Shown piece by piece: positions 1 through 64,000 of a stretch of DNA of 64,000 nt; within the stretch, counting starts at the first letter, position 1, and every line of letters begins with the position of its first letter. This stretch comes from Candidatus Accumulibacter contiguus. GTDB lineage: Bacteria; Pseudomonadota; Gammaproteobacteria; Burkholderiales; Rhodocyclaceae. The position numbers were made by a program, and so were the translations under genes. A model generated the notes under the pieces. That model saw only the letters and a list, made by a program, of their open reading frames with translations. It made no database searches and was not told the DNA's origin. The stretch covers positions 1 through 64,000 of the forward strand of contig NZ_SPMX01000012.1 of NCBI RefSeq assembly GCF_012940005.1, given 5' to 3'.

Positions 1-288
1 AAAATACCTCCTGCGACAACCTCAATGCCCTGGCCGTCCATGCCGCCAGTGAATCCCTCGATCCCAATACCCGCGCCACGCTACTTCATCAACCGCGGCG
101 ACACCTTCTCTCGCATCAAGCGCACCCTCGGACGCTGGCTCCTCCAGGGCATCAATGCTCTCGACAATGTCGCCTCCGTCTTCGACGAACTCATCAAGAA
201 CCTCGTCCAGATAAAACCAAACAGGTCATCTCCCAGAAATTTCACCAAAAAACCACATTTATCACATGCTTACAAAAACGGGGTATGA
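1..288 (+). CDS. Partial unknown ORF at window edge, possibly frameshifted
   Basis: The frame is open from the first base and stops at 286-288, so any gene here begins outside the window. The C-terminal part, with a stretch reading TLGRWLLQGINALDN, looks like a helical protein. A second frame (+3) over the first ~90 bases also reads plausibly (DNLNALAVHAASESLD). This may be one gene with a frameshift near position 90. No family is recognised and no start can be assigned. A strong terminator follows at 381-419, which fits the end of a transcription unit. Confidence 0.25.
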   Translation, partial: KIPPATTSMPWPSMPPVNPSIPIPAPRYFINRGDTFSRIKRTLGRWLLQGINALDNVASVFDELIKNLVQIKPNRSSPRNFTKKPHLSHAYKNGV

Positions 289-380
289 CTATGTCTGATA
301 GGTTGAGAGCATTGGCCCTTACCCATCCCCCCTTCCCACAAACCCGCCCGCCGGTTCGGATTCGCTTTCTCTTCCCCGAA

Positions 381-419
381 AAAGGAGTCTCTTTAGCCTC
401 TAGATCAAGAGACTCCTTT
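381..419 (+). terminator. Rho-independent terminator
   Basis: A perfect 13-bp inverted repeat (381-393 with 407-419) encloses a 13-nt loop and is followed by a T run. A-rich sequence on the left side could make it work in both directions. It sits in the otherwise gene-free stretch 289-606, where the only other structure seen is the hairpin leader at 544-575. Confidence 0.75.
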
Positions 420-543
420 TTCTTCGTCCGTTCTCCGGACAAACGTCGTTCCCCGTTGCGTCGGTCTGGCGCTGCGCTCAACGTAGCCGCCAGCCTTCCC
501 CGTAGTCGAGGTCCAGGACAACCGCCCTGATCCTCACACCCGT

Positions 544-575
544 AGCGGCATTGTCTCCTCTGGAGCGGTGCCGCT
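544..575 (+). promoter_or_regulatory. Hairpin leader before the 607 gene
   Basis: A 7-bp inverted repeat AGCGGCA/TGCCGCT (544-550, 569-575) lies 31 bases before the start codon at 607. An AGGAG ribosome binding site follows. The hairpin-then-RBS layout resembles the leaders of the ArdC-like and Sak-like genes further along this element, although the shared 16-nt motif is absent here. Confidence 0.3.
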
Positions 576-606
576 TTCCATTGGTACCTTCAACAGGAGC
601 AATACC

Positions 607-807
607 ATGAAAACCCAAGTTCAACCCGTCCCCCTCACGCCGACCGTTGCCGAGAGCGAAACGCGCCTCATCAAGAGCGCCGCGCTCGTGACCTTCCGCT
701 TCGTGCGCGCGACCATCAACGCCGCCAAGACGGTGCCCGGTATCGTCGGTCAAGCAGCCTCCGATGTCCGTGACGCGTGGGAGGAGTCCTCCCGCCCAAA
801 CGCCTGA
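607..807 (+). CDS. Small hypothetical protein of the accessory element
   Basis: This encodes 66 residues with no recognised family. The start at 607 (MKTQVQPVPL) is preferred over an in-frame upstream ATG at 568 because AGGAG lies just before 607 and the upstream extension reads through the leader hairpin. The protein is rich in Ala, Val and Thr, with a possible amphipathic helix around residues 22-50 and a charged C-terminus. It is separated by 12 bases from the next small gene, which has its own GAAGGAG site, so the two are probably co-transcribed. Function unknown; the context is a mobile-element accessory module. Confidence 0.5.
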   Translation: MKTQVQPVPLTPTVAESETRLIKSAALVTFRFVRATINAAKTVPGIVGQAASDVRDAWEESSRPNA

Positions 808-819
808 AGGAGAAAGATC

Positions 820-1095
820 ATGCTGACCACCGGTTTCACGATCTTTCTCGCGGGCGCACTGCTGCTGGCGAAACTCCCCCGGCGAACCATGCTGCGGGCA
901 CTCAAGCACGACCTGCTGCTCGACCTGGCGGTGACGCTGCTGGTCCTTCTGATTCACTGGGGCACCTTCAGCGGTGTGATGGCAGCGACGGTGGCGGGTC
1001 TGCTGACCAGCCTGGCGACCTCGGGCCTGAAACGCCTGATCGGCTACGCGGACGGCCAGAACTACTATCCGGGACGCATCCGCCTCGACGTGTGA
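820..1095 (+). CDS. Small predicted membrane protein
   Basis: This encodes 91 residues. Hydrophobic stretches at about residues 2-17 and 32-65 suggest two or three membrane segments separated by a basic loop (KLPRRTMLRALKHD). The C-terminus is polar. A good ribosome binding site (GAAGGAG) precedes the ATG. It lies directly downstream of the 66-residue gene, and its stop codon overlaps the GTG of a possible 37-residue ORF. No family is recognised. Small membrane proteins of this sort are common in integrative elements and plasmids, but a role cannot be assigned. Confidence 0.5.
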   Translation: MLTTGFTIFLAGALLLAKLPRRTMLRALKHDLLLDLAVTLLVLLIHWGTFSGVMAATVAGLLTSLATSGLKRLIGYADGQNYYPGRIRLDV

Positions 1096-1205
1096 AACGC
1101 GGCAACCAGTCGCTGCGCTGGGTCCTCCTCGCTGCCGCCACCGGTGAAGCCGGACGCCAGGGGGTCCGCCTGATCCTGCGTTACAGCCTGCGCCTGCTGA
1201 GATAG
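1092..1205 (+). CDS. Possible 37-residue ORF, translationally coupled
   Basis: A GTG at 1092 overlaps the TGA stop of the preceding gene (GTGA) and opens a 37-residue frame ending at the TAG at 1203. The product is strongly basic and ends in an Arg/Leu-rich helix (LILRYSLRLLR). The stop-start overlap is the only evidence for translation. It could equally be untranslated spacer. Confidence 0.25.
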   Translation: MKRGNQSLRWVLLAAATGEAGRQGVRLILRYSLRLLR

Positions 1206-1242
1206 CCTGCAGGCGATCTTTCCCTTCCTTCCATCCCTTTCG

Positions 1243-1287
1243 CGCCCCAGTCCGGGTCATCCCCGGCTGGGGCGTTCCTTTTTGGAG
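1243..1287 (+). promoter_or_regulatory. Hairpin leader with shared 16-nt motif before the ArdC-like gene
   Basis: CGCCCCAG (1243-1250) pairs with CTGGGGCG (1267-1274), with an inner CCGG pairing, and is followed by a T run. The 16-nt string GCGTTCCTTTTTGGAG (1272-1287) follows at once and supplies the GGAG ribosome binding site 7 bases before the ATG at 1295. The same 16 nt recurs before the Sak-like gene. The layout resembles a terminator or attenuator fused to a ribosome binding site. Confidence 0.5.
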
Positions 1288-1294
1288 ACTCGCA

Positions 1295-2164
1295 ATGAAC
1301 GACATCTATCAAAGCATCACCGACAAGATCATCGCCGAACTGGAAGCCGGCGGCGACGATCCGTTCCCGCGCAATGCGCTCTCGCAGCGCCCCTATCGCG
1401 GCATCAATACCATCGTCCTGGGCCTGGAAGCGTTCTGCCGCGGCTACACCACTCACCAGTGGCTGACCTTCCGGCAAGCGCTGCAGCTTGGCGGCCATGT
1501 CCGCAAGGGCGAGCGCAGCTCGGCCATCATCTACTACGAATTACGGCAGGTCGAGAAGGCCGACAGCGAAGCACTCGCCGAGGGCGACGATTCCGAGAAG
1601 CGGCTCCTGCCGCTGCTCAAGGTCTTCCACGTCTTCAATCTGGACCAGGTCGATGGCTTGCCCAATGAATACCGGGCGGCGCCGGACACGGGACCCGCCT
1701 GGGAACCTTCCGAGATCGCCGAGCGGATCATCGAGTGTTCCAGCGCCGAGATTCGTCATGGCGGCTTCCGGGCCTTCTACTCGCCCCCCAACGATCTCAT
1801 CTACCTGCCGCTCCGTTCCTCCTTCAGGGACCAGGCGAGTTACTACAGCACGGCACTCCATGAGCTTTGCCACTGGACGGGCCACGCCTCTCGCCTCGGC
1901 AGGAAGCTCGGCAAGCGCTTTGGCGAATCGGCGTACGCGATGGAAGAGCTGATCGCCGAGATGGGCGCGGCCTTCCTGGCCGCGCACTGCCGGCTTGAAG
2001 TTCAGGTGCAGCACGCGAACTACATCGCCAGTTGGCTGGAAGTCCTCAAGCGCGACAAGCGCGCGGTGTTCACCGCTTCCGCGCAAGCCCAGAAGGCAGC
2101 CGACTATCTGCTTGAACACGCCGGGCTGATCACCCCGGCCGACGCCATGCCGCTCGCTGCCTGA
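1295..2164 (+). CDS. ArdC-type antirestriction protein (ssDNA-binding domain plus zincin-like metallopeptidase)
   Basis: This encodes 289 residues. The N-terminal ~120 residues match the ArdC ssDNA-binding domain (YQSITDKIIAELEAG, RPYRGINTIVL, HQWLTFRQALQLGG, VRKGE). The C-terminal half is a zincin-like peptidase with HELCHWTGH (HExxH) near residue 190 and a downstream MEELIAEMG that can supply the third metal ligand. ArdC proteins of conjugative plasmids bind single-stranded DNA and protect incoming DNA from restriction. The start at 1295 is set by the GGAG in the shared leader. The length is normal for the family. It lies with recombination genes in an element next to a tRNA. Family assignment is firm; antirestriction activity is inferred. 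Confidence 0.85.
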   Translation: MNDIYQSITDKIIAELEAGGDDPFPRNALSQRPYRGINTIVLGLEAFCRGYTTHQWLTFRQALQLGGHVRKGERSSAIIYYELRQVEKADSEALAEGDDSEKRLLPLLKVFHVFNLDQVDGLPNEYRAAPDTGPAWEPSEIAERIIECSSAEIRHGGFRAFYSPPNDLIYLPLRSSFRDQASYYSTALHELCHWTGHASRLGRKLGKRFGESAYAMEELIAEMGAAFLAAHCRLEVQVQHANYIASWLEVLKRDKRAVFTASAQAQKAADYLLEHAGLITPADAMPLAA

Positions 2165-2177
2165 AGCGTACAGACGC

Positions 2178-2273
2178 TGTGGGCAATTCTGTGGACAAAG
2201 CTGAGGACAGGCTGTGGAGAGCCGGCTCATCCACAAATTCTGTGGATAGATCGTCGAAAAAGCCTGTGGAAAC
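2178..2273. other. Cluster of DnaA-box-like 9-mers
   Basis: Six TGTGGNNNN/NNNNCCACA motifs lie within 96 bp. Three differ from TTATCCACA by one base (2190-2198, 2227-2235, 2241-2249) and three by two bases (2178-2186, 2213-2221, 2265-2273). They sit in the 403-bp gene-free stretch 2165-2567, which also holds the leader hairpin of the Sak-like gene. This could be a replication origin or DnaA-controlled region of the element, or a binding site for an unknown regulator. No AT-rich unwinding region is obvious. Confidence 0.35.
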
Positions 2274-2500
2274 CTCCCGGATTTCCCGGCTGCGCTGATC
2301 TCCCGTCGGTGCTGCTGACGTATTGGGCAATCTCTTCACCGATACGCGATCTGTCCCTGCACCCCAGGGCGCTGGGCGGGCTCTGCCGGTGACCGGCATG
2401 GCTTCCCGCAATCACCACAAGACTGTTGGGCGACATTGATGCGGTCAATAAATCTGACAACGTCGCAACCCTGATCGCCGCCATTCCGGCGGTTCCCTGA

Positions 2501-2561
2501 CAACGCCCGACCTGGCCCTGTGCCGGTCGGGCGTTGTCGTTTCTCGCGTTCCTTTTTGGAG
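2501..2561 (+). promoter_or_regulatory. Hairpin leader with shared 16-nt motif before the Sak-like gene
   Basis: A perfect 12-bp inverted repeat (CAACGCCCGACC at 2501-2512, GGTCGGGCGTTG at 2525-2536) is followed by GCGTTCCTTTTTGGAG (2546-2561), identical over 16 nt to 1272-1287. The start codon follows 6 bases later. The combination may be a terminator for upstream transcription, an attenuator, or an insulated ribosome-binding module. Confidence 0.5.
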
Positions 2562-2567
2562 TTCATC

Positions 2568-3284
2568 ATGGAAAACACGTCCCATTCAACCAATCCCTTC
2601 CGTCGCCTGTTCCAGATCGATGTGTCGAAGCACGTCGAGAAGAAAGGCCTGTTCTCGTACCTGAGCTGGCCCTTCGCCGTGGCACAACTGCGGCTCGCCG
2701 ATCCCGACGCCAGTTGGGAGGTGCGCCGCTTCGACGGGCTGCCCTACCTGTCGAGCGAACTCGGCTTCTTCGTCGAGGTCGCGGTGACGGTGCAAGGCGT
2801 GACACTGAGTCAGATTCATCCGGTCCTGGACAACAAGAACCGGCCGATCCTGGCGCCGACGCCATTCGACATCAACACCTCGATCCAGCGCTGCCTGGTC
2901 AAGGCTATCGCGCTGCACGGGCTGGGACTCTCCATCTACGCTGGCGAGGACCTGCCTGACCTGGAGGATGCAGGCAACGCCAGCAAGACCGGCGAGGGAA
3001 GCCCCGAGGTTCCGGTACCTGTGGTCAAGCCCAGGCGCACCGCTACAGCGGCCAAGGTCACGAATCTGCCAACCAAGGAGGATCGTGAAACCCCGCAGCC
3101 GGGATCCGAGCATTTCCTGACCGCTGCCCAGAAGAAGTTCATCGAGCGGCTGATCGCCGAGACGGGTACCCAGGTCGCGCAGTTGCTGGCGTACTTTGGC
3201 TTCGACTCGCTGGAGACCATTCCCAGGAGCGAGGTGACCCGTGTCATCGCGGCGCTTGAAACGAAGAAGCGGAGGGCCGCGTGA
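2568..3284 (+). CDS. Sak-type (DUF1071) single-strand DNA annealing protein
   Basis: This encodes 238 residues. The N-terminal ~130 residues carry the pattern of the phage Sak/DUF1071 single-strand annealing family: FQIDVSKHVEKKGLFSYLSW, then PDASWEVRRFDG, FVEVAVTVQGV and CLVKAIALHGLGLSIYAGED. After a Pro/Thr-rich linker, a C-terminal region (residues ~185-238) with TAAQKKFIERLIAETG may bind a partner. These Rad52-like proteins anneal complementary single strands during phage or element recombination. The ATG at 2568 is preferred over the upstream in-frame GTG at 2520 because the upstream part reads through the leader hairpin. The stop overlaps the exonuclease start (TGATG), as expected for a two-component recombinase. 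Its partner is the YqaJ protein. Confidence 0.8.
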   Translation: MENTSHSTNPFRRLFQIDVSKHVEKKGLFSYLSWPFAVAQLRLADPDASWEVRRFDGLPYLSSELGFFVEVAVTVQGVTLSQIHPVLDNKNRPILAPTPFDINTSIQRCLVKAIALHGLGLSIYAGEDLPDLEDAGNASKTGEGSPEVPVPVVKPRRTATAAKVTNLPTKEDRETPQPGSEHFLTAAQKKFIERLIAETGTQVAQLLAYFGFDSLETIPRSEVTRVIAALETKKRRAA

Positions 3285-4171
3285 TGACCACCATCGTCAA
3301 ACTGGTCCAGGGCAGCCCGGAATGGCACGAGCACCGGGCGAAGTGTCGCAACGCTTCCGAAACGGCGGTGGTGATGGGCGCTTCACCGTGGCAGACGCCC
3401 TATCAACTGTGGGAACTGCGCACCGGTCGCCGGCAGCCCGAGGTCAATGCGGCCATGGCCCGCGGTACGGCGCTGGAGCCACAGGCCCGCGCTGCCTACG
3501 AGGCCCTCACCGGCCATGTCATGCAGCCGCTGGTATTGGTCGACGGCTTGTACTCTGCGAGTCTCGACGGGCTGACCTTCGACGGCGATCTGATTCTGGA
3601 GATCAAGTGCCCGGTGAAGGGAAGCGCTTCCACCCTCTGGAAGGCCATTGCCGATGGCCAGGTACCCGCTCACTACGACTGGCAGATCGAACACCAGTTG
3701 ATGGTATCGAAGGCGGCTATGGCGCATCTGTACGTCTTTGACGGTGAGCAGCAGCAGGGCCTCCTGTTCGAAGTGGCGCCGGACCCCGCCCGCTGGAAGC
3801 GGATACAGCAGGCCTGGGACGGCTTCATGCGCTGCCTGGAAACGGACACGCCACCGGAACTGACCGAGCGGGACAAGGTGATTCGCAAGGACGAAGACTG
3901 GCGGCTGGCGGCAGAGGCGTACGTGAGCTTGAAGCGTGACGCCGATGCACTGGTTGCACGACTCGATTCAGCGAAGGATCGTTTGCTCGAACTGAGCACC
4001 CATCCGAGCGAGGCCGGTTTCGGTGTTTCCGTGACTCGCTACTGGAAGCAGGGCAACGTCGATTACAAGCGGGTGCCTGAGCTGCAGGGCGTCAATCTTG
4101 AGGCCTATCGGCAGAAGGGGCGGTTCGAGACGAGGGTGACGCTTGCGAAAGCTGAAACCGCCGTGCGATAG
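3284..4171 (+). CDS. YqaJ-family (lambda-type) recombination exonuclease
   Basis: This encodes 295 residues. The N-terminal ~200 residues show the YqaJ/lambda exonuclease nuclease core: GSPEWHEHR near the start, ASETAVVMGASPW, ALEPQARAAYE, a metal-binding DGLTFDGDLILEIKCP (Asp then E-x-K), and YDWQIEHQLMVS. A C-terminal helical part contains SLKRDADALVARLDSAKDRL. Enzymes of this family resect double-stranded ends so that the annealing partner can load. The ATG at 3284 overlaps the stop of the Sak-like gene; a GTG sits one codon earlier. Assignment to the family is firm. The Sak plus exonuclease pair forms a Red-like recombination module. Confidence 0.85.
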   Translation: MTTIVKLVQGSPEWHEHRAKCRNASETAVVMGASPWQTPYQLWELRTGRRQPEVNAAMARGTALEPQARAAYEALTGHVMQPLVLVDGLYSASLDGLTFDGDLILEIKCPVKGSASTLWKAIADGQVPAHYDWQIEHQLMVSKAAMAHLYVFDGEQQQGLLFEVAPDPARWKRIQQAWDGFMRCLETDTPPELTERDKVIRKDEDWRLAAEAYVSLKRDADALVARLDSAKDRLLELSTHPSEAGFGVSVTRYWKQGNVDYKRVPELQGVNLEAYRQKGRFETRVTLAKAETAVR

Positions 4172-4244
4172 GCGGAGCCCAATTTGGCGCGAATAGGCAC
4201 CGCCAAAATGCCTACATGGTGCTTACACAGAGCCGAAAACAGAA

Positions 4245-4268
4245 AGGCCAGCCCCGAGAGGCTGGCCT
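4245..4268 (-). terminator. Terminator downstream of tRNA-Ala
   Basis: A perfect 9-bp stem (AGGCCAGCC/GGCTGGCCT) with a 6-nt loop begins 15 bases after the tRNA 3' end. On the minus strand it is followed by a T-rich stretch. It probably ends the tRNA transcript and may also stop transcription from the element. Confidence 0.7.
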
Positions 4269-4283
4269 AACTGATTGTTTTCT

Positions 4284-4359
4284 TGGTGGAGACAGGCGGG
4301 ATCGAACCGCCGACCTTCTGATTGCGAACCAGACGCTCTCCCAGCTGAGCTATGCCCCC
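4284..4359 (-). tRNA. tRNA-Ala(CGC)
   Basis: This 76-nt gene has the encoded CCA end (plus-strand TGG at 4284-4286). The acceptor stem pairs GGGGGCA with TGTCTCC, including the G3:U70 wobble that identifies alanine tRNAs. The D arm (GCTCAGCTGGGAGAGC), the TTCGCAA anticodon loop with anticodon CGC, and the GGTTCGATCC T arm are all intact. It reads GCG codons. The accessory element with ArdC, Sak and YqaJ genes lies just beyond its 3' end, a common integration position. Confidence 0.95.
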
Positions 4360-4447
4360 GAATGCGCATGCATTCTATGCTGCACGATTTGCCACGTCAA
4401 TCCCGAGGATCGCACGCACCCGATCGCGCTACCGTCGAATAGTGGGA

Positions 4448-5050
4448 TTATTTTTTTGCCTTGGCGGGTGCAGGAACAACCGCAATGGCGATGGCCTCGG
4501 CAAAAACCCCCTCCACCTGATCACCCTTGCTGATCAGTTTGAGTTGTTCCGGATCCTTGATCTTCAGAGTAAGCGTCTTCTTCGCGCCGCGTAGCGTCAC
4601 GGTCTGTTTCTTGCGATCAACCTGTTGCACATCGGCGACGAAGGCTACCTCTTTCGCCTCGTAGGCTGCCGGTTTCTGGCCTGCGGCGGCCGAGCCCTGT
4701 TGTGAGCTGTCGATCCGCTCGCGAAGCGCTCCACCGCCCTTCTTGAGCGTCATCATCAGTTCCTGGGTGTAGGTCGTAATGACGTGGTCACCGACCTTGA
4801 TCTGGTCAAAATTCTTGATGTCGTCCCCGGCAATGACCTTCAAATGTTCGCCCCTGGCGTTCTTGAGAACGACGCTGCGCGATGCCTTGTCGATTGAGTC
4901 TACGAGCAGGGTAACCCTGGCTTCGATCAGGCCGGCGAACTTGCCGGGCGCGACAGCGGTCATGGCTTCGGCGACGGGGGGTTGCTGTGCGGATACCGCA
5001 AGCGGGAAAAGGACCAAGGCTGCAGCAGCAAGTGCGACACGAATACGCAT
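4448..5050 (-). CDS. Periplasmic hypothetical protein with two internal repeats
   Basis: This encodes 200 residues. A clear signal peptide (residues 1-21, MRIRVALAAAALVLFPLAVSA then QQ) directs export. The mature protein contains two similar segments, one around residues 47-90 (VDSIDKASRSVVLKNARG, then GDHV) and one around 137-185 (VQQVDRKKQTVTLRGAKK, then GDQV). Each fits a small beta-rich unit of the pattern V-x-x-VD, then VTL, then GD-x-V, suggesting an internal duplication. The C-terminus is Ala/Lys-rich. No named family is recognised. It stands alone between the tRNA and the HU gene on the same strand. Confidence 0.75.
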   Translation of the reverse strand: MRIRVALAAAALVLFPLAVSAQQPPVAEAMTAVAPGKFAGLIEARVTLLVDSIDKASRSVVLKNARGEHLKVIAGDDIKNFDQIKVGDHVITTYTQELMMTLKKGGGALRERIDSSQQGSAAAGQKPAAYEAKEVAFVADVQQVDRKKQTVTLRGAKKTLTLKIKDPEQLKLISKGDQVEGVFAEAIAIAVVPAPAKAKK

Positions 5051-5149
5051 TGAAGACTCCGATAGCGGGAAAAATGTGGGGATGATGGGCTGACTGTGCT
5101 CGAACGGGCTGCTTACTTCGCCAAGCCCACTGAAAAGGAAGTGGAAAAG

Positions 5150-5434
5150 TTACTCGTCCTTGCCTGCGACCCTGGCCTTGAAAGTTGCGCCGGCAGCGAA
5201 CTTCGGAACGATGGTTTGCGGGATCAGGATTTTAGCTCCGGTCTTCGGATTCTTGCCTTCCCGGGCAGCGCGCTCGCTGGCCTTGAAGGATCCGAAACCG
5301 ACCAGAGTCACCGCCTCGCCCTTGGCAACCGACTCAACGATGGTGTCGATTACGGCATCCAGCGCTTTCGCTGATGCAACCTTTGACAGGTCGGTACGGG
5401 TGGCGATGGCATCGATCATTTCAGACTTGTTCAT
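5150..5434 (-). CDS. hupB: DNA-binding protein HU
   Basis: This encodes 94 residues. It matches HU-family nucleoid proteins: MNKSEMIDAIATRTDLSK at the N-terminus, the core VTLVGFGSFKASERAAREG, and a C-terminal DNA-binding arm with NPKTGAKILIPQTIVPKF. HU bends DNA non-specifically as a dimer and compacts the nucleoid. The ATG at 5434 has a GAGGAG ribosome binding site; an in-frame upstream ATG at 5488 adds an unrelated leader and is rejected. The symbol follows the usual betaproteobacterial naming; HU alpha/beta subtype is not resolved. Confidence 0.9.
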   Translation of the reverse strand: MNKSEMIDAIATRTDLSKVASAKALDAVIDTIVESVAKGEAVTLVGFGSFKASERAAREGKNPKTGAKILIPQTIVPKFAAGATFKARVAGKDE

Positions 5435-5660
5435 GGTATCTCCTCTGGTGATTAAGGGCATTTCTCTGGCCGAATTCTGGCACTTCACAGCCGACTAGGG
5501 AAGGGCAGCGATCAAGAATGGAAGGCTGCAATTCTGGCATGGATTCCACCGCTGCAGACAAGTTTCTGCTCTTGCCAGCAGCAGCAAGCCAACTGCAAAC
5601 GCGAATGGCTTTTCCGAAGCGAGCCCCGACTGGTGTTCGTCAGGCATAGCTGCTGCCTGT

Positions 5661-8555
5661 TCAGCGCTCGGATTCGTCAGTGCTCGAAGAATTTTCGGCG
5701 ACGCTGCTCTGGCTATGGCGCGCCAGCAGCAGACCCAGGAAGCGACCGCTGTGGCTGCCAGGCACCACGGCAAGCTGTTCCGGGGTTCCGACCGCAAGGA
5801 TGCGGCCGCCGCCGGCGCCACCTTCCGGGCCGAGGTCCACCAGCCAGTCGGCGGTCTTGATGACATCAAGATTATGTTCGATGACCACCACGGTGTTGCC
5901 GTGGTCAGCCAGGCGGTGCAGCACGGTCAGCAGCATTTCGATGTCCTGGAAATGCAGCCCGGTGGTCGGTTCGTCGAGAATGTACAGGGTTCTGCCGGTG
6001 TCGCGCTTCGACAGCTCGAGCGCCAGCTTGACGCGCTGCGCCTCACCACCCGAGAGCGTCGTGGCCGCCTGACCCAGGGTGATATAGCTGAGACCGACAT
6101 CCACCAGGGTCTGCAGCTTGCGAGCCACCACCGGCACGGCATCGAAGAATTCGCGCGCGACCTCGACCGTCATCTGCAGGATTTCGTGGATGTTTCTGCC
6201 CTTGTACTGGACTTCCAGGGTCTCGCGGTTGTAACGCTTGCCGTGACAAACGTCGCAGGCGACGTAGATGTCGGGCAGGAAGTGCATCTCGACCTTGATC
6301 AAGCCATCTCCCTGGCAGGCCTCGCAGCGACCACCCTTGACGTTGAACGAGAAACGACCGGGGCCATAGCCACGTGCGCGGGCTTCCGGGACGCCCGCGA
6401 ACAACTCGCGGATCGGCGTCAGCAGGCCGGTGTAGGTCGCGGGGTTGGAGCGCGGCGTGCGTCCGATCGGACTCTGATCGACGTTGATCACCTTGTCGAA
6501 ATGATCAAGGCCGACGATCCGGTCGTGCTCCGCCGGCTCGGCCGACGATCCGTAGAGATGCCTGGCCGCGGCCGCGTACAGGGTGTCGTTGATCAGCGTC
6601 GATTTGCCTGAGCCAGAGACGCCAGTGATGCAGGTAAACAGGCCGACCGGGATGTCGACGCTGACGTTCGCAAGGTTGTTACCGCGCGCGCCGACGACCT
6701 GCAGCAGGCGTGCGGCATCCGGCTGGCGTCGCTTGCCGTGCATGCCGATGCGCCTTCGCCCGGCCAGGTAGTCGCCGGTCAGTGAGGCCGGATTGTCGAT
6801 GATTGCCTGAGGTGCTCCTTCAGCGACGATATGGCCGCCATGCACGCCGGCACCAGGACCGATGTCGACCACGTAATCGGCGCTGCGGATGGCTTCCTCG
6901 TCGTGTTCGACGACGATCACCGTATTACCGATGTCTCTGAGTTGTTTGAGGGTCTTCAACAGCCGCTCGTTGTCGCGTTGATGCAGGCCGATCGAGGGTT
7001 CGTCGAGCACGTACATCACGCCGGTCAGCCCGGAACCGATCTGCGATGCCAGACGGATACGCTGCGCCTCGCCGCCGGAGAGCGTTTCTGCCGAGCGGTC
7101 GAGCGACAGGTAGTCGAGGCCAACGTTGATCAGGAACTGCAGGCGGTTGCCGATCTCCTTGAGTACCTTCTCGGCAACCTGCGCCTTGTTGCCGGGGAGT
7201 TGCAGCGCCAAAAAATAGTCACGCGCTTCACGCAGTGGCTGGCGGCTGATTTCGTGCAGGGTGCGCGCATTGTCCTTGCTGCCGACGCGCACGTTGCGTG
7301 CTTCTTCGCGCAGACGGCTGCCCTGGCAAGCCGGGCAGGTCTGGTTGCTGATCATTCGCGCCAGTTCCTCGCGAACGGCAAGCGAGTCGGTTTCCTTGTA
7401 GCGGCGCTCGAGATTGACGACGATTCCTTCGAAAGCGTGCTCGCGCAGGGTCACCTGAGCACGCTCGTTGACATAGTTGAACGGTACTTGCTCACGTCCG
7501 GAACCGTAGAGCAGGATCTGCCGGACGTTCTCCGGCAGTTCGCGAAACGGCGTGTCGACCGCGAAAGCATAGTGTGCGGCGAGCGAGCAGAGCATCTGGA
7601 AGTAGAAGGGATTTCGCCGGTCCCAGCCGCGGATCGCGCCGGCGGCCAGAGACAGTTCCGGTCGGGCCACGATGCGTTTTGGATCGAAGAACTGGATGAC
7701 GCCGAGACCATCGCATTTCGGGCAGGCGCCCAGCGGGCTGTTGAACGAGAAAATCCGCGGTTCGAGTTCCGACAGCGAATACGAGCAGACCGGGCAGGCA
7801 AACCTGGCGGAAAAGAAATGCTCGCGCTCGCTGTCCATCTCGTAGGCAATGGCACGGCCATCGGCATGACGCAGTGCGGTTTCGAAAGATTCGGCGAGAC
7901 GCTGGCGGATGTCTTCGCGAATCCTGAGCCGGTCAACGACCACGTCGACGCTGTGTTTGTGCGTCTTGGCGAGTCTGGGGACGGCATCGATTTCGTGAAT
8001 CTGGCCGTCAACCCGCAGCCGGGCAAAACCCTGCGCCCGCAAGTCGGCAATCAGCTCAAGCTGCTCACCTTTGCGCTCGGCGACCACCGGCGCGAGGATC
8101 ATCAGCCGGCTTCCCGCAGGCAGCGCCAGCACGTGATCGACCATTTGCGACACCGTCTGTGCTGCGAGCGGCTGCTGGTGTTCAGGGCAGTATGGCGTGC
8201 CGGCGCGGGCGAAGAGCAGACGCAGGTAATCGTGGATTTCGGTGACTGTGCCGACCGTCGAGCGCGGGTTGTGACTGGTCGCCTTCTGCTCGATCGAGAT
8301 CGCCGGCGAGAGTCCCTCGATCAGATCGACATCGGGTTTCTCCATGCGTTGCAGAAACTGTCGCGCATAGGCCGACAAAGACTCGACATAGCGGCGCTGT
8401 CCTTCGGCGTACAGGGTATCGAAAGCCAGCGAAGACTTGCCTGAGCCTGAAAGACCGGTGATCACGATCAGCCGGTTGCGTGGCAGATCGAGGTTGATGT
8501 CCTTCAGGTTGTGCGTGCGCGCGCCGCGGATCCTGATCTCTCGCATCTCGTCCAT
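5661..8555 (-). CDS. uvrA: UvrABC excision repair subunit A
   Basis: This encodes 964 residues from the ATG at 8555. UvrA is the damage-sensing ATPase of nucleotide excision repair and acts as a dimer with UvrB. Two ABC ATPase modules are visible: Walker [20 protein letters not shown] near residue 31 with signature [12 protein letters not shown], and Walker [17 protein letters not shown] near 650 with [12 protein letters not shown]. Zinc-binding CPVC/CPKC and CEAC/CDVC pairs are intact. An in-frame upstream ATG at 8831 is rejected because the extension lies antisense over the MFS gene. The gene is divergent from the MFS gene, with a LexA-like half-conserved box in the 69-bp gap. The length is about 20 residues longer than E. 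coli UvrA. Confidence 0.97.
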
Positions 8556-8584
8556 GGATTGCTGACCTGAGGGCTGGGGCAAAC

Positions 8585-8600
8585 CTGTTAATATACGCAA
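8585..8600. promoter_or_regulatory. Candidate LexA-like box between uvrA and the MFS gene
   Basis: CTG-N10-CAA with an AT-rich centre (TTAATATACG) differs by one base from the CTG-N10-CAG core of Proteobacterial SOS boxes. It lies 30 bp from the uvrA start in the divergent gap. uvrA is LexA-controlled in E. coli. The AT-rich core can also serve as the -10 region (TATATT towards uvrA, TAATAT towards the MFS gene). Confidence 0.3.
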
Positions 8601-8624
8601 TTCCGCAGTCCGGCAGCAAATTCC

Positions 8625-9836
8625 ATGTCCACCTCCCATACCGACCGTATGAGCCGCCAGGAGAAATACGCCGGCATCAGCCTGGCGGCTGTTTTCGCCC
8701 TGCGCATGCTCGGCCTGTTCCTGATCCTGCCGGTGTTCTCGATTTATGCCAGGGAACTGCCTTCGGGGAATGACATGGCGCTGGTCGGTATCGCGCTCGG
8801 TGCCTATGGGCTGACCCAGGCCTGTCTGCAAATCGCCTACGGAGCCGCATCGGATCGTCTCGGGCGTAAACCGGTGATCGTCTTCGGGCTACTGCTTTTT
8901 GCCTTCGGCAGTTTCCTGGCCGCTGCTGCCGACGACATCGATATGATCATCGCCGGGCGTGTGCTGCAGGGCGCCGGAGCGATTTCGGCTGCGGTCACTG
9001 CCCTCGCCGCCGATCTCACCCGCGAGCAGCATCTCACCAAGGTGATGGCGATGATCGGCTCTTCGATCGGTCTGGTGTTCGCCATCTCGATGGTCGGCGC
9101 GCCGCTGCTCTACGTGCTGATCGGCATGCCCGGCATCTTTGCACTGACCGGGATTCTGGCGCTGCTGGCAGTGGTCGTCGTGCTCAGGGTGGTACCCGCT
9201 GCACCGATGGTGCCGCGGCAACCAGTGTGGCAGAGCTTTGTCGAAGTCCTGACCAATCGCCAGTTGCTACGTCTGAACTTCGGTGTCTTCGCGCTGCACA
9301 TGATGCTCACTGCGATGTGGGTGCTGCTGCCGGCAGAGCTGATCAGTACGGGTGGTCTGCCGGTCTCCGAACACTGGAAGGTGTATCTGCCGGCGCTCTT
9401 GGTGTCGTTCGTGATCATGGTGCCGGCGATCATTCTCGCTGAGCGATATGCCCGCATGAAGCTGATCTTCAACGCTGCAATCGTGCTGCTGTTGGCGGTA
9501 CAGGTGGGTTTCGGCCGGTTTGCCGGCGGACTGTACGGGCTGGCCTTCTGGCTGACGCTGTTCTTTGTCGCCTTCAATGTCCTCGAAGCCACGCAGCCTT
9601 CGCTGATTTCGCGGATTGCCCCGCCGCACGCCAAGGGCGCGGCACTCGGGGTGTACAACACCACGCAGGCCCTGGGCCTGTTTCTTGGTGGTGTCATCGG
9701 CGGCGTCCTGGCCAAGTATGCCGGCACCGGTGCCGTCTGGCTTGCTGGAGCGCTGCTGTCCGTGGTCTGGCTGCTGCTCGGACTGACCATGTCGATGCCG
9801 CCAACGCGCAGCCGGCCGGCACCGGTACCGGCATAA
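8625..9836 (+). CDS. MFS transporter, YajR-like
   Basis: This encodes 403 residues with about twelve hydrophobic segments. The major facilitator motif A between helices 2 and 3 reads [14 protein letters not shown], typical of drug/proton antiporters. The N-terminus ([20 protein letters not shown]) resembles YajR-type exporters, but the C-terminal cytoplasmic domain of E. coli YajR is absent. An MFS gene between uvrA and ssb is a common arrangement in Betaproteobacteria. The ATG at 8625 is followed by a second in-frame ATG at 8649, and no strong ribosome binding site decides between them. Substrate unknown. Confidence 0.88.
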
Positions 9837-9841
9837 GCCCC

Positions 9842-9847
9842 TATAAT
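9842..9847 (+). promoter_or_regulatory. Candidate -10 element for ssb
   Basis: A perfect TATAAT lies 57 bases before the ssb start in the gap after the MFS stop. No good -35 hexamer is seen 16-18 bases upstream. A GGGAGG ribosome binding site follows just before the ATG at 9904. Confidence 0.4.
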
Positions 9848-9903
9848 CGCGCTGATCCGCTCCGCTTTTTTCGTCCATCGTACACCACATTCTGGGAGGC
9901 AAC

Positions 9904-10377
9904 ATGGCTTCGGTCAACAAAGTGATTCTCGTCGGCAATCTGGGTGCTGATCCGGAAACCCGCTATCTGCCCAGCGGCGACGCCGTCTGCAACATCCGGG
10001 TCGCAACCACCGATCGTATCCGCGACAAAACCTCGGGCGAATACAAGGAGAATACTGAGTGGCACCGCATCGTTTTTTTCGGCAAGCTCGCCGAAACTGC
10101 CGGTCAATATCTGAAGAAAGGCCGTCAGGTATATGTGGAGGGACGTATCCGGACCAACAAGTGGCAGGACAAGGAAGGTAACGAACGCTATACCACCGAG
10201 ATCATCGGCAACGACATGAAAATGCTCGGCAGCCGCGAAGGCATGGGTTCGCCTTCCGCCAGCGACAGCGAATACGGAGGCAGCATGCCATCGGCGCCTG
10301 CCGCCGGTTCCGGACGCCAGGCGCCAACCCGGAAGACCCCGAGTTTTGAAGAGATGGATGACGACATCCCGTTCTAG
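9904..10377 (+). CDS. ssb: Single-stranded DNA-binding protein
   Basis: This encodes 157 residues. The OB-fold (residues 1-110) carries the familiar [20 protein letters not shown] start, the [14 protein letters not shown] segment and [21 protein letters not shown] flexible Gly/Ser/Pro-rich linker leads to the acidic tip DDDIPF that docks repair and replication partners. SSB coats single strands as a tetramer. A palindromic repeat element at 10386-10436 begins 8 bases after the stop and probably serves as terminator for this gene and for the convergent cyclic-nucleotide-binding gene. Confidence 0.97.
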
Positions 10378-10385
10378 GCCTGCCT

Positions 10386-10436
10386 AACGGTCATGGCTTT
10401 GTGAGACATCCCGGATGATGAAAGCCCTGACCGTTT
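10386..10436. repeat. Palindromic intergenic repeat, copy A
   Basis: AACGGTCATGGCTTT (10386-10400) and AAAGCCCTGACCGTT pair over 15 positions with one mismatch around a 20-nt loop. A T run follows. Copy B after the NlpC gene has the same stem length, loop length and outer arms. It lies between the convergent ssb and cyclic-nucleotide-binding genes and could terminate both. Confidence 0.7.
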
Positions 10437-10478
10437 CCCCTCGCTTGCAGGGCGCGTACCGGGTGGACCCAGGGCATG

Positions 10479-11045
10479 TCAGACGAAGCCGCTGTCCCTT
10501 TCCATCAGACCTTCGTCCTGCCTGCCCGCCTGCTCCAGGCTGGCGAGCAACTGCGCGCTGGTCGTGCGCAGCCTTTGCGAGAGCATCACCACCAGTGCCA
10601 TCAGGATCTTCGCACCCAGAATGGGCTGTTCGAGAATGATGCGCGCAAGGCTCTCGCGCGTCAGCACACCGACCACCGTGCCGGCCTCAGCAATACAGGT
10701 CGCAGATCGCGGATTACCGTCGATCAAGGACATCTCGCCGAGCGTCTTGCCGTTGGTGACGACGGCAATCAGGCGCGGCGGATGGCTGCCAGCCTGCTTG
10801 AAGACCTCGATGCGCCCCTCGATCACGAACAGCATGAAGTCTCCCGCATCGCCCTCACGAAGCACTTCCTGGCCGGTCTGTGCCCGGTACACCTGCATGA
10901 ATGGGCTGATCAGGCAGACCTCGGCGAGGCTGAGATCCTCAAACAGAGGTGAATAGGGAAGCAGGGCGTGCAACTGCCTGGCGAATGGCGTCGCATCGCC
11001 AAGGTATTCGAGTTGTGAGAAGCCTCGGTCCGCCAAAGGTTGCAC
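10479..11045 (-). CDS. Cyclic nucleotide-binding domain protein
   Basis: This encodes about 188 residues. A CRP-type effector domain occupies residues ~30-140: PLFEDLSLAEVCLISPFM, GQEVLREGDAGDFMLFVIEG and the phosphate-binding cassette GEMSLIDGNPRSAT. The C-terminal part is a helix followed by an unstructured tail. There is no recognisable helix-turn-helix, so it is probably not a DNA-binding regulator. The longer open frame up to 11201 runs antisense-like over glmS, so the GTG at 11045, 7 bases after the glmS stop, is taken as start. No good ribosome binding site is seen. It is probably co-transcribed with glmU-glmS. Ligand unknown. Confidence 0.75.
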   Translation of the reverse strand: MQPLADRGFSQLEYLGDATPFARQLHALLPYSPLFEDLSLAEVCLISPFMQVYRAQTGQEVLREGDAGDFMLFVIEGRIEVFKQAGSHPPRLIAVVTNGKTLGEMSLIDGNPRSATCIAEAGTVVGVLTRESLARIILEQPILGAKILMALVVMLSQRLRTTSAQLLASLEQAGRQDEGLMERDSGFV

Positions 11046-11052
11046 GCGCGAA

Positions 11053-12882
11053 TTACTCGACGGTGACCGACTTTGCCAGATTGCGCGGCTTGTCGACATC
11101 CGTCCCGCGCACCAGCGCGACGTGATAGGCGAGCAGTTGCAGCGGCACCACGTGCAGCAAGGCCGAGAGTGCGCCGTAGTGCTCGGGTAGCTGTAAGACA
11201 TGAATTCCGTTCGACTCCTTCATCTGGCTATCGGCATCGGCAAACACATACAGTTCCCCACCACGCGCACGCACTTCCTGCAGATTGGACTTGAGTTTCT
11301 CCAGCAGGGCATCGTTGGGAGCAACGGCAATGACCGGCATGTCGCGATCGACGAGTGCCAGGGGGCCATGCTTGAGTTCGCCCGCCGGGTAGGCCTCGGC
11401 GTGTATATAGGAGATTTCCTTGAGCTTGAGCGCGCCCTCCATGGCAATCGGGTAATGCCGGCCACGCCCCAGGAACAGGGCGTGCTGTTTCATCGAGAAG
11501 CACTCGGCCCATTCACGAATCTGTGGCTCGAGTTCGAGAATCTTGGCCACCGCCATCGGCAGGTGCCGTACCGCATGCAATTCCGCGGCCTCTTCCTGCG
11601 CGTCAAGACGCTGGCGAACCTTGGCGAGCACCAGCGTCAACAGGTAGAGCGCGGCGAGTTGCGTGGTAAATGCCTTGGTCGAGGCAACGCCAATTTCCGG
11701 ACCCGCGCGGGTAATGAAACGCAGGCGGTTCTCGCGTACCAGCGAAGACTCGGGGACGTTGCAGATACAAAGCGTGTGCTGCATGCCCAGCGCCTTGGCA
11801 TGTTGCAGCGCAGCCAGGGTGTCCGCGGTTTCGCCTGATTGTGAGATGGTCACCACCAGGGTCCGCGGGTCGGGCACCGAGTCGCGATAGCGATACTCGC
11901 TGGCCACTTCAACCGAACACGGGATGCCGGCGATCGATTCGAGCCAGTAACGGGCAACCAGCCCTGCGTGATAGCTGGTTCCGCAGGCGATGATCAAGAC
12001 CTGCCGGACTTCGCCAAGGATCGCTTCGCTTTCGGCGCCGAAGACCCGGGGCTGGATGCTGCGCGCCGCACCGAGCATTTCAAGCGTATTGGCCAGTGCG
12101 ACCGGCTGCTCGAAGATCTCCTTCTGCATGTAGTGTCGGTAATTGCCCAGCTCGATCGCGTCTGCGGAGAGTTGCGATTCGCTCTCGGGACGTTGCACGG
12201 GTGTACCGTCTACCCGGGTGATACGGTAACTGCTGCGCATCAGCTCGGCACAGTCCCCGTTTTCCAGATAGACCATGCGGCGCGTGACTTGCACCAGCGC
12301 CGAGGCATCCGAGGCTGCGTAGCAGGCGTCATCGCTCAAACCCAGCAACAAGGGCGCGCCTTCGCGCGCGACCACCAGTCGGCTCGGGTCGGATGCACGC
12401 AGCACGGCAATCGCGTAGGCGCCCTGCAATTGCGCGATCGCCTGACGGACGGCACTCAGGAAGTCCGGGGTGGTCTTCAATTCATGAGCGATCAGGTGCG
12501 CCACGACCTCGGTATCGGTATCCGAAGTGAATTGGTAACCCAACGCCTTGAGGCGAGCGCGCAAAGATTCGTGGTTTTCGATGATCCCGTTGTGCACCAC
12601 CGCCAGACCTGCGGAGATATGCGGGTGGGCGTTGCGCTCACAGGGAACGCCGTGCGTGGCCCAGCGCGTGTGCGCGATACCGGTATCGCCGGCAGCATGC
12701 GACTCATCCACCTGCGCGGTCAGTTCGGCGACGCGGCCGACCGAGCGCAGCCGGTGCAGACCGCTGGCGCCGATCAGGGCGAGACCGGCCGAATCGTAGC
12801 CACGATATTCGAGCTTGCGCAGACCTTCGAGAAGAACAGGGACGATATTGCGGTCGGCGACCGCAGCAACGATGCCACACAT
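11053..12882 (-). CDS. glmS: Glutamine-fructose-6-phosphate aminotransferase (isomerizing)
   Basis: This encodes 609 residues, the same as E. coli GlmS. It converts fructose-6-phosphate and glutamine to glucosamine-6-phosphate, the entry to UDP-GlcNAc synthesis. Cys2 ([12 protein letters not shown]) is the glutaminase nucleophile. The N-terminal Ntn domain shows [13 protein letters not shown], and two SIS isomerase domains follow ([40 protein letters not shown]). The C-terminus ends [12 protein letters not shown] as usual. The start at 12882 removes an upstream extension that overlaps glmU. It lies 7 bases after glmU in an operon. Confidence 0.97.
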
Positions 12883-12889
12883 GGTCAGA

Positions 12890-14242
12890 TCACTTCTTCT
12901 GTGGCCGTTTCCAGCCGGGGATGGAAATCTGCCGGGCACGCGCGATGGTCAGCGTGTCTGGCGGAGCGTCCTTGGTTAGCGTCGTCCCGGCACCCAGTGT
13001 GGCGCCACGACCCACCGTGACCGGTGCGACCAACTGCGTATCGGAGCCGATAAACGCATCGTCCTCGATGATGGTCTTGAACTTGTTGGCGCCATCATAG
13101 TTGCAGGTAATCGTTCCGGCACCAATGTTGACCCGACTGCCGACGACCGCGTCGCCGACATAGGCCAGGTGATTGGCTTTCGAAAGCGCGGCGAACTTGC
13201 TGTTCTTGATTTCGACAAAGTTGCCGACATGGACGCCGGCGGCGAGTTCAGTCCCCGGACGCAAGCGGGCGAAGGGGCCGATCACGCCATCCGGCCCGAC
13301 CATCGCGTCTTCAATGTGACTGAAAGCGGCGAGACGGGAACCTGCGCCGATACGGGCATTCTTCAGCACACAGGCAGGCCCGACCTCGACGGCTTCTTCG
13401 AGAACCACCCGTCCCTCGAAAACGCAGTTCACGTCGATGAATACATCGCGCCCACAAAGCAGTTCGCCACGCACGTCGATGCGTGCCGGGTCAGCGAGGC
13501 GAACGCCCTGCTCCATCAGTCGTTCGGCGGTTCGCAGTTGGGCGACCCGCTCGAGCCGGGCAAGTTGCCCCTTGCTATTGACCCCCAGCACTTCCGATTC
13601 GCTCTGTGCTTGCGTCGTACGGATCGGCACGCCTGCAGCAACCGCCATCCCGACGATGTCCGTCAGGTAGTACTCCTGCTGCGCGTTGTCGTTCGAAAGC
13701 CGGCCGAGCCAGTCGGACAGATGCGCCGTCGGCAGCGCGACGATGCCGGTATTCACTTCACGAATCGCTCGCTCCGCGGCCGAGGCGTCGTTCTGCTCGA
13801 CGATGCGCACCACCTCGCCGGCGGCATTGCGGACGATTCGACCATAACCGTCGGGATCGGCAAGTTCGACGGTCAGAATGGCCAGTGCGTCACGTGCGGC
13901 ATGCACCAACTGCTTCAGCGTTCCCGCCTGAAGCAGGGGCACGTCGCCGTAGAGCACCAGCGTGGTCCCGGCGGCGTCGAGATGCGGCAGGACTTGCATG
14001 ACGGCATGGCCGGTCCCGAGTTGCGGCTCCTGCAGAACCCAGAGCAGGTCCGGGGCATCGATGGTCGTCCGCACGGCCTCACCGCCGTGTCCATAGACGA
14101 CACAGAGGCGCTGCGGCACGAGGCTGCGGGCGGTATCCAGCACGTGCGCGAGCAGCGCCTTGCCGGCCAGTGGATGCAGCACCTTGGGCAGATTCGAATG
14201 CATGCGCTTGCCTTGCCCGGCGGCGAGAATGACGATATTCAT
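12890..14242 (-). CDS. glmU: Bifunctional UDP-GlcNAc pyrophosphorylase / glucosamine-1-phosphate acetyltransferase
   Basis: This encodes 450 residues. The N-terminal uridyltransferase domain opens [20 protein letters not shown] (the L-A-A-G-x-G-x-R-M nucleotide-binding motif). The C-terminal half is a left-handed beta-helix of hexapeptide repeats ([24 protein letters not shown]) that carries acetyltransferase activity. Together they make UDP-GlcNAc for peptidoglycan and lipid A. It is first in the glmU-glmS transcription unit, so substrate supply (GlmS) and use (GlmU) are co-expressed. Confidence 0.97.
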
Positions 14243-14437
14243 GAGATCGAACTCGGTAGAACGCTATGTTTGGAGTCTCTCCTGTTGCCTGCCCTCTGCC
14301 GGCAACAGCATACCGGCGGCCTGGCCTGGAGGCGATCGGCGTCGCTACAGGCGCCAATCATCTTGCAACGTATTATTTCAGGTCCGGCCGTGAAAAAACT
14401 CACAACAATGTCACGCTTGGCTGTTGTTCTTGACCTG

Positions 14438-14477
14438 AAAAAAAAACCGCCATTGCCGCGCAAGCAGCAATGGCGGT
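14438..14477 (-). terminator. Rho-independent terminator after gltBD
   Basis: An 11-bp stem (GCAATGGCGGT/ACCGCCATTGC, 14467-14477 and 14446-14456) with a 10-nt loop is followed on the minus strand by nine T residues. It ends the gltB-gltD unit 45 bases after the gltD stop. Confidence 0.9.
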
Positions 14478-14521
14478 GCGAATGTGCAAAATGTATTCGT
14501 CACAGAAAGGATTCATGGGGT

Positions 14522-15964
14522 TTAGCGCGGCAGATCGGAACGGCCCATCAGGAAAGCATCCACTTCACGCGCGCATTGCCGACCTTCGCGAATCGCCCAG
14601 ACGACGAGCGACTGGCCGCGCCGCATATCGCCGGCGGCAAACACTTTTGCGACACTGGTGGCGTAACAGCCTTCGCCATCGGTCGTCGCCTTGACGTTGC
14701 CGCGAGCGTCGAGTTCAAGCGCCAGTTGCTCCAGCAGACCTTGCCTGACCGGCGAGACAAAACCCATGGCCAGCAATACCAGGTCGGCCGCGATCTCGGT
14801 TTCGCTACCGGAGACTTCCTGCATGCGGCCTTCGCTCCAGTCGACGCGAACCAGCTTGAGGGCTTTCACCTTGCCGTTCTCACCGATGAACTCCTTGGTG
14901 GAGACGGCAAAATCGCGCGCACAACCTTCTTCGTGCGAAGAAGAGGTCCGCAGCTTGAGCGGCCAATACGGCCAGGTCAGACTCTTGTTCTCCTGCTCCG
15001 GTGGTTGTGGCATCACCTCGAACTGAGTGACCGACAGCGCGCCGTGCCGGTTGCTGGTACCGACACAGTCGGAACCTGTATCGCCACCGCCGATCACGAC
15101 CACCCGCTTGCCGGTTGCGAGAATCTGCGCGGGCACTTGGTCGCCAGCGTTGACCCGGTTCTGTTGCGGCAGGAACTCCATCGCGAAATGCACGCCGTCA
15201 AGCTCGCGACCGGGAACGCTCAGGTCGCGCGGCGACTCGGCGCCACCGGCGACGATGAGTGCGTCAAAGTCCGCCAGCAACTGCGCTGCCGGCACCGCGT
15301 TGGCGTCACTTCCGCCAATCTCCTGGCCGACACGAAACTCGACACCCTCGGCCTGCATCTGCTCGATGCGGCGATCGATATGCGACTTTTCGAATTTGAA
15401 GTCAGGAATTCCGTAGCGCATCAAGCCACCCAGACGATCGTTCTTTTCAAATACGACCACTGCGTGCCCGACGCGCGCCAGCTGCTGGGCAGCGGCCAGG
15501 CCGGCCGGGCCGGAACCGATGATGGCCACTTTCCTGCCGGTTTTGACTTTTGGCGGTTGCGGAACGATCCAGCCTTTTTCCCAACCTTTATCGACAATCG
15601 CGTGTTCGATCGACTTGATGCCGACCGGGTCGGTATTGATATTGAGCGTACACGCGGCTTCGCACGGTGCTGGACAGATGCGGCCGGTGAAATCCGGAAA
15701 ATTGTTGGTCGAGTGCAGCACCGTCAGCGCCTGCTCCCAGTGGCCGCGGTAAACCAGATCATTCCAGTCGGGAATGATGTTATTGACCGGGCAGCCGGTG
15801 TTGCAGAACGGGATCCCGCAATCCATGCAGCGGGCGCCCTGCAGCTTCGCCTGCTCGTCGGTCAGGGTCATGATGAACTCGCGGTAATGCTTCAGACGCG
15901 ATGCAGCGGGCTCGCTGACCTCCGCGAGACGTTGATACTCGATGAATCCAGTCGGCTTACCCAT
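14522..15964 (-). CDS. gltD: Glutamate synthase small subunit
   Basis: This encodes 480 residues. GltD is the FAD- and NADPH-binding subunit that feeds electrons to GltB. The N-terminal iron-sulfur region has [17 protein letters not shown] and CPAPCEAAC. The FAD-binding motif [18 protein letters not shown] is near residue 150 and the NADPH-binding [13 protein letters not shown] near 290. Length is close to the E. coli subunit. The start lies 2 bases after the gltB stop, and the pair ends at a strong terminator. Confidence 0.97.
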
Positions 15965-15966
15965 GC

Positions 15967-20645
<4,679 letters not shown>

Positions 20646-21289
20646 CACACTCGAATCCTCACAAAACAAAAACAGTACCCGGGCAGCTCTGACTGAAACG
20701 TCACGGTGTCGGGCGCAAAGCCGATCGACCGAGCCACTCGCGGGGACTGGCGACTATACCCTGAATACTCCGGCCATTCAAGATGTTGCGTCGCACCAAG
20801 AGTGTGCACGAAATCGTCGCTCTGGCACCGAAAAGAGGCGCCCGATGCTCTTGCACGGCTTCCTGGAAGCTCAGCAGTGCAAGGCAATCCGAAAGCAAAA
20901 TTCGTACCTGATAACCGGCCATCGCCACGACAACGCCCCACCTGCACTGCGCACGGGTTTCTCGTTCGATGCCGGCAAGACGGAATGATCCGGCCAGAAA
21001 ACAAGGCCGCGCATCTGTCGGTACGCCGTGATTGCTTGCGCCAACACATGCACTGCGTTATTCGACGTGCTGGTCATGGTAAAGTCCGCACCGGACTTGT
21101 GCTAAGCTCAGACCGGCGCGCCGGGTCGGCTGCGCCACAAGCAGGGGGAAGATCGCCCGGCAGCGATTGCCGGATGGGGGCTCTCCCACCGCTTTGAACA
21201 TCCGGACTCGATATTTTTGGGGGACGCTGGTTTTCGCGCCCTGCGGACCGGCTTTTTGAACACTGGCACTACAAATGATGGAGGAATGA
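20646..21289. other. Intergenic region between gltB and pntA
   Basis: This 644-bp stretch separates divergent gltB and pntA. No convincing ORF is seen on either strand. It holds a 6-bp-stem hairpin (CCGGCA/TGCCGG, 21157-21173) about 120 bases before pntA and an AT-poor sequence otherwise. The pntA ribosome binding site (GGAGGAATG) is at its right end. Promoters for both genes must lie here, but none stands out. Confidence 0.4.
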
Positions 21290-22882
21290 ATGCCGCTCAC
21301 AATCGGAGTTCCCAGAGAGACTGCTGCAGAAGAAAAACGGGTTGCGACCGTACCCGAGGTCGTTGAAAAACTGATCAAGCTGGGATTCGCCGTGCAGGTC
21401 GAATCCGGCGCCGGCGATGCCGCGAACATCTCGGACGACGCGTACAAGGCTGCCGGCGCTGCGATCGCCGAAGGAGCGGCCAACCTTTGGTCGTCGTCGG
21501 ACATCATCTTCAAGGTACGTGGGCCGTCAGCAGCAGAAGTCGGCCTGATGCGCGAGGGGAGCACGCTGGTCAGCTTCATCTGGCCGGCCCAGAACCCCGA
21601 GCTTCTGCAGCAACTCGCTGCGCGCAAGGCGACCGTGCTGGCCATCGACTCGCTGCCGCGCACGCTCTCGCGCGCCCAGAAGATGGACGCGCTGACCTCC
21701 CAGGCTGGCGTTGCTGGCTACCGCGCCGTCATCGAGGCCGCCAACGCCTTCGGTCGCTTTTTCAACGGCCAGATCACGGCGGCTGGCAAGGTTCCGCCGG
21801 CCAAGGTCTTCATTGCTGGCGCTGGCGTCGCCGGCCTGGCGGCGATTGGCACTGCCGCCAACCTCGGCGCGATCGTTCGCGCCAACGACACGCGTGCCGA
21901 AGTGGCCGATCAGGTCGCGTCGCTGGGCGGTGAATTCGTCAAGGTTGATTACGAGGAAGAAGGTTCCGGCGGCGGCGGTTACGCGAAGGTGATGAGCGAG
22001 GGCTTCCAGAAAGCCCAGCGCGAGATGTACGCCAAGCAAGCCCGGGAGGTGGACATCATCATCACCACCGCGCTGATTCCCGGCAAGCCGGCGCCCAGGC
22101 TGATCACCGCCGAGATGGTGCGCTCAATGAAAGCGGGCAGCGTAATCGTCGACATGGCTGCCGAACAGGGCGGCAACTGCGAGCTGACCGAGCCCGGCCG
22201 GGCGGTGGTGAAGCACGACGTCACCATCATCGGCTACACCGACCTGGTCAGCCGCCTGGCTCGGCAGTCTTCGACGCTGTACAGCACCAACCTGTTCCGC
22301 CTCGCCGAGGAACTGTGCAAGACCAAGGACGGCATCATCGACGTCAACATGGAAGACGAAGCCATCCGCGGCCTGACTGTAATCAAGGAAGGCAATGTCA
22401 CTTGGCCGCCCCCGGCACCAAAGCCATCGGCAGCGCCAGTTGCGCCAGCGGCGGCGGCCCAGCCGGTGGTTGCCGCGAAAAAATCGCATGGTCATGGCAA
22501 GGGCAGCGCTCCGGCTTCCGGCACCGCCGTGGCCATGCTCTTTGCCGCCGCCGCAGTAATCTTCTGGTTCATCGGGGCGGGCGCGCCTGCGGCCTTCCTC
22601 GGTCACTTCACGGTTTTCGTGCTGGCCTGTTTCGTCGGCTATATGGTGGTCTGGAATGTCACACCGGCCTTGCACACGCCGTTGATGAGCGTCACCAACG
22701 CGATCAGCAGCATCATCGCCATCGGTGCCCTGGTGCAGATCGCGCCGCCACTCGACATCGGGCTCAGTCGTCCGGACGACTGGATTCGCTGGCTGGCAGT
22801 CGGTGCCATCGTACTGGCGACGATCAACATGTTCGGTGGTTTCGCCGTAACCCAGCGCATGCTGGCTATGTTCCGCAAATAG
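21290..22882 (+). CDS. pntA: NAD(P) transhydrogenase subunit alpha
   Basis: This encodes 530 residues. Proton-translocating transhydrogenase exchanges hydride between NADH and NADP using the proton gradient. The N-terminal dI domain (residues 1-380) binds NAD(H): [19 protein letters not shown] and the Rossmann motif [20 protein letters not shown], with [10 protein letters not shown] near residue 325. An Ala/Pro-rich linker leads to four membrane helices in the last ~130 residues (dII part), so this is the full E. coli-type alpha subunit rather than the split PntAA/PntAB form. A strong GGAGG ribosome binding site precedes the ATG. pntB follows with 12 bases between them. Confidence 0.97.
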
Positions 22883-22894
22883 GAGTTGATGAAC

Positions 22895-24310
22895 ATGTCT
22901 GAAAGCTTGGCAACCGTCTCCTACCTCGGAGCAACCATCCTCTTCATCCTCTGCCTCGGCGGACTCAGCAATCCCGAAACCTCTCGACGCGGCAACCTGT
23001 ACGGGATCATCGGCATGTCCATCGCCGTTCTGGCGACGGTCTTCGGCCCGCACGTCGGCAGTAGCGGTTATGCGTGGATCATCGCTGCGATGGTGGTTGG
23101 CGCGAGCGTCGGCATCTATGCAGCCCGCACCGTACAGATGACCCAGATGCCCGAACTGGTCGCACTGATGCACAGCATGGTCGGCCTCGCGGCAATGCTG
23201 GTCGGTTTTGCGAACTACATCGATCCTGGCGCTTCGGCGCATATGAGCGGCGCAGAGAAATCCATTCACGAGGTGGAAATCTACCTTGGCATCCTGATTG
23301 GTGCAGTGACCTTCTCGGGCTCGGTCATCGCCTTCGGAAAGCTCTCCGGCAAGATTTCGGGCAATCCGCTGCTGCTGCCGGCTCGCCACTGGATCAATCT
23401 CGCCGGACTGCTGGTCGTCATCTACTTTGGACGCGAGTTCCTGCACGCTCATTCGGTCAGCGACGGCATGACACCGCTGATCGTGATGACGGTCATCGCG
23501 CTGCTCTTCGGCATCCACATGGTGATGGCGATCGGCGGCGCCGACATGCCGGTGGTGGTTTCGATGCTCAACAGCTATTCTGGCTGGGCCGCAGCAGCCA
23601 CCGGCTTCATGCTTTCGAACGACCTGTTGATCGTCACCGGCGCGCTGGTCGGATCGAGCGGTGCAATCCTGTCGTACATCATGTGTGCGGCGATGAATCG
23701 CCACTTCATCAGCGTCATCGCAGGTGGCTTCGGCACTACCGGAGGAACGCCTGCGGCCGCTGGCGGTGCCCAACCGGCAGGCGAAGTGGTACCGATCATC
23801 GCTCCGGAAACTGCCGAACTGCTGCGTGAAGCCAAGAACGTGATCATCGTTCCCGGCTATGGCATGGCCGTGGCACAGGCACAGCACACGGTCTACGAGA
23901 TCACCAAGCTACTCCGCGAGAAAGGCGTCAACGTTCGCTTCGGCATCCACCCCGTGGCAGGCCGCATGCCCGGCCACATGAACGTTCTCCTGGCCGAAGC
24001 GAAGGTGCCCTACGATATCGTCCAGGAAATGGATGAACTCAATGACGATTTTCCGAAGACCGACGTCGCGATGATCATCGGCGCCAACGACATCGTCAAT
24101 CCGGCCGCCCAGGATGATCCGAACAGCCCGATCGCCGGCATGCCAGTCCTGGAAGTCTGGAAGGCAAAAACCTCGATCGTGATGAAACGCAGCATGGCCT
24201 CCGGCTACGCCGGGGTGGACAACCCTCTCTTCTACAAGGAAAACAACCGGATGCTCTTTGGCGATGCCAAGAAGATGCTCGATGAGGTGCTGCTTGCCCT
24301 GAAGAGCTGA
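22895..24310 (+). CDS. pntB: NAD(P) transhydrogenase subunit beta
   Basis: This encodes 471 residues from the ATG at 22895, chosen because AGGAG at 22881-22885 is 9 bases upstream; an ATG at 22889 and a TTG at 22886 are too close. The N-terminal ~270 residues form the remaining membrane helices (dII). The C-terminal dIII domain binds NADP(H), with [38 protein letters not shown] and [17 protein letters not shown]. It completes the pump with PntA. A GC-rich terminator follows at 24337. Confidence 0.97.
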
Positions 24311-24336
24311 TCGAGAGACCTTCCTCGTTCGTTCTG

Positions 24337-24360
24337 CAACGCCCGCATGCGCGGGCGTTG
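24337..24360 (+). terminator. Terminator after pntAB
   Basis: A perfect 10-bp stem (CAACGCCCGC/GCGGGCGTTG) with an ATGC loop begins 27 bases after the pntB stop. It is followed by CGCTTTT, a short T run. Confidence 0.75.
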
Positions 24361-24381
24361 CGCTTTTCGCAGGGCGAATTT

Positions 24382-24410
24382 TTCGGATGTGGATCGACAT
24401 CTGGTAGAAT
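24382..24410 (+). promoter_or_regulatory. Candidate promoter for the CBS-domain gene
   Basis: An extended -10 (TGGTAGAAT, hexamer TAGAAT at 24405-24410) lies 55 bases before the gene. A weak -35 (TTCGGA, 24382-24387) is 17 bases upstream. GGGGG at 24457-24461 precedes the ATG as a possible ribosome binding site. Confidence 0.4.
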
Positions 24411-24464
24411 CTCACCGATAAGTGCAAGGCGCATCCGCCAGCTATCCTATCTCTAGGGGGTGAC

Positions 24465-24926
24465 ATGGAGGTCAAAGAAGTTCTGCAGGTCAAAGATTCC
24501 GCACTGTTTGCCGTACATCCCGATTCGCCACTATCGGAAGCGGTCATCATGATGGCCGACAATGACATCGGCTCGGTGATCGTCATGGAGGGAGGCAAGC
24601 TGGCAGGGATGCTGACTTTCCGCGAAGTGATGGCAATCCTCGCCAAACGCCAGACCGAGCGTCGGGTCGGGCCAACCCCGCCGATTGCCGAGATCCTGGT
24701 CATCGAGGCGATGGACCGCAACCCCCGAACTGCTGATCCGGACATGGACGTGGACGAATTGCGTCGAATCATGGTGGATTCGCACACGCGCTATGTACCA
24801 GTCATGGAAGGAGACACCATCGTCGGGATCGTCTCTTTTCACGATGTTGCCAAGGCCGTGCTCGAAGAGCGCAACCTCGAAAACAAGCTGCTCAAGGCGT
24901 ACATCAAGGATTGGCCGTCACCGTAA
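24465..24926 (+). CDS. CBS-domain-pair protein
   Basis: This encodes 153 residues, consisting of little more than two CBS motifs. The first (residues ~10-65) reads HPDSPLSEAVIMMADNDIGS then GMLTFREVMAIL. The second (~80-140) reads NPRTADPDMDVDELRRIMV then TRYVPVMEGDTIVGIVSFHD. CBS pairs bind adenine nucleotides and usually regulate a partner. No catalytic domain is attached. It is convergent with dgt, with 12 bases between the stops. Target unknown. Confidence 0.88.
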   Translation: MEVKEVLQVKDSALFAVHPDSPLSEAVIMMADNDIGSVIVMEGGKLAGMLTFREVMAILAKRQTERRVGPTPPIAEILVIEAMDRNPRTADPDMDVDELRRIMVDSHTRYVPVMEGDTIVGIVSFHDVAKAVLEERNLENKLLKAYIKDWPSP

Positions 24927-24938
24927 TGGGAAGTCGCG

Positions 24939-26061
24939 TCAGCTCTCGCCAATTGCAAACAGCCTTCGATGTTCCTTGATGGCATAGCGGTCGGTCATTC
25001 CGGCGATATAGTCGGCCACCCTGCGGGCCTGGTCACCGTCAGCAAGCACCTGATATTGCGGGGGCAGCAAGCGCGGATCGCTGGTGAAAGCGGCAAACAG
25101 ATCGCTGATGATACGTTTCGCCCTGCTGGCCATCCGCAGGACCTGATAGTGCTGATAGAGCTGGGTTCGCAGGAAGCGCTTCAGGTGACGCTGCGCTGCG
25201 TGTAAATCGTCGGAGAACGCCACCAGTGGCGGCGCCAGGTGCACCTCGGCAAGATCCCGAGGTCTCTGCCGTGCAATGTGTTTTTCGGTGGTCTCGATCA
25301 GGTCGCAAACCAGGACATTGATCATGCGCCGGATGGTTTCGTGGATCAGCCGGCGCCCGCCCACTCCGGGATACTCTTTCCGGACATCGGCAACGTGCCG
25401 GGAAAACAGGCTGACCTCCTGAAGTTGTTCGAGCGTGATCAGCCCGGCGCGCAATCCGTCGTCCACGTCATGATTGTTATACGCGATTTCATCGGCCAGG
25501 TTGCAGATCTGCGCTTCGAGTGACGGCTGTGTGCGCCGGAAAAAAACGCTCACCGAGCTTGCCAAGCTGGCGAGCGTTGTCCAGGGAACAATGCTTGACG
25601 ATGCCTTCGCGGGTCTCGAAACAGAGGTTGAGGCCATCAAAAGCAGCGTAGCGCTCTTCCAGCAGGTCAACCGTCCGCAGACTCTGCAGATTGTGTTCGA
25701 AACCGCCATGCTCACGCATGCAATCGTTGAGCGCGTCCTGACCGGCGTGGCCAAAAGGCGTATGGCCAAGGTCGTGAGCGAGCGAAATGGCTTCGGCAAG
25801 ATCCTCGTTGAGCTGTAGCGAACGCGCAATTCCGCGCGCAATCTGCGCAACTTCGAGGCTGTGCGTCAAGCGGGTACGAAAGAGATCGCCTTCGTGATTG
25901 ACGAAAACCTGGGTCTTGTATTCGAGGCGCCGGAAGGCGGTGGAATGGATGATCCGGTCGCGGTCACGCTGGAACTCGCTGCGATGGGCGGGCTCGCTGT
26001 CGGAATACCGGCGACCGCGTGAATTGAACGTGGTGACCGCGTACGGGGCAAGCTCAGGCAT
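24939..26061 (-). CDS. dgt: dGTPase-like HD phosphohydrolase, frameshifted near 25540
   Basis: If read through one frameshift, this encodes about 373 residues, the usual size of the dGTPase-like type 2 family. The HD motifs are intact: [20 protein letters not shown] and [14 protein letters not shown]. The C-terminal half has [20 protein letters not shown]. These enzymes hydrolyse dNTPs to the nucleoside and triphosphate. The break is in seven A residues (25540-25546, plus strand); with six the frame continues [16 protein letters not shown]. The start at 26061 overlaps the aroB stop by 8 bases. Position after aroK-aroB is a common betaproteobacterial order. A homopolymer assembly error is the likeliest cause. 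Confidence 0.88.
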
Positions 26062-27136
26062 GCGCGGAGCGTGCGCCGATGGCTCTGCGGATTTCGGCTG
26101 GCGGTGCTGCGTCGCTGAGTACCGCCTTCCCGAGCTGCTGCAGGAGAACGAGGCGGAGCTTGCCATCCTGCACCTTCTTGTCGTGCTGCATCAGTTCCAG
26201 ATAGCGCTCGACCTTCAAGGCCGGCCCGTACACCGGCAAGCCCGCACGCCGAAAAAGCTGCTCGACACGCAGAAGTTCATCCCGATCGATCCAGCCGAGC
26301 TGCGAAGACAGTTCGGCCGCCATCATCGAGCCCACCGCAATGGCCTCACCGTGCAGCCATTCGCCATAGCCGACGCCGGTTTCGATCGCATGCCCGAAGG
26401 TATGGCCGAGGTTGAGCAGGGCTCGCTCGCCCGTTTCCCGTTCGTCAGCGACCACCACTTCGGCCTTGTTCCGGCATGAACGGCAAATCGCTTCAGCCAG
26501 CACCGTCGGTTCTCGGGACAGGAGGGACTCCAGGTTGGCCTCAAGCCATTCGAGAAAGGGCAAGTCCCGGATCAAACCGTATTTGATGACTTCTGCCAGG
26601 CCAGCCCGCAGTTCACGGTCCGGCAGCGTATTCAGGGTATCGGTATCGGCCAGCACGAGCTGTGGTTGATGGAAAGCCCCGATCATGTTCTTGCCGAGGG
26701 GGTGATTGATCGCGGTCTTGCCACCCACAGACGAATCGACCTGAGCAAGCAGAGTCGTCGGCACCTGGATGAAGGGCATGCCGCGCTGAAAACAGGCCGC
26801 CGCGAAACCCGTGATGTCGCCAACGACCCCTCCACCGAGGGCGATCAAGGTCGTTGACCGTTCACAGCGTCGCTCCAGCAAGCCGTCGAAAATCGAATTG
26901 AGGGTTCGCCAGTCCTTGAACCGTTCGCCATCGGGCAGCACCATCTCGACGACTTCAACCCCGGCCCGGCGTAGAGGATCTGCCAGGCGCTGCAGGTACA
27001 GGGGTGCCACGGTCGTATTGCTGACGATCGCCGCTTTCGGCTGCCGCAGCACCAGTAACTCGGCGCTCTCGATGAGCCCTCGCCCCACATGAATCGGGTA
27101 GGAACGATCCCCGAGTGCAACCGTCAGCGTTTCCAT
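26054..27136 (-). CDS. aroB: 3-dehydroquinate synthase
   Basis: This encodes 360 residues. AroB cyclises DAHP to 3-dehydroquinate in the shikimate pathway, using NAD and zinc. Diagnostic segments are [20 protein letters not shown] (NAD-binding), [32 protein letters not shown] and the metal-binding [12 protein letters not shown]. Length is normal. It overlaps aroK by 13 bases at its start and dgt by 8 at its end, so the three are translationally linked in the pil operon direction. Confidence 0.97.
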
Positions 27137-27654
27137 GACTCTCCCACCTTCTTGATCAGCAAATTCAGAACGGACTGCACCGTGATTCGGCTGCCACTGA
27201 CGATCAGGTCGGCGACTTCGCGGTACAGCGGATCGCGCTGTGCATGCAGTTCCCGGAGCTTCTGGCGGGGGTCACTCACCTGTAACAGCGGCCGCTTCTT
27301 GTCGTGCCGCGTCCGTTCGTGGAGCGTTGGCAGCGGCACATCGAGATAGATCACCAGACCACTCGTTTGCAGGTTCTGCCGATTCTCGGGCCGCAACACG
27401 GCACCGCCTCCCGTCGCCACGACACGACCTTTCAAAGCGGCCAGTTCGGCGATGACCTGTGCCTCGCGTTTGCGAAAGCCGTCCTCCCCTTCAATTTCGA
27501 AGATCGTCGGCAGACCGACACCGGTACGCGCTTCCACTTCGTGGTCGGTATCCACGAAATGATAGGCCAGGCGCCTGGCCAGAGCCTTGCCGATGGTCGT
27601 TTTTCCTGCCCCCATCAGGCCTACCAGGTAGACGTTGCATTGGTCGTTGTTCAC
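27124..27654 (-). CDS. aroK: Shikimate kinase
   Basis: This encodes 176 residues. It phosphorylates shikimate at the 3-hydroxyl. The P-loop [15 protein letters not shown] is at residues 12-26, the shikimate-binding [11 protein letters not shown] follows, and [10 protein letters not shown] and [13 protein letters not shown] complete the family pattern. It is 75 bases after pilQ and overlaps aroB by 13 bases. The pilQ-aroK-aroB order is conserved in many Beta- and Gammaproteobacteria. Confidence 0.97.
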
Positions 27655-27729
27655 GAGCCTATTCTATCGCATGCGCAGACACGGCAACGGCGCAGCACCA
27701 GCTGGCCGCTGCAGTAAGCCAGGCAGCGA

Positions 27730-29826
27730 TCAGCGCAGCGACAGGTTCTCGGCAACGATCCTCGGCGTGATGAAGACCAGCAGTTCGGTCTTGTCGTCAA
27801 TCCATTCCCGATTCTTGAACAGCCATCCAACATAGGGGAGGTCGCCGAGAAATGGGATGCGCTGGGTATTGGTGCGCTTTTCCTGCGTGTAGATGCCACC
27901 AATCACCACCGTGCCACCGTTATCGACCAGCACTTCGGTCTTGACGTGCTTGGTATCGATAGCCACCCCGGCTCCTGTCGACAAGCGGGTGTTCGGGGTG
28001 TCCTTGTTGACATCCAGGGTCATGGTGATCTTGCCATCCGGAGTGATCTGTGGCTTCACCTTCAATGAGAGATTCGCTTTTCTAAACGATACGCTGGTGG
28101 CACCGGAACTCGTCGCCTGCTGATAGGGAATCTCTACGCCCTGCTCGATGATCGCCTCCACCTGGTTCGCTGTCATGACACGTGGGCTCGAGATCACCTT
28201 GCCACGGCCATCTGCTTCCAGAGCCGATATTTCCAGGTTGAGATACTGCGTCAGTGTGTTGTCGAACAAACTCAGGTTGAGCAGTCCTGGTGTCCCTGTT
28301 CTTGGCGTAGCCGGCAGATTCACGAGACCGTATGTCGCACTTCTGGGGTCCGAGTTGACGATGTACCCTTTGTCTTTCAACGGCTCCACAGTCGTGGTCA
28401 CCTGGCCGGTGACCGAATCTACCACAGAGGTCTTGTTTGTGGCGCCAAAGGACAGACGAATGCCCAGATTCTTGGCAAACGAATCACCAGCTTCCACGAT
28501 TCGCGCTTCGATCATCACCTGCCGGGCAGGAGTGTCCACCTTGGCGATCATTGCCCGCACATCATCGAGGCGGCTCGGCGTGTCCTTGACGAACATCATG
28601 TTCGAGCGTTCATCGAGAAGCGCGCTGCCGCGCTTCGAGAGCAAGGTCTGTTTGGGGTCAACCAGCAGCTTCTGCACTGCTTCAGCCTTGATGTAGTTCA
28701 TCTGGAAACTCTCGGTCTGCAAGGGCTCGAGGTCGCCGATCTGCGCTCGCGACTCGAAATCGAGCTTCTCCTTGGTCGCGATTTCCTCGCGTGGCGCAAT
28801 CAGAATGACATTCCCATTCTTGCGCATGTCCAGACCCTTCTGCTGCATGATGATGTCCAGCGCCTGATCCCAGGGCACGTCCTTCAGGATCAGGGTGATC
28901 GAGCCGCCAACGGAATCGCTGACGACCATGTTCATGCCGGTGAACTCGCCGATCACCTGCAGCAGACGGCGTACATCGACATTCTGGAAATTCAGCGACA
29001 GCTTCTCGCCCTGATAACCGCCACGCGACCCTTGCACCAGCTTGTTCGGATTCTCGATGACCGGTTTGACTTCAATGACGAACTGATTGTCACTCTGATA
29101 CGCATTGTGTTCCCACAGGCCACGCGGAGTGATGGTCATGCGCGTATTGGCGCCCTGCTGAACGGTATTCACGGTCAACACCGGGGTCGCGAAATCGGTC
29201 ACGTCCAGACGTTTGCGCAGCACCTCCGGGACCGTCACCTTGGCAAAATCGACCACCAGTGTCGACCCTTGCTGCTTGATGTCGATTCCCGCATTGACGT
29301 CGGTGAGGTCCACCGTGATCCGTCCCTCGCCATCCTTGCCGCGCCGGAAGGCGATGTCGCGAATGCTGTTGGAAGTGGCAGAGGGGTATGCCTGCGCGAA
29401 ATGCTCCACCGGCGCCGTGCCCGCAGGAGTCGCGCTCGGCACCAAGGCAAGCAGCAGGCTGTTGCCATCCAGTGTTGCCTCGTAGGTCATTGCTTTCTGC
29501 AGGTTGAGGACGAGGCGCGTGCGGTCCTCCGCCTGGACGATGTTGGCACTCTTCAGATCGCCCTCGTTATACGCCTGACTCGACTTGCCGAGGCCATTGG
29601 TCGTGTTCGGAAAATCAAAGGCCATGCGCGCCGGTCTGGCGATACTGAAGGCTGCCGGCAGTGCTCGCAAGGGTTCCTTGAAGGTGAGCTTGACGTTCAA
29701 CACCGCGCCTTGCTGGACGACATTCATCGACTCAATCGAATTCGGCTGATCCTGTGCATTCGCCATTCCGAGAGCCAGCAGCGCACCGGCAAGCAAGCCG
29801 AGCAGGTATGGTTTGATGTGCTTCAT
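27730..29826 (-). CDS. pilQ: Type IV pilus secretin PilQ
   Basis: This encodes 698 residues. PilQ forms the outer membrane ring through which the pilus passes. A signal peptide (residues 1-24) is followed by two AMIN-type domains (about 30-260, peptidoglycan contact), an STN/N0 region beginning LSLNFQNVDVRRLLQVIGEF near 275, an N1 region, and the secretin beta-barrel with VEIPYQQATSSGATSVSFRK and VLVDNGGTVVIGGIY and RIPFLGDLPYVGWLFKN. It abuts pilP with no gap. Length matches betaproteobacterial PilQ. Confidence 0.97.
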   Translation of the reverse strand: MKHIKPYLLGLLAGALLALGMANAQDQPNSIESMNVVQQGAVLNVKLTFKEPLRALPAAFSIARPARMAFDFPNTTNGLGKSSQAYNEGDLKSANIVQAEDRTRLVLNLQKAMTYEATLDGNSLLLALVPSATPAGTAPVEHFAQAYPSATSNSIRDIAFRRGKDGEGRITVDLTDVNAGIDIKQQGSTLVVDFAKVTVPEVLRKRLDVTDFATPVLTVNTVQQGANTRMTITPRGLWEHNAYQSDNQFVIEVKPVIENPNKLVQGSRGGYQGEKLSLNFQNVDVRRLLQVIGEFTGMNMVVSDSVGGSITLILKDVPWDQALDIIMQQKGLDMRKNGNVILIAPREEIATKEKLDFESRAQIGDLEPLQTESFQMNYIKAEAVQKLLVDPKQTLLSKRGSALLDERSNMMFVKDTPSRLDDVRAMIAKVDTPARQVMIEARIVEAGDSFAKNLGIRLSFGATNKTSVVDSVTGQVTTTVEPLKDKGYIVNSDPRSATYGLVNLPATPRTGTPGLLNLSLFDNTLTQYLNLEISALEADGRGKVISSPRVMTANQVEAIIEQGVEIPYQQATSSGATSVSFRKANLSLKVKPQITPDGKITMTLDVNKDTPNTRLSTGAGVAIDTKHVKTEVLVDNGGTVVIGGIYTQEKRTNTQRIPFLGDLPYVGWLFKNREWIDDKTELLVFITPRIVAENLSLR

Positions 29827-30343
29827 TTACTTTGCTCCCTTCTCCTGCAACAGCAAGGTGCTCGTCCTCTCCACCCAGTCACCCGCGGAGTCCTGGATGA
29901 GTTCTCGTAGAGTGACATCCGACTCGGAAACGTTGACCACCACGCCGAAATTCTGCCCCATGTAATTTCCGATCTTGATTTGGTACAACGTACCGTCAAC
30001 CTGGATAATGGCATACGACACCTTGTTTCTGGTCATCACGCCGACGTATTTCAGCGATTCCAGGGGATAAAGCTCCAATGGTTCCTTCGGTCGATCGAGG
30101 TCAGGCCGGAAGCCTCCGCCACCTTTCCTCTCCTCGGGACCCACCTTGGCCGGCTTGAAAGGGTCAAGCAGACCGCCCACATCATAAGGCACAGCCTCGT
30201 AGGGCTCGACCACCGGCAAGGGGGGGGATCTTGGCCTTGGTATCCTGAGCCGCGGTTTTCATCCACTCACGCAAATCCTCGTGATCGCCAGCGGTACAGG
30301 CGACCAGAAAGATCGTGCCAAGCAGGGCAGCGAGTCTCCTCAT
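29827..30343 (-). CDS. pilP: Type IV pilus lipoprotein PilP, frameshifted near 30220
   Basis: If read through one frameshift, this encodes about 170-172 residues. The N-terminal part has a lipoprotein signal, MRRLAALLGTIFLVAC, with the lipobox Cys at residue 16. The C-terminal part has the PilP pattern LYPLESLKYVGVM and ALIQVDGTLYQIKIGNYMG-like residues (here YAIIQVDGTLYQIKIGN). PilP links the inner-membrane PilN/O complex to PilQ. Eight G residues (30220-30227, plus strand) break the frame between AKI and LPVVEPYE; six or nine would restore it. The start overlaps the pilO stop (ATGA). A homopolymer assembly error is likely, though the run could in principle vary in the cell. Confidence 0.9.
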
Positions 30344-31005
30344 TTCTTTCCAGCCTTCGCAGCTTGGGCAGCCTTCCTCTTCGCAGCCAACTCTTCTTCG
30401 TCGAGATAGCGGAAGGTCTTGGTAATGGCATCCATTACCAGGGTTCCATCCTTGTTCTGGGTAATGGCGATATTGTTCAAGGTGACGATCCTGGACAGCT
30501 TGCCGATATCCCCGGCGAAAGCACCCAAGTCATGATAAGAGCCGGTCAGGCGCACGTTGATTGGCAGTTCCGCATAAAAGTCCTTGACTTGCTCTGATCC
30601 GGGCTTGAACAACTCGAACTGCAGGCCTCTTCCCATACCCGCCTGGTTGATTTCGACCAGCAGAGCTTCGACTTCAGACTTGTTGGGCAACTGTTTCAGG
30701 AGTGCACCGAAGGAACGGTCAATCTCGTTCAGGCGCTGCACGTACAGGTCGAGGTTTACTGCCAGCTTCTTCTTGGCAATGAACTCATCCCTGAGCTTCA
30801 ATTCGGTTTGCTGCTTGCTCTCCAGGGATACCAACTGTTCGTCCCAGAAGAACCACCAACCGCCCAAAACGATCACCAAAAACAAGCCTGACAAAAGGGT
30901 CAGACGCGGTACCAGTGGCCAGGTCCCCACGTCCCTGGGATTCAGATCCTGGAAATCCCTGAAGATTGCCCTGTAATCGATGCTCTGAAGAGCCCTCGTT
31001 TTCAC
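30340..31005 (-). CDS. pilO: Type IV pilus assembly protein PilO
   Basis: This encodes 221 residues. One membrane helix (about residues 34-52, LLSGLFLVIVLGGWWFFWD) follows a short cytoplasmic N-terminus. A coiled-coil region (~55-105) then leads to a periplasmic ferredoxin-like fold with GMGRGLQFELFKPG, FYAELPINVRLTGSYHDLGAF and IVTLNNI. PilO pairs with PilN to build the alignment complex under the secretin. Stop-start overlaps of four bases join it to pilN and pilP. The C-terminus is a Lys/Ala-rich tail. Confidence 0.95.
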   Translation of the reverse strand: MKTRALQSIDYRAIFRDFQDLNPRDVGTWPLVPRLTLLSGLFLVIVLGGWWFFWDEQLVSLESKQQTELKLRDEFIAKKKLAVNLDLYVQRLNEIDRSFGALLKQLPNKSEVEALLVEINQAGMGRGLQFELFKPGSEQVKDFYAELPINVRLTGSYHDLGAFAGDIGKLSRIVTLNNIAITQNKDGTLVMDAITKTFRYLDEEELAAKRKAAQAAKAGKK

Positions 31006-31568
31006 TTCTGCCCTCCTGCCACGGCGGCTGTCCTCTTGAGCGAGGCATTCATGGTGAATTCATTGAGGCGCCGCTTGTCTACCAGCACCGCCTTGATTTC
31101 CAGCAACTGCGGTTTTTCAAGCCACGGCGATGCTTCGATATTGCGCATCAGCGTCGATACCCGGGCACTGGACTGGGCATAACCGCCGAGACTGATCCTT
31201 TGCCCTTCCTGCTTCAGCGAGCGCAGGTATACCCCCTCCGGCATCTGTTTGACCAGTTCGCTCAGCAAACGCACCGCCTCTGCCCGATCGCGCTGTAACG
31301 ATTCGATGATCCGTTTGCGTTCCATCAAGGCATCGCTCTGCTCCTTGAGCCGCTTGATCTGATCGATCTCCTTGTCGAGGACGGCGATCTCCTTCTTGAG
31401 AAAATCATTCCTGGCGTCCTGCGCCGAAAGGTAACCGGCAATCACCGAGTAGACCAGAACCACAATCAGCCCCGCAAGCAGCGTCACCAGGCCCAGCAAG
31501 GCGTAAAACTGTTGCCGCCGCGCCCTGCGTTTCTCTTCCCGATGCGGCAGAAGATTGATCCGTATCAT
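31002..31568 (-). CDS. pilN: Type IV pilus assembly protein PilN
   Basis: This encodes 188 residues from the ATG at 31568 (MIRINLLPHREEKRRARRQQ). The conserved INLLPHRE N-terminus binds the groove of PilM. One membrane helix (~22-46) and a coiled coil precede the periplasmic domain. The upstream in-frame extension to 31745 overlaps pilM and is rejected. Four-base overlaps link it to pilM and pilO, showing a tightly coupled operon. Confidence 0.95.
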   Translation of the reverse strand: MIRINLLPHREEKRRARRQQFYALLGLVTLLAGLIVVLVYSVIAGYLSAQDARNDFLKKEIAVLDKEIDQIKRLKEQSDALMERKRIIESLQRDRAEAVRLLSELVKQMPEGVYLRSLKQEGQRISLGGYAQSSARVSTLMRNIEASPWLEKPQLLEIKAVLVDKRRLNEFTMNASLKRTAAVAGGQK

Positions 31569-32654
31569 GCGTCGAATCTCCGCAGCGCAAGACCACAGGC
31601 AACCATCAACGACGAAGCATCGGCCAGCAGACTCTTGCCGCGAACCCGCTCGGCGAGCAGCATGTTGGCAAACGGGTTGGCAATGATCGTGTTGATCTGT
31701 GTCCGGGAAGCAACCACTTCGTCGACGCCCGGGATCACTGCACAACCACCTGCGAGGACAATGTGGTTGACCTCGTTGAATTGCGTCGAAGTGAAGAAGA
31801 ACTGCAGTGCGCGCGACAGTTCCAGAGCCAGCGACTCAAGAAATGGCCGCAATAGTTCGGTTTCGTATTTCTCCGGCAGATTATTACGGCGTTTCTCGGC
31901 CTCCGCCTCCTCGAAACTCATCCCAAAAAAGGCGCGCGATATCCTGTGTCAGTTGATTGCCGCCGAATGCCTGTTCGCGAGCATAGAGTTGCTGACCGTT
32001 GCGCAGAACGGTCAGGTTCATCACATTGGCGCCAATGTCCACCAAGGCAACGATCTTCCCCTTGCCGCCTTCGGGAAGCTGCGCTTCGATCAGTTCAAAA
32101 GCAGCAAGCATGGCGTAGGACTCCACATCCAGTACCTTCGGCTTGAGGCCGGCCGATTCGGCAACGGCAACACGATCTTCCACCTTTTCCTTGCGCGACG
32201 CAGCAATCAGAACCTCGATCTCGTCAGGAGAAGACGGCGCTGGCCCGACCACCTGAAAATCCAGGTTGACTTCATCGAGCGGGAATGGGATGTACTGGTT
32301 GGCCTCGGACTCTACCAGCAATTCGAGTTCCTCCTCGCGCTGCCCTGCCAGGACGATGATTTTCTTGGTAATGACATGTGACGCCGGGAGGGCAATGGCC
32401 ACCTGCCGCGTCGAGGTCGCAAGTTTCTTCCAGGCTCGCCGGACGGATTCCGCAGCAGCTTCCAGGTTGACGATGTTGCCATCCGAAACGACATCCCTTG
32501 GCAAGACTTCAATCGCGTAACGCTCGACACGGTAGCCGCCCTTGCCATCACTGGCCAGCTCCACCATTTTGACCGAAGACGAACTGATATCCAGACCGAC
32601 CAGCGAGCGCGCCTTGGGATTAAAAAATCGAAAAATCAAGCTGCAAATTGCCAC
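31565..32654 (-). CDS. pilM: Type IV pilus assembly protein PilM, frameshifted near 31928
   Basis: If read through one frameshift, this encodes about 362 residues. PilM is an actin-like cytoplasmic ATPase that binds PilN. The N-terminal part has the phosphate-1 motif LVGLDISSSSVKMVEL, with ITKKIIVLAGQ and VDIGANVMNLTVLRNGQ later. The C-terminal frame gives FTSTQFNEVNHIVLAGGCAV. Six A residues (31925-31930, plus strand) break the frame; five would give LFGMSFEEAE. The start may be the GTG at 32654 or a TTG at 32639, which would give the more typical N-terminus; no ribosome binding site is well placed. It is first in the operon. Confidence 0.92.
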
Positions 32655-33038
32655 CCCTCGCCTAAAAAACCCTTCAATAATTTGCAGTTAGCGTACCTAT
32701 GGAGACTCTCCTTTTGATGCTAACAACAAGGTTACGGCATGTAAAGAAATTTCTGGAGGCTTTCAGCGCCACCCTGGTGGTGCTTTGCGTGAACCCCACA
32801 AACCCTCACCCGGCCTGTTTATCTGATTGTTTTTACAATCAATCGGCTCTGCGAATGGGAGCGCCACCGACACTGCCAGCGTTCTCCGGCAGGCCACTGG
32901 CGGACAATCCTCGCCAATTGACTCCACTGGCCGCAACAGATACATTACTGGCCCGATCATTGCTCCCAGGCTGCTGTGTTGCATGTTTTGCGCGGTGCAG
33001 ACCCTTGACCCCGGTGCGCACCTGACTGGAGGCACGGT
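32655..33038. other. Intergenic region between pilM and the RND adaptor gene
   Basis: This 384-bp stretch separates divergent pilM and the RND adaptor gene. It holds the candidate pilM promoter, a small CCACC-CT-GGTGG hairpin near 32770, and a 6-bp inverted repeat GATTGT/ACAATC around a TTTT loop (32825-32840). No gene is supported. In many relatives mrcA would begin here in the plus direction. Confidence 0.5.
32717..32745 (-). promoter_or_regulatory. Candidate pilMNOPQ promoter
   Basis: On the minus strand, TTTACA (32745-32740), a 17-bp spacer and TAGCAT (32722-32717) make a plausible sigma-70 promoter. Transcription would start near 32710, giving a leader of about 56 nt before the pilM GTG. 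Confidence 0.45.
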
Positions 33039-34133
33039 ATGCGGCTGAACACTGCCTTTCCCCGAAACATTCTGCTGCTCGCGCTGTTCGCCCTGCCCAC
33101 CGCCTGCGGCAAGCAGCCGGCAGTGCCCGAACCCGCCCGGCCGGTGTTGACACAGGTTCTTGGCAAAAGCGCGGGGGACGAGGTTCTCGCCTACTCGGGA
33201 GAGGTTCGCTCACGTTACGAAATCCCGCTCGCCTTCCGCATTCCCGGCAAGATCACTGCCCGCCTGGTCGATGCCGGCAGCATGGTCAAGGCCGGTGAGG
33301 TACTGGCCAGGCTCGATCCGGCGGACAGCACGCTGTCGGCAGCGGCGGCTTCGGCGCAACTGGACCTTGCTGCTGCCGATCTCGATCGTTTCAGGAATCT
33401 GCATGCCAGGAACTTCGTCAGCCAGGCGGCCCTCGATGCCAAGGAGACCAGCTTCAAGGCCGCGCAGGTACAGGCTGAACTGGCCCGCAACCAGACCGCC
33501 TATACGATTCTCAAAGCCGAACAGGCGGGGGTCATCGGACTCGTCACGGCTGAAGTCGGCCAGGTCGTCGCGGCTGGGCAGACCGTGATGCGACTGGCGC
33601 GTGCCGACACCCTGGAAGTCGCCATCTCGATCCCCGAGGCACGCATGCCGGAGTTGCGCGCGCTTCGGTCCGCTGCGGTGAGCCTGTGGGCCGACCACGA
33701 GGCCAGCTATCCGGGAACGCTGCGCGAAGTGTCGGCGGTTGCCGACCCGGTCACCCGCACTTACGCGGCACGCGTGTCTATCCACCATCCGGATGCCCGG
33801 GTTCTACTCGGGATGACCGCCAAGGTGCATTTCCATCGCCCACAAGAGAGGGCTCGCCTGACGGTGCCGCTGACGGCCATTTTTCAGCACGCTGGCCACC
33901 CAGCGCTATGGGTGGTCAGCGCGGACCAGACCGTCGCCTTGCGACCGGTAGTGCTTGCCAGCTATCGGGAAGACACCGCCGTACTCGACAGCGGCGTGCA
34001 GACCGGCGAAAGAATCGTCGTCGCCGGCGTCCATAAGCTGAGCAGCGGCGAGCACGTCCAGGTCATCGAACAGGCGCCCCGGTTTGACGAAACCCTGCCG
34101 GAAAAGGATCGGCAAGGCACCTCCGGGCGATGA
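33039..34133 (+). CDS. RND efflux periplasmic adaptor lipoprotein (HlyD/AcrA family)
   Basis: This encodes 364 residues. A lipoprotein signal ends in LPTAC (Cys23). The order beta-barrel/lipoyl/hairpin is visible: lipoyl half GKITARLVDAGSMVKAGEVL, coiled-coil hairpin about residues 95-155, second lipoyl half AGVIGLVTAEVGQVVAAGQT, then a beta-barrel with LLGMTAKVHF. It links the inner-membrane pump to an outer membrane channel. The stop overlaps the pump start (ATGA), so the two are coupled. No TolC-like gene is adjacent. Substrate unknown. Confidence 0.92.
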   Translation: MRLNTAFPRNILLLALFALPTACGKQPAVPEPARPVLTQVLGKSAGDEVLAYSGEVRSRYEIPLAFRIPGKITARLVDAGSMVKAGEVLARLDPADSTLSAAAASAQLDLAAADLDRFRNLHARNFVSQAALDAKETSFKAAQVQAELARNQTAYTILKAEQAGVIGLVTAEVGQVVAAGQTVMRLARADTLEVAISIPEARMPELRALRSAAVSLWADHEASYPGTLREVSAVADPVTRTYAARVSIHHPDARVLLGMTAKVHFHRPQERARLTVPLTAIFQHAGHPALWVVSADQTVALRPVVLASYREDTAVLDSGVQTGERIVVAGVHKLSSGEHVQVIEQAPRFDETLPEKDRQGTSGR

Positions 34134-37100
34134 CTTCTCCCAATCTGTCCGAATGGGCGCTTCGCCACCGCTCGCTGGTTGCCTATCTGATCGTCGTGCT
34201 GATGCTCGGTGGTGTGCTTGCGTATTTCAAGCTCGGCCGCGCCGAGGATCCGGACTTCACCTTCAAGGCGATGGTGGTGCGTACACTGTGGCCGGGCGCT
34301 ACTGCGAACGAAGTGCAACTGCAGGTCACCGAACGGATCGAAAAGCGCCTGCAGGAAGTCCCCTGGGTCGACGTACTGCGCTCGCAGACGCGCTCCGGCG
34401 AGTCCTTGATCACCGTTCTGCTCAAGGACTACACCCCGAAGAAGGAGGTTCCGGAAACCTGGTACCAGGTCCGCAAGAAGATCGGTGACATGCGGCATAC
34501 GCTACCGCAAGGCGTTCTCGGCCCCTTCATCAACGACGAATTCGGCGATACCTTCATCAGCATCTACGCTCTGACCGGCGATGGCTTCGACCTTGCCACG
34601 CTGCGTCGTGAAGCCGACCGCATCGCCCGCGAATTGCGGCAGGTACCCGACGTCAAGAAAATCGAGTTGATCGGCGTCCAGGAAGAAAAAAATCTACATC
34701 GAGGTTTCGCACGCCAAGCTGGCGACGCTCGGTCTCAATCCGTTGGCGATCTTCGACGCACTACAGAAGCAGAACACGATGACTCCCGCCGGGTTCTACG
34801 AAACGCCGTCCGACCGGGTGCGCATTCGCGTCTCGGGCGATTTCAAGTCGCAGGAGAGCATTCGCGAGATCGGCATCCAGGCCGACGGGCGCCTGTTCCG
34901 CCTCGGCGACATCGCGACGGTTGAACGTGGTTTTGCCGATCCCCCGACACCACGCATGCGCGTTCAGGGGCAGGAAGCGGTCGGCATCGCCATCGCCATG
35001 AACAAGGGGGGCGACGTGATCCAGCTCGGCGACCGTTTGCGTGCCGAAACCGAGCGCCTGCAGAAGCAGTTGCCGCTGGGAATCGACATGCACGTCGTCG
35101 CCGACCAACCGCAGATCGTCCGCCAGTCGATGAACCTCTTCATGTCCTCGCTGGCCGAAGCCGTCCTGATCGTCCTGGCGGTTTCCTTCCTCAGCCTCGG
35201 CCTGCGCACCGGCGCCGTCGTCGCCCTGTCGATCCCGCTGGTGCTGGCGGTCACCTTCCTGTTGATGGCCATATTCGGGATCGACCTGCAGCGGATTTCG
35301 CTCGGCGCGCTGGTCATCTCGCTTGGCCTGCTGGTCGACGACGCGATCATTGCCGTCGAAATGATGGTCGTGAAAATGGAACAGGGCTGGGATCGCTTCC
35401 GCGCGGCCACCTTCGCCTATACCTCGACCGCTTTTCCGATGCTCACCGGCACCCTGATTACCGCCGTCGGCTTCATGCCGGTTGGTCTCGCCAGGTCCGG
35501 TGCCGGTGAATACACCTTTTCGATCTTCGCGGTGGTGAGCATCGCGCTGCTGGTTTCCTGGGTTGTGGCGGTGCTGTTCACCCCCTACCTGGGCTACCTG
35601 CTGCTGGACGCCGAAAAACTGCACCACCAGGCGCAACAACACGAGGAAGAGACGTACCAGACGCCGTTCTATCGTCGTGTGCGCGCGACCATCGAATGGT
35701 CTTTGCGGCATCGCTGGCTGGTGATCGCCGCCACGCTGATCGCTTTCGCGGCAGCACTGGCAGGACTGGGACTGGGTGTGCAGAAACAGTTCTTTCCAGC
35801 ATCGAGTCGTCCCGAGTTGCTGGTCGACCTGTGGCTGCCGAACGGCGCTTCCCTGAAAGCAACCGAAACGGCGAGCCGGAAGGTCGAAGCGATCCTTGCC
35901 GAGCCGGAGATGAAGCGCTCGATCAAGTACTTCGCGAGTTATCTCGGAAATGGCAGCCCGCGCTTCTACCTGCCACTCGACCAGCAACTGTTCAACGACA
36001 ATTTCGCGCAATTGGTCATCACCACCCACGACCTCGCGGCGCGCGAGGATCTCAAGCGACGCCTCGAAGAACGCTTTGCCGATGCCGGCGGCGAATGGAG
36101 CAGCCTGCGCACGCGCGTGCTGCGCCTCGAAAACGGTCCGCCGGTGGGTTTTCCGGTCGTCTTTCGGGTTTCCGGCGAAGACCTCGGTGAGTTGCAGCAG
36201 CTCGCCGCGGCAGTGGCCAGCGTGATGCGCGCCAATCCACACCTCAAGGAAGTGAACTTCGACTGGAACGAGATGGGCAAGATGATCCGTATCGACATCG
36301 ATCAGGATCGCGCACGCGCACTCGGCGTCAGTTCGCAGGAACTCTCGGCTTTCCTCAATTCGATGTTGACCGGCGTCACCGTGACGCAGATGCGTGCAGG
36401 CGACCAGTTGGTCGACGTGGTCGCGCGCGCCGCTGGCGACGAACGCTCCCGCATCTCGGCGCTGGCCGACATCAACATCCATACCAGCAGCGGTCGTTAC
36501 GTGCCGCTGGCGCAACTGGCTAAGATCAGCTTTGCTCTCGAAGATACCGTGATCGCGCGCCGCAACCGTCTGCCGACGGTCAGCGTACGTGCCGACCTCC
36601 TCGACGGCATGCAGGCGCCCGCCGTCACCGCCCAGATCGATCCCCTGCTCGACGCGCTGCGCGCCCAGTTGCCGCCCGGTTTTCGTATCGAGGCCGGAGG
36701 GGCCAGCGAGGAGTCGGCCAAGGGCGAGAATTCGATCAAGGCGGTGATGCCGTTGATGCTGGTTGGTGTCATCACCTTGCTGATGATCCAGTTGCAGAAT
36801 GTCGGCCGCATGTTGCTGGTACTGCTCACGGCACCGCTCGGGCTGATCGGCGTCGCGCTGGCGCTGCTGATCTTCCAGGTACCTTTCGGCTTCGTCGCCA
36901 ACCTCGGCGTCATCGCGCTTTCAGGGATGATCATGCGCAACTCGGTGATTCTCGTCGACCAGATCGAACAGGACGAAAAAGCCGGCAAGCCGGCCTGGGA
37001 AGCAATCATCGGCTCGGCGGTGCGGCGCTTCCGACCGATCATGCTGACTGCCGCAGCAGCCATCCTGGCGATGATTCCGCTGACCCGCAGCGTCTTCTGG

Positions 37101-37241
37101 GGACCGATGGCAGTCGCCATCATGGGCGGGCTGATCGTCGCCACGCTGCTGACCCTATGGTTCCTGCCGGCGCTCTATGCCGCCTGCTACCGGGTCAGGC
37201 CGGTCGATGCAAGAACCGCAGGCGCGGCCGCCAAGGTTTGA
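34130..37241 (+). CDS. RND efflux permease (AcrB/HAE1-like), frameshifted near 34689
   Basis: If read through one frameshift, this encodes about 1,036 residues, normal for the family. It is a proton-driven inner membrane pump. The N-terminal helix and first porter domain read [19 protein letters not shown] and [13 protein letters not shown]. Helix 4 keeps the proton-relay Asp pair in [14 protein letters not shown]. Large periplasmic loops follow helices 1 and 7. Seven A residues (34686-34692) break the frame; six would give [17 protein letters not shown]. The last 55 bases overlap the convergent histidine kinase gene. It pairs with the upstream adaptor. Drug or metal specificity cannot be read from the sequence. 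Confidence 0.9.
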
Positions 37242-40200
37242 GCTTGCGGATACGCACGCCGGGCACGCTGCAGGACATCAAGTGCATCTGGATAGCGAAA
37301 CTGACGCAGATGCCCTTCGATCTCGCCAGCAAAATGGCCAAGGGCAGTGTGCAACAGTGCCGCGTTCTCATCGACCAACTGATTGGCGCGCAGATTGTCG
37401 CTGGCGAGAAGCGCTTCGAGCTCGGCCAGGACACTGCGCACACCGTCCCAATCCGGCGCAAGGATCACCGTGCCGGCGCCGGCGGCGTCCGGCGCAGCGT
37501 CTAGCGCCTTGCGGATGGCCGCGCACACCGCCGTGTAACGCTCGGCAAGCGTCATCACCAGCCCTTCGAGATCGTCTGCTGCGGCATCGCCGGCGCGCAG
37601 CGCTGCTTCCAGGGCGATGCACGCCTGCTGGACGCCGGCGACGCGCAGATTGGCCGAAACCCCCTTGATCGCGTGCGCGCGGCGCTGCACCTCGTCGTGC
37701 TCACCGCTCCGCAGTTGTTGCGGCATCGACACAATCGTTTCGCCGTAACTGTCCACGTAGAGGCGCAACAAACGGCAATAGCTGGCAACATTGCCGTTCA
37801 GCAGTTGCACCCCGGCGACAGCGTCGAGGCCGGCGATGCTCGTCAGGCGCGCCAGCGTCTCTGACTTTTCTGGCCGCGTTGCCAGCCGCTCCCCAGACGG
37901 AGCCGGCGTGCTGGCCGTGCGGCGGCCAGGCTGGGCGGGAGTCAGCCAGCGCAGCAGCGTCGCAAACAGTTGTTCGGGTTCCACCGGCTTGGCCACAAAG
38001 TCGTTCATCCCGGCTGCCACGCAGGCACGCCGATCGTCCTCGAAGATATTGGCGGTCATTGCCACGATCGGCAGCGCGGCCCGGCCCGGCAGCGCGCGGA
38101 TCGCGCGGCTGGCCTCCAGACCGTCCATCATGGGCATCTGCACATCCATCAGGATCAGCGCGTAGTCCCTTGCCGTTGCCATGCGCAGCGCCGCACGGCC
38201 ATCGGCAACACTGTCGACGGCGAGCCCGACGCCGTGCAGCAGTTCGAGCGCCACCTCGCGGTTGATCGCGTTATCCTCGGCAAGCAACAGGCGCGCACCG
38301 GCATGACACCGGCGCAAGGTGTCTTCGGCGTCCACCGCAGGCTCGACCAGGGGCGCCGCCATGACCCCGCGACCACGCTGCAGGCAGGCGGTGAACCAGA
38401 AGCGACTGCCCTGGCCGGGCACACTGTCGGCGCCGGCATCGCCACCCATCAGACGTGCCAAACGGCGCGTGATCGCCAGGCCGAGGCCGGTGCCACCGTA
38501 CTTGCGCGTCGTCGAAGTATCCGCCTGTTCGAAGGCTTCGAAGATCTGCGGCAGTTTTTCGGCGGCGATGCCGATGCCGGTATCCTCGACCTCGAAAAGT
38601 AGCTGCAGGGTGTCGCCCGCCTCTTCGAGCAGGCGCGTGCGCAGGATGACGCGGCCGCATTCCGTGAACTTGACCGCATTGCTGGCGTAATTGAGCAGCG
38701 CCTGGCGCAAGCGGGTCGCGTCGCCGCGCAGCCACAGCGGCTCCTGAGGCTCGACAATCTCGACCGTCAGGCCCTTGGTGCGCGCTGGCTCGGCGATCAG
38801 CGAAAGGACGCTGTCCAGGATTGCCGCGAGAGGAAAATCGTCCTGCTCCAGAGCCAGCTTGCCGGCCTCGATTTTCGACAGGTCGAGGATATCGTTGATG
38901 ATCGCCAAAAGATGCCGGGTAGCGGCATTGATTTTGTCCAGGCGCTCGCTCTGTTGCGGCGTCGGCGCGCTGCTCTGCAGGAGATGCGTCAGGCCGATGA
39001 TGGCGTTCATCGGCGTACGGATCTCGTGACTCATGTTGGCCAGAAAGTCGCTCTTCGCGCGGTTGGCGGCTTCGGCGCGCGCGCTCGCCTCGGCCAACTG
39101 CACCGTTCGCTCCTGCACCATCTCCTCCAGGTGATGTCGGTAGCGGTCGAGTTCGGCGCCGATCCGCTTCTTCTCGGTGATGTCTTCCTTGACCGCAACA
39201 TAGTGGGTAATGCGCCCGTTGGCTTGGCGGATCGGCGTGACGATCGCAAATTCGACGTACTCGACGCCATCCTTGCGGCGGTTGTGCAACTCGCCCCGCC
39301 ACACCTGGCCTGCGCTCAGCGCTGCCCACAGCGCCCTATACGTGCGCGACGGCGTCTTGCCCGACTGCAGGATGCGCGGGTTCTCACCGATCAACTCGAC
39401 ACGCAAATAGCCGCTGCTGCGGACGGCGGCCTCATTCACGTATTCGATGCGCGCGTCGATGTCGGTGATGATGATGCTCTCCGGGCTTTGCTCGACCGCC
39501 AGCGAGAGCTTGCGCAGTTCGGCCTCGGCCTGCACGCGCTGGGTAATATCGTGGGCGAGCACCACATGCGCACGCCGGCCACCAAAATCCAGCGCGTGCG
39601 AGGTGATCTCGACCAACAGCTCGCTGCCATCTCGGCGTCGATGCCGCCAGACGCCGGCATCGACGTTGACCTCGACCTGCGCGACACGGGTCAGCAGGCG
39701 GGGAATCTCCTCCGCTGGCCGGATGTCCTTGATGGTCATGGCCAGGAATTCCTCGCGGCGATAGCCGTAGCGGCGGATCGCGGCAGCGTTGACGTCGAGG
39801 AAGGCCAGTGTCTCGCGGTCATAAACCCACATCGGCTGCGGATTCGCCACAAATATCTCGCGGTAGCGCCTTTCGCTCTCCTGTAGCGCCAGCATCGCCT
39901 GTCGAGCGGTGCTGATGTCGGTCCACGCGCCGACCATCTCGACCGCCTGGCCGGCAGCGTCGCGGATCAGACGCAGTTCGTCGCGGATCCAGAGGTAGTG
40001 ACCCTGCTTGTGTGCGAAACGATATTCGTGCACCGTGATGCCGCCACAGGACGCAGAGAAGCGCAGCGCCGCTGCACGATCGTCGGGATGCAGGCCGGCT
40101 TCCCACCAGCCATCCTGCAGCGCTTCGGCAACCGTGTAGCCGCTGATTCGTTCGACATTGGCGCTGACCTGCTGCGCACGTGGCACGCCGTCGATGAAAC

Positions 40201-41702
40201 GCAGAGCGTAGAGAATGGTCGGGCTGGCTTCGAGCAGGTGCTCGAGCTGCTGTGCAGTGGCGCGCAACGTCGCTTCGGCGGCATTCCTTGCGGCCCGGTC
40301 GCGCAGCGCCCGGATGCCGTAAGCGAGGTCGTCGGCCAGTTCGACGAGCAACTGGGTCTCGTCGGCGTCGAAGGCCTCCGCCTCGCCAGCGTAGAGATTG
40401 AGCGCGCCAAGGCAGGCCGCGTCGCCAGCGAGCAGCGGCAGTGCGATCGAAGCCGCATGGCCCTGCCGGTGCGCCGCCTCGCGCCACGGTTTGAAGGCGG
40501 GATCGCTTTGCAGGTTCTGGGCCAGCACTGGTCGCCGCTCGCGAATCGCCGTGCCGGTCGGGCCGCGCCCACGCTCGACGTCATCACTGCGGATGCGGAC
40601 GGTCTCCAGGTAGCCGTCTTCGTAACCGGCTTGCGCGACCGGACGAACGCTAAAGGGCTCATCGCTGCCATCGGTATAAGCGACCCAGGCCAGGCGGTAG
40701 CAGCCGAAGTCGACGAGCAGTCGACAGATGTCGGAGAGCAGGGTCGCCTCGTCGCTGGCACGGACCAACGCCTGATTGCATTCGCTCAAGGTGCGCAAGG
40801 CGCGATGCTTCGCCGCAGCGCCTCGTCCGCTTTTCTGCGCTCGCTGATGTCACGGACGAAGCTCTGGTGGTAGAGCTTGCCTTCGACCGAGAAAGCGCGG
40901 GAACTGACTTCGACCGGAAAGCAGGTTCCGTCGCGGCGTCGGTGCACGGTTTCGAAGAGGACCCCGTCGGGCCTGGCCGAAGCCTGCCACTGCTCCCCGA
41001 GGGTGCTGCGGGTTTCCTCGCCGCGCAGGTCACGGATATGCATGCCGCGCAACTCGTCGGCGCTGCAGCCGTAGGCGGCAACAGCCGCCGCGTTGGCTTC
41101 GACGATCTGACCATTCTCGTCGAGCAGGAGAATGATGTCGCGCGCCTCGCCGATCATCGTCTGGTAGTGGCTGGCGAGTGCCAGGTGCTCTGCGCGCTGC
41201 TGGTCGACGAGTTGTTGTCTGCGCAGCGCCTCAGCCTGTGCCTGCCGAAGCGACTCGGCGAGGCGCAGGCGCTGCTGTTGATGGAGCATGATGCCCAGGA
41301 AGACAACCGCGAACAGTGCGGCGGCGATGCTCAGCGTGATCCAGAAGAGATCGGCCGGTCGGGTCTCTTGCCGCTCGGCCACCTGGCGCATCGCCGCGGC
41401 GCCGACGATCAGGATCAGAAGCGCCAGTGCCGCCACCGACAGCAGCAGCCGTCGACTGCCGCCGCCGGCCGGGGTCGCTGCTGCGCCTTCCGGCAGGCGC
41501 CGCAGTAGGGCGTACAGCAGCATCGAAGTCAGCCCGACGAAAGCCAGGCCCTTGAGCATGCCGAGCATCACCAGCGTCTCCGGCTGTACCCCCAGATGCC
41601 CGATCAAGGTGTCGGAAAAAAGGATCCAGAGGGTGGCGACGAAGGCATAGATGAGCACCACGCGCAACATTGCCGCGCGGCCATCCGACCGCATGGGTGT
41701 CA

Positions 41703-41706
<4 letters not shown>
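37187..41706 (-). CDS. Multi-PAS/GAF hybrid histidine kinase with REC and Hpt, frameshifted near 40806
   Basis: If read as one gene, this encodes about 1,505 residues. The N-terminus has four membrane helices (within residues 12-140) and a PAS domain (~180-298). After the break come a GAF domain ([20 protein letters not shown]), three PAS domains, HisKA with [20 protein letters not shown], an ATPase domain with [13 protein letters not shown], a receiver with [12 protein letters not shown], and an Hpt domain with [11 protein letters not shown]. So a full phosphorelay is on one chain. The first frame ends just after ALRRS; the next frame gives [11 protein letters not shown]. Adding one base at 40805-40806 gives a continuous reading, so this is scored as one gene. 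The start overlaps the stop of the upstream signalling gene (ATGA). Signal and target unknown. Confidence 0.85.
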
Positions 41707-44342
<2,636 letters not shown>

Positions 44343-44494
44343 GATGGGGCTGCTCCAGTTCGTAGGGACTGGCTAGGCGAGTGCTTTTCGATCACTGATG
44401 ATTACCATTCGACGACGATTTTACCGGAGAAAGCCCTTGTCGACGGGTGTGCGCCCGCTGTTGGCTTTCTCGGTCAACGTCTCGGCGTTCTCTG

Positions 44495-45946
44495 TCAGAC
44501 CGTGCTGAAGCAGAGGTATTTGATCTCGAGGTATTCGTCGATCCCGTGCTTCGATCCCTCGCGGCCGACGCCGGACTGCTTGACGCCGCCGAAGGGTGCC
44601 ACCTCGTTCGAGATCAGGCCGGTATTGATCCCGATCATGCCGTATTCGAGCGCTTCGCCAACGCGCAGGCAGCGCGCGACGTCGCGGGTATAAAAGTAGG
44701 CGGCGAGACCAAACTCGGTATCATTGGCCAGATGGATCGCCTGCGCCTCGCTGGAGAAGCGGAACACCGGCGCCAGCGGACCGAAAGTCTCTTCGCGGGC
44801 AACACGCATTGCCGGCGTCACGTCGGCCAGCACCGTCGGGGTGAAGAAAGTGCCGCCGAGCGCGTGCCGGCTGCCGCCGGTGAGCACGCGCGCACCGCCG
44901 GCGACGGCATCGGCGATATGTGCCTCGACCTTGGCCAGCGCCGCAGCGTCGATCAGCGGCCCCTGCGAGCTACTTTCGTCGCTGCCCGGACCGACCTTGA
45001 GCGACTGTACGCGCCTGACCAGCCCTTCGACGAAGCGGTCGTAGATGCCGTCCTGGACCAGCAGCCGGTTGGCGCAGACGCAGGTCTGGCCAGTGTTGCG
45101 ATACTTGGCGACGATTGCCCCGTCCACCGCAGCGGCGACATCGGCGTCGTCGAAAACGATGAACGGCGCATTGCCACCGAGTTCGAGCGAGAGTTTCTTG
45201 ATCGTCGGCGCGCACTGCGCCATCAACAGGCGACCAACCTCGGTCGAACCGGTGAACGAAAGCTTGCGCACCACCGGGCTGGCCGTCAGCGCGCTGCCGA
45301 TCGCCGCCGGGTCGCCGGTCAGCACGTTGAACACCCCTGCCGGCAGTGCCGCGTCGTGCGCCAGACGCGCCAGCGCCAGTGCCGTCAGCGGCGTCTGCTC
45401 GGCGGGTTTGACCACCACCGTGCAACCGGCGGCGAGTGCCGGCGCGACCTTGCGGGTGATCATCGCCAGCGGAAAGTTCCAGGGCGTGATCGCCGCACAG
45501 ACGCCGACCGGCTGGCGAATGGTCAGCAAGCGCCGGTCACTGGCCGGGCTCGGAATCGATTCGCCGTAGGCGCGTTTGCCCTCCTCGGCAAACCATTCGA
45601 CGAAGGCGGCACCGTAAGCGACTTCGCCGCGCGCCTCGGCAATCGGCTTGCCGCATTCGGCGGTCATCAGTTGCGCGAGATCCTCGGCGTTGGCGACGAT
45701 CAGTTCATACCAGCGGCGCAGGACGGTCGCCCGCTCCTTCGCAGTCTTCACTTGCCAGGCCGGCAGCGCCGCGGCAGCAGCGGCGATCGCGCGCGCCGTC
45801 TCGGTGGCTGCCATCCAGGGCACTTCACCCAGCGTTTCGCCACTCGCCGGGTCCCTGACTGCAAAAGTGCGGCCGTCATCGGCGGCTTCCCAGCGACCAT
45901 CGACATAGCAGTTCGAGCGCAGCAGGCGCGGATCGGTCAGGTGCAT
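44495..45946 (-). CDS. gabD: NAD(P)-dependent succinate-semialdehyde dehydrogenase-like aldehyde dehydrogenase
   Basis: This encodes 483 residues, one more than E. coli GabD. The aldehyde dehydrogenase fold is complete: PWNFPLAMITRKVAPALAAG, FTGSTEVGRLL (cofactor binding), the general base in LSLELGGNAP and the catalytic Cys in NTGQTCVCANR. The C-terminus has KQSGVGREGSKHGIDEYLEI, typical of the SSADH branch. It would oxidise succinate semialdehyde to succinate. The ATG at 45946 is chosen because the upstream frame overlaps the divergent NlpC gene. It stands alone with no GABA transaminase nearby. The family is firm; the exact aldehyde is inferred. Confidence 0.9.
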   Translation of the reverse strand: MHLTDPRLLRSNCYVDGRWEAADDGRTFAVRDPASGETLGEVPWMAATETARAIAAAAAALPAWQVKTAKERATVLRRWYELIVANAEDLAQLMTAECGKPIAEARGEVAYGAAFVEWFAEEGKRAYGESIPSPASDRRLLTIRQPVGVCAAITPWNFPLAMITRKVAPALAAGCTVVVKPAEQTPLTALALARLAHDAALPAGVFNVLTGDPAAIGSALTASPVVRKLSFTGSTEVGRLLMAQCAPTIKKLSLELGGNAPFIVFDDADVAAAVDGAIVAKYRNTGQTCVCANRLLVQDGIYDRFVEGLVRRVQSLKVGPGSDESSSQGPLIDAAALAKVEAHIADAVAGGARVLTGGSRHALGGTFFTPTVLADVTPAMRVAREETFGPLAPVFRFSSEAQAIHLANDTEFGLAAYFYTRDVARCLRVGEALEYGMIGINTGLISNEVAPFGGVKQSGVGREGSKHGIDEYLEIKYLCFSTV

Positions 45947-45994
45947 GGCTTTTCCCGGTAATAATCTTGAGAGCTGCAGTTTATACTGTGCAGC

Positions 45995-46492
45995 ATGCGT
46001 GTCCACCTGCTCATCGCCAGTCTCTTCTCTCTGCTGCTGGCGGCCTGCGCCAGCAAGCCGCCTGCGCCGCAGGCGCCGCCGCAACAACCCCCAGCACGCC
46101 CCCTGGCGAGCAGCCCCAAAGGCAACGACGTGGTGATCTTTGCGCTCAGCCTGCTCGACACCGGCTACCGTTTCGGCGGCAAAAACCCGGAAGCGGGCCT
46201 CGACTGCAGCGGCATGGTGTCGTACATCTACGGACGCGCGGCGGGGCTTCGGGTCAGCGGCAGCGCCGCCGACATCGCCCGCAGTGGTCGTCCGGTCGAA
46301 CGTGCGGGCCTGCGCCCCGGCGACCTGGTCTTCTTCAACACCCGCAACGCCGCTTTCTCGCATGTCGGGGTGTACATCGGCGATGATCGTTTTATCCACG
46401 CGCCGTCGAGCAGGGGTCGTGTGCGCATCGATCAGCTCGGCACGCGCTACTTCGCGCAGCGCTTCGAGACGGCGCGCAGCTACTTCGACTAA
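45995..46492 (+). CDS. NlpC/P60 family lipoprotein (peptidoglycan endopeptidase)
   Basis: This encodes 165 residues. A lipoprotein signal ends in LLAAC (Cys18), followed by a Pro/Ala-rich linker (19-45) and an NlpC/P60 domain. The catalytic Cys lies in LDCSGMVSYIYG, the His in FSHVGVYIG and the third polar residue in FIHAPSS. Such enzymes cut D-Glu-diaminopimelate bonds in peptidoglycan stems. It is divergent from the aldehyde dehydrogenase. Its stop codon overlaps the left arm of a palindromic repeat (copy B). Confidence 0.93.
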   Translation: MRVHLLIASLFSLLLAACASKPPAPQAPPQQPPARPLASSPKGNDVVIFALSLLDTGYRFGGKNPEAGLDCSGMVSYIYGRAAGLRVSGSAADIARSGRPVERAGLRPGDLVFFNTRNAAFSHVGVYIGDDRFIHAPSSRGRVRIDQLGTRYFAQRFETARSYFD

Positions 46493-46541
46493 CGGTCATG
46501 ACTTTTCCAGGCACCCCCGATCATGAAAGTCATGACCGTTT
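46491..46541. repeat. Palindromic intergenic repeat, copy B
   Basis: AACGGTCATGACTTT (46491-46505) pairs perfectly over 15 bp with AAAGTCATGACCGTT around a 20-nt loop. The left arm begins in the stop codon of the NlpC gene. A second hairpin, CCCCTCCCC/GGGGAGGGG (46556-46564 and 46573-46581), follows 14 bases later. Together they probably act as a terminator. Confidence 0.7.
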
Positions 46542-46589
46542 CCCTCTCCCCCCGACCCCTCCCCCCGCAAGTGGGGAGGGGGGGATTCG

Positions 46590-46615
46590 TGAGTCGCTGA
46601 CGCGACTTAGGCATT
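46590..46615 (+). repeat. Short direct repeat, left of the Kef gene
   Basis: TGAGTCGCTGACGCGA followed by a diverged tail and GCATTA. The same string occurs at 48353-48379 just beyond the Kef-type gene. Over 26 positions the two differ at about three. Confidence 0.5.
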
Positions 46616-46638
46616 AAAGGAAGCGATCACCACTCTGC

Positions 46639-48355
46639 ATGGACCCCAAATCATTCGTTGACTCTGCCGTGTTGTTGCTGGTTGTCGCGGCCTTCGCCGT
46701 TGCGGTGTTCCGGCATTTCGGCCTCGGCTCGATCCTCGGCTTGCTGGTCACCGGCGTCATCGTCGGTCCGCATACGCCAGGACCTTTCGTCACCAACGAG
46801 GTCGAGGGTGTGCGGCATTTCACCGAACTCGGCGTCGTGCTGCTGATGTTCCTGATCGGCCTGGAGATGAAACCGCGCCGCTTGTGGGATCTGCGGCGCA
46901 CGCTGTTCGGGCTCGGTTCGCTGCAGATCGTCGTCTCGGCGCTGGCCATCGCCGCCTATTTCAAACTCTTTCAACCGGACTGGTCGACCGCCCTCCTGAT
47001 CGGTAGTAGCTTCGCGCTGTCCTCGACCGCGTTTGTGGTGCAGATGCTCAGGGATCAGGGCGACATCGCCAGCCGGCACGGCCAGACCGCATTCGCCGTG
47101 CTGCTGATGCAGGATATCGCGGTGGTACCGCTGCTGGCATTGGTCCCGATCCTCGCCGACACTGGCGCCCTGGCCACGGAAATCCCCTTGTGGAGACAGA
47201 TTGGTCTGGCAGTGGCGATGGTGGCGATGGTGATCATCGGTGGGCGCTACCTGCTCCCCCGTGTTCTCGATCATCTGGCCCGCACCAACAACCGCGAGGC
47301 TTTCCTGCTGACGGCCATGGCCTCGGTGTTCATCGCCGCGATGGCCATGGAACATGCGGGCATGTCGATGGCTTTGGGGGCATTCCTGATCGGGATGATG
47401 CTCTCGACCTCGCGCTACAGCATTCAGATCGAGGCCGGCATGGAACCTCACAAGGGTCTGCTGATGAGCCTGTTCTTCGTTGCCGTCGGCATGTCGGTGG
47501 ACGTCGGTGCGCTGACGCAGCATCCATTCGAGTTTGCCCTGCATGTTCTCGCGATCATCACCATCAAGGCGATTGTGCTCTTCGTGTTGTGTCTGTGCTT
47601 CGGCTCCGGCCGCAGCACCGCGTTGCGGGTCGCTTTTCTGCTCGCGCAGGGGGGGCGAGTTCGGCTTTGTGCTGTTCGGTTCCGCCAAGGCCTTGGGGGT
47701 GATCGACGATTTGATCTTCGTGATGGCCGTGGCGATCATTTCCGTCACCATGCTCCTCACGCCGCTGCTGGTAAAGCTCGGGAACTGGCTGGCGCTACGC
47801 GTAGAGGATGCGCCGGCAGACATTCACGACCGCTTCCGCCATACCGCGCAAGGAAAGGAATTCGCTGCCCGGGTGGTGATCGGCGGCTATGGTCGCGTCG
47901 GCCACACGGTGGGCACCATCCTGGCCAATAGCGGTATCTCCTGCATCGCTTTCGACACCGACGCGGTACTGGTCGCCAAATGGCGCAGCGAAGGTCATCC
48001 GGTGTTCTATGGTGACATCGGAGACCCGGAATTGCTCGCCACTTCGCCAATGCAAGGGGTCGATCTGGTGGTCCTGACCATCGACGACCAGCACACTGCC
48101 GTTCGCGCAGCCGCGATGATCCGCTCGCACGCGCCGGAGGTGACCATCGTCTCGCGCGCCCGCGACCTGGCCAGCTGCGAGGCCCTGCTGCGAGCCGGCG
48201 TCAACAAGGCCTATCCTGAACTTCTGGAGGCCAGCCTGCGTCTGGCAGCGGAGGCCCTGGAGGCTCTCGGCACTTCCACTGACGACACCTCCCTGCTGCT
48301 GCGCGGTGTGCGCGATACCGATTATGCGCTGGTGCGTGAGAGCGAGGAAGAATGA
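46639..48355 (+). CDS. Kef-type monovalent cation:proton antiporter, frameshifted near 47652
   Basis: If read through one frameshift, this encodes about 571 residues. The N-terminal ~380 residues form a CPA2 antiporter with about twelve helices (GLGSILGLLVTGVIVGPHTP, VLLMFLIGLEMKPRRLWDLR, SSTAFVVQML, LLMQDIAVVPLLALVPIL). The C-terminal ~180 residues are a TrkA-N/RCK domain with the nucleotide-binding IGGYGRVGHTVGTILAN. KefB/C proteins exchange potassium for protons. Seven G residues (47649-47655) break the frame; six would give AQGGEFGFVLFGSA. The start at 46639 has GGAAG upstream. The KefB/KefC subtype is not resolved. Confidence 0.88.
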
Positions 48356-48379
48356 GTCGCTGACGCGATTTTCGCATTA
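48353..48379 (+). repeat. Short direct repeat, right of the Kef gene
   Basis: This is the second copy of the TGAGTCGCTGACGCGA repeat. Its first three bases are the stop codon of the Kef-type gene. The pair therefore brackets that gene. Confidence 0.5.
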
Positions 48380-48426
48380 CTATTCAATATCCGTGAATCA
48401 GCCCACATCCAGATCAGTTACATGCC

Positions 48427-49326
48427 ATGCTGTCCGTGCTCCCCATCCGTTACGTCGAACCCGTCTACCGGCCGCCGAGTGAAGCAGAATCGCTGATCCT
48501 GCCGGTGACCGACGGCTGCTCGTGGAATCACTGTACTTTTTGCGAGATGTACACCGCGCCGCAGAAGCATTTTCGAGCACGCGACGAAACCGAGGTGCTG
48601 GAGAGCATCGAGCGTACCGGCGAACGCTTCGCCGACGCAATCCGGCGCGTCTTCCTCGCCGACGGCGATGCACTGGTGCTGCCGACGCGCCGCCTGCTCA
48701 AGATCCTCTACGCCATCCGCGAACATCTGCCGGCCGTTCGCCGGGTGTCGAGCTACTGCCTGCCGCGCAACCTGCGGAAGAAGTCGGTCGAGGAACTGCG
48801 CGAACTCGCCGCAGCCGGCCTGTCGATCGCCTACGTCGGCGCCGAATCAGGCGACGACGAGGTGCTGGAACGGGTCAACAAGGGCGAAACCCATGCCTCG
48901 ACTCTCGATGCGCTGAACAAGCTCGGAGCCGCCGGCATCAAACGCTCGGTGATGATCCTCAACGGTCTCGCTGGCCCGGATCTCTCGCTGCGGCACGCCG
49001 ACCACTCGGCGCGCCTGCTCAACGCCACCCAGCCCGAGTATCTGGCAACGCTGGTCGTCAGTTTTCCGCTCGGCGAGGAACGCTTGCGCGGAAATTTTCC
49101 CGGCTGGCGAGCGCTCAGCCAGCGTGAACTGTTTGTCGAAATGGAGCATTTTCTCGCAGGGCTGGAACTCGAACGGACCGTGTTTCGCAGCGACCACGCG
49201 TCGAACTGGCTGATCCTCAAGGGAACGCTTGGCGCCGACAAGGCGCGCCTGCTGCGGCAGGTACGCGACACCATCGCCAACCCGGAAGCAGCAGCACTGC
49301 GGCCGGCGTGGGCACGTGGGCTATAA
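48427..49326 (+). CDS. Radical SAM protein
   Basis: This encodes 299 residues. The cluster-binding motif is GCSWNHCTFCEMY near residue 30, with a C-x4-C-x2-C spacing rather than the usual C-x3-C-x2-C; I recall this spacing (GCSxNxCxFC) in a group of uncharacterised radical SAM proteins. Further family features are VFLADGDALVLP, a glycine-rich AYVGAESGDDEVLERVNKG and LNGLAGPD. Substrate unknown. It is followed on the opposite strand by the cyclophilin gene, with 86 bases between the stops. Confidence 0.85.
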   Translation: MLSVLPIRYVEPVYRPPSEAESLILPVTDGCSWNHCTFCEMYTAPQKHFRARDETEVLESIERTGERFADAIRRVFLADGDALVLPTRRLLKILYAIREHLPAVRRVSSYCLPRNLRKKSVEELRELAAAGLSIAYVGAESGDDEVLERVNKGETHASTLDALNKLGAAGIKRSVMILNGLAGPDLSLRHADHSARLLNATQPEYLATLVVSFPLGEERLRGNFPGWRALSQRELFVEMEHFLAGLELERTVFRSDHASNWLILKGTLGADKARLLRQVRDTIANPEAAALRPAWARGL

Positions 49327-49412
49327 ATGGCGGCCGATGATCCGCGCTGCGGCGAACTGATCCGGCAGGCCGATGGCCTTCTGTCTGGTCTAGCAGTGGC
49401 CGGTGGTGGTCA

Positions 49413-50297
49413 TCAGTATCCGGCCTGCGCCGCGACGTTCAGCCAGGAAGCCGTGTCCCCCAGCAGACCAATGTCGGGAGAGATCGACGGCAGCAGGTAC
49501 CAGACCTTGGCGTTGGCGGTAGCCACGTAGGCATTGGAACCGGCGTAGTAGCGGAAGGTATAGCCCGACGCCACGCCGGCCTGGCCGTGCGCAGGCGAGA
49601 GGTACTGCGGATACGCTGCCTCCAGATAGTTGAAGACGCGGTCGGAATCGCTCTGAGCGGAGAGCGGCGGGAATTCAGTCACCTCGGTCAGGCGAACCAC
49701 ATGCTCGCGCAGGATGGTGCTGCCGCTGAAGTTGACCACCGGCAGATTGGTAAAAGCGCCACCGGCATTGACCGTGCTCAGTGCCGCAATCCTGTCCACC
49801 ACGGCCATGCCCGGCGTGGTCACCCGGCCAAACACCGTGAAGCCGCCATTCTGGGTGTCCAGGTTGGATGCGTTGTTGCCCAGGTTGAAGAAGAACTCGC
49901 TGGTGGCACTGTTGGGGTCGCCGCCGAGCTTGGCCATCGCCACCGTGCCGCGCACATTCGAACGTGCGACGCTGAACTCGTTGACCACCGGAGGAAGGGT
50001 GGTGATGTGGCCGGCGTAGCCGCTGCCGGGCCACGCATATCCGCCCAACTGCACGACGAAACCGGGCATGCTGCGGTGGATGAAATTGTCCACATAGGCC
50101 CCGCTGCGCACATAGCGGAGGAAGTTGGCCACCGTCTTCGGCGCAGCGGTATCGTAGAGCTGGATATCGATCGCGCCCTGCGTGGTATGCAGTCGGACCA
50201 TCGTGGACTGTGCCCACGCAGTGATTGCCAGGGCAAGACCCGCCACGGCCAGCAGGCCTTGGCGCAGCAGACGCAGGGAGGTATTCATGACAGTCAT
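49413..50297 (-). CDS. Secreted cyclophilin-type peptidyl-prolyl isomerase with extra C-terminal module
   Basis: This encodes 294 residues. A signal peptide (about residues 1-29, ending AITAWAQS) is followed by a cyclophilin domain (~33-205) with TTQGAIDIQLYDTAAPKTV, FIHRSMPGFVVQLGG, VAMAKLGGDPNSATSEFFFN and FTVFGRVTTPGMAVVDRI. The last ~75 residues form a separate module (DRVFNYLEAAYPQYLSP, then YTFRYYAGSNAYVATAN and VWYLL) that I recall as a recurrent tail in secreted proteins of related bacteria but cannot name. It probably folds proteins in the periplasm. Two possible ATG starts (50297, 50288) lack a clear ribosome binding site. Confidence 0.88.
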   Translation of the reverse strand: MTVMNTSLRLLRQGLLAVAGLALAITAWAQSTMVRLHTTQGAIDIQLYDTAAPKTVANFLRYVRSGAYVDNFIHRSMPGFVVQLGGYAWPGSGYAGHITTLPPVVNEFSVARSNVRGTVAMAKLGGDPNSATSEFFFNLGNNASNLDTQNGGFTVFGRVTTPGMAVVDRIAALSTVNAGGAFTNLPVVNFSGSTILREHVVRLTEVTEFPPLSAQSDSDRVFNYLEAAYPQYLSPAHGQAGVASGYTFRYYAGSNAYVATANAKVWYLLPSISPDIGLLGDTASWLNVAAQAGY

Positions 50298-50367
50298 CGG
50301 TAGTTGGGAGGGAGAAACGAATTATCCTGCCAAACGAGAGGAAATTCAACGCTTTGGCCAGACTGAC

Positions 50368-50465
50368 AGCCCTGAAGCCAGCGTATTGACGACATCTGCC
50401 ATGCGTATGCGGAGGTGGTAGCCGAGCATGGCATTCCAGGGCAAAGGCATGCTCGCTTCAGGGCT
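50368..50465. repeat. Nested inverted repeat
   Basis: The outer arms AGCCCTGAAGC (50368-50378) and GCTTCAGGGCT (50455-50465) are perfectly complementary over 11 bp. Inside, GAGCATG (50424-50430) pairs with CATGCTC (50448-50454), directly next to the right outer arm. The arrangement could form a long branched hairpin. Confidence 0.5.
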
Positions 50466-50486
50466 GTGCTCCCCCCATCTCTGATG

Positions 50487-50515
50487 TTTACAACAGGTGA
50501 CGCGGTCGTCACAAT
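50487..50515 (+). promoter_or_regulatory. Candidate promoter and operator for the NRPS-PKS cluster
   Basis: TTTACA (50487-50492), a 17-bp spacer and CACAAT (50510-50515) make a plausible sigma-70 promoter 131 bases before the first cluster gene. A 6-bp inverted repeat GTGACG-CGGT-CGTCAC (50497-50512) fills the spacer and overlaps the -10, as an operator would. Confidence 0.35.
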
Positions 50516-50645
50516 ACCGTTCTCGGGGTGTCAGGATCCTGGGTCGCTCGCCCTTCTTACAGGCGAGAGCGCGAGCCCCTTGAGTAGGTGCAGAGAGATC
50601 CTCGGCCCGGCCAGGAAGCCAGGCCCGAGAGGGGGAAGCTCGACC

Positions 50646-51458
50646 ATGCGTGATCCAACCATCACGGGATACATGGGGGCTGCGGACAGGCAGCTCTTCT
50701 ACTGTTTTGACGCACCACGGCGAGCAAGAGCGCGCCCCTTCGGTTTCGTCCTCTGCCCTCCGTCAGGGCGCGAATACGTCTCCACCCACCGCGTCTTTCG
50801 ACAATTCGCCAGCCGTCTGGCGCGCGCCGGTTTCCCGGTGCTGCGCTTCGACTACTTCGCAACGGGCGATTCTGCCGGCGAGGACAGCGAAGGCAGTGTG
50901 GAGCAATGGCTCGATGACGTCGCCACAGCGGTGAACACCTTCCGCAATCATAATCCCGGCGCGCCGGTCTGGCTTGCCGGCCTGCGCGTCGGCGCCAGCC
51001 TGGCTGCCCTGCATGCCGAACAGCACCAGGACGTCGACGGCCTGATCCTGTGGGACCCGGTGGTGAACGGCAATCGCTACGTGGATCAGCTGCTCGAAGC
51101 CCACCAGCAGCGCTTCCGCCAGACGGTCGGGCGCGATCAGACCACCTCGGATGCAGACGGGATGCGCGAGATTTTCGGTTTCCTCCTCTCTCCCCGCCTG
51201 GAAAGCGGCCTGCGCGCCATCGACCTCGCCACCCTGCCGCGGGCCCCTGCCCCGCAGGTGCTGCTGATGAGCAGCAGCCCGCAGGCCGACCCGGATGACT
51301 TGGGTAACCGGCTCGCTGCGCTTGGTGCAAGCGTCGATCGGAAACACGTGCTGTGGCCCGAACTATGGGCCGAGGGAGCAGAAATGAACGACGTACTGAT
51401 GCCGCCGGCGCGTGTTCTGCAGGCAATGGTCGAATCGGTACAGGGAGGTCGGCGATGA
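50646..51458 (+). CDS. Alpha/beta hydrolase-fold protein lacking the nucleophile Ser
   Basis: This encodes 270 residues. The fold is recognisable from FGFVLCPPSGREY, AGFPVLRFDYFATGDSAGED and WLAGLRVGASLAALHA. At the nucleophile elbow the expected G-x-S-x-G reads G112-L-R-V-G116, with Arg at the Ser position, so hydrolysis is doubtful. It distantly resembles the hydrolase 2 type found in exosortase-A polysaccharide clusters. It has a good GAGGGGG ribosome binding site and overlaps the next hydrolase gene (ATGA). A structural or chaperone-like role beside the active second hydrolase, or an unusual chemistry, is possible. Confidence 0.75.
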   Translation: MRDPTITGYMGAADRQLFYCFDAPRRARARPFGFVLCPPSGREYVSTHRVFRQFASRLARAGFPVLRFDYFATGDSAGEDSEGSVEQWLDDVATAVNTFRNHNPGAPVWLAGLRVGASLAALHAEQHQDVDGLILWDPVVNGNRYVDQLLEAHQQRFRQTVGRDQTTSDADGMREIFGFLLSPRLESGLRAIDLATLPRAPAPQVLLMSSSPQADPDDLGNRLAALGASVDRKHVLWPELWAEGAEMNDVLMPPARVLQAMVESVQGGRR

Positions 51459-52342
51459 TCGAGCGCGTTCTCCGTTTCGGGGACAGCGATAACCTGATCG
51501 GCATCCATACCTCCAGCGCCGCGTCCAGCAAACGTCCCGGCATCGTGCTGGTGAATTCCGGGGTCGTTCATCGTGCCGGTCCCAATCGACTGTACGTGAA
51601 TATTGCCCGGCAACTCGCTGCCGTCGGCTACCCGGTGCTGCGCTTCGACCTCTCGGGAATCGGCGACAGCAGCCCACGCAGTGACGCGCTGAGCTTCGAG
51701 AAGAGTGCCATCAGTGAAACCTCGGCAGCGATGGCCGCGCTCGGTGCCGAGAGCGACTGCAGCGGCTTCATCCTGTGCGGGATATGCTCGGGGGCCGACA
51801 TCTCATTTCTCACCTGCCGCGACAACCCGGCGGTGCTTGGCGCCGTGCTGATCAACGGGCGCGGCCTGCATGGCGTCACCGACGACTCTGGTGATGCGAT
51901 TGATGCTGGCATCAACAGTACCCTGCGCGCCAGCGAATCGGCGCGCTACCTCTGGAAGAGTGCCCTCTTCAACTCGGCTAGCTGGCGCAAGCTGCTGAGC
52001 GGGCAGAGCAATCCCATCGAACTGCTGCGTGTCGTCGGCCGGCAATTCCTGCGGCGCTTCATCGGCAGCGAGCAGGTCCCGGAAAATGCACCGGAACTGC
52101 GCGCTGCCTTCCACTGCATCCTCGATCGTGGCACCGCCCTGCTGATGGTGTACTCCGAAGGCGACCCTGCCCTCGACTACATGCAACTGATGCTGAGCAA
52201 GGAAATGACGAGGATTGCCAGCTACCCGAACTTCGCCGAGATCCGCATGCCGGGAGCCGATCACACCTTCACCGCGCGCCATCACCGCGACGAACTGATC
52301 GCCGCCCTGCGCCGTTGGGCCGATGCCCACTTCGCCGCCTGA
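51455..52342 (+). CDS. Alpha/beta hydrolase with Cys nucleophile
   Basis: This encodes 295 residues. The fold shows PGIVLVNSGVVHRAGPNRL, AVGYPVLRFDLSGIGDSSP and a nucleophile elbow G109-I-C-S-G113 with Cys111 in the catalytic place, as in dienelactone hydrolase-type enzymes. Candidate acid and His are in YSEGDPALDY and PGADHTFT. It overlaps its upstream neighbour (ATGA) and, by 20 bases, the phosphopantetheinyl transferase gene. Since the PKS has no thioesterase domain, this enzyme is a good candidate for product release. That role is inferred from context. Confidence 0.8.
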   Translation: MIERVLRFGDSDNLIGIHTSSAASSKRPGIVLVNSGVVHRAGPNRLYVNIARQLAAVGYPVLRFDLSGIGDSSPRSDALSFEKSAISETSAAMAALGAESDCSGFILCGICSGADISFLTCRDNPAVLGAVLINGRGLHGVTDDSGDAIDAGINSTLRASESARYLWKSALFNSASWRKLLSGQSNPIELLRVVGRQFLRRFIGSEQVPENAPELRAAFHCILDRGTALLMVYSEGDPALDYMQLMLSKEMTRIASYPNFAEIRMPGADHTFTARHHRDELIAALRRWADAHFAA

Positions 52343-53111
52343 AACGCGCGCGCCGATCACGCTGGCAAACATTGCCGAACTGCTCGACAAGGCGCCTGCC
52401 CCACTGCTGTCCGGCGACGACCTCCACCTCTGGCTGCTGCCCCTCCCGATTGAGCACGAGGCGCTGCGGCAAACGATCGAAAAGCTCCCCGCTGCCGCCG
52501 AGCGTGCCAGCGCCGCCCGCCGGGTGTTCGCCGCAGACCGATTGCGCCAGATACAATCTCGCGGCCTGCTGCGACACCTGCTCGGGTATTACCTCGCACG
52601 CGACCCGCAAGGCCTCGACTTCACCACCAACGACTACGGCAAACCAGCACTGAGTACGGCCGGCGGACTGCAGTTCAACCTTTCCCACTGCCGGGATCGC
52701 GTTCTCATCGGGCTGACCCGCCGGCTACCGATCGGCGTAGATCTTGAGCGCATCCGCCCCTTGCCCAACCGGTACGCGCTCGCCACCCACTGTTGCAGCG
52801 CCGACGAATTGAACTGGCTGGCCGGCAGGTCAGCAAGCGACCAGGACCGGGATTTCTTCCGCATCTGGACCGCCAAGGAAGCCGTCCTCAAAACCCTCGG
52901 CACAGGCCTCGCCCGCCCGCCCGAGCAGGTCACGATCAGCCTTCCCAATACCGACTCCGGATTCGCCAGGGTGACCGGAGCGGGTTCGCCCTGGACGCTC
53001 TTTTCCACCTGCCCCGACGCCGACCACGCCATCGCCGCGGGCATCCGGGCAGTCATCAGCCGCGGACAGATTCGTTGCTTCCACGTCGCAGGCGAGCGCC
53101 TTGATCAGTAG
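52323..53111 (+). CDS. 4'-phosphopantetheinyl transferase, Sfp type
   Basis: This encodes 262 residues. It would load phosphopantetheine onto the carrier domains of the NRPS and PKS. Signature residues are LSHCRDRVLIGLTRR, GVDLERIRP (Mg-binding Asp) and FFRIWTAKEAVLKTLGTGL. The length fits the Sfp group rather than AcpS. The ATG at 52323 lies inside the end of the hydrolase gene, so translation is coupled. A dedicated activator in the cluster supports its being a functional secondary-metabolite locus. Confidence 0.92.
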   Translation: MPTSPPETRAPITLANIAELLDKAPAPLLSGDDLHLWLLPLPIEHEALRQTIEKLPAAAERASAARRVFAADRLRQIQSRGLLRHLLGYYLARDPQGLDFTTNDYGKPALSTAGGLQFNLSHCRDRVLIGLTRRLPIGVDLERIRPLPNRYALATHCCSADELNWLAGRSASDQDRDFFRIWTAKEAVLKTLGTGLARPPEQVTISLPNTDSGFARVTGAGSPWTLFSTCPDADHAIAAGIRAVISRGQIRCFHVAGERLDQ

Positions 53112-53132
53112 CCAGGGTTGTCAGGAATATAT

Positions 53133-53161
53133 TTGAAGTGCCCACGGCAGTGTACTAAATG
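53133..53161 (+). promoter_or_regulatory. Possible promoter for the NRPS gene
   Basis: An AT-rich patch in otherwise GC-rich DNA holds TTGAAG (53133-53138) and TAAATG (53156-53161) with a 17-bp spacer, plus two GTACTA repeats (53152-53157, 53161-53166). The -10 match is weak. The gap of 191 bases before the NRPS leaves room for a second promoter. Confidence 0.25.
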
Positions 53162-53302
53162 TACTAGACTGTATGAACAGATTCGACCCCATGGTACCGG
53201 AGAAAATGCCAGCAAGAGGTCGAGCGCAGGGGTCAGCCGGAACCGCAGCGGCGGGCGGCAAGCCCATAAGAACAAAGCAATCCACAGGGTCAGGGAGAGA
53301 TC

Positions 53303-56300
53303 ATGTCTTGCCAAGTAAACGATGCCGCCTGTTTGGAACAGGTTGCGCAGTTGCTACCCATATGTCATCATGGGTGCCCGATTCCTCGCCGGACGCAGGC
53401 CCAGGAACGAATCTGGTTCCTGGAGCAAGCCTATCCTGGCCACGCCCTCCTCCGCGTCGCCAGCGGCGCGCGCATCGTCGGGCCTCTCTGCACGGACGCC
53501 CTGCAGAACGCCATTGACCGGGTCTGCGCTCGTCATGAGGTGCTCCGGAGCAGCTTCGGAGCCCCGCCGCAAACGCTCTCCGTCACCAGCCCTGCACTGA
53601 CCGTCGACAGCCTCTCGGAAACGCCCGGCAGCACTGCCCAAGCACGCGCGCGCCAACGCTGGATCGCCGTCAACGCCGGCACACCGCAGGATCTCGGCCA
53701 GCCGCCACTGCTGCGGGCACAGCTGCTGCGCCTCGCCGATACCGAGCACCTGCTGCTGCTGTGCGCCCACCGCTACATCTGTGACGAGGAAGCCCTCGAC
53801 CTGCTGCTCGGAGAGATCGCGAACAACCTCGACGGCCGCCTGCCAGACGGCCCGGCGGCACCGACCTTCGCCGATTTCGTTGCCTGGCAACACCCGCAGC
53901 AGGCCACCCTCCTCGCCCACTGGACAGAACGGCTCGCCGGTGCGACGGCGCTGCTGGAACTGCCGACCGACCACGCCCGTCCAGCGATCCGGAGCTACCA
54001 GGGCGCCAGCCTGCCGCTGCCGCTGCCAGCGCCGCTCGTAGACCGTTTGCGCGCACTCGCGGCAAGGCACGCGCTGGACCTGCCAGGGGTATTCCTGGCG
54101 GCTTTTGCCGCCCTGCTGCAGCGCCACAGTGGCCAGAACGACCTGGTGATCGGCCTGCGCAGCAGCTACCGGGCGCAAGCGCCCTTTTCCCGGCTGGTCG
54201 GCCCGCTCGACAACATCCTCGCGCTACGCCTGCAGATCTCGGCCGACGCCGACACCGACACCCTGCTGCAGCGCTGCGGCGAAGCCCTCGCGGATGCCCG
54301 CGCACATGCCGGACTGCCCTTCGAGCGCCTCATCGAAGCCCTGCAGCCCAGCCGCAACCTCGGCTACGCACCGGTCTGCCAGGTGCTCTTCGACTACCAC
54401 ACGGCGCCCCCCCGTGACGCTGCCGGCCGGCGCCGTCACGCTGCACCCCTTCGCCGTCGATCTCGGCAGCGCCGACCATGACCTGAGCCTGCGTGTCGAC
54501 GAGGATGGCGACCATCTCGTCGCCCGCCTGATCTATGATCCGGCGCTGTTCGACGAAACCACCCTGCAGCGACTTGCCGGCCACTATCTGAACCTGCTCG
54601 ACGATCTCGCCGCCGACACCCGCAAACCAGCGGCCACGCTGCGCCTGCTTGGCGACAGCGAATGGCGGCAGCTTGTCGACGAGTGGAACGCCACCGACGG
54701 CGACTACCCGGCCGATTCGTCGCTATCGCGCCTTTTCGAGATACAGGCGGACCGCAGTCCCGACGCGCCGGCCATTCTCGGCGTCGGCACGGGTCTGAGC
54801 TACCGGGAACTCGACCAACGTTCCAGCCAGCTTGCGCACCACCTGCGCCAGATCGGCGTCGGACATGAAACCCTGGTCGGCGTCTCGATGGAACGCTCCC
54901 CCGAGTTGTTCGTCGCCGTCCTGGCGATTCTCAAGGCGGGTGGCTGCTACGTGCCGATCGACCCCGGCTACCCTCGTCATCGCGTCTCCGCCATGCTCGC
55001 AGACAGCGCCGTCGCACTGCTTCTCACCAAGACGCGCTGGCTGGCGGCACTGCCCCCCCAGCACGCCGAGGTGCTCTGTCTCGACCGCGACTGGCCGGCA
55101 ATCGCCCGCCAGGCATCCACTCGCCCGCTCAGCCCGGCTGGCGCCGCCAGCCTGTGCTACGTGGTGTTCACCTCGGGTTCGACCGGGCGACCGAAGGGCG
55201 TCCTGGTCGAGCAGCGCCAGCTCCTCAACCGCCTGGCCTGGATGTGGCGGGAATATCCCTTCGTTGCCGGCGATGTCTCCGCCTGCAAGACCGCCCTCAA
55301 CTTCGTCGATTCGCTGTGGGAACTGCTCGGCCCCTTGCTGCAGGGCGTGCCGAGCCTGCTCATCCCGCAACCGGTGCTCCTCGATCCACAGGCCATGGTC
55401 GCCCTGCTCGCCGAATACCGCGTCACCCGGATGATGCTGGTCCCGTCGCTGCTGCGCATGCTGCTCGACGCGCACGAAGTGAGTAATGCCCCCAACCAGC
55501 TCGCCGCCCGCCTGCCGCTGTTGCGCGAATGGTGCATCGGCGGCGAACCTCTTGGTATCGAACTCGCCCGGCGCTTCGCACGGGCACTGCCGGGACGTCT
55601 GCTGCTCAACCTCTACGGCCTCTCGGAAGCCTTCGATGCCTGCTTCTTCGACGCTGGCCAGCTTGCCGACAGCGATACCCTGGTACCGATCGGACGCCCG
55701 CTGGCCAACGTTCAGGCCTATATCCTCGACGCCCACCGCCAACCGGTGCCGGTCGGCGTCATCGGCGAACTCTACGTGGGCGGCGCCGGACTCGCCCGCG
55801 GCTACCTCGGCAGCCCCGAATTGAGCGCCGAGAAATTCATTCCTAACCCATTCCGCAAGGAAGCCGGCGCCCGCATCTACCGCACCGGCGATCTGGCCCG
55901 CTACCGCGCCAACGGGTTCATCGATTACCTGGGCCGCAGCGACCATCAGGTCAAGATCCGCGGCTTCCGTATCGAACCCGACGACGTTGGCAGCGTCCTT
56001 TGCAGTCACCCGGACATCCTGGAAGCGGTGATCGTCGCCCGTCCCGACGCCCGCGGCGAACTCGCCCTCGCCGCCTACTATGTTGCCCGCGCAGCCAGCA
56101 CCCTGGCAGCCGGCACGCTGCAGCCCTGGCTGCGCGAACGCCTGCCCGAGTACATGGTGCCCAGCAGCTACACGGCGCTGGCCGCCCTGCCGCTGACACC
56201 CAGCGGCAAAGTCGACCGCCTGTCGCTGCCCGCACCTGACAACTGTCCGCAAGCGCCGGCCGCGTCCTATCTGTCCCCGGACGACGCCACCGAGCAAGCC

Positions 56301-56612
56301 ATCGCTGCCATCTGGCAGGCGGTGCTGCTGGTCGAGCGAGTCGGCAGCACCGACAACTTCTTCGAACTGGGCGGCACCTCGCTGCGCATGCTCGAGGTCA
56401 ATCGCCGCTTGTGCGAGCACCTGCATCGCGCCATCCCGGTGCTGCAGATGTACCAGTACCCGACCATACAGAGCCTGGCGCGCTCCCTCAACGCGGCAAG
56501 TGGCCTGTCATCAGCCAGCCCGCCGGCCATCCCGGCCGGTCGGGAACGCGCCATGCAGCGCCGGGAAATGCAGAATCGCTGCCCGCCCGCCGGCAGACGA
56601 TCGCCCTCCTGA
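53303..56612 (+). CDS. Nonribosomal peptide synthetase, C-A-T, frameshifted near 54410
   Basis: If read through one frameshift, this encodes about 1,102 residues. The condensation-like domain (residues ~25-430) has ahead RTQAQERIWFLEQ, but its HHxxxDG site reads HRYICDE, with Arg for the catalytic His. The adenylation domain (~460-960) has YVVFTSGSTGRPKG, NLYGLSEAF, IYRTGDLARY and PLTPSGKVDR. Core 4 reads NFVDSLWEL, so position 235 is Val and the Asp is at 236, as in beta-alanine-type pockets; other pocket residues do not settle the substrate. The carrier domain has FFELGGTSLRML. Seven C residues (54407-54413) break the frame; six would give TAPPVTLPAGAV. It precedes the PKS by 84 bases. Confidence 0.88.
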
Positions 56613-56696
56613 GCCACGGCAGTCGCGCCGCTCCCTTGAAGAGGGACGCAAACCGGACCTTCACATCCCCGCAGCCAGTCAGAACCGAGTGCCGAC

Positions 56697-59600
56697 ATGA
56701 ACCAGCCCGCTGCCATCCCCCACCCCAACGACATTGCAATCGTCGGCATGAGCTGCCGCTTCCCCGACGCCAATGACGTTTCCGTTTTCTGGCGCAACCT
56801 GGAACAGGGGGTCGAATCGATCAGCTTCTTCTCCGAAGCCGAGCTGCTCGCCGCAGGCGTCGACCCCGCCCTCCTCGCCGACCCGGCCTACGTTCGCGCC
56901 GGTGCGGTGATCGACGACATCGACTGCTTCGACGCTGCCTTTTTCGGTTACAGCCCGCGCGAGGCCAGCCTGATCGAACCGCAGCAGCGGATCTTCCTCG
57001 AATGCGCCTGGGAAGCCCTCGAACGCGCCGGCTACACCCCCGCCTCGCATGGTCGTGCCATCGGCGTTTTCGCCGGCTCGGCGATGAACGGCTACCTGAT
57101 CTACCACCTCGCCACCCGCCCGGACGTGGCACCGTCGTTGTTCGACTTCCAGATTCAGATCGGCAACGACAAGGACTACCTGACCACCCGTGTCTCCTAC
57201 AAGCTCAACCTCACCGGCCCGAGCATCAACATCCAGTCCGCTTGCTCGACCTCGCTGGTGGCGGTGCATGTCGCCTGTCAGAGCCTGCTCAACGGCGAGT
57301 GCAATCTGGCGCTGGCCGGTGGCATCTCGATTGCCGTTCCGCACCGGATCGGCTACCTCTACCAGGAAGGCGGCGTCAATTCCGCCGACGGGCACTGCCG
57401 GGCTTTCGACACCGATGCCCGCGGCACGGTGCTCGGCAGCGGTGCCGGCGTCGTCGCGCTCAAGCGCCTCGCCGACGCCCTCGCCGACGGCGACCACATC
57501 CACGCCGTGATCAAGGGCTCGGCGGTGAACAACGACGGCAACGCCAAGGTCGGCTACACCGCTCCCAGCGTCAGCGGCCAGGCGGCCGTGGTCGTCGAGG
57601 CTCTGGCCATGGCCGGACTGACGGCCGACACCATCGGCTACATCGAAACGCACGGCACCGGCACGCCAATGGGCGACCCGATCGAGATACAGGCCCTCAC
57701 CCAGGCCTTTCGCGAAAGCAGCACGCGCCAGGGTGACTGCGCGATTGGCTCGGTGAAGACCAACATCGGCCACATGGACGTCGCCTCGGGCGTCGCCGGG
57801 CTGATCAAGACCGCGCTGATGCTCGAGCATCGGCGCATTCCCGCGTCGCTGCACTACCGCCGGCCGAACCCGGAAATCGACTTTGCCAACAGCCCGTTCT
57901 ACGTGAACAGCACGCTTGCCGAGTGGACACAGCCGGTCTGCCGCGCGGGTGTCAGCTCCTTCGGTCTCGGCGGAACCAATGCACACGTGCTGCTCGAGGA
58001 GGCCCCAAAGCGTGCCGCCGCCAGCGCGTCGCGCGCCTGGCAGTTGATCCTCCTGTCGGCACGCACGCCCGGCGCCCTCGAGCGCATGACCGAACGTCTT
58101 GCCGATCATCTGCGCGCCGATCCGGCGCAGCCCCTCGCCGACATCGCGTTCACCCTGCAGACCGGCCGCGAACGCTTCGCGCACCGGCGCATGCTGGTCT
58201 GCCGCGACCACGACGGGCTCGTACAGGCGCTGCTCGCGGGCGACTGCCAGCGCGGTGCCGAAGCGGTCTGCGAACGGCAGAACCGGCCCGTGGTTTTCAT
58301 GTTCCCCGGCCAGGCGCGCCAGTATCTGGGAATGGGGCGCGAGTTGTACGACGCCGAGCCGCTGTTCCGCGCGGAGGTCGACCGCTGCGCCGAAATCCTG
58401 ATCCCCCACCTTGGCCAGGATCTGCGCTGCCTGATCTGGCCTGCTCGCGAGGCCAGCGCAGCAGCGCTGCAGCAGACCTGGATCGTCCAGCCGGCGCTGT
58501 TTGTCATCGAATACGCACTGGCGCGCCTGTGGATCAGTTGGGGCATCCGCCCGGCGGCGATGATCGGCCACAGCATCGGCGAGTACGCCGCGCTCTGCCT
58601 GGCCGAAGTGATGAGCCTCGCCGACGCCCTCAGGCTGGTGGCCGCGCGCGGCCGCCTGATGCAGGAGATGCCGGCTGGCAGCATGCTCGCCGTCGACCTG
58701 CCGGAAAGCGCCCTCGTCGATCTCGAAGCCCGCGGTCTGGCGCTGGCCGGGGTCAACGCGCCCGAGCGCTGCGTCCTTTCCGGAGCAACCGAGGCAATCG
58801 CCGCCTGCCAGCAACAGCTCGATGCCAGCGGCCAGCCAAGCCACCTGCTGCACACCTCGCACGCTTTCCATTCGGCGATGATGGAGCCGATCCTCGAGCG
58901 CTTCACCGCCGTGGTCGCAACGATCCCGCTGCAGGCGCCGCGCCTGCCGGTGGTCTCCAACCTCAGCGGCACCTGGCTCAGCGCCACGCAGGCCTGCGAC
59001 CCGGCGTATTACGCCAGGCACCTGCGGCATGCCGTGCGCTTTGCCGATGGCATCGGCTGTGCCGCCGGCGACGGCGACCCGCTGTTTCTGGAAGTCGGCC
59101 CTGGCCGCACCCTCGGGACGCTCGTCCAGCAATGCGCGGCAAGCTCCGGCAGCGAGGGTGCGCTATGGTCGATGCGCCACCCGCAACAGCAGGAACCCGA
59201 CCAGGCGATGCTGCTCGCCACCCTCGGTAAGCTCTGGCTGGCCGGGGTCAACGTCGATTGGGCCGGCTTCCATGCCAATCAAACGCGTCGCCGCGAGCCC
59301 TTGCCGGGCTACCCCTTCGAACGCCAGCGCCACTGGATCGAGCCCGGTCGACTAGTGGCGCAGGCGGCGGACGAGCGCCCGCCGACACGGGCAACACCAG
59401 GCAAGCGCCCTCTCGCCGACTGGTTCTACCTGCCCGCCTGGAAACAGTGTCCCCTCCCCGCCGGCAACACGCCGGCCAAAGGGCCGTGGCTACTGTTCAC
59501 CACCGGCGAGGGCTTCGGCGAACATCTCGCTGGGCGGCTGCAAGCGGACGGACAGGCGGTGATCCGGGTTCTCCCCGGTATCCAGGCTGGCTGGAGTGGT

Positions 59601-61313
59601 GAGCGACGCTACACCCTCGACCCGGCACGGCGCGCCGACTACGATAGCCTGCTGGCAGCGCTGGCCAGCGCCGACCAACTGCCGAAGAGCGTCCTGCATG
59701 CCTGGAACCTGGCACCGGCTGCCGGCGACCCCGACCGGGACAGCTTTACCCGCGCCCAGGATCTCGGCTTCAACAGCCTGCTCTATCTTGCGCAGGCACT
59801 GGGCGACCGCGACTATACCGAAGCGCTCAGAATCGGCGTCCTCGGAACCGGCATCCAGGCTCTGACAGCGGGTGAACAGCCCATTGCCGAACGTGCCGGC
59901 GTACTTGCCGCCTGCATCGTCATCGCCCAGGAATACGCCAATGTCGACAGCCGCTGCTATGACCTGCAACCACCGGCCGTCGGTTCCGCTGCCGAGCAGG
60001 CACTCGGCCGTCAAATCCTGCGCGAAATCGGCAGCGACGCGCCGGATGCCATCGTCGCCTACCGCGACGGCGTGCGCTGGGTGCAGCACTACCAGCCACG
60101 GCATCTGAAGCCCGTCGCCGGCCCGCCGGCCCGCCTGCGCCCGCAGGGCGTCTACCTGATCAGCGGCGGGCTCGGCGCGATCGGCTACGCGCTCGCCGAA
60201 GATCTCGCACGCAGCGTGCAGGCGCGCCTGATCCTGACCGGCCGCAGTGCCCTGCCAGCGGCCGCCGAGTGGGATACCTGGATCAGCACGCACGGAACCG
60301 GGCACCCGTGCAGCCAGCGCATCGCGCGCGTGCGCGCCCTCGAAGGGCTCGGTGCCGAAGTGCTCGTCATCAGCGCCGACGTCGCCGACGCTGCCGCCAT
60401 GACGCGCGCGCTGGCGCAGGCCAGGAGCCACTTCGGACATATCGACGGCGTCATTCACGGCGCCGGCATCGTCGCCGAGCAAGCCTTCCTGGCCGTGCAG
60501 GACACCCGGCCAAAGCACTGCGCCGAACACTTCCGTCCCAAGGTGGACGGCCTGCTGGTGCTGCACCGCTTGCTGCGCGACGACCCGCCAGACTTCTACG
60601 TACTGCTCTCGTCGATCTCGGCGGTGCTCGGCGGCCTCGGTTATGCCGCCTACGCCGCCGCCAACGCTTATCTCGACGCCTACGCTGTGCGCGCATCGCG
60701 ACAGTCTGGACCCGCCTGGCTATCCATCGGCTGGGATGCCTGGCTCTCCGCCGCGAGCTCGGGCAGGCACGGCATGGGCGCGGTCGTCAATGCACTGGCA
60801 ATGACCACCGAAGAAGGCGTGGACGCCTTTCGCCGCATCCTCGCCGCCGACCTCGGCGCACAGGTGCTGGTATCCACCAGCGATCTCTCGACGCGCATCG
60901 CGCAATGGGTCAAACGCAAGCCGCGCGACGTCGCTGCCGCAGCGGCCGAAGCCGCTCCGAGCGTCATTTACGCCACCGCCATGCAGACGGCAATTGCCCG
61001 CGTCTGGGAAAGCGTCCTCGGCGTCAGCCAGATTGCCGCGCAGGACAACTTCTTCGACCTGGGTGGCGATTCACTGCTCCTGATGGACGTCATCGCTCGC
61101 CTCAAGGCCGGCTACGGCGTCGTCCTCAATCCGCGCGAAATCATGTTCCAGACCCTGGCCCAGCTCGCCGCCCAATGCGAGGAACGACAGGCCGCGCAGT
61201 GCGCCGCGGTGGCTGCCCCGGCTACCGCCCCTGCCACGGCAGTCGGGGCAGCGCCGGAAGCAGAACGTAAGGGCGGCCTGTTCGGCGCCTTGAAGCGCAA
61301 GATTCGCGGATAA
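56697..61313 (+). CDS. Type I polyketide synthase module, KS-AT-KR-ACP
   Basis: This encodes 1,538 residues. The ketosynthase (residues ~10-435) has ACSTSLVAVH, HGTGTPMGDP and KTNIGHMDVASG. The acyltransferase (~530-830) has GHSIGEYAALCLA and HAFHS, the pattern for malonyl-CoA. The ketoreductase (~1120-1340) has the NADPH motif GGLGAIGYALA and the catalytic SSISAVLGGLGYAAYAAANA; it lacks an LDD motif. The ACP (~1425-1495) has FFDLGGDSLLLMDV. There is no dehydratase, enoylreductase or thioesterase. The C-terminus is Ala-rich and ends in a basic KGGLFGALKRKIRG tail. One extension followed by ketoreduction of the NRPS-bound starter is predicted. Confidence 0.93.
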   Translation: MNQPAAIPHPNDIAIVGMSCRFPDANDVSVFWRNLEQGVESISFFSEAELLAAGVDPALLADPAYVRAGAVIDDIDCFDAAFFGYSPREASLIEPQQRIFLECAWEALERAGYTPASHGRAIGVFAGSAMNGYLIYHLATRPDVAPSLFDFQIQIGNDKDYLTTRVSYKLNLTGPSINIQSACSTSLVAVHVACQSLLNGECNLALAGGISIAVPHRIGYLYQEGGVNSADGHCRAFDTDARGTVLGSGAGVVALKRLADALADGDHIHAVIKGSAVNNDGNAKVGYTAPSVSGQAAVVVEALAMAGLTADTIGYIETHGTGTPMGDPIEIQALTQAFRESSTRQGDCAIGSVKTNIGHMDVASGVAGLIKTALMLEHRRIPASLHYRRPNPEIDFANSPFYVNSTLAEWTQPVCRAGVSSFGLGGTNAHVLLEEAPKRAAASASRAWQLILLSARTPGALERMTERLADHLRADPAQPLADIAFTLQTGRERFAHRRMLVCRDHDGLVQALLAGDCQRGAEAVCERQNRPVVFMFPGQARQYLGMGRELYDAEPLFRAEVDRCAEILIPHLGQDLRCLIWPAREASAAALQQTWIVQPALFVIEYALARLWISWGIRPAAMIGHSIGEYAALCLAEVMSLADALRLVAARGRLMQEMPAGSMLAVDLPESALVDLEARGLALAGVNAPERCVLSGATEAIAACQQQLDASGQPSHLLHTSHAFHSAMMEPILERFTAVVATIPLQAPRLPVVSNLSGTWLSATQACDPAYYARHLRHAVRFADGIGCAAGDGDPLFLEVGPGRTLGTLVQQCAASSGSEGALWSMRHPQQQEPDQAMLLATLGKLWLAGVNVDWAGFHANQTRRREPLPGYPFERQRHWIEPGRLVAQAADERPPTRATPGKRPLADWFYLPAWKQCPLPAGNTPAKGPWLLFTTGEGFGEHLAGRLQADGQAVIRVLPGIQAGWSGERRYTLDPARRADYDSLLAALASADQLPKSVLHAWNLAPAAGDPDRDSFTRAQDLGFNSLLYLAQALGDRDYTEALRIGVLGTGIQALTAGEQPIAERAGVLAACIVIAQEYANVDSRCYDLQPPAVGSAAEQALGRQILREIGSDAPDAIVAYRDGVRWVQHYQPRHLKPVAGPPARLRPQGVYLISGGLGAIGYALAEDLARSVQARLILTGRSALPAAAEWDTWISTHGTGHPCSQRIARVRALEGLGAEVLVISADVADAAAMTRALAQARSHFGHIDGVIHGAGIVAEQAFLAVQDTRPKHCAEHFRPKVDGLLVLHRLLRDDPPDFYVLLSSISAVLGGLGYAAYAAANAYLDAYAVRASRQSGPAWLSIGWDAWLSAASSGRHGMGAVVNALAMTTEEGVDAFRRILAADLGAQVLVSTSDLSTRIAQWVKRKPRDVAAAAAEAAPSVIYATAMQTAIARVWESVLGVSQIAAQDNFFDLGGDSLLLMDVIARLKAGYGVVLNPREIMFQTLAQLAAQCEERQAAQCAAVAAPATAPATAVGAAPEAERKGGLFGALKRKIRG

Positions 61314-61355
61314 GGATCAGCAAGCGCTGCCGGTCGCGAGCACCGGCAAGAAGAA

Positions 61356-63782
61356 GTGGATGCCGAAAACACCAGAAGCCGGATTTTCCGGCAAGACCCA
61401 CTGCTCCTCGATTTGGCCGGACTGAGCCCTTTCACCTCCTTCCTCAAATATAATGGCGGGCAATTGCCCTTTTTGCCGGACGCCCTGTTGCCTACTGCCC
61501 TACGCTGGTTGATCTATCCGATTCTTGTGGTTCTCGGAATTGTTGCAATGGCCACCGCGATGCTGGTCATTGTCCTGAGCCTGGCCTACCCGAACCTGCC
61601 GTCGCTGGAGATTCTGACCGACTATCGGCCGAAAATCCCACTGCGGGTGTATACCGCGGATGACTATCTGCTCGGCGAGTTTGGTGAAGAGCGCCGGGCG
61701 GTCGTCAGCATCCAGGATGTTCCGGCGATCATGAAGCAGGCCATCCTGGCAGCAGAGGACGAGCGCTTTTATCAGCACGGCGGGGTCGATACGCTGGGTG
61801 TCCTGCGTGCGCTGTACGCCAACCTGTTGAGCGGTGGCAAGCGCCAGGGCGCATCGACGATCACCCAGCAGGTCGCCAAGAATTTCTTCCTTTCCTCGGA
61901 AAAAACCTATACCCGCAAGCTTTACGAAGCGCTGCTGTCGTTCAAGATCGAGAGCAATCTCAGCAAGGACCAGATCTTCGAGCTGTACATCAACCAGATA
62001 TTTCTCGGGCAACGCGCCTACGGTTTCGCCGCTGCCGCCCAGATCTATTTTGGCAAACCGCTTGCCGACCTGACCGTCGCCGAAGTGGCCATGCTTGCCG
62101 GACTGCCGAAAGCGCCCTCCGCTTACAACCCGGTGGTCAATCCAAAGCGCGCCCGCATCCGCCAGCAGTATGTCCTGCACCGGATGAACGAGCTTGGCTT
62201 CATCAACGATCAGCAGTACCAGGCTGCGCTTGATCAGGCATTGGTGATCCGGCGCGACGTCAGCGAGACACCGATGCACGCCGAGTTTGTCACCGAAATG
62301 GCACGCCAGATTGCCGCCGAGCGTTTTCCCGATGATGTCTATACGCGCGGCCTGCGCGTCTACACGACGATCCTCAAGGAGGATCAGGAAGCGGCTTACC
62401 TCAGCGTCCGCCGCGGGGTGATGGACTACGACCGCAGGCATGGTTACCGCGGTGCCGAGGCCTACGTCGACATCGCTGAGATCAAGTCGGAACAGGACGA
62501 AGCGCTGGATGAATTGCTGCTGGATTTCCACGATCCGGACGACCTGCACCCAGCCATCGTGCTGCAGGCCGACACCAGGAAGATTCGTGCCTACCGCCGT
62601 GGCGGCGAAGTCGTCACCATCAGCGGCGACGGCCTGAAGTTTGCTGCCCGCATGCTTGACGAGAAGGCACCGCCCAACAAACGCCTGCGTCGTGGTGCGG
62701 TGATTCGCGTCCAGGCGGACGAGAAGAACAACTGGCGTATCGTGCAAATGCCGGAAGTGGAAGCCGCATTCCTGGCTGCCGATCCGCGCGACGGCGCGAT
62801 CCGCGCGCTGGTTGGCGGCTTCGACTTCAACCGCAACAAATTCAATCATGTCACGCAGGCATGGCGGCAGCCCGGATCGAGCTTCAAGCCCTTCATCTAT
62901 TCTGCCGCACTGGAAAAAGGCTTCACGCCCGCTTCCGTGATCAATGACGAACCGATCAGTTTTCCCTCCGCCGTAACCGGCAGCCAGGCCTGGGAACCCA
63001 AGAACTACGACGGCAAGTACGAAGGCCCGATGCGCATGCGCACAGCGCTGGCCAAATCGAAGAACATGGTCTCGATCCGTCTCCTGCAGGCGAGCGGCGT
63101 ACACTTTGTCCAGGATTACATTACCCGTTTCGGCTTCGCGGCGAACAAACACCCGCCCTACCTGACCATGGCCCTGGGTGCAGGCTCGGTGACGCCCTGG
63201 GAAATGGTCACCGCCTACGCCGTTTTTGCCAACGGCGGCTACCGCATTCGACCCTACGTCGTGCGCGAGATCCAGGACAACAAGAGGCAGGTGCTTGCGC
63301 GCGCGGAACCGATCACTGCCGGCGAGGAAAGCCTGCGCGCGATCGACCCGCGTAACGCCTACCTGATGGACAGCATGCTGCGCGACGTCACCATTTATGG
63401 AACGGCGGCGCGTGCTGCGGCGACGCTGAAGCGCCGGGATCTCGCAGGCAAGACGGGAACCACCAATGAGCACGTCGATGCCTGGTTCTGCGGCTACCAG
63501 CAAACGCTCGTTGGCTGCTCGTGGATCGGCTTCGATCAGCCGCGCAACATGGGCGCTGGCGAAACCGGCGGCACCGCTGCCCTGCCTGCCTGGATCAGCT
63601 ATATGGCCAGGGCGCTCAAGGATGTTCCGGAGGCATTCCTACCGGCTCCCGAGGGCATCGTCTCGGTCGCTTCGCAGGCGAGCGGCAAGGGTCCGGCCGA
63701 AGAACTGTTCTACCAGGAAAATGCGCCAGCCGAACTGGAACCTGAGCCGCCCGCCGACCAAAGCAGCAAGCCGGAAGACTGA
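61356..63782 (+). CDS. mrcA: Penicillin-binding protein 1A
   Basis: This encodes up to 808 residues. It polymerises and crosslinks peptidoglycan. One membrane helix (around RWLIYPILVVLGIVAMA) is followed by a GT51 glycosyltransferase with AAEDERFYQHGGVD and GASTITQQVAKN, then a transpeptidase with PGSSFKPFIYSAALEKG and KTGTTNEH. The open frame starts with GTG at 61356, but the first ~48 residues are atypical and a perfect TATAAT lies inside them at 61449-61454; the true start may be near 61488-61509. It lies 42 bases after the PKS stop. mrcA is usually divergent beside pilM in Proteobacteria. Confidence 0.95.
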   Translation: MDAENTRSRIFRQDPLLLDLAGLSPFTSFLKYNGGQLPFLPDALLPTALRWLIYPILVVLGIVAMATAMLVIVLSLAYPNLPSLEILTDYRPKIPLRVYTADDYLLGEFGEERRAVVSIQDVPAIMKQAILAAEDERFYQHGGVDTLGVLRALYANLLSGGKRQGASTITQQVAKNFFLSSEKTYTRKLYEALLSFKIESNLSKDQIFELYINQIFLGQRAYGFAAAAQIYFGKPLADLTVAEVAMLAGLPKAPSAYNPVVNPKRARIRQQYVLHRMNELGFINDQQYQAALDQALVIRRDVSETPMHAEFVTEMARQIAAERFPDDVYTRGLRVYTTILKEDQEAAYLSVRRGVMDYDRRHGYRGAEAYVDIAEIKSEQDEALDELLLDFHDPDDLHPAIVLQADTRKIRAYRRGGEVVTISGDGLKFAARMLDEKAPPNKRLRRGAVIRVQADEKNNWRIVQMPEVEAAFLAADPRDGAIRALVGGFDFNRNKFNHVTQAWRQPGSSFKPFIYSAALEKGFTPASVINDEPISFPSAVTGSQAWEPKNYDGKYEGPMRMRTALAKSKNMVSIRLLQASGVHFVQDYITRFGFAANKHPPYLTMALGAGSVTPWEMVTAYAVFANGGYRIRPYVVREIQDNKRQVLARAEPITAGEESLRAIDPRNAYLMDSMLRDVTIYGTAARAAATLKRRDLAGKTGTTNEHVDAWFCGYQQTLVGCSWIGFDQPRNMGAGETGGTAALPAWISYMARALKDVPEAFLPAPEGIVSVASQASGKGPAEELFYQENAPAELEPEPPADQSSKPED
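61449..61454 (+). promoter_or_regulatory. Candidate -10 element for mrcA
   Basis: A perfect TATAAT lies in an A/T-rich patch 40-60 bases before plausible mrcA starts. No well-placed -35 is evident. If used, mrcA has its own promoter and is independent of the NRPS-PKS genes. Confidence 0.35.
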
Positions 63783-63814
63783 CGCTCAAGGCCTTTCCCG
63801 GCACCCCGATCATC
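63782..63814. repeat. Palindromic intergenic repeat, decayed copy C
   Basis: The loop sequence TCCCGGCACCCCGATCATC (63796-63814) differs from that of copy B by one missing C and two substitutions. The left arm matches at about 10 of 14 positions. The right arm is lost. As in copy B it begins in the stop codon of the upstream gene, here mrcA. The remaining 186 bases to the window end show no gene. Confidence 0.5.
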
Positions 63815-64000
63815 AGAGAGGGTGTCCTTCGAGCAGGCTCGGAGCAGGGTGCATGTGTCGCCGATGTGACTCGCATGGCGAATCCCGTAGCAACTGTGCA
63901 CTACTTCCTTTCACCTGCAGCACCAGATCCGCGACACTTATTTCAGAGGTCAAGGCCTGCATCTTCTGACCTTTCAGCCTTGGTGTCGGCAGTGGGCGCC

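Follow-up and report, generated by a model that had tools for sequence, protein, structure and literature searches.

A five-gene NRPS–PKS operon

The window, a 64,000-nucleotide stretch of Candidatus Accumulibacter contiguus DNA, carries five plus-strand genes in succession (50646–61313), here termed H1, H2, PPT, NRPS and PKS. H1 (50646..51458, plus strand) encodes a protein of the α/β-hydrolase fold (Pfam Hydrolase_4) with the elbow GLRVG, in which Arg stands as the nucleophile residue, and H2 (51455..52342, plus strand) encodes an α/β hydrolase (Pfam Abhydrolase_6) with a Cys in the elbow GICSG and the His kept; the H2 frame is open from GTG 51353, and ATG 51455 is the more likely start. As the first-pass annotation had described, the first three genes overlap, H1 and H2 by ATGA (51455–51458, plus strand) and H2 and PPT by 20 bases (H2 stop, 52342; PPT start, 52323). 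PPT (52323..53111, plus strand) was correctly read as an Sfp-type 4′-phosphopantetheinyl transferase, with an ACPS domain and an AASDHPPT N-terminal part (Pfam ACPS and AASDHPPT_N); its score against the HetI model is under the model cut-off. The last gene (56697..61313, plus strand) encodes a type I PKS in which Pfam finds the annotated KS, AT, KR and ACP (PP-binding) domains in that order and no thioesterase domain, and no other release domain is found by Pfam in the operon. The earlier claim that all key motifs are intact does not extend to the AT motif, which reads GQARQ at 58302 in the window versus GQGAQ in three Accumulibacter relatives; the PKS motifs of the operon are presumed to have their usual meanings.

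The NRPS was annotated as a C-A-T protein encoded by one of five consecutive genes. The succession of genes and the domains stand, but the window lacks a single open NRPS gene: the condensation domain lies in a first frame (53303..54481, plus strand; Pfam Condensation), and the end of that domain, the A domain and the carrier lie in a second (54294..56612, plus strand; Pfam AMP-binding, AMP-binding_C and PP-binding). The break falls near 54407, at a C7 run (54407..54413, plus strand), where the frames are open in relatives; the NRPS is one open frame in G010, G026 and G004. The A and carrier domains of the module are present, and the catalytic HHxxxDG of the C domain, a motif absent from the first-pass list, is replaced by HRYICDE in the window and reads HRYxxDE in all six operon copies. 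Read at the PheA positions and under its usual interpretation, the putative A-domain selectivity code is V D W S C G L D A K. Because Val occupies position 235, the substrate is presumably not an ordinary α-amino acid; a β-alanine-like acid would be a weak guess from the code.

The operon occurs in 4 of the 28 Accumulibacter-genus genomes examined, the window's genome included, and in two assemblies of Zoogloea oleivorans (one metagenome-assembled genome (MAG) and strain Buc). It occupies four different genomic sites, one of them shared by G010 and G026. All five genes are complete in G010, G004 (Ca. A. aalborgensis) and the Z. oleivorans MAG, and the contigs of G026 (Ca. A. vicinus) and Z. 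oleivorans Buc stop within PKS and NRPS, respectively; the gene set is conserved in these Accumulibacter and Z. oleivorans relatives rather than absent or decayed throughout the relatives. The window's copy belongs to an insert of about 28.7 kb (32757..61447); four other Accumulibacter-genus genomes lack it between their pil-side block and PBP1A. It is the sole NRPS/PKS found in the window's genome at the thresholds used (one match at E ≤ 1e-60), other KS/AT matches being single-domain.

The window strain's own copy may be decaying and no longer functional, since the NRPS frame break and the altered AT motif are found in neither case in the relatives compared, and a transporter gene of the same insert is likewise split (34130–37241). 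We regard this as somewhat unlikely. Apart from these two differences the window operon is 92–93% identical to its relatives. The NRPS break falls within a homopolymer run, and the same assembly has, at another place, a G10 run at which a pseudouridine-synthase gene is split, so that an assembly error is plausible.

A plasmid origin of the operon was rejected: the PKS, searched by tblastn in 72,556 plasmid records, matched 723 of them, and H2 matched 53 (4 of which were inspected), in every case at less than 60% identity. Inferring function from the window neighbours was also rejected, as the flanks vary between operon sites. One published study (PMC10681181) names an Accumulibacter bin as one of several that carry NRPS or NRPS/PKS clusters. 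We found no paper describing the H1/H2 pair or the operon in the literature searched, nor did we meet a characterised cluster with these genes in what was searched, in line with the first-pass annotation, which recognised no known pathway in the five-gene set.

H1 and H2 form a conserved Arg/Cys pair

Only the Pfam models Hydrolase_4, Abhydrolase_6 and Abhydrolase_1 matched H1 and H2 at E ≤ 0.001, and none of the Pfam thioesterase models did so. The earlier description of two paired hydrolases holds for the α/β-hydrolase matches and fails at the elbows, which carry Arg in H1, in all operon copies, and Cys in H2 instead of Ser. Thioesterase-like residues, a Ser or Cys nucleophile together with His (and Asp), are found in H2, with the Asp present in the window, and are lacking in H1. 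Searches of the PDB by sequence and by fold returned annotated esterases, lipases and other hydrolases, the elbow residues of these matches not being evident; the AlphaFold2 model of H1 has a pLDDT of 75.6 and the structure model of H2 one of 65.7, a modest confidence. We predict H1 to be the pseudo-hydrolase half of the pair and H2 its acyl-enzyme half.

The pair, defined as domains on the same strand with centres within 2.5 kb, is widespread among bacteria. An H1 domain lies directly upstream of each of the 61 H2 domains examined, a set that is not independent (another single genus contributes 8, Accumulibacter 4 and Zoogloea 2). In 13 cases the two form one ORF. The Cys and His of H2 are kept throughout (61/61), and its Asp column holds Asp in 45. 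The H1 elbow is Arg in 58 pairs, Gly in 3 and Ser in none; a search meant to supply Ser hydrolases as a control returned nearly only pair members and was set aside. H1 of locus L092 is split in this set and its Arg was read from a separate context analysis. With no Ser at the elbow in 61 pairs, the reading as two ordinary Ser hydrolases was rejected. H1 and H2 co-vary (r = 0.878; 0/2000 permutations). A search with H2 only, in which H1 was not a selection criterion, found H1 adjoining at all 17 places beyond the window. A search for the H1-type family gave 30 loci, every one with Arg and 29 with a Cys partner; the remaining locus, L124, is cut by a contig end.

What had been called paired hydrolases is in substance a conserved two-part module, which accompanies NRPS genes or amino-acid:[ACP] ligases, lies at exosortase-A loci or has glycan genes as neighbours. 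Nine of the 15 places under the TIGR03101 cut-off that were viewed in context, from a total of 20 (G472, G538, G646 and G654, the window itself, being left out), adjoin or form part of NRPS-like genes. In five loci, L141–L145, an NRPS ends in H1, which lies behind the last carrier domain, a position expected of a thioesterase.

A stand-alone hydrolase encoded next to an assembly line is frequently a type II thioesterase, and H1 and H2 stand as separate genes ahead of the NRPS. The pair could accordingly be an editing thioesterase that clears mis-loaded carriers, with the release enzyme encoded elsewhere. The fusion of H1 in the release position of those five loci and the lack of another release domain in the operon both speak against this, and we consider it improbable.

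Carrier and glycan genes near the pair

A panel of glycan genes matched 12 of the 17 pair places versus 0 of 15 random stretches, the panel being partly drawn from case loci, with self-locus matches dropped and same-genus matches kept. In L052 a flippase domain forms one protein with the pair, a flippase adjoins L145 and L148, and an O-antigen ligase adjoins L149; none of the flank proteins tested at L141–L144 is a glycan gene product. A carrier panel matched only 8 of the 17 places, one of them by DUF1839 alone, which counts against the reading that we favour below; the nine places with no carrier gene within about 10 kb are eight of one genus and L088. The window operon has no glycan gene next to it, and the vicinity of the G010 operon gave only a weak polysaccharide-deacetylase match (24.0 bits versus a cut-off of 23.1).

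These contexts bear on a second alternative, in which H1 and H2 act as a release thioesterase whose product is a diffusible 3-hydroxy acid or, as for the Cys thioesterase of ObiF, a β-lactone, and the operon is an ordinary secondary-metabolite cluster. The KR would leave a β-hydroxyl, ObiF and SulM have Cys thioesterase domains that close four-membered rings (PMC11298585), H1 holds the thioesterase position in L141–L145, and the window operon has no adjoining glycan gene. Set against this, the pair also accompanies KR-less amino-acid:[ACP] ligase and exosortase-A loci and is often near glycan genes, and no exporter is conserved in the operon, so that we judge this alternative unlikely.

Relation to known systems

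The nearest curated models are hydr2_PEP (TIGR03101) for H1, at 93.2 bits versus a cut-off of 202.75, and hydr1_PEP (TIGR03100) for H2, at 105.3 bits versus 168.45. These describe hydrolase 2 and hydrolase 1 of the exosortase-A (PEP-CTERM) system, which like H1 and H2 form an ordered pair, adjacent or overlapping, and which at loci over the cut-off have Arg in the elbow of hydrolase 2 and Cys in that of hydrolase 1. The operon pair differs from them in its linkage to an NRPS–PKS, and in the H2 tree the operon proteins fall outside a 22-row clade that holds all 17 exosortase-type rows (support 100/100). Filing the pair under TIGR03100/TIGR03101 was rejected because both cut-offs were missed and H2 falls outside that clade. 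In one report (PMC3584217), a role in polysaccharide quality control is supposed for a TIGR03100-like protein that belongs to an exopolysaccharide cluster of Burkholderia cenocepacia.

The amino-acid:[ACP] ligase (SerRS-like) systems, which carry an ACP, an acyl-CoA dehydrogenase and DUF1839, resemble the operon in that carrier loading is followed by the pair, as a fused Arg/Cys protein in L053, L054, L081–L083, L146 and L147 and as Gly/Cys in L052. Unlike the operon they handle one aminoacyl group, have no NRPS or PKS and usually encode the pair as one protein, and their H2 belongs to a different clade of the tree. Iyer et al. proposed that SerRS-like ligase systems transfer amino acids from carriers to surface sugars (PMC2922099).

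The pair also occurs in NRPS and NRPS–PKS loci of other bacteria (L079, L080, L141–L145, L148–L150 and L153), where the NRPS adjoins or is fused to H1 and H2 follows; the H2 tree groups the operon with L079, L080, L150 and L153 (support 91/87). These loci differ from the operon in module make-up, and L079 and L080 retain the C-domain HH and have other A codes. We found no characterisation of NRPS loci with the pair in the literature searched. The PHA synthase PhaC has an α/β fold with a GxCxG box and acts as an acyltransferase through its Cys, polymerising 3-hydroxyacyl-CoA; its likeness to H2 is an analogy of mechanism only. Some NRPS thioesterase domains are known to use a Cys nucleophile, and those of ObiF and SulM share with H2 the α/β-hydrolase fold, the Cys and the release of a carrier-bound chain (PMC11298585); they form one complete domain, whereas the operon has a Cys half and an Arg half.

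A proposed two-part release or transfer module

We lean towards a reading of the operon as an accessory carrier-protein pathway in which H1 and H2 form a two-part release or transfer module. PPT would arm both carrier domains, the A domain would load one carboxylic acid other than an ordinary α-amino acid, and the C domain would act without the usual condensation. The KS-AT-KR-ACP protein would then add one malonate unit and reduce it, giving a 3-hydroxyacyl-ACP; this domain make-up agrees with the first-pass prediction that one acid is adenylated, extended once with malonate and ketoreduced. The Cys of H2 would accept the chain as an acyl-enzyme, replacing a thioesterase domain, and the pseudo-hydrolase H1 may be the carrier-docking or acceptor-binding half, after which the chain would be released or passed on; the acceptor may be a glycan of the cell surface or a precursor of one. 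The putative release role of H1 and H2 is fairly well supported; their substrate and acceptor we infer. In favour of the reading are the constant order of the pair, the kept Cys and His of H2, the missing Ser of H1, the co-variation of the two, the fusions of H1 behind NRPS carriers and the glycan genes at many pair loci. Besides the carrier panel, the counts against it are the lack of glycan genes next to the window operon and among the flanks tested at L141–L144, the Asp column with Asp in 45 of 61, the three Gly elbows of H1 and the modest confidence of the H2 model.

A broader proposal, which we put forward tentatively as a possibility, is that H1/H2 is a general two-subunit acyltransferase from carrier protein to glycan, common to NRPS–PKS systems and to SerRS-like and exosortase-A ligases. 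The nucleophile-less Arg half would dock the carrier, behind which it is directly joined in some loci, and the Cys half would bear the acyl or aminoacyl group, so that exopolysaccharides would be decorated with purpose-built acids.

In the literature surveyed, the final step of the systems with exosortase-A 'hydrolase 1 and 2' and of the amino-acid:[ACP] ligase systems is unsettled. If one Arg/Cys pair does end these pathways, a single biochemical test would assign that step in several orphan systems, and a divided, half-dead release enzyme would stand at the end of NRPS assembly lines. In the sludge bacterium analysed here, the operon is an accessory gene set that probably serves to build one short acid on carrier proteins and hand it over; on the same condition, small-molecule assembly lines would be tied to the surface polymers of sludge bacteria, Accumulibacter and Zoogloea among them.

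Operon integrity and distribution

Domain search placed the two alpha/beta-hydrolase halves (H1, with an Arg elbow, and H2, with a Cys elbow), an Sfp-type phosphopantetheinyl transferase, a C-A-T NRPS and a KS-AT-KR-ACP PKS on the plus strand at 50646-61313, with the gene overlaps described in the first-pass annotation. That description was largely right, with two caveats: the window NRPS is split over two frames, breaking at a C7 run near 54407, and the AT motif reads GQARQ at 58302 rather than the GQGAQ of relatives. The NRPS is a single frame of approximately 1,100 codons in a third relative (G010) and in Ca. A. vicinus (G026), and an open frame crosses the same domains in Ca. A. aalborgensis (G004). 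The assembly (5.02 Mb in 167 contigs, with the window on C24) holds two other split genes: an AcrB-type transporter gene in the same insert as the operon (34130-37241) is broken into two overlapping frames, and a pseudouridine-synthase gene (L044, 7754-8894, contig C93) lies in two frames around a G10 run, which suggests homopolymer errors in the assembly. Because these genes are also split, assembly error is a fair, albeit unproven, explanation of the NRPS break.

The operon is present in 4 of 28 genomes of the genus, including that of the window. A genome-contig scan gave five loci, of which four carry the operon, namely two Accumulibacter assemblies and two of Zoogloea oleivorans. Contig ends truncate two of these four copies, and the fifth locus is a fused pair from a MAG of the Mycobacteriaceae. 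An order-wide search of 399 genomes added no copy with a comparable score. Four distinct sites were seen: that of the window, one common to G010 and G026, that of G004, and one common to both Zoogloea assemblies. The block left of 32757 directly adjoins the PBP1A block right of 61447 in G016, G001, G004 and G011; therefore, the window operon lies within approximately 28.7 kb of extra DNA (32757-61447), between a pil-side block and the PBP1A gene. This extra DNA also encodes an EAL/GGDEF protein, an RND transporter and a hybrid-type histidine kinase. The operon is an accessory gene set. In a Zoogloea oleivorans MAG, a gene for a TIR-domain protein (L075, 19950-20843) immediately follows it.

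Predicted product of the assembly line

At the HHxxxDG position, the C domain reads HRY[ILV][CL]DE in all six operon copies; L051, L079 and L080 have C domains that retain HH. The A-domain code, at what we take to be the PheA positions, is V D W S C G L D A (K), in which the Lys is that of PSGK; the five operon copies that extend this far are identical at the nine positions ahead of that Lys. The VDW start presumably resembles that of beta-alanine domains, and a literature search found no paper with either code. Because Asp235 is absent, these residues speak against a substrate of the ordinary alpha-amino acid kind. The AT carries HAFH, which we assume to be of malonyl type, and Pfam detected no thioesterase domain in the operon. 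The earlier interpretation of the operon, which included an acid or amino acid extended once with malonate and ketoreduced, was right in part. The predicted carrier-bound product is a 3-hydroxyacyl chain comprising the loaded acid plus two carbons. Two loci of the same genus, L030 (G018) and L046 (G005), hold a different NRPS on short contigs, with an A-domain motif starting SSDSVW.

A conserved Arg/Cys hydrolase pair

All six operon copies have the elbows G-[LF]-R-[VI]-G in H1 and GICSG in H2. The exosortase-A locus of the same genome encodes an overlapping hydr2-hydr1 pair (GLRAG and GLCDA), both above cut-off. Searching 399 genomes with H2 revealed 17 places beyond the window, each with an adjoining H1-type domain (17/17); Cys is found in 17/17 and Arg in 16/17, with Gly in L095. 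Across 229 genomes of the class, TIGR03101 matched 35 places; these fall in 30 genomes and 30 loci, with Arg in 30/30 and a Cys partner in 29; one of these loci, L124, stops at a contig edge. In the pooled set of 61 loci, each of 61 H2 domains has a same-strand H1 domain no more than 2.5 kb upstream, and 13 pairs form one ORF. H2 retains Cys and His in 61/61 and the Asp column in 45/61; the H1 elbow has Arg in 57 plus L092 (read separately) and Gly in L052, L055 and L095. H1 and H2 distances are correlated (0.878), a value reached in 0 of 2000 permutations. AlphaFold2 models (six sequences each; H1 pLDDT 75.6, pTM 0.80; H2 pLDDT 65.7, pTM 0.66) match alpha/beta-hydrolases including the DcsB thioesterase, and that of H1 also matches the curacin thioesterase; these predictions support the fold of both halves but not their pairing.

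Genomic context of the pair

NRPS-like genes adjoin the pair in the operon copies, L079, L080, L084, L148, L149, L150 and L153. In L141-L145, H1 is the C-terminal part of an ORF bearing A and carrier domains, although in L142 and L145 it falls below the Pfam cut-off alone and was detected by a family profile built here. Amino-acid:[ACP] ligase sets accompany the pair in L052-L054, L081-L083, L146 and L147; L089 has only DUF1839 of that set. Exosortase-A type loci comprise L044, L087, L088 and the over-cut-off TIGR03101-search loci, the latter classed without their wider surroundings. Glycan loci hold the pair in L055 (Shinella; with a flippase, AsnB, ACP and an adenylating enzyme), L085, L086 and kin, L151, L152 and L154. 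On plasmid p3 of Rhizobium sp. NLR16a, one ORF (L052, 7577-10888) fuses the two hydrolase halves with a polysaccharide flippase domain, has Gly at the elbow of the first half and adjoins the ligase set. Separately, L148 (2-11449, G604) encodes a KS-AT-aminotransferase-C-A-T protein followed by H1, H2 and a polysaccharide flippase, an assembly line adjoining a flippase; in L149 (1714-15335, G479), a single protein combining formyltransferase, AMP-binding, luciferase-like monooxygenase and carrier domains adjoins the pair, and a UDP-sugar dehydrogenase and an O-antigen ligase are encoded close by.

Among the 17 H2-search places, carrier and glycan panels matched 8 and 12, respectively, and neither matched any of 15 content-blind stretches from seven of the same genomes. 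Evidence against a universal carrier or glycan rule comes from the nine places without a carrier-panel match, from L084 and L088, which lack a glycan-panel match, and from L141-L144, where no glycan genes were found among the flank proteins tested. In the H2 tree, the window groups with L079, L080, L150 and L153 (91/87) and does not fall in the clade of exosortase loci (100/100). On this tree, five context labels require 12 changes versus 34.8 when shuffled, a fit that partly reflects shared descent because the labels include near relatives.

A proposed divided release enzyme

The best reading of H1/H2 is a release enzyme divided in two, since H1 has the fold without a nucleophile, sits at the thioesterase position and always has a Cys hydrolase after it. 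H1 would dock the carrier or acceptor, and H2 would hold the chain; thioesterase domains of NRPSs are known to include some with a Cys nucleophile (PMC11298585). The acceptor is the weak point of this model. Gene neighbours across the pair family often point to a glycan; beside the operon, the neighbourhoods checked contained no glycan gene, the one exception being a weak match to a deacetylase close to the operon in G010. For SerRS-like ligase systems, Iyer et al. proposed the glycan idea but gave the ligase role to another protein, not to the hydrolases (PMC2922099). The result larger than the operon itself is a conserved Arg/Cys pair at the end of carrier-protein pathways.
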